DNA from: an uncultured Dyadobacter sp.
Lineage (GTDB): Bacteria; Bacteroidota; Bacteroidia; Cytophagales; Spirosomataceae
Length of the DNA: 22,586 nucleotides
Assembly (NCBI RefSeq): GCF_946482605.1
Contig: NZ_CAMLSE010000062.1
Coordinates: 1-22,586, forward strand
Direction: 5' to 3'
Below the pieces are notes generated by a model. That model searched no databases. It was not told the origin of the DNA and saw only the letters and a list, made by a program, of their open reading frames with translations. Numbering within the stretch: position 1 is the first letter of the stretch; every line of letters starts with the position of its first letter. A program made the translations under genes and the position numbers. Shown one piece after another: positions 1-22,586 of the stretch.

Positions 1-75
1 AAAAATGTTACTGGCTAAAAACAGATAGCCCCACCATCAAAAGTGAAGAAGAGCCGCATATAGGGCCAAGAGTTA

Positions 76-98
76 CGGGAATCATTGGGCCACTTTCC
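76..98. repeat. Left inverted repeat of the IS21 element
   Basis: Reads CGGGAATCATTGGGCCACTTTCC. Positions 82-98 are the exact reverse complement of 2496-2512 just upstream of istA. IS21 ends normally contain several such transposase-binding repeats. A weaker GGGCCA-containing copy may lie at about 53-68. Confidence 0.7.
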
Positions 99-122
99 GT
101 TTGCAATAATAGTAGTTAAAAT

Positions 123-860
123 CTAAGTACTCAACTGTTTTTTCTTCCTTAAAGAGTCCCCTTCGAGCTCAATACGGTGTGAAGAGAAAACAATTCGGTC
201 AAGAATCGCGTCAGCAATCGTATTTTCCCCAATCAGGCCATGCCATTTTGATACAGGGATCTGAGTTGCAATGATCGTTGAAGATTTATCATACCGTTCT
301 TCAATGACATCGAGCAGGACATTTCTGGCCGGTTGATCAATAGATACCAGTCCAAAATCATCCAGGATCAGCAGTTCCGCTCTCTGTATACGTTTGATCA
401 GTTTATGATAGGTGCCTTCGAGTTTAGCCAGCTTTGCAATGTCAAAAAACCTGGCGGTATTGTAATAGATGGTTTTATTAAGGAGTTGGCAAGCCTTGAT
501 TCCGAGACATTGAGCAAGAAAACTTTTACCGGACCCAGTAGGCCCGGTGATGATCAGGTTCTCCTTTTTACTAATAAAGTTTAGACTGAGCAGCCGCTCA
601 AAGTTTGTTTTGTCCAGGTTCCTGGCAGTTTGGTAATCGATGTCCGACGCGGCAGCGTCTTGCTTAAAACCGGCCCTAAGGATCAGGCTTTCAATGTTTC
701 GGCTTTGTCTGCTTTCCCATTCTGTGTCCACCAGAAGGGATAGGAAGTCATCCAGGGAATAATCCTGGTACAGGTGTTCGTTGACGCAGCGATGGTAGAG
801 CGTGGCCATCGCGTTCATGCGCATTCGGCGCATTTTTTCAAGGGTGTTGTGTTCGTTCAT
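123..860 (-). CDS. istB: IstB-like ATPase, IS21-family transposition helper
   Basis: IstB is the AAA+ ATPase that helps the IstA transposase choose targets and integrate. The 245-aa length is normal for the family. The N-terminal helical domain (about 1-95) is followed by a Walker A motif GPTGSGKS at 106-113 and a Walker B motif LLILDDFG at 163-170, then sensor-region sequence with a basic C-terminus. It is the second gene of the IS operon, 48 nt after istA. The frame is intact from the ATG to the stop at 123. Family assignment is firm; activity is not testable from sequence. Confidence 0.95.
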   Translation of the reverse strand: MNEHNTLEKMRRMRMNAMATLYHRCVNEHLYQDYSLDDFLSLLVDTEWESRQSRNIESLILRAGFKQDAAASDIDYQTARNLDKTNFERLLSLNFISKKENLIITGPTGSGKSFLAQCLGIKACQLLNKTIYYNTARFFDIAKLAKLEGTYHKLIKRIQRAELLILDDFGLVSIDQPARNVLLDVIEERYDKSSTIIATQIPVSKWHGLIGENTIADAILDRIVFSSHRIELEGDSLRKKKQLST

Positions 861-908
861 AATTGTTCTGGTTTATAAAATTTACTCGGGCCAGCATAGC
901 CCGGAATA

Positions 909-2495
909 CTACTTGTAATGGCTTGCGCCGCGGATATTGTCGTGCTGTGGAATAGTCAGCTCAGGCTGTTGATTGAGGTCTTCCATATCCAAGTTGTTCT
1001 TGAGGATGTTTTCAATCGTATGATAAGATGCCTTATGGTACAGTAGTGCACGCTTGCATGCATTTTCCAAACGCGAGCGGTCATACTGTTTAAGGAAAGC
1101 CAGGATGCCCTGCGACTGCTTATAGGCGACTTCTGGATAGCTGTACTGGCCTAATAACTTCCTGATATATTCCAGTGTACAACTGCCGACTTCTCGCGCC
1201 CGGTCTTCAAAATGCTGGGGTGACCACTGCTGGTAGGCCCGATGCGTAGAAGGCATGTGATCGGCCACAGTGGTGTAATGGCCTGCTCGGTAACTCCTTT
1301 TATGGAGGGCAATCCGGTCGTGGTTATAAAAGATCTCCACATGGTTGTGGTTATACTGAACTTCAACAGACAGTCCGGTAAAGCGGTACGGGACGCTGTA
1401 ATAGTTGTGATCTTCACTCAGGAAAATGTGGGCAGTACGCTGGACTTTGGCCCTTCTGTAATGGCGGATGCTGTAAGAGCCGACAGGTAAAACTTGGAGA
1501 TATTCTTTTTCAAGGTCCACGAAGTGGCTCCGCCTGGTGCCGCCACCATGAGAGAATAAATAGTCATTATACTCATCTAGATGGACTTTGATGGCCTTAT
1601 TAAGTTCATCCAGACTAAAGAAAGTCAGCTTGCTTAAAGGATAGAAGATCCGTTGGTATACCAGCTCGACGCTGCGCTCTACAAGCGCCTTATCTTGAGG
1701 GTGATGCGGGCGGGCCGGATCGACCACACAGCCATAATGCAGCGCAAAATCAGTAAGCGTCCTGTTGATGACCGGAGCATATTTACTGCCCTTACTAACA
1801 GCTGCCTTTAAATTATCCGATACAATAGCCTGTGGGACACCACCAATCCATTGCAAACACGATTCCAGACAAAGAATAAGGTCCTCCCGTTTCTGTGAAG
1901 CAACCGCTTTTACAAAAGTGTACTGGCTGCACGGCAGAACCCCTACAAACACCTCTACTTCAACCAGTTCTCCGGTAGATTTATCGATGTAGGATAAGTG
2001 TTTGCCACAGAAGTCTATGAAAAGCTTTTCTCCGGCTTTATGATCCAGCTTTCCACTATGGTTGTTTAAGGAGCGCCACCGGCGATAATGAAAAGTAAAC
2101 TGGGTGTATTTATAACCCTCGGGATTCTGTTGCAGGTATTCTTTCCAAAGTGTCTGAAGGGTGCAACCTGGCTTGCGAAGCTGCTTTTCGAAGTACGAAA
2201 AACGTGCCGCCAGTAGTTCGTAGCGCTGCTTTTCCGTCTGTGGCTCCTCCGTAAAAAGATCGCGTAGATCTGGCTCGGTAAGGTTGATAAGCTCGTCAAA
2301 ACCAAGATGCAGAGCCGAAAAACGGCTGGTATAATTATCAACGGTCTTACGGTTAATCTTTAACAGGTCCGCGACTTTCCTGTTGCTTAACCCCTTCAAT
2401 TTTAATGCAATCAAGCTTCGTATTTCCATGATATTGATCCTTTGTCCGGCCATGTCGCTGAGATTTAATTCAGAAACAAGGCTATGATAAATCAT
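909..2495 (-). CDS. istA: IstA transposase, IS21 family
   Basis: DDE-type transposase that binds the element ends and carries out strand transfer together with IstB. In the 528-aa reading an N-terminal HTH lies at about 30-58 (SNRKVADLLKINRKTVDNY), and the integrase core has candidate catalytic residues D161 (FIDFCG), D227 (VSDN) and E273 (ALVERSV), a D-D-45-E spacing. The start is uncertain: ATG at 2495 abuts the inner terminal repeat. The second ATG at 2453 (MAGQRIN...) matches the usual IstA N-terminus (short lead, then an I-x-x-I helix and HTH) better. Complete, with no frameshift. Confidence 0.94.
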   Translation of the reverse strand: MIYHSLVSELNLSDMAGQRINIMEIRSLIALKLKGLSNRKVADLLKINRKTVDNYTSRFSALHLGFDELINLTEPDLRDLFTEEPQTEKQRYELLAARFSYFEKQLRKPGCTLQTLWKEYLQQNPEGYKYTQFTFHYRRWRSLNNHSGKLDHKAGEKLFIDFCGKHLSYIDKSTGELVEVEVFVGVLPCSQYTFVKAVASQKREDLILCLESCLQWIGGVPQAIVSDNLKAAVSKGSKYAPVINRTLTDFALHYGCVVDPARPHHPQDKALVERSVELVYQRIFYPLSKLTFFSLDELNKAIKVHLDEYNDYLFSHGGGTRRSHFVDLEKEYLQVLPVGSYSIRHYRRAKVQRTAHIFLSEDHNYYSVPYRFTGLSVEVQYNHNHVEIFYNHDRIALHKRSYRAGHYTTVADHMPSTHRAYQQWSPQHFEDRAREVGSCTLEYIRKLLGQYSYPEVAYKQSQGILAFLKQYDRSRLENACKRALLYHKASYHTIENILKNNLDMEDLNQQPELTIPQHDNIRGASHYK

Positions 2496-2501
2496 GGAAA
2501 G

Positions 2502-2819
2502 TGGCCCAATGACTTCCGTTTTTAGGAAGTTAGATCGCCTGGTAATAATAGATCAGGATCGGATTGAAGACGATTTTGGCCCATTGACCTCCGTTTTCCG
2601 AGAGCTCTGACCAATGCTCACTCGAAGGACTGGCCCAATGACTTCCGAAATAAGGATCGCTATTGGCCCAATTGCCTCCGTTTTCCAGCCTAAATCAGCA
2701 AGCTTAACCCGACGAAAACTTGGCCCGATGACCTCCGAAAATGATCCTGAATTTTGGCCCGTTGATTTCCGTTATGATTGGCCCATGATACTCCGAAATG
2801 ACTGGCCCAATGAAGTCCG
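2502..2819 (+). repeat. Array of eight 17-bp IS21 end-like repeats
   Basis: Eight direct copies of a TGGCCCAATGACTTCCG-like core begin at 2502, 2577, 2631, 2664, 2721, 2755, 2779 and 2803. They share TGGCCC and TCCG (consensus TGGCCCrwTGAcyTCCG, with R7 most divergent in the middle) and are followed by either TTTT or AAA. Spacing shrinks outward: 75, 54, 33, 57, 34, 24, 24. A degenerate copy may sit near 2608. Only one good copy, inverted, is present at the left end. The likely role is transposase binding at the IS right end; the copy number is high for that purpose. Confidence 0.8.
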
Positions 2820-3090
2820 TTTTAGACATTCTAAATCTAGCAATTCAATAATGCTGCAACGGAATACTAAAACAAACTCGGAATTGACTTAACCTTGTGC
2901 CGGCCCTTTCTTTTGCTTCCTTTCTTTGCTGCTCCGGGCAAAGAAAAGAAGCGCCCGGCAAAACCGGACGCCCAAAAAACTCCCTACTAAATCGTGGTGG
3001 CAGACAGCATTTTCTTGCCGCATGGTGGCACAAAAGCGAATTGTGAGTAGGGCCTCACTCTGAAATGATCAATGTGTTCGTTAACTGTAC
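2820..3090. other. Non-coding stretch with hairpins, between IS21 and helicase gene
   Basis: No convincing gene is seen. TTTCTTTGC (2921-2929) pairs with GCAAAGAAA (2938-2946) across an 8-nt loop. CCCTACT (2982-2988) pairs with AGTAGGG (3046-3052), enclosing a pair of near-direct GTGGTGGCA / ATGGTGGCA copies. The CCGGCCCTTTCTTTTG opening resembles a dispersed intergenic motif I associate, from memory only, with Bacteroidota genomes. It lies downstream of the helicase gene and could include its transcription end. Confidence 0.5.
2921..2946. repeat. Hairpin, 9-bp stem
   Basis: TTTCTTTGC and GCAAAGAAA form a perfect 9-bp stem with an 8-nt loop at 2930-2937. It has no clear T-tract, so terminator function is not established. 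Confidence 0.55.
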
Positions 3091-5625
3091 CTATTTGGAT
3101 CTATTCAACTTGATTGGTTCGACATACATTGACCTCAACTCCTTAACCGTTAAATGATTCACGGTCAAACCATTATGAATCGTATTGTCATTGATATCAT
3201 TCAATATCAACTGCCTGAGTTCTTTGAAGAATGCCTTTACATTTTCCTTCAGTTTGTCAAGCCCGGGTTTCGTCATAACGAATACTTCATGCGTCAAGTC
3301 GGCCGAATATGAAAGTTTACTAGTGGGAATTATCCATATTCGCGTAACCGACACTTCCTTTCCATAGTTCAAATCAAACCAACCGCAATGAGTATTCATT
3401 TGGCCAGCCTCATCTTTATGTATATCCTTCCGTTTTAGATCAACTTCTGATTTACATTCGAACAGGAAATATTTATTATCTACTCCGCACCAAAGGTTGT
3501 CAGGCCCTTTCTTAATTTCTTTATCTGGGCGCTGGGATTCAAAACCGAGCAAAACTCCAAGCTCGAAAAGCGCACCTTCAAATTTATCAGCATCAGCACC
3601 AAAGCTTAACGCATTTAAAATATCGAGTAAGTTCAAATACAATTCGTCATAATTTTCGAATTGCTGTATCCAGTCCCTCACACGCTTGATGCGATTGTCA
3701 CTCTTATACTGTATTTTCTTATAAGATATTCCATCTCTCGGTTTCAACAGCTGGAAGTTTTTTAGGAATGCTGCTTTTTGAAGACTATTAGACTCTGACT
3801 TACTGAAATGGTATGTATACCTGGCCTTTGCTTGCAAGTACCATGCCTTTTCCGCTGGATCCATCTCGTGTGTATCTACCAGCTTCTGAATTTTCTCAGC
3901 TGCGACCTCAAATTGGCCCGCGTTGCAAGCATCATCTGCCTCTTTTTCTAGCTGCAAAAGATGGTAAACCTTGCTAGTTTCGACGTTTTGCTTCAAACTG
4001 TCCATTTCGTCCTTGTAAAACGTCTTCCACCCCTCATCACGTGTCAAGCACTGTCGCATAAGATCATTCACAACTTTCTTCGCAACTTCACCGTCAGCAA
4101 TTTCATTCCTCGCCATATCGACAACTTCCATACCTAAATCGATCTGCTTTTTAGTTTGGGACGAAAAGAATCTAGTCGTGCGACTTCCCTTAACAAATCT
4201 AATTAGATCGGCTCCGGTTAATAATATGATACTATAGTCCTTTTCACCTCTGACACTTCTCCCAAGTCCCTGTTCGATCCTTTGCGCCAATCTTACAGAG
4301 ACAATTTCACTACCAGTTCGGCAAAGCTCCTCATATTTATCGACAAGCGACTCCAAAAATGGCAATCCGTCGACTATTAGCACGCGACAGGCGTTATCGG
4401 GAAGATCAATACCATCGTACCGGTTCACAATTACTAATGTGGTGCCAAACTTCTCGTTTTTTAGATTAGAAACGCCTTCAAAAATGTTATCCCTACCAGC
4501 AACTAGTGCACCTTGATGTCGATAATTCTCTGACTTTCTAAAACTCGGGACTAGAACGACAACTCCAAAACTTCGATCTCTCGGGGGCGCGAACTGTCGA
4601 ATTATATAGTCCGTATCAAATGCATCATCAATTAAAGACGGGATAAGAATCATTTTTTCACCAGACCAAATTTGTGATGTATTAGAAAGTGGCGATTTGA
4701 CGGCATCCTGCTGAAAACCAAGCCCCTTAATGAAAAATGAGTCGTCCTGTGTTGTCGCAGACATCAAGATTCGTTGGTCCGCCTTTGAAAACGTCCCAAA
4801 TTGATCGACAGGGATTGAGTAAGGTGAAATTTCAATTTTTGAGCTTGTGATGAACGCTTGGCAGTTTTCAACACTATTCTTAATTGCTGGCCATAGAAAC
4901 TTGATAGCATTGTCATCTTGATAACTTGACAACAAAGCCGTCACCTGACTCTTCTTATCAATCCAGCTCCAGTATGGAATTGGAAGTAACGTATCATAGT
5001 GATTATTTTTTATATCGATGAAGGTTCCTTCGCCTTGTTCAACTAAGTCATCTTCGAATAGTTCGAGAAACTTATCATACAGGTCGTGTTGACGTTGGAT
5101 TGAAAGTGTAAACGAGTTCTTAATGGAATCTATGCAAGCATGAGAATCATCCAGCACTAACGAACCGACAGGAACAAAGCTCTGATTGAATCCGAAGATG
5201 GACTTCCCATTAAACACTTTCTGAACATGAGTAATAAGAATCCTCTTCCCTTCAAGAAAATCACTCGGTAAACTATTATCTACTTCATCGATAAGGCAAT
5301 ACGGAATACCAAACTTTTTTGCATCCTGCACAACCTGCTGAACCAGATATTTATTTGGGCAGACATATAAAACTGGCTTTTTGTTCTCATTTATCCTTGA
5401 CTGCAGTATTAAAAGGCCTATAAGTGTTTTACCCTCCCCAGTATGCAATTTCACTATGACGTCTCGCTTTTGCTTAAAATTGTGGAACCATTCCTCTAAG
5501 ATAAGTTTTTGCACAGTTCGTAGTGGCCCTGCAACACTCTTACGATCTAAACTCTCGTAAACGTCAATTGGATTAATTTTGATCTCTAATTCTGAGCGCT
5601 TTAGTCTTTTACTAAAATCTACCAT
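3091..5625 (-). CDS. Superfamily 2 helicase with C-terminal PD-(D/E)xK-like nuclease; putative defence protein
   Basis: 844-aa soluble protein. Helicase motifs in order: Walker A HTGEGKT at 61-67; a DEAH-box variant DDSH at 159-162; SAT at 289-291; a YDGIDLPD...DGLPF segment at about 403-423; and motif VI QRIEQGLGRSVRG at 448-460. The last two resemble the XPD/Rad3/DinG C-terminal helicase domain. Residues about 550-625 are helical and TPR-like. A nuclease-like region at about 684-725 has GPDN (D709) and then ECK (E723, K725), the spacing expected of a PD-(D/E)xK core. I infer a nucleic-acid-processing defence effector because a type I R-M system and KwaB are in the same island, but I do not recognise a named system. 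It is a single gene, divergent from the mobilization module, and no partner is seen. Confidence 0.82.
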   Translation of the reverse strand: MVDFSKRLKRSELEIKINPIDVYESLDRKSVAGPLRTVQKLILEEWFHNFKQKRDVIVKLHTGEGKTLIGLLILQSRINENKKPVLYVCPNKYLVQQVVQDAKKFGIPYCLIDEVDNSLPSDFLEGKRILITHVQKVFNGKSIFGFNQSFVPVGSLVLDDSHACIDSIKNSFTLSIQRQHDLYDKFLELFEDDLVEQGEGTFIDIKNNHYDTLLPIPYWSWIDKKSQVTALLSSYQDDNAIKFLWPAIKNSVENCQAFITSSKIEISPYSIPVDQFGTFSKADQRILMSATTQDDSFFIKGLGFQQDAVKSPLSNTSQIWSGEKMILIPSLIDDAFDTDYIIRQFAPPRDRSFGVVVLVPSFRKSENYRHQGALVAGRDNIFEGVSNLKNEKFGTTLVIVNRYDGIDLPDNACRVLIVDGLPFLESLVDKYEELCRTGSEIVSVRLAQRIEQGLGRSVRGEKDYSIILLTGADLIRFVKGSRTTRFFSSQTKKQIDLGMEVVDMARNEIADGEVAKKVVNDLMRQCLTRDEGWKTFYKDEMDSLKQNVETSKVYHLLQLEKEADDACNAGQFEVAAEKIQKLVDTHEMDPAEKAWYLQAKARYTYHFSKSESNSLQKAAFLKNFQLLKPRDGISYKKIQYKSDNRIKRVRDWIQQFENYDELYLNLLDILNALSFGADADKFEGALFELGVLLGFESQRPDKEIKKGPDNLWCGVDNKYFLFECKSEVDLKRKDIHKDEAGQMNTHCGWFDLNYGKEVSVTRIWIIPTSKLSYSADLTHEVFVMTKPGLDKLKENVKAFFKELRQLILNDINDNTIHNGLTVNHLTVKELRSMYVEPIKLNRSK

Positions 5626-5819
5626 TTTATTATCAAATTTGTTAAAGGAGGTATTTACTACTTTAGTCGGTTTTGCAAAGGTGCTCTACCGCTGTTACAT
5701 GATCGAAGCGTCACTTTTGTAAAAGAAAAAAGTACGCTATACTACTCGTTCGTGGAACTTTGGCCGACAAACATAAGAAGCTAATCCCACTTGCATTTAT
5801 CCATAGCGACATGTAACTT

Positions 5820-6593
5820 ATGGTTAAAAAAACCATGCTACACTCCTACTTTAAAATTCGAGATCCGTGGAATTTCAAACCACATCAATTTGAAATCGGC
5901 ACGCCATTCATTCGAAGCTCTTTTCACGACAATCATTTCTTTTTGAAACTTCACAAGCTGCAAGAAAACAAGTTTCCTGATTTTTACAATTACCATCTGA
6001 GGCATTATTTAGAAAATTTTCCGGGTGGTGAGCAGGACTTTCACCGCTACCTCTCGGATATCGTTTCAACTAGGATCGCCCATTTAAAGCTCACCGACCC
6101 ATTCACCAGAAAAGCGCTGCACGCGAAACGACAAATGCAGCAGCTTACGGCATTCCAGAAGTTCCTTGGCTCGATTGACCAATGGAAGTCCTCACAGGCG
6201 TTGGAAGTGGTCATCGCCGAAAAGAACAATGAAATCGCCGGTTTGAAAAATCAAATCTCAGAGCTTAGTGATCTGCTCCAAGCTCTTCGACAGTTTGAGC
6301 CGAGCACCAAGATCGATATCCGCGACAAGCACCTTCCGACCTTCATCGATCTCATTCATCAATTACAAGATCTGGTTCTTCCCAGTGGACACAGGCTTTT
6401 CAACTTCCAGGGACAGAGCGCTTGGTACAAGCTGGTAAGTAAATATTTCACGCATGATCGCAAGCCGATCCCCATCGAAACGGCCCGCAACTATTTTCCC
6501 GTCCAAAAAGAGAAGACGAGCAAGGCAGTCGAAGTACCTAAGGGTTTGCAGCTCTTCACAATCGTGCTGACCGGTTCAAAGCCAGCTAAGTGA
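5820..6593 (+). CDS. Hypothetical protein with central coiled coil
   Basis: 257 aa, soluble, family not recognised. The N-terminal half is rich in aromatic and basic residues. Residues about 125-160 (ALEVVIAEKNNEIAGLKNQ and following) look like a coiled coil. The C-terminal part (about 170-245), with a segment resembling 'helix - KPIPIETARNYF', recalls the C-terminal fold of RteC-type regulators found on Bacteroidota transfer elements, but the match is too weak to name it. It is the first plus-strand gene before the mobilization genes, with 106 nt to the next gene. Start at ATG 5820; a second ATG in frame at 5835 is equally possible. Confidence 0.7.
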   Translation: MVKKTMLHSYFKIRDPWNFKPHQFEIGTPFIRSSFHDNHFFLKLHKLQENKFPDFYNYHLRHYLENFPGGEQDFHRYLSDIVSTRIAHLKLTDPFTRKALHAKRQMQQLTAFQKFLGSIDQWKSSQALEVVIAEKNNEIAGLKNQISELSDLLQALRQFEPSTKIDIRDKHLPTFIDLIHQLQDLVLPSGHRLFNFQGQSAWYKLVSKYFTHDRKPIPIETARNYFPVQKEKTSKAVEVPKGLQLFTIVLTGSKPAK

Positions 6594-6699
6594 TGACCAG
6601 CTGCTAAGTTTGGTCATTGGAGTAAGTCATACCTGGTTCATTTTTGCAAGCAGCCGGCGGTCTTAATGCCGGGATGTTTCACAATAAACTTGCAGAACA

Positions 6700-6969
6700 A
6701 TGAATGTAGAGATGATCACCAGGGAGGATCTGCAAAACCTGAAAAATGAAATCATAGCAGAGCTAAAATCAATCCTTTCGCAGGATAAACCCACGGACAG
6801 CACCTGGCTCAGAAGCGCCCAGGTCAGAAAGATGCTAAGCATTTCACCGGGCACCTTACAGAACCTTCGCATCCAGGGACACCTTCGGTTTACCAAGATC
6901 GGTGGATGCTTCTTTTACAGCCAGCGGGACATTACTGCGATGCTCGACAAAAACGGCTCGGGGCGATGA
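6700..6969 (+). CDS. Excisionase-like / MerR-type helix-turn-helix protein
   Basis: 89 aa. A short N-terminal helix is followed by a winged HTH of the HTH_17/excisionase type at about 36-85: WLRSAQVRKMLSISPGTLQN, then LRIQGHLRFTKIGG and a YSQRDI strand-helix. Proteins of this kind on Bacteroidota mobile elements act as DNA-binding excision or transcription factors. The stop overlaps the next gene's start by ATGA (6966-6969), which implies translational coupling. No integrase is in the window, so an excision role is inference. Confidence 0.85.
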   Translation: MNVEMITREDLQNLKNEIIAELKSILSQDKPTDSTWLRSAQVRKMLSISPGTLQNLRIQGHLRFTKIGGCFFYSQRDITAMLDKNGSGR

Positions 6970-7289
6970 AAAGGCTCGATCATTCAATTGCCGCCATGGA
7001 CATGGGGGTTCTTGAAGCCGTCAAATCTGACGACCGGCTGAACTCTTATCACATCAGCCTTTACACCGCGCTTCTTTACTACTGCAAAGGGATTAGGCAA
7101 ATCCCGTTTCATGCTAGTCGGAGGAAGTTGATGGGCTTTTCCAGGATCAAATCCGGAGCGACTTATCACAAATGTTTGCGGGAGCTGATCAGCTATGGCT
7201 ACGTGGACTATCATCCTTCTTTTCACCCGCAACAGGGTAGTCGTATAGTATTGACCGGAACAGCTGCTGACTCCGATGCTGATCGATGA
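6966..7289 (+). CDS. Small winged-helix-like protein of mobilization module
   Basis: 107 aa from ATG 6966. This start is chosen over an upstream in-frame ATG at 6906 because the ATGA overlap with the preceding gene is typical of coupled genes and the upstream extension would lie wholly inside that gene. The segment YTALLYYCKGIRQIPFHASR and the following LMGFSR...TYHKCLRELISYGYVDY look like a winged helix of the replication-initiator or DnaD-like type (helix, recognition helix, then wing and an R-IVLTG strand). Exact function is unknown. The end overlaps the next gene by 14 nt. Confidence 0.75.
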   Translation: MKRLDHSIAAMDMGVLEAVKSDDRLNSYHISLYTALLYYCKGIRQIPFHASRRKLMGFSRIKSGATYHKCLRELISYGYVDYHPSFHPQQGSRIVLTGTAADSDADR

Positions 7290-7653
7290 GCAGCTACTAA
7301 TTGAGCTTTTTGAGCAAAAAGACCGAAAACGTAGAGAGGCACTGTTCGGGCTTTTCCGAGAGGATCTTTTTGCTAGCCTGACACGTGCCAGGATTGCCGA
7401 TATGATTAATATCAAATTGGGTAGGCCAGGGCTTATCACAGCAGAAGATGTGCGCTACTGCCGGTTTTACTTCAAGGACAAAAAAACTAGGCGGATTCCC
7501 AGAATTGTGGAAAAGACAATACGTAAGCCGGATCAATCGCAATACGCGGAGAACATTCAATCGAGCGCTTTCAAGGTGACCGATCCGGATGAAATCAAGC
7601 TACAAGACCAATTTAAGTTCGAATCAAAATTTTCAAAGAAAAATGAAACGTGA
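7276..7653 (+). CDS. Hypothetical protein upstream of ParA-like ATPase
   Basis: 125 aa, highly charged, with no recognised domain. The N-terminal half (about 1-75) is helical; the C-terminal third is hydrophilic and probably disordered. It overlaps the gene before by 14 nt and the ParA-like gene after by 11 nt, so it belongs to the same operon. Codon use and reading-frame overlaps support it being real. It could be a DNA-binding partner of the ATPase (ParB-like role), but no ParB signature is visible. Confidence 0.68.
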   Translation: MLIDEQLLIELFEQKDRKRREALFGLFREDLFASLTRARIADMINIKLGRPGLITAEDVRYCRFYFKDKKTRRIPRIVEKTIRKPDQSQYAENIQSSAFKVTDPDEIKLQDQFKFESKFSKKNET

Positions 7654-8341
7654 ATTCCATTTTATCGTCCAGGCCAAAGGCGGCGTAGGCAAAAGCCTGC
7701 ACACCTATCTGAGGGCGCTTTCCGAAGCGGGCAGCTCTTCCCTTTTTGTTGATCTTGACAGCTCAACAAATACTTCTTCCCGACAGCTTGCTTTTCTGGG
7801 ACAAGACCGGTTTGAAGCCTTCTCTCTGCTTGATAACCGCGAAAGGTTAATGCGAGATCTATTTATTGGCTATGTAGAAAGCCTGGTAGATAGCCCTTTC
7901 GAGAAAGTGTTTATGGATTTCGGGGCTCCGGAAAGCGAGCAGCTACCGGCACTGATCACTCGTGATATCGATTTAAAGGAATGGTGTGACGAGCTGGGTA
8001 TTCAGGCCGTCTTTCATATCATCATCGGTGGTGGAGGGGCATATCTGGCAAGCATACAGTTTCTGGAAAAGATGAGAGCGGCATTAGGATCAAAATTTCA
8101 GATCGTAATCTGGCAAAACCTTTTTGGCTTCAACCAATTCCCAGGCTTGTCCCAAGAGCTCGAAGATAACTGCACCACACTCGGACTTGACCTCAGGCGC
8201 TTCGGCGATTTCGAACCAGCCTCACTTTTGGGCGGACAGATACTAGACGGCATCCGGAATGGCTATGCGCTGAAAAACTATCCACCGGGTGCAAGGCTCA
8301 GGTTGAAAAAGGAACTTAAAGAAAATTTCAGCGATGAATAG
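7643..8341 (+). CDS. ParA/MinD-like ATPase of mobilization module
   Basis: 232 aa from ATG 7643. An upstream in-frame ATG at 7589 is less likely because KGGVGKS then sits at the usual ParA position near the N-terminus. The deviant Walker A is KGGVGKS at 12-18; VDLDSSTN (about 35-42) is the A' region and VFMDFGAP is Walker B. ParA/MinD-type ATPases position DNA or complexes along the nucleoid or membrane. On mobilizable elements such proteins sit beside the Mob genes and may support DNA transfer or maintenance. The next gene, a one-TM protein, overlaps it by 8 nt and is a plausible partner. Confidence 0.85.
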   Translation: MKREFHFIVQAKGGVGKSLHTYLRALSEAGSSSLFVDLDSSTNTSSRQLAFLGQDRFEAFSLLDNRERLMRDLFIGYVESLVDSPFEKVFMDFGAPESEQLPALITRDIDLKEWCDELGIQAVFHIIIGGGGAYLASIQFLEKMRAALGSKFQIVIWQNLFGFNQFPGLSQELEDNCTTLGLDLRRFGDFEPASLLGGQILDGIRNGYALKNYPPGARLRLKKELKENFSDE

Positions 8342-8858
8342 TCCGGAGCCAAACCGTCTCACCCAGACCAGGGGTAAGTATGCGGCCAAGTACGGCCATG
8401 AGATCGACGACTGGTCAGCGCTGTTTCTGACCGAAACCCAGGAGCATTTTCAAAGTCTGGAAACCAGGGTCGGTAAATCCATTGCAGCGATCGACCGTGC
8501 TGCACTGGAACTGAAAGGCAGGAAACGGTTCTTGCAGTTTCAAGATCGTAACCAGGCACTATTCTATGGCTTAGGGGTAAGCGCCCCTTACTCCATTGCA
8601 GGGATTGCCATTGCCGTCTTGTTCTATGTATTAATACGCCATGGACAGCAGTATGTGAAGCGGCAAAAAATTTTGGACGAGTACCAAAATGCACCGACTT
8701 ACAAACAGATCATGGAGCAAGGAAAAATCGTCGAGTACGATAAGATGCTTTACCTGCAACTAACACCTTTACCTAAAAAAGGGAAAGTCCAGATCGGTGA
8801 GCACTACATCTATGACTCCCAGGGTAAACGCGTGCTGGTTCCGCTAGGGACCGAATAG
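8334..8858 (+). CDS. Single-pass membrane protein of mobilization module
   Basis: 174 aa with no signal peptide. A cytoplasmic-looking helical N-terminus precedes one clear transmembrane helix at about 79-101 (YGLGVSAPYSIAGIAIAVLF and on), followed by positively charged R/H/K residues and a C-terminal domain of about 70 aa. It overlaps the ParA-like gene by 8 nt. Family not recognised. It may anchor the ATPase or relaxosome at the membrane; this is inference from context. Confidence 0.75.
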   Translation: MNSPEPNRLTQTRGKYAAKYGHEIDDWSALFLTETQEHFQSLETRVGKSIAAIDRAALELKGRKRFLQFQDRNQALFYGLGVSAPYSIAGIAIAVLFYVLIRHGQQYVKRQKILDEYQNAPTYKQIMEQGKIVEYDKMLYLQLTPLPKKGKVQIGEHYIYDSQGKRVLVPLGTE

Positions 8859-8880
8859 GACAGGCCTTGTTTATCAAAAT

Positions 8881-8990
8881 GATTTCGAACAAAAGCGAAC
8901 AACTTCAAACGATTTCGAACGACTTCAAACACTTTCAAACAAATCCGAATTTTTTAGAACGGAAGCGAACGCTTTCGAACAGTTTCGAAC
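8881..8990 (+). repeat. Eleven tandem decamers, consensus nnTTTCGAAC; candidate relaxosome or iteron sites
   Basis: From 8881 to 8990 the sequence falls into eleven exact 10-nt units, nearly all ending GAAC or AAAC: GATTTCGAAC, AAAAGCGAAC, AACTTCAAAC, GATTTCGAAC, GACTTCAAAC and so on to AGTTTCGAAC. There are no insertions. A 10-nt period places each unit on the same DNA face, as expected for cooperative protein binding. The array lies between the operon's membrane-protein gene and mobC, directly before a large hairpin, a typical oriT position. A plasmid-like iteron or promoter-control array is the alternative. Confidence 0.85.
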
Positions 8991-9002
8991 GTGGGCTGTG
9001 GT

Positions 9003-9071
9003 TTTCTCCCTAGCCAGCTATCGCCGGTACGTCGCAAAAAGCGACTCCCCGGCGGCGCTGGCCAGGAGAAA
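9003..9071. repeat. Large interrupted hairpin, core of candidate oriT
   Basis: Nested inverted repeats share one axis: TTTCTCC (9003-9009) with GGAGAAA (9065-9071); GCCAGC (9013-9018) with GCTGGC (9057-9062); CGCCGG (9022-9027) with CCGGCG (9049-9054); GTCGC (9031-9035) with GCGAC (9041-9045). The loop is AAAAA. This makes 24 bp of stem separated by small internal loops. A further GCTAT/ATAGC pair follows at 9085-9089 and 9103-9107. The position, just upstream of mobC and the relaxase gene, favours oriT. A structured RNA or attenuator is possible. Confidence 0.78.
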
Positions 9072-9125
9072 CCCCTGGACCCCTGCTATTCGCCTCCGGC
9101 TCATAGCTAATCTCAAAAGACATAT

Positions 9126-9785
9126 ATGCAAAATCAGAAAACGAAAGGCAGACCGCCCATGGAAAAGGGCACTGCCAAAAGGGAACACTTTTCAGTCTGG
9201 GTGAGCGCTGATCAGAAAAGACAGATTAATGAGCTCATAGAAAAAAGCGGGCTTTCCGCCAGCCAGTATTTCTTGACATTAGCGCTGGATATCCCTTTTA
9301 AAAAACCGCAGAAAAGATCGCTCCCCAAACCGGTCGCTGACACCGTCCGGATTCTGGAACAACTTTCAGGTATCCTGTCGCTGGCAGTCTTAAAGACCAA
9401 AGATCAGCAGATGCTTTCCGCCCAATGGCAACAGAGCAGTCAGCGTGTCCGGCTGCTTGCTGAGCTCATCACCTCATGGGTATTTGAATCCTTTGAGATC
9501 CGTAGCATAAAGCAGACGCTCGGTAGCCTGCACTCATGGTTAAATGGGTTAACCAGTTTTTTGTCGCTGTTTCCTGACGAGCTTGAAAGCAAGCAGCAAC
9601 TTATTGAAGAGTGCCGGTCGAACGCCCGGCTTGCAGGTAACCTGCTCGATAAATACGAAGCCTACTATGAGGTCCCACTATCAGAATTAGAACCGGCCTG
9701 GAAAGTAGTGAAGACTGACGCCAGCGCTGTCCATCACGAGATTGAAAGTGCTCTTACTGCATTACTTAAAACGATGAAGGTATGA
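9126..9785 (+). CDS. mobC: MobC-like relaxosome accessory protein
   Basis: 219 aa. The N-terminal ribbon-helix-helix is HFSVWVSADQKRQINELIEK followed by SGLSASQYFLTLAL (about 21-54), the pattern of MobC/BmgB-type oriT-binding proteins. The C-terminal part is helical. MobC proteins bind near oriT and help the relaxase open DNA. The stop overlaps the relaxase start as ATGA (9782-9785). The decamer array and hairpin directly upstream are its most likely binding region. The start could also be ATG 9159; 9126 is kept because it gives the longer basic N-terminus. Confidence 0.85.
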   Translation: MQNQKTKGRPPMEKGTAKREHFSVWVSADQKRQINELIEKSGLSASQYFLTLALDIPFKKPQKRSLPKPVADTVRILEQLSGILSLAVLKTKDQQMLSAQWQQSSQRVRLLAELITSWVFESFEIRSIKQTLGSLHSWLNGLTSFLSLFPDELESKQQLIEECRSNARLAGNLLDKYEAYYEVPLSELEPAWKVVKTDASAVHHEIESALTALLKTMKV

Positions 9786-10627
9786 TTGGGAAAGCAAGTT
9801 TAGGCAGTAGCGCCAAAAGGCTTATCGAGTACTGCTACTATGACAAAAAGGTTTCAGCGAAAATGCAAAGAAAGCTGGATACGGAAGAAGTCCGTGGAGA
9901 ACTGGTCTACATACAGAATCTGGGAATTAAAATACAGCCGGATGGAAAACTAGACCTAGATTACCTGATCAAACAATTTGAGGATAACCACCAGCGGAAT
10001 ACGCAGCTGACCAAATACATCTGGCATCAGTCGTTTAGCTTCGCGCCAGGCGAGAGACCCAGTAACGAGACCATAACCAGCATCACTACTGAGTTTGCCA
10101 AGGAGTTCGGGTTTGAACAGAACCAAATGCTTGTCTTCAAGCATGAGGATACTGGTCATCGCCATTTCCACATTGTCGCGAACCGGCTCGATCATAACGG
10201 GAAAAATACCGCCGACCACTTTAAGAACTACGCCCGAATCGGGAAATTCTCTCGCAAAATGGAGCATAAACTGGGACTAGTTCAAGCACCTGATATGCGC
10301 ATCAACCAGCGAAGGACACAGGAACTATCAATAACCGACCATGCACATTTGAAGCTAAGACAGACGATAGATAAGCTCTTGGATAACGTAAAATCCATTG
10401 ATGAGCTTAAACAAGAACTGGTAAATGCGGGATATAAATCTTACATCGGGCGCGGCATTGCATTCTTTAACATGCAGAAGAAAATTAAGATCAAGGGCTC
10501 TGATTTAGGGCGTGACTATTCGCTTTCTTCTCTTGAAAAGCGATTGGCTCAAAATTTGGAAATCGGCCTCAAAAAAGAGCTAAAACCAGATCTGAAAAAG
10601 CAGAAAAAACACGGCCTGGGCTTATAA
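9782..10627 (+). CDS. mobA: Relaxase/mobilization nuclease (MobA, MOBP-like)
   Basis: 281 aa. Relaxases nick oriT through a tyrosine and lead the strand to the recipient. Motif I tyrosines lie in YCYYDKK (17-23). The metal-binding histidine motif HEDTGHRHFH (121-130) holds H126, H128 and H130, followed by IVANR, as in Pfam relaxases. The helical C-terminus ends in a Lys-rich tail; it is short compared with relaxases that carry extra domains. With mobC it forms a mobilization pair but no type IV secretion or coupling protein is seen, so transfer would need a helper element. Confidence 0.92.
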   Translation: MIGKASLGSSAKRLIEYCYYDKKVSAKMQRKLDTEEVRGELVYIQNLGIKIQPDGKLDLDYLIKQFEDNHQRNTQLTKYIWHQSFSFAPGERPSNETITSITTEFAKEFGFEQNQMLVFKHEDTGHRHFHIVANRLDHNGKNTADHFKNYARIGKFSRKMEHKLGLVQAPDMRINQRRTQELSITDHAHLKLRQTIDKLLDNVKSIDELKQELVNAGYKSYIGRGIAFFNMQKKIKIKGSDLGRDYSLSSLEKRLAQNLEIGLKKELKPDLKKQKKHGLGL

Positions 10628-10682
10628 ATAAGGGTTTTCGTGAAGAATAACCTATTTTAGCCAAAAATAACCAATTGCACCT

Positions 10683-11156
10683 ATGAAACTGAAAGCAATT
10701 AAATTCTTTTCTCCGGAAGAAAACGTCTCCAAAACCAAAGCGGTTGAAAAGGCTGCACCACTTCCGACAGGTTACATTTCTAATTCCGGCAAGCTTGTTT
10801 TCCCGGCATCCGCACTACGCGACCTGGGAATTGATCCTGAATCTACCCATTTCAAAATTGGAACCCAGGAAGGAAAGCGAAAAATTAAATCCGTATATCT
10901 TGTACCGGCAGTGGGTTCGGATCAAACTTTTTCCTTTGAGAAAAGTGGCCGAGGCCATGTAATTCCATTGGCACTTATTCTGAAAAAAGGTAACGTCAAC
11001 TTCAATAGTGAAAAACTGATCTTTAAGATCTCGACTTTTGATTTTGACCAGGCCACCAAAGGCTATGAGCTCGCCATCGAAACCGAAGCGCCAAAGCCTG
11101 AGTATACCGGAAAGCCCCGTGGCAGAAAGCCTAAGGCTTCGGTTGATGCAGAATAA
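10683..11156 (+). CDS. Hypothetical protein with C-terminal AT-hook
   Basis: 157 aa. Residues about 28-130 form a beta-rich domain I do not recognise. The C-terminus GKPRGRKPKA (about 142-151) carries an RGRKP-type AT-hook, suggesting binding to AT-rich DNA. It lies 55 nt after the relaxase gene, same strand, and precedes a strong hairpin at 11169-11194. Probably part of the mobilization operon or a chromatin-like accessory gene. Function is unknown. Confidence 0.72.
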   Translation: MKLKAIKFFSPEENVSKTKAVEKAAPLPTGYISNSGKLVFPASALRDLGIDPESTHFKIGTQEGKRKIKSVYLVPAVGSDQTFSFEKSGRGHVIPLALILKKGNVNFNSEKLIFKISTFDFDQATKGYELAIETEAPKPEYTGKPRGRKPKASVDAE

Positions 11157-11168
11157 AGCTACATAAAT

Positions 11169-11194
11169 GCAGGTAACCGTTCCCGGTTACCTGC
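11169..11194. terminator. Likely bidirectional terminator hairpin
   Basis: GCAGGTAACCG (11169-11179) pairs perfectly with CGGTTACCTGC (11184-11194) across a TTCC loop, an 11-bp stem. It sits 12 nt after the plus-strand gene ending at 11156 and downstream of the minus-strand dCas12f-like gene and its putative guide RNA. The T-tract is weak on both strands (TTGATTTC on plus, ATTTATGT on minus). Confidence 0.7.
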
Positions 11195-11313
11195 TTGATT
11201 TCGGGCCACGTTTGCTTACTGATAATTAAGCTAACCCAGTTGTATGTGCCCGTCGGCACTTAATGAAACCACGGGTTTCATCCTGCGGCTGTACAAGCAG
11301 CCTCTGTGAAAAT
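11195..11313 (-). ncRNA. Candidate guide RNA of the dCas12f-sigma system
   Basis: Immediately 3' of the Cas12f/TnpB-like gene on its coding strand there are three successive hairpins and then a less structured stretch before the terminator. In minus-strand order: GGCTG/CAGCC (11298-11302 with 11287-11291), ATGAAACC-CGT-GGTTTCAT (11263-11281), and GTGCC-GACG-GGCAC (11246-11259). This matches the position of TnpB omega RNAs, which are encoded at and beyond the 3' end of the gene. The roughly 20 nt read on the minus strand from 11245 down (ATACAACTGGGTTAGC...) would be the guide. I found no second match to it within the window. Exact boundaries and expression are inferred. Confidence 0.5.
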
Positions 11314-12405
11314 TCATTCTACCAGCACAGCAACCCCAACCTTCTCGGCTTTTCGCTCTATTTTTTGTTTGAGGCCGTAGTAACCCCAATTCCGGAAAAG
11401 GAACGGATCTTCTTTCGCCTGCTGCTCCTTCTCTGTCTGATCTACGAGCAGCAGAGTCGCTGCTTTATTTTTAAGGCATATATCAATTAACCTTTTACTG
11501 TATACGTGCTGCTTGTGGGACACATACCGCTTCTCTGATCGCATCAGATGATCGATGCTGGTTTTCCTGACTTGCCTTCGGCTGGTTTGATTCATAAAGG
11601 CCATTGCTTTTCTTTTCCGCCGGATGGCGGCCTGGATAGCGAGCCTCTTGTATAGATACTCGTCTTTGCTTCCGATTGTATAACGTCTATTGCCGACTGA
11701 AACGATGATCGGGTAATCCAGCGACAAACTCGCCTCGGCAATGATATCCTGATCAAGCTGTTGCTGTTGCCGTTCTGCCTGAAAAACCGCAAGCATGAAA
11801 ATCTTTCCTTTGTCAAGCACCAGCGAACTGGTGCAAAGCTTGAGCTGACCTGCGAGTAGCCTTTGAAGCATTTCCCGCTTGTCATGGCCTGTTTTTCCCA
11901 GGTATGTCCTAAACGGAAAATCAAATAGCGAGAAATGAAACACTGCCCCTTCTTTACTGCTTCTTAGCTTCTTGACATCGGTTCCTTTAAAGGGGATCGG
12001 AATTTCTCTTCGAAAACTTGGCATTGCGCTTTCGCCGGTAGCTAACGCTTTGCTCATCTTGTTGAAACTGGCAACCAAATTTCCATTCAAGGCACTCATG
12101 ACGTGCATCGGGATACTGCCCTTATGGTTCTGAGCAAGGACTTGATAGCTGGTGTTCATTCTCGATGTCGACAGTATCCCATACTCGTCCTTTTTGATGT
12201 CAGAAAGCCTTGCTCTTACGCCTTCGGTCAGATAAAGCATTTCTCTGAGCTGCTGTTGGACGTAATGATGAGTAAAGATCTGGTTAGCGGCTTTAAAACA
12301 GATGTAGCGCCATTGGTAGAGCGTGTCGATAATCTTGTTCTTCTGATCGATGTCGTCCGAATCGATCAAAAGCCGGATCTTCCGGGTAGTAAAAAGCTTT
12401 CCCAT
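11314..12405 (-). CDS. Nuclease-dead Cas12f/TnpB-like protein (dCas12f), partner of a sigma factor
   Basis: 363 aa. The N-terminus (about 3-60: KLFTTRKIRLLI, a helix with WRYICFKAANQIF) and the beta-rich middle (about 128-212, PSFRREIPIPFK ... GKIFMLAVFQ) resemble the REC/WED parts of Cas12f and TnpB. The RuvC-like part starts at ASLSLDYPIIV (225-235), where Cas12f has VDLGIxxP: the catalytic Asp corresponds to S226 and Gly to S228. RuvC-II reads LLLVDQT (318-324), with V321 in place of the Glu. NWGYYGLKQKIERKAEKVGV is family-typical, but the protein stops at 363, before the zinc ribbon and RuvC-III Asp. It should bind RNA and DNA but not cut. Start ATG 12405, 3 nt after the sigma-factor stop. 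No TnpA or IS605-type ends are seen. Confidence 0.85.
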   Translation of the reverse strand: MGKLFTTRKIRLLIDSDDIDQKNKIIDTLYQWRYICFKAANQIFTHHYVQQQLREMLYLTEGVRARLSDIKKDEYGILSTSRMNTSYQVLAQNHKGSIPMHVMSALNGNLVASFNKMSKALATGESAMPSFRREIPIPFKGTDVKKLRSSKEGAVFHFSLFDFPFRTYLGKTGHDKREMLQRLLAGQLKLCTSSLVLDKGKIFMLAVFQAERQQQQLDQDIIAEASLSLDYPIIVSVGNRRYTIGSKDEYLYKRLAIQAAIRRKRKAMAFMNQTSRRQVRKTSIDHLMRSEKRYVSHKQHVYSKRLIDICLKNKAATLLLVDQTEKEQQAKEDPFLFRNWGYYGLKQKIERKAEKVGVAVLVE

Positions 12406-12408
12406 AAC

Positions 12409-13209
12409 CTAACGCCCATTTTGCTTCCAATGATTTTTGATAAGCTGATATGCTTTGATGTAATGCTGCTGTACCTGGGTCTGTGGGTAGCCTAATATCG
12501 ATGCGATGTCGGCAAAGGATTTTTTCTGGTCTTGCCTCAACTCAAACACCGCCGCCTGCTCACTACTCAGAATATGCCCGTAAGGATACGACTGCTTTGC
12601 TTGCCGTACCGGCACAGTCGTGCGGGGCGCTACCATTCTTTTAAGCTCCTCTATGGCTTTTTGGATTTCGCTGGTCACATGCAGCGTACTGGCTCCTATT
12701 CTTTCCGCTACCTCGCGCGCGCTGTGCCCATCCTTAAAATGAAGGCTGGCTATCAACTGGCGCTGTTTGGGCAGAAATGAGATCGCTTTCGAGATTTCAG
12801 CCCACCTTTTCCCTTCAGTGCCGTCCGCGAAATAGCTGTCCAAATCTGGCTTTTCTCCCAGAAAAGGTTCTAAGTGGTCTATTTCCGTCATTTTCCGGTA
12901 TATCTTGTATGAGGGCTTTTGGACCTGTTTCAAGAGTTGCCAACGGAGATTGAGACGGATAAACCGGTACGCATGAGGCAGGCTTTCAATCTTATCTCGG
13001 CGCGCCCAGACTTTCAGGTAACATTCGTGCAGGATGCAGCTTACCAGGAACTCGTCATTAACTAAGCTCTTGCCAATATATAAAAGGCTAGAAAATGACT
13101 TGTCGTAAAAGCCTGTAAATGCTCGTTCATCACCATCCTTAAACCTGTCTAACAGATCGACGTTTCCGCCAGAGTTGGCATGTAGCTTTCGAATTCCCAT
13201 ATCATACAT
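12409..13209 (-). CDS. ECF-like sigma factor with extra C-terminal HTH, coupled to dCas12f
   Basis: 266 aa. Sigma-2 region at about 17-95 (LLDRFKDGDERAFTGFYDK ... FIRLNLRWQLLKQ); sigma-4 at about 138-192 (ISFLPKQRQLIASLHFKDGH, then SAREVAERIG helix-turn-helix). ECF factors usually end near there (about 180-200 aa). This one goes on with a linker and a second sigma-4-like HTH at about 212-262 (SSEQAAVFELRQ, SFADIASILGYPQTQVQQHY). It ends 3 nt before the dCas12f-like gene, so the two are made together. No anti-sigma factor is adjacent. I infer that it is delivered to promoters by the RNA-guided partner. The start may be ATG 13209 or 13200. Confidence 0.88.
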   Translation of the reverse strand: MYDMGIRKLHANSGGNVDLLDRFKDGDERAFTGFYDKSFSSLLYIGKSLVNDEFLVSCILHECYLKVWARRDKIESLPHAYRFIRLNLRWQLLKQVQKPSYKIYRKMTEIDHLEPFLGEKPDLDSYFADGTEGKRWAEISKAISFLPKQRQLIASLHFKDGHSAREVAERIGASTLHVTSEIQKAIEELKRMVAPRTTVPVRQAKQSYPYGHILSSEQAAVFELRQDQKKSFADIASILGYPQTQVQQHYIKAYQLIKNHWKQNGR

Positions 13210-13240
13210 TATTGACCTAGTATTACGTCACTTCCATCTA

Positions 13241-13254
13241 TTTAGGTGCCTAAA
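13241..13254. promoter_or_regulatory. Inverted repeat upstream of the sigma gene
   Basis: TTTAGG-TG-CCTAAA is a perfect 6-bp inverted repeat 32 nt upstream of the sigma-factor start. Its TTAG/CTAA half-sites recur in the larger palindrome at 13284-13303, so the same regulator may bind both. Confidence 0.5.
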
Positions 13255-13283
13255 ACTGCGGAAAGCAGACGCGCGAAAACAAT

Positions 13284-13303
13284 TGCTTAGTTATAACTAA
13301 GCA
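13284..13303. promoter_or_regulatory. 20-bp perfect palindrome, probable XRE operator
   Basis: TGCTTAGTTATAACTAAGCA is a perfect palindrome between the divergent XRE gene and the sigma-dCas12f operon, 33 nt from the XRE ATG. XRE regulators commonly bind such sites, often to repress their own gene. Its placement allows control of both directions. Confidence 0.7.
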
Positions 13304-13336
13304 CAAAAATAACGATGTTTTTGGTTCTTGCAACCC

Positions 13337-13567
13337 ATGCCCGAAAAAACAGATTTCGAAATTGCGGTGATAAATCAAGTGAGGAAAGTCCGAAAAGCTA
13401 AGGGCTACACTCAGGACGATCTGGCTATGTTTCTAAATCTGACCAGGGGGTTTATTGGACAAATAGAAAGTCCCAAATTTCCAAGTAAATACAATATTGA
13501 ACATATCGGAATACTCGCGCGAGAAATGAACTGTTCTCCTAGAGACTTAATGCCCGAACAAATATAG
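13337..13567 (+). CDS. XRE-family transcriptional regulator
   Basis: 76 aa from ATG 13337 (an upstream in-frame TTG at 13328 is unlikely). Classic Cro/C1 HTH at about 11-65: VRKVRKAKGYTQDDLAMFLN, then LTRGFIGQIES, and a C-terminal helix NIEHIGILAREMNCSPRDLM. Such small regulators repress or activate neighbouring mobile and defence genes. It is divergent from the sigma-dCas12f operon and has a palindrome in its control region, so autoregulation and regulation of that operon are likely. Confidence 0.88.
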   Translation: MPEKTDFEIAVINQVRKVRKAKGYTQDDLAMFLNLTRGFIGQIESPKFPSKYNIEHIGILAREMNCSPRDLMPEQI

Positions 13568-14036
13568 CAAGGGGTGCAAATGAACCCCAAAATGGCACAG
13601 TAGGCCTCAGTCTCGGCCAAAGCTTTTTCTCTCCCCTGAAAGCGTCACGTTATATCTGACTAATCTTGACGATTAGATCTTTGGACAGGTCAAATCTTGC
13701 ATCAAAGGGAATTGCTGAAATCGGATATTACGCTCCGCAACGAGCAGCTTGCGTCTGGTTAAAGTAGCGCCCGGTTACAGCAGCGATTTGCCATTCTGTT
13801 TTGTCAATCTATCGCCTCACTATGAAGACCGGTCTCGAACTTTGCATTTAATTCGCCCGTAATCAATATTTCAGCTCCTTTCTTTGATATAAACGACACG
13901 AGCGACTCACTAATTATACACATAGTACAACAGTATATTTGTTATGTACAATTTTGTAGCAAAATTTAGTTCATTGGTGGATTAATGGTTGGTTAGAAGG
14001 ATTTTGGATGTTTTGGAATAGGCTCATGCGTCAATT

Positions 14037-14071
14037 AACAAGGCAATCGGATTTTTTCCGATTATCTTGTT
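14037..14071. repeat. Hairpin upstream of hsdM
   Basis: AACAAG (14037-14042) pairs with CTTGTT (14066-14071), and AATCGG (14045-14050) with CCGATT (14058-14063), across the loop ATTTTTT; only the 2x2 GC/AT internal loop is unpaired. Terminator, attenuator or small-RNA element; function is unknown. Confidence 0.6.
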
Positions 14072-14087
14072 AAAAATGAACAACCCA

Positions 14088-14110
14088 TGACACATTTCAA
14101 AACTGTGTCA
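14088..14110. repeat. Second hairpin or operator upstream of hsdM
   Basis: TGACACA (14088-14094) and TGTGTCA (14104-14110) are perfect inverted repeats across a 9-nt spacer. It follows the 14037-14071 hairpin by 16 nt and could be a regulator site or RNA stem in the hsdM leader. Confidence 0.55.
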
Positions 14111-14348
14111 CTCTTTTGGGCTTAAATAACGTGGATAACGTGTGACCAGGTGCTTGCTAGTAGCGTATCGAGGCGATGCCTACTGAAATTTTCACTGAAT
14201 GTACTTATTGCTAGTATTTTAGCTCTTTTTCTGTAAGTGTAATTTGATAATTAGATATAGAAGAGGATAAAATGAAATTAGATAACGAATATATCTGAGT
14301 ATTTTCGAGGTCTAGCTCCAGTTGCTAGTCATAATAAGTTTACTATTG

Positions 14349-16721
14349 ATGAATCCAAAAATTACTAAGTCACAAACTGACTGGATTGAAAATTTTATTT
14401 GGGGAATAGCCGACGACGTTCTGCGGGATCTTTTCAAACGAGGCAAGTATCCAGACGTTATCCTCCCTATGGCTGTAATACGTAGATTTGACGCCGTATT
14501 GGAGCCGAAGAAACAAGAAGTCCTAAACACGAAAGCAATGCTTGATACCGCTGGCATAACCGAACAACGAGCAGCACTCTGTTCGGCATCCGGCCAGGCG
14601 TTCTATAATACATCGAAATTTAGTCTACGGGATTTGAGATCTCGTTCGAGTCAAAAACAGCTACGCGACGATTTCGAAGATTATCTTGATGGATTCTCTC
14701 CTAATGTGCAAGATATTATAGATAACTTCAAGTTTCGGAATCAGATACCTACGCTATCGAAAGCGGACGCAATAGGCACTCTTATCGCCAAATTGCTTGA
14801 TCCGGAGATTAATCTTAGCCCAAACCCTGTCTACAATAGTGATGGCTCTATAAAGCACCCGGGGCTGGATAACCATGCCATGGGGACCATTTTCGAGGGA
14901 CTTGTCCGACGGTTTAATGAGGAAAACAACGAGGAGGCCGGAGAGCACTGGACACCACGGGACGCGGTAAAGCTGATGACAAACCTGATTTTTCAGCCTA
15001 TTGCAGAAACCATCCAACCGGGTTCTTACTTATTGTATGATGGGGCATGTGGCACCGGAGGTATGCTCACACTTGCGGAAGAAACGCTGGTACAACTAGC
15101 CGAAAAACAAGGTAAGCGGGTAAATACATACCTGTATGGACAGGAGATAAATCCTGAAACCTTTGCGATCTGTAAAGCAGATATGCTCTTAAAAGGAGAA
15201 GGTGAAAACGCCGATAACATTGTCGGCGGGGCTGAGTATTCGACTTTGGCAAATGATGCTTTCCGCTCTAAGGAGTTTGATTTCATGCTCTCGAACCCAC
15301 CTTATGGGAAAAGCTGGAAAAAAGACTTGGAGCGTTTGGGCGGTGAAGGTGGAAAAACGGGCGTTAAGGATGCGCGTTTTGTTATTAATTACGCCGGTCA
15401 ACCAGATTACTCGCTCGTTACACGTACAAGCGATGGGCAGCTACTATTTCTGGCCAATATGGTCAGCAAAATGAATCATAAAAGTGCGTTGGGAAGCCGT
15501 ATTGCCAGTGTTCATAATGGTTCATCGCTTTTTACTGGTGATGCGGGACAAGGCGAAAGTAATATCCGCCGATGGATCATTGAAAATGATTGGGTTGAGG
15601 CAATCATTGCTTTGCCTCTTAACTTCTTTTATAACACCGGCATTGCAACATACATATGGTTGCTGACCAATCGCAAACCTGAACATAGAAAAGGCTTTGT
15701 CCAGCTCATCGATGCTAGTGGTTGGTCAGTACCGTTGAGAAAGAACCTTGGCAAGAAGAACTGTGAATTCTCTGAAACCGATATCCAACGTATTACAGAT
15801 ACCTATCTGGCATTCAAGGAGACGGAGCAATCAAAAATTTTCCCAAACCAGGCGCTTGGCTACTGGAAAATCGTGGTGGAGCGCCCATTGAGATTGCATA
15901 GCCGTTTTACGGTGCAAGCTATTGAAAGCCTTCGTTTTTCGTCAGGAGATGAGGCTATCCGTACTCAGCTTTACGAAGAATTTGGCGAAGTGCTATTCAC
16001 TGACTTTACAAGTGTTGAGAAAGCGCTGACTCAAAGGCTTGCTAACTGGAACACGGATGAAGATACCGAGGAGACCGAGGAGGAGGAGGCATCAAAACCG
16101 AAGGGATTACCTGAGAAAAAGAAAAAGCGATTGTTAGAGCGAAAAACCTGGGAGCGGGATGGGCAACTGATTGAGTTGGCCACTGCCCTGATGAAGGTGG
16201 TTGGCGATGGTTTATTCACGGATTACAATCGCTTTAAAGACCGAGTAAATATGGCTCTTATGGAGCTGGGCAAGAGAAAGCCGTCGGCTACTGATCTCAA
16301 AATTATCCTGCGAGCGGTTAGTTGGCGTGAAGAAACGGCTCCTCCGGTCTGGGCGACTGTACACAAGGCTAACAAAAAGCAAGCAGACCCGCTCAGGGGA
16401 CTGTTTGCGGAAACTTTAAGTGGAAAGCCGGTAGTAGTTGAATATGAGCCAGACCCAACATTGAGAGATACAGAACAAATTCCGTTACTTGAAGAAGGGG
16501 GCATTGAGGCGTTTCTTCAAAGAGAAGTGTTGCCGTATACCCCCGACGCGTGGCTCAAAGATGAGGCGACACGCATCGGCTACGAGATTAGCTTTACGCG
16601 CCATTTTTACAAGACGCAACCGCTACGAACATTAGCGGAAATTGGGGCCGATATTAAGGCAATTGAGCATGAAGCTCTTGGTTTATTGAATGAGCTTCTT
16701 CGTCAAACTGTTGCTATATGA
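14349..16721 (+). CDS. hsdM: Type I restriction-modification methyltransferase subunit HsdM
   Basis: N6-adenine methyltransferase subunit of a type I R-M complex. The HsdM N-terminal helical domain is visible (DWIENFIWGIADDVLRDLFK ... AVIRRFDAVLEP). The SAM-binding motif DGACGTGG is at about 231-238 and the catalytic motif NPPY at 316-319; HWTPRDAVKLM precedes them. At 790 aa it is longer than a standard HsdM (about 500), with a C-terminal extension of about 250 aa holding an acid/base-rich linker (about 565-595). ATG 14349 is chosen over an in-frame TTG at 14322. It overlaps hsdS by ATGA. Confidence 0.95.
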   Translation: MNPKITKSQTDWIENFIWGIADDVLRDLFKRGKYPDVILPMAVIRRFDAVLEPKKQEVLNTKAMLDTAGITEQRAALCSASGQAFYNTSKFSLRDLRSRSSQKQLRDDFEDYLDGFSPNVQDIIDNFKFRNQIPTLSKADAIGTLIAKLLDPEINLSPNPVYNSDGSIKHPGLDNHAMGTIFEGLVRRFNEENNEEAGEHWTPRDAVKLMTNLIFQPIAETIQPGSYLLYDGACGTGGMLTLAEETLVQLAEKQGKRVNTYLYGQEINPETFAICKADMLLKGEGENADNIVGGAEYSTLANDAFRSKEFDFMLSNPPYGKSWKKDLERLGGEGGKTGVKDARFVINYAGQPDYSLVTRTSDGQLLFLANMVSKMNHKSALGSRIASVHNGSSLFTGDAGQGESNIRRWIIENDWVEAIIALPLNFFYNTGIATYIWLLTNRKPEHRKGFVQLIDASGWSVPLRKNLGKKNCEFSETDIQRITDTYLAFKETEQSKIFPNQALGYWKIVVERPLRLHSRFTVQAIESLRFSSGDEAIRTQLYEEFGEVLFTDFTSVEKALTQRLANWNTDEDTEETEEEEASKPKGLPEKKKKRLLERKTWERDGQLIELATALMKVVGDGLFTDYNRFKDRVNMALMELGKRKPSATDLKIILRAVSWREETAPPVWATVHKANKKQADPLRGLFAETLSGKPVVVEYEPDPTLRDTEQIPLLEEGGIEAFLQREVLPYTPDAWLKDEATRIGYEISFTRHFYKTQPLRTLAEIGADIKAIEHEALGLLNELLRQTVAI

Positions 16722-18133
16722 TAACCGATTTAAAACCATATTCCGAATATAAAAAGACGGATATCAATTGGCTATGTGATATTCCAGCGCATTGGACTAT
16801 CAGACGTATGAAATACATCCTGCGCGAAACAGACTCGCGATCCCCGGAAGGGAAAGAACAACTGTTACGAGTCTCTCAGTACACAGGAGTTACACAACGT
16901 TTGGGGCTAAATGGAGGAACTGAACCGGATACGAGAGCTAAGTCACTAAAAGGATATAAACATGCCCAGCCTGATTTTATGGTCATCAATATCATGTTAG
17001 CTTGGAACGGAAGTCTTGGCGTGTCGAGATTTTCGGGTATTGTTAGTCCTGCTTATTGCGTATATCGATTTAATTCTGACGCATATCCCTGGTATTTTCA
17101 TCATTTATTGCGGTCACCAATTTATAAGCAGCGCATTAAAGCTTTCTCGACCGGTGTAGTAGAGAGCAGACTCCGCCTGTACTCGGACAACTTGTATCGA
17201 ATTGAAGCAATTCTCCCGCCGCCTGATGAGCAAGCTGCTATTGTTAAGTTCTTGGATTATGCTACACACAAGATTGACCTCGCTATTCGTGCAAAGCGTA
17301 AATTGGTCAATCTTCTTAATGAACAAAAGCAGACTATTATTCATCATGTTGTTACCCGCGGCCTTGATGCTGACGTACCTATGCGTGACTCGGGCGTGGA
17401 TTGGATTGGAGAAATTCCCGCGCATTGGAATTGCTATAAAATGAAATATGTCACTTCAATGATTGGAGGAATGACTCCTAGCAAAAGCAATGGAAAATTT
17501 TGGGATGGACAAATCCCTTGGGTTAGCCCTAAGGATATGAAAGTTGAAGTTATTGCCGATTCAAAAAATCATATTAGTGCGCTAGCTCTTGCTGAGACAA
17601 GTATTTCATTAATTCCCCCCCCAGCTGTTTTGATCGTTGTCCGCGGAATGATTTTAGCGCGGACATTCCCAACAGCCATTACAAAAGTACCGGTCACCAT
17701 TAACCAGGATATGAAGGCAATAATGACTAAATCTATAGTAAATCCAGATTATTTAACTGCTTTACTTACAGGCTCCAAGAGAGAACTATTGAATTTGGTA
17801 GAGGAAGCTGGACATGGCACAAAGTGTTTGCGGACAGATTCTTGGGACGGATTCAAAATACCATTACCGCCTTTGGAAGAGCAAGAAAGAATTTTATCAT
17901 ATATTAATTCAGAGACAACCAAATTAAAATCTACAATTGACCGCATAGAGCGTGAAATTAAGCTTTTGCAGGAGTATCGTACACGCCTGATTGCCGATAT
18001 TGTGACTGGCCAATTGGATGTTCGAGAAGTTGTCCAAAACCTGTCTGAAGATGAGGAGAAATCTTCCGATGCATTAAGTGAACTTGAAGAGGAAGAAAGT
18101 GAATTAGAAGAAGAAATGCTTTCAGAAGAATAA
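16718..18133 (+). CDS. hsdS: Type I restriction-modification specificity subunit HsdS
   Basis: 471 aa; determines the DNA sequence recognised by HsdM and HsdR. Two target-recognition halves begin with the usual DINWLCDIPAHW (about 15-26) and VDWIGEIPAHW (about 227-237). Each is followed by a conserved helix, LPPPDEQAAIVKFLDY (about 166-181) and LPPLEEQERILSYIN (near 395), that spaces the half-sites. The tail from about 440 is extremely acidic (SELEEEESELEEEMLSEE), which is unusual and may be a bare, mobile tail. It starts within the hsdM stop (ATGA). Confidence 0.94.
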   Translation: MITDLKPYSEYKKTDINWLCDIPAHWTIRRMKYILRETDSRSPEGKEQLLRVSQYTGVTQRLGLNGGTEPDTRAKSLKGYKHAQPDFMVINIMLAWNGSLGVSRFSGIVSPAYCVYRFNSDAYPWYFHHLLRSPIYKQRIKAFSTGVVESRLRLYSDNLYRIEAILPPPDEQAAIVKFLDYATHKIDLAIRAKRKLVNLLNEQKQTIIHHVVTRGLDADVPMRDSGVDWIGEIPAHWNCYKMKYVTSMIGGMTPSKSNGKFWDGQIPWVSPKDMKVEVIADSKNHISALALAETSISLIPPPAVLIVVRGMILARTFPTAITKVPVTINQDMKAIMTKSIVNPDYLTALLTGSKRELLNLVEEAGHGTKCLRTDSWDGFKIPLPPLEEQERILSYINSETTKLKSTIDRIEREIKLLQEYRTRLIADIVTGQLDVREVVQNLSEDEEKSSDALSELEEEESELEEEMLSEE

Positions 18134-18259
18134 GATTCTTTTTGATTGGTATGTTCATTCGCTATTGATATGCAGAACTTAACACACTAAGAGCTATATA
18201 ATTTTGTAGATAGGCATATTACTAGATGTGTTTTCAAGTTGCCCGAACCATTACCCAAT

Positions 18260-21200
18260 ATGAGCCGCTCAGCTATTCCTCGTTCTATTCAGGAAACCTT
18301 AATGTTAGAATCCCGGCATCGGTGTTCGTGCTGCTGTGAACCTGTCGCGCTTGAAAAAGCGCATATTATTCCTTGGAGTAAAACCCAGGATCACAGCTTA
18401 GAAAACTTGGTCGTATTTTGTGCCAATTGTCACACACGCTCGCATACAGAAAATTGGTCGGTAACGGTTATGCGTGGCTATAAGCAGGACCCCTGCGCAT
18501 TGAAAAAGGATATTATGCCTGCACTTTCACCAGAGCAAAAGGCGATGGTCGATCTTGTAATGAGCTTTGACCCAGATGACCTAGACAAACGCAAGCGACT
18601 CCGTTTCGTTTCAATTATAGCTGCCTACGCAGGGGTACAGATTGGGGATATTGACGTTGTTTCTGTTACGCAAGCCAATAGTTCGAAAGTAAAAGTATGT
18701 CTTCCACGAAGAGCCGCGGAGACGTTAATCGCCGGATTTCAATCGCAGGATCCACGCTTAGTAGCTTTCATGGCTGAGCTGACCGATAACAGGCAAGTGT
18801 ATCGTTTGGAAACGGATGATGAGTTATCCCTGGCACCTGGTAAACAGCCGCTTCAAGAGATAGGAGTTCTTCGTATAGAAGCGACTACTATTGCGCAGTC
18901 TACGGAAATAGGGCAAACAAATACTTCCGAGGCTGGCTTAGAATCTCTGATTTTTTCGGGCATGACTGGCTTTGGTTGGATGGCAGGCAATTGGAAAGAC
19001 TACGATCGAAATTATGCTGTTGATCTTGTTCAGTTAAGAACGTTTTTAGAAGCCAGCCAACCGGATCAAACTGGAAGTTTTGATCTGGATAAGGACTCAA
19101 ATACGCGTCGGCAGTTTTTGAACCGTATTCGGGGTGAAATTACTCGTCGAGGTATCATTGATGTTTTGAGACACGGTGTCAAACACGGCAAATACGAAGT
19201 AACACTTTTCTATGGCACACCTTCACCCGGTAATAGAAGAGCAGAGTCAAATTTCACTCATAACCGGTTTAGCATTACACGGCAGCTCCGTTATAGTCGA
19301 GATAGCGCAAAGCTGTCGCTCGATCTTTGCCTGTTTATCAACGGTTTGCCTGTTGCCACATTTGAATTAAAAAACAGTCTAACAAAACAAACTGTCGAGG
19401 ACGCCGTCGAACAATATAGGCGGGACCGTGACCCAAGCGAACTGTTATTCCAATTCAAACGCTGCATGGTTCATTTTGCAGTTGACGATCAGGAAGTGCA
19501 AATGTGCACTGAGCTCAAAGGAAGAAGTTCGTGGTTTCTGCCTTTCAATCAGGGATGGAATGACGGCGCAGGAAATCCACCAAATCCATATGGCATTAAA
19601 ACTGATTATTTGTGGAAGCGTGTTCTGACGCCTTTGGGTCTTACGGATATCATCGAGAATTACGCCCAAGTGGTTTCGGAGCGTAATAGAAAGACAGGTA
19701 AAAGGCGTGAAAAGCAAGTATTTCCTCGTTTCCATCAGCTTGATGTAGTTCGGAAATTATTGGCGGACGCAGCATGGTACGGTGAAGGAAAGCGCTACCT
19801 CATTCAACATTCGGCCGGCAGTGGTAAGTCGAATTCCATTGCGTGGCTAGCTCATCAACTAATCGGTCTCAAACATGAAGCACAGCCCCTCTATGATTCC
19901 ATTCTCGTTATTACGGATCGACGTATTCTGGATCAACAAATCACAGAAACGATTAAACAGTTCGCCCAGGTAAGGGCAACTATCGGTCATGCTGAGCGAG
20001 CGGGAGATTTGAGAAGATTTATTAATGAAGGCAAAAAGATCATTATCAGTACAATTCAGAAATTCCCCTTTATTCTAAAGGAAATTGAAGAAGATCACCG
20101 AACGCGAAAATTTGCCATTTTGATTGACGAGGCACATTCTAGTCAAAGTGGTAAAACCGCTGCCGCGATGAGTGATTTCTTGTCGGCACCGGATCATATT
20201 ACTGATCCGGAAGATATTGTTAATAATGCTTTGGAATCGCGCATGCAATCACGAAAGCTTGCTAACAATGCTAGCTATTTTGCATTTACAGCCACACCAA
20301 AGGCTAAAACTCTTCAAACATTTGGTGAACCCTATCAAGCTGAGGATGGGAAAATCAAACACAAGCCATTCCATGGATACACCATGAAGCAGGCAATTCA
20401 AGAAAAATTTATTCTCGATGTCTTGGCTAGCTATACTCCTGTTGACAGCTACTACAAACTAGTAAAAAAGGTAGAGGATGATCCAGAGTTTGATACAAAG
20501 CGAGCAAAGAAAAAATTACGTCGCTACGTTGAGAGCCATGATCATGCAATAAGATTGAAAGCCGAAATAATGGTAGATCATTTCCAGGAACAAGTCATTG
20601 CTCAAAACAAGATCGGTGGGCAAGCTCGTGCCATGGTAGTTTGTAACGGAATTGAGCGCACTATTCAATACTTTCATGCTTTTCAGTCCTACTTACAAGT
20701 AATCAAGAGTCCTTATCAAGCTCTTGTTGCTTTTACAGGTGAACACGAATATAATGGTAGCGCTGTCACCGAGGCTTCACTGAATGGATTCCCTAGTAAC
20801 GATATTGCCGACCGAATTCAGGAAGACCCTTACCGGTTTTTGATTTGTGCTGATAAGTTTCAAACCGGTTATGATGAGCCACTATTGCACACAATGTATG
20901 TGGATAAGACCTTGGCGGGTATCCAAGCTGTGCAGACATTGTCACGCCTTAACCGGGCACATCCACAGAAGCATGATGTTTTTGTGCTCGATTTTATTAA
21001 CGATGTTGAAACCATAGAAAAATCTTTCGCCAATTATTACCGAACAACAATATTAAGTGAGGAAGCGGACCCCAATAAGCTACACAACTTAAAATCAGAG
21101 CTGGATGGATATCAGGTATATATGCCGGAACAGATTGATCGATTTGTTGCTTTATACTTGCGAGGAAGTATTCGCGATCAGTTGGACCCGATTTTGGACG

Positions 21201-21841
21201 CGTGTGTGGGCGTTTATCTAGCAACTTTGGATGAAGACGAGCAGGTTGGATTCAAGGGGAAGTCAAAGAGTTTTTCTCGAACTTATGAATTTCTCGCTCA
21301 AGTGCTCCCGTACAGCTATGCAGATTGGGAAAAGCTTTCGATCTTTTTGGCTTTTCTAATTTCCAAGTTGCCTGCTCCGAAGGAAGAAGATTTATCTAAG
21401 GGTATCTTGGAGGCAATTGACATGGATAGTTATCGGGTTGAGAAGAAGGCCGTACTTAAAATCCTCCTTCCTGATGATAATTCTGAGATCGATCCAGCGG
21501 CTATTGGTGCTGCTGGCCGCCGGCCGGAGCCTTCGCTAGATAAACTGAGCAATATCCTAAATACGTTTAATGAGCAATTTAAAACAATATTTACCGATGC
21601 AGACCGCGTAAGCAAGCGAATTGCTGAGGACATAGCACCAAAAGTTGCTGCGGATCAAGCTTACCAAAACGCGAAAAGAAATACGCCTCAAACCGCCAGG
21701 CTAGAACATGACAATGCGTTAGGTCGGGTGATAGTGGAATTATTGAAAGATGATACAGAGCTTTTTAAGCAATTCTACGAAAATGATTCGTTTCGGCGTT
21801 GGTTAACAGATACCGTGTTCAGTTTGACTAGCGGAGAATAA
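18260..21841 (+). CDS. hsdR: Type I restriction subunit HsdR with N-terminal HNH-type domain
   Basis: 1193 aa from ATG 18260; TTG 18239 is a possible earlier start. Order: HNH-like zinc domain (C22, C25, AHIIPW near H35, ENL near N49, CANC 54-57, H58, H62); a 90-180 region resembling effector-associated domains (inference); the HsdR endonuclease core D355 ... E369-x-K371 (ATFELKN); then the motor with Walker A SAGSGKS (518-524), DEAH (623-626), TAT (677-679) and QTLSRLNR. It translocates DNA and cuts at a distance when HsdS meets an unmodified site. The standard HsdR is about 1000 aa, so the N-terminal addition of about 180 aa is the oddity. It follows hsdS by 126 nt and may have its own promoter. 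Confidence 0.93.
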   Translation: MSRSAIPRSIQETLMLESRHRCSCCCEPVALEKAHIIPWSKTQDHSLENLVVFCANCHTRSHTENWSVTVMRGYKQDPCALKKDIMPALSPEQKAMVDLVMSFDPDDLDKRKRLRFVSIIAAYAGVQIGDIDVVSVTQANSSKVKVCLPRRAAETLIAGFQSQDPRLVAFMAELTDNRQVYRLETDDELSLAPGKQPLQEIGVLRIEATTIAQSTEIGQTNTSEAGLESLIFSGMTGFGWMAGNWKDYDRNYAVDLVQLRTFLEASQPDQTGSFDLDKDSNTRRQFLNRIRGEITRRGIIDVLRHGVKHGKYEVTLFYGTPSPGNRRAESNFTHNRFSITRQLRYSRDSAKLSLDLCLFINGLPVATFELKNSLTKQTVEDAVEQYRRDRDPSELLFQFKRCMVHFAVDDQEVQMCTELKGRSSWFLPFNQGWNDGAGNPPNPYGIKTDYLWKRVLTPLGLTDIIENYAQVVSERNRKTGKRREKQVFPRFHQLDVVRKLLADAAWYGEGKRYLIQHSAGSGKSNSIAWLAHQLIGLKHEAQPLYDSILVITDRRILDQQITETIKQFAQVRATIGHAERAGDLRRFINEGKKIIISTIQKFPFILKEIEEDHRTRKFAILIDEAHSSQSGKTAAAMSDFLSAPDHITDPEDIVNNALESRMQSRKLANNASYFAFTATPKAKTLQTFGEPYQAEDGKIKHKPFHGYTMKQAIQEKFILDVLASYTPVDSYYKLVKKVEDDPEFDTKRAKKKLRRYVESHDHAIRLKAEIMVDHFQEQVIAQNKIGGQARAMVVCNGIERTIQYFHAFQSYLQVIKSPYQALVAFTGEHEYNGSAVTEASLNGFPSNDIADRIQEDPYRFLICADKFQTGYDEPLLHTMYVDKTLAGIQAVQTLSRLNRAHPQKHDVFVLDFINDVETIEKSFANYYRTTILSEEADPNKLHNLKSELDGYQVYMPEQIDRFVALYLRGSIRDQLDPILDACVGVYLATLDEDEQVGFKGKSKSFSRTYEFLAQVLPYSYADWEKLSIFLAFLISKLPAPKEEDLSKGILEAIDMDSYRVEKKAVLKILLPDDNSEIDPAAIGAAGRRPEPSLDKLSNILNTFNEQFKTIFTDADRVSKRIAEDIAPKVAADQAYQNAKRNTPQTARLEHDNALGRVIVELLKDDTELFKQFYENDSFRRWLTDTVFSLTSGE

Positions 21842-21869
21842 ACGTTGGAAAGGTTGAAGCGATAAGTGG

Positions 21870-22586
21870 CTATTCCTCAGGTCGATTGTGATTTAAGCGA
21901 TCCTTTGCAAGGCTGTCGTATTGAAGCTCTGTTAGCTGAGAAAATAGATAGTCATCATTTAGCAGCTTCAGGAAAAGCTTTTTCGACATTCCAGTTGTTA
22001 ATCGAATTTGAGTATTATTCTCATTGAATTCAATTTTACCGGTTAACTCAGGATGGTTGGTGATAAAATTGATTACGTTATTTGCCGGAACTCCTAAAAC
22101 CGGAGAGGTGCGAATTCTCATAAGTTTTCTAGCATTAGGTAAATTTACAGCAAGCTCATTGAGTTGTTCGATATTCTCGAGCAACGCGGTAGCTTCTATC
22201 AAAGCGATTGTATTCTGAGCTTGTGTACGTATAACCTGCTCAAATCCGAAGAATCTCTCCAAGATATTTAACTTCAATACAATCAGGTGCCCGTCCACTA
22301 GAACAAAGTCAAAGCTTTTATCGATTGCAATGGCTTCGCTATTCAGGGCTACTAGCCGTTGATTGCTTGGGATTAACAGAAACCGGTCGCGCTTGAAGAG
22401 ATTTATGGGGTGATGCTTTTTATAAAGTGCGATTTGATTTCCTTCATTGCCAATCGTTATAAGATATCCTTGCAGAGCTTCCAGGCTGTGTTCCTGGAAG
22501 TTGAATGGTTCTCTTTCGCCATTATTAAGTATGGATATTCCGGAGCAAACAGAGCCAGTGTTCCGGCAACTTGAGCCGGTAATTCC
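21870..22586 (-). CDS. kwaB: KwaB-like (DUF4868) Kiwa defence protein, 5' end outside window
   Basis: 238 codons open to the window edge; the upstream part (toward 22586) reads without a stop through GSVCSGISILNN ... KRDRFLLIPSNQRLVALNS and joins VDGHLIVLKLNILERFFGF. That run, an 'FDFVLVDGHLIVL-N-ERFFGFEQVI' helix and a C-terminus with RIRTSPVL, HPELTGKI and KLLNDDYLFSQLTELQYDSLAKDRL, matches KwaB/DUF4868 as I know it. KwaB with the membrane protein KwaA forms the Kiwa anti-phage system; kwaA would lie beyond the window. Convergent with hsdR, only 28 nt apart. GTG at 22298 is not needed as a start. Confidence 0.78.
   Translation of the reverse strand, partial: GITGSSCRNTGSVCSGISILNNGEREPFNFQEHSLEALQGYLITIGNEGNQIALYKKHHPINLFKRDRFLLIPSNQRLVALNSEAIAIDKSFDFVLVDGHLIVLKLNILERFFGFEQVIRTQAQNTIALIEATALLENIEQLNELAVNLPNARKLMRIRTSPVLGVPANNVINFITNHPELTGKIEFNENNTQIRLTTGMSKKLFLKLLNDDYLFSQLTELQYDSLAKDRLNHNRPEE

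Follow-up and report, generated by a model that had tools for sequence, protein, structure and literature searches.

The window analysed here, i.e., the whole stretch of 22,586 nucleotides from an uncultured Dyadobacter sp. (contig NZ_CAMLSE010000062.1), carries on its reverse strand two genes only 3 nt apart: one coding for a 266-aa ECF-like sigma factor (12409–13209) and, directly downstream, one coding for a 363-aa nuclease-dead Cas12f, or dCas12f (11314–12405), identified by its homology to solved dCas12f proteins. This tight, co-directional arrangement of a sigma factor and a Cas12f/TnpB-like gene had been pointed out in a first-pass annotation of the DNA and was found exactly so. Residues 4–362 of dCas12f aligned to residues 6–364 of chain 9n9c_A (E = 2e-107), i.e., near full length. 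Its closest solved relatives (PDB 9n9c, 9n9m, 9n9o and 9n9q, labelled “nuclease-deactivated Cas12f”) are 42–45% identical to it, and we take them to represent the dCas12f-sigmaE system of Flagellimonas taeanensis. A fold comparison also placed the window protein with the solved dCas12f family. Its best relatives are dCas12f and Cas12f, and the 363-aa protein is Cas12f-like by both sequence and fold, in keeping with the TnpB/Cas12-like identity first given to it. The sigma factor, which has a second sigma-4-like stretch at its C-terminus (two Pfam Sigma70_r4 stretches), matched the RpoE chain 9n9q_C over residues 22–260 (E = 2.4e-31). The nearest solved relatives of both window proteins are chains of one PDB entry, 9n9q.

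All three RuvC residues have been lost from the window dCas12f (A225, V321 and a RuvC-III region that is absent). The corresponding columns, presumably the catalytic ones from what is generally known of RuvC, were located through a HMMER alignment with the Cas12f 9nzo. When the window protein was aligned with 81 relatives, the RuvC-I Asp was replaced by Ala in 81 sequences and by Ile in one, and the RuvC-II Glu by Val, Leu, Met or Ile in 81 of 81, one further sequence having a gap. At no more than 374 aa, the 78 full-length members are too short to include RuvC-III and the zinc ribbon. The lack of recognisable catalytic residues claimed earlier for the window nuclease was thus found across the alignment, the RuvC-I Asp being absent from all 82 members and the RuvC-II Glu from all 81 with a residue at that column. 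Unlike the active AsCas12f, Al3Cas12f and CnCas12f, the window protein has neither the catalytic Asp/Glu nor the C-terminal zinc finger, and the intact RuvC D/E/D of a Type V-F CRISPR-Cas nuclease is missing from it.

In GTDB genomes we found 244 dCas12f relatives and retained the best 80 of them, corresponding to 79 loci of Dyadobacter, Pedobacter, Sphingobacterium, Parapedobacter, Mucilaginibacter, Chitinophaga, Flavobacteriaceae and others. In 77 of the 79, as in the window, dCas12f had a sigma factor ORF directly upstream, so that the co-occurrence in other genomes on which the first-pass annotation had made its reading hinge is the rule. The exceptions were L031, where the sigma factor is 466 bp away, and L069, at a contig edge. 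In viral contigs there were two more distant dCas12f homologues (40 and 32% identity; L080 and L081) without a sigma factor. Named plasmids gave a single match of 24% identity and phages none, and the carriage of the module by either was dropped as a candidate.

The conserved pairing bears on the possibility that dCas12f is a TldR-like RNA-guided repressor that blocks transcription, the sigma factor being a separate regulator within a shared operon. TldR proteins have, to our knowledge, no sigma partner. In PMC13418256 they are described as nuclease-dead TnpB-like RNA-guided repressors, and the window protein would resemble them in its dead RuvC and in RNA-guided DNA binding. However, it is nearest to Cas12f rather than to TnpB, it has a sigma partner conserved over several families, and the closest solved relatives of the two proteins share a PDB entry, all of which makes a repressor improbable.

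Neighbourhood and island context

Upstream of the pair and divergent from it we found an XRE/HTH_3 regulator (13328–13567, forward strand, likely start ATG at 13337; PF01381, E = 1.7e-6), and XRE homologues or other XRE-like ORFs adjoin the module in relatives. The palindrome TGCTTAGTTATAACTAAGCA (13284–13303), located between this gene and the sigma factor, is a probable XRE operator. L002, L008 and L011 have kept it unaltered, and L004 and L006 differ from it by a single change. Small changes included, there are three palindrome types in Dyadobacter, each with different XRE-like proteins: the TGCTTAGTTATAACTAAGCA type in the window and in those five loci, the AGTACACACATGTGTGTC.. type in L001, L003, L007, L010, L012 and L014, and the AAGTGGGTTATAACTCAC.. 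type in L005, L009, L013 and L036. The corresponding region of L015 fell outside all three.

On the other side, a convergent gene (10683–11156, forward strand) codes for a 157-aa protein with no Pfam or NCBIfam match that is conserved in the closest loci (8 of 81, 83–94% identity). It is preceded, on the same strand, by a ParA-like ATPase (7589–8341; CbiA/ParA-type match below the Pfam cut-off), a NikA/MobC-like relaxosome protein (9126–9785; PF21983, E = 1.5e-6) and a MobA/VirD2-type relaxase (9782–10627; PF03432, E = 5.9e-29). The order of these four genes recurs on the guide RNA side of L001–L003, L005, L006 and L010, and the ParA-like ATPase is 91–95% identical in L001–L003. Among the 81 loci, ParA was found in 9, NikA/MobC in 11 and the relaxase in 17, several at 25–28% identity only. 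The window genes beyond XRE (type I R-M, KwaB) are not repeated in those six loci: HsdM was found in two other loci, HsdS in one, and HsdR and KwaB in none. Beyond its XRE gene, L003 has an ArdA antirestriction gene (by Pfam), and ORFs that read like it were seen in L001, L005 and L006. The first-pass annotation had placed the module between a mobilization module and a type I R-M/KwaB island; the mobilisation side of this picture is conserved in the closest loci, but the R-M/KwaB side is not. The gene content suggests that the module region is a mobilisable island with variable cargo.

Several other genes of the window deserve mention. A DEAD/ResIII helicase (3091–5625, reverse strand) gave a full-length match to the PADLOC candidate defence family PDC-S28 (1063 bits). 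An HsdR-like protein (18239–21841, forward strand) has an N-terminal HNH domain followed by HSDR_N and SWI2/SNF2, an order that seems unusual for a type I restriction subunit. The match of the ORF at 21870–22298 (reverse strand) to KwaB is confined to the C-terminal half (178–317 of 320); the N-terminal half is outside this ORF, and the gene may be broken or otherwise placed near the window end. At the left end there is an IstB/IstA-like pair (123–2495, reverse strand; IS21 type, by reading), with a homologous pair in L032.

The guide RNA

Nine nucleotides past the dCas12f stop, on the same strand, starts a guide RNA whose scaffold (11239–11304) begins with GAGGCTGCTTGTACAGCC..., has three stems and ends in ..TACAAC (..CACATACAAC). 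It is followed by the guide TGGGTTAGCTTAATT (11224–11238), 15 nt that are kept in the clade, with a putative 3' end. A GC-rich, terminator-like hairpin predicted from sequence and fold (11169–11194) is located between the convergent guide RNA and 157-aa ORF. The guide RNA region folds more stably than its shuffles (z = -4.8); it had no match in Rfam, and no CRISPR-like array was found within 10600–14320 of the window. In an alignment of 44 scaffolds (A4), 96.3% of the cells were paired, 82 cells had changed on both sides (25.7 in shuffles) and the covariation score was 0.424 vs. 0.190, a value reached by 0 of 500 shuffles, which ignore kinship; the pairs with changes on both sides were 8 vs. 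6.5, reached by 37 of 500. The model built from A4 (R2) matched the window with 73.3 bits (E = 1e-15), the window sequence being one of the 44 used in training. It matched 75 of 82 loci at E ≤ 0.01, of which 37 had supplied training sequences and 38 had not; L028, the Allomuricauda (Flagellimonas) taeanensis locus, was matched from outside the training set. Seven loci gave no match. In L008, L009, L011 and L065 the sequence breaks off within dCas12f or right at its end, which is not the case in L078, L080 and L081.

The scaffold also appears upstream of the sigma factor in several Sphingobacterium loci (L047, L053, L054, L061 and L062), and some loci have multiple guide RNA units: two in L013 and L036, six in L056 and ten in L016, with a second unit in L014 found by pattern only. 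Tandem units with differing guides occupy 11102–11279 of L013, 11102–11277 of L014 and 11101–11275 of L036, three loci without a match to the window 157-aa gene. Many tandem units were seen in L016 (5299–7085), L017 (11096–12586) and L056 (11092–11732), and L016 and L017 contain short repeats like ATTTGAAAGGTATATACAAC that resemble CRISPR array remnants.

Within Dyadobacter, 16 guide RNA matches were found in nine of ten genomes, 15 of them adjoining dCas12f. One guide RNA gene of the window type (G005:C41:469-537; L174, L098) has no dCas12f in the surrounding 2 kb; either it is an orphan or the assembly is broken there. Ten guide RNA genes from six genomes (L001–L007, L010, L089 and L259) share the first 15 guide nucleotides with the window, and the sequence after these varies. 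Such constancy has to be set against the view that the locus is a decaying TnpB/Cas12f relic next to an ordinary ECF sigma factor, with no RNA-guided function. The lost RuvC residues and C-terminus would fit decay, as would a window guide that lacks an exact chromosomal target in relatives. Yet the frame is open, the guide RNA has been retained with compensatory changes in its scaffold, and dCas12f has many invariant columns over the whole protein (17 sequences aligned), so we consider a relic very unlikely and a working RNA-guided partner of the sigma factor by far the better account.

The leader element and the targets of the guides

The clearest guide targets came from Flavobacteriaceae. 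We searched 14 genomes (15 loci, minus L035) for the guide GCGTGGGCTCTCTTAT with up to one mismatch and found 38 places in 13 of them, compared to one for the reversed control. Thirty of the 38 were inspected: 15 were guide RNA genes and 15 were other sites, in 10 genomes, that sit in one conserved element of ~130 bp. Position -1 was G in all 15 non-guide sites and C or T in the guide RNA genes. The G agrees with the 5'-G motif reportedly described for dCas12f targets in a 2025 preprint; since these sites are all copies of a single element, their G's do not count as independent evidence. Downstream we found an ORF of the SusC/TonB-plug type at nine sites (L111, L121, L123, L125, L127, L129, L130, L133 and L137; called by reading the translations, L137 being SusC/RagA-like by Pfam and NCBIfam), the sigma-dCas12f operon itself at three (L128, L134 and L136), and another ORF or the contig end at three (L119, L131 and L132). 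The target sites read in relatives precede the genes by a few hundred bp, which speaks further against a dCas12f that blocks transcription.

The second guide type of this group, that of Allomuricauda/Flagellimonas taeanensis (TTGTGGGATACACG...; L028, L034, L037 and L040), had no match in the element, but in these leaders it fits a second site, downstream of the first, with 13–15 of 16 positions in 9 of the 20 loci compared (L133, L137, L111, L200, L201, L212, L202, L206 and L213), always preceded by G. The fits of 10–12 of 16 in the other 11 loci were taken as background, in a comparison made without a shuffled control. Six of the nine matched loci are in genomes with that guide and three in genomes with the other. 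With the element site and the downstream site both matched, two kinds of guide therefore appear to aim at the same set of leaders.

By covariation, the element has the character of a structured RNA. An alignment of 22 sequences (A3: the 15 Flavobacteriaceae sites plus seven Dyadobacter sites found by pattern) supports four nested helices, in which both partners have changed in 16 of 28 pairs (65 doubly changed cells vs. 19.8 in shuffles) and the covariation score is 0.294 vs. 0.111, reached by 0 of 500 shuffles; helix 3 was only 67% paired. An alternative pairing, incompatible with part of this fold, joins the target GGCGTGGGCTC.CTTATCG with CGATAAG.GAG..CCACGCC, the latter directly before a T-rich sequence. 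It is 91% paired, with weaker covariation (0.169 vs. 0.138; both-side pairs 4 vs. 2.9), and is possibly a terminator arm. Natural alleles of the element include TGGGTTTGCTTA and TGGGCAAACTTA. Over 23 of these loci the element matched nothing in Rfam at E ≤ 1 (the sole match at that level was a group II intron, below cut-off, elsewhere in L119), and a text search for such a leader returned nothing fitting among the matches listed. A search of 42 loci located the element just upstream of the sigma factor in 13, one of them L028 and three of them part of A3; the 16 Dyadobacter loci in this set all lacked it there. A model built from A3 (R1) found no element in the window, with nothing below E 1.2.

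The matched segment of the leader is the 5' arm of the possible GC-rich hairpin that precedes the T-rich sequence, which makes the 3' arm a partial complement of the guide, and it could be imagined that it acts on RNA, as an antiterminator pairing with that arm in SusC leaders with dCas12f as an RNA chaperone; this is highly improbable, as the exact matches are to 5'-arm DNA with G at -1, as expected of a DNA target, the G is kept although the register shifts by 3 nt between Flavobacteriaceae and Dyadobacter, and a solved complex of the family contains DNA with a partial R-loop.

R1 found the element in 9 of 10 dCas12f-carrying Dyadobacter genomes and, outside the genus, in 12 of 15 genomes. 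Of 48 Dyadobacter genomes scanned, 12 had dCas12f, 20 the element and 11 both (Fisher p = 7e-5, with kinship not corrected and 70 candidates scored per genome). Among the listed elements, 22 of 26 precede an ORF starting like MKxxYCSPGK/MNxRFCSPGK, at 332–509 bp from the match start except for L253 (1067); those without such an ORF are L245, L164, L248 and L249. By Pfam/NCBIfam, examples downstream are SusC/RagA-like (L148) and thioredoxin/TlpA-like (L150 and L244). Weak and distinct R1 matches were also seen, GATATACGTGGGCGTTGCTTTG in L248 and L249 and GATTTACGTGGGCG in L164, where the next genes are unlike SusC or TlpA.

When each Dyadobacter guide was compared to the element of its own genome at the homologous site, behind GGCG, the fit was 12 of 12 in G009 (guide TGGGTTCGGCTT) and in G075, which has three dCas12f copies with the same guide; the elements of both genomes are outside A3. 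G010 (second guide) and G055 had 11 of 12, G001–G003 had 9, G008 had 8, and G005 and G007 had 7. When guides and elements were permuted among 10 genomes, the own sum was 95 against a mean of 85.1, with 1094 of 20000 as high or higher, i.e., the agreement is suggestive and not significant. In relatives, some guides thus match this multicopy element over 16 or 12 nt with G before them, and the element is a target of some Dyadobacter guides. The rule is not universal, because the guides of Pedobacter, Puia, Empedobacter stercoris and others gave no convincing match to the R1 elements of their own genomes, where the model, with 70–150 candidates scored per genome, may overlook some.

The guide of the window is carried by G001–G005 and G055, and five of these supplied fits listed above; in G004, which has dCas12f and a window-type guide, R1 found no element. 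The exact 14-mer GGGTTAGCTTAATT occurred at nine places in 10 genomes, every one a guide RNA gene. Beyond the nine guide RNA genes, GTGGGTTAGCTTAATT with up to two mismatches gave eight matches in six genomes (17 for the reversed control) and GTGGGTTAGCTTA (G plus the first 12 nt), with at most one mismatch, 11 in five genomes (49 for the reversed control). The pattern GTGGGTTN{1,2}GCTTA gave eight matches in 10 genomes vs. 13 in the control, two of the eight falling in the structured element. Over 48 Dyadobacter genomes, GTGGGTTAGCTTAA had two exact matches, none in the element, and its control had none; one match (exact G plus 13 nt) is inside a 757-aa ORF of G055, which has the window's guide, and we estimate from base counts that about three would be expected by chance. 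In viral contigs GTGGGTTAGCTTAATT matched eight stretches with no recognisable link (ORFs read by eye). Among the sequences searched, the leader element is the best candidate for the target of the window's guide, at the level of a candidate rather than an established target.

Interpretation and significance

Because the proteins observed, their pairing and the guide RNA fit, we assign the locus with high confidence to dCas12f-sigmaE RNA-guided transcription. The first-pass annotation had read it as a dead RNA-guided protein that brings a dedicated sigma factor, and the solved homologues, the recurrent pairing and the guide RNA all support this. Systems of this kind are said to be described in 2025 preprints by Hoffmann et al. 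and Xiao et al. We infer binding, sigma recruitment and transcription by the window copy from the solved homologue. The sigma factor and dCas12f would be expressed from one operon, probably repressed by the XRE regulator through the palindrome, and the guide RNA would be released from the operon's 3' end. The dCas12f-guide complex would bind DNA without cutting it and hold the sigma factor, which would bring RNA polymerase so that transcription starts next to the R-loop and not at a sequence-encoded promoter; this promoter-free start is modelled on the solved homologue and on what the two preprints reportedly describe. Since the guides of several relatives aim at their leader element, the window copy most likely switches envelope genes of the SusC/TlpA type.

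The likeness to the solved dCas12f-sigmaE system extends to both proteins (near full length for dCas12f), the truncated dead RuvC, the sigma gene upstream in the operon, the scaffold family (shared with L028) and the 5'-G at the targets of relatives. In contrast, the window copy differs in its Dyadobacter host, its guide and the relaxase genes alongside; a leader element before the operon is missing from it, as from the 16 Dyadobacter loci searched, and a palindrome and divergent XRE gene are present instead. A literature search for dCas12f with a sigma factor gave nothing among the matches listed. The structured leader element as a shared target and the island context may go beyond what is known. 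A tentative picture, which we hold to be possible and rather doubtful as a whole, is that of a mobilisable island with defence cargo whose XRE-controlled dCas12f-sigma pair would start transcription inside the SusC/TlpA leader of the host (perhaps an attenuator), past the 5' arm of a terminator-like hairpin, with the outer-membrane uptake genes escaping their native control; the element would be an RNA family absent from Rfam, common to the regulon and to the sigma-dCas12f operon of other genera.

Judged from sequence, RNA-guided transcription reaches Dyadobacter. In one clade the dCas12f-sigma module adjoins relaxase and partition genes, so that switches of this kind may pass from host to host. 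Targets can be searched for with the guide RNA and its family model, and with a guide-matched leader element before SusC and TlpA-like genes the question of which genes are controlled becomes directly testable.
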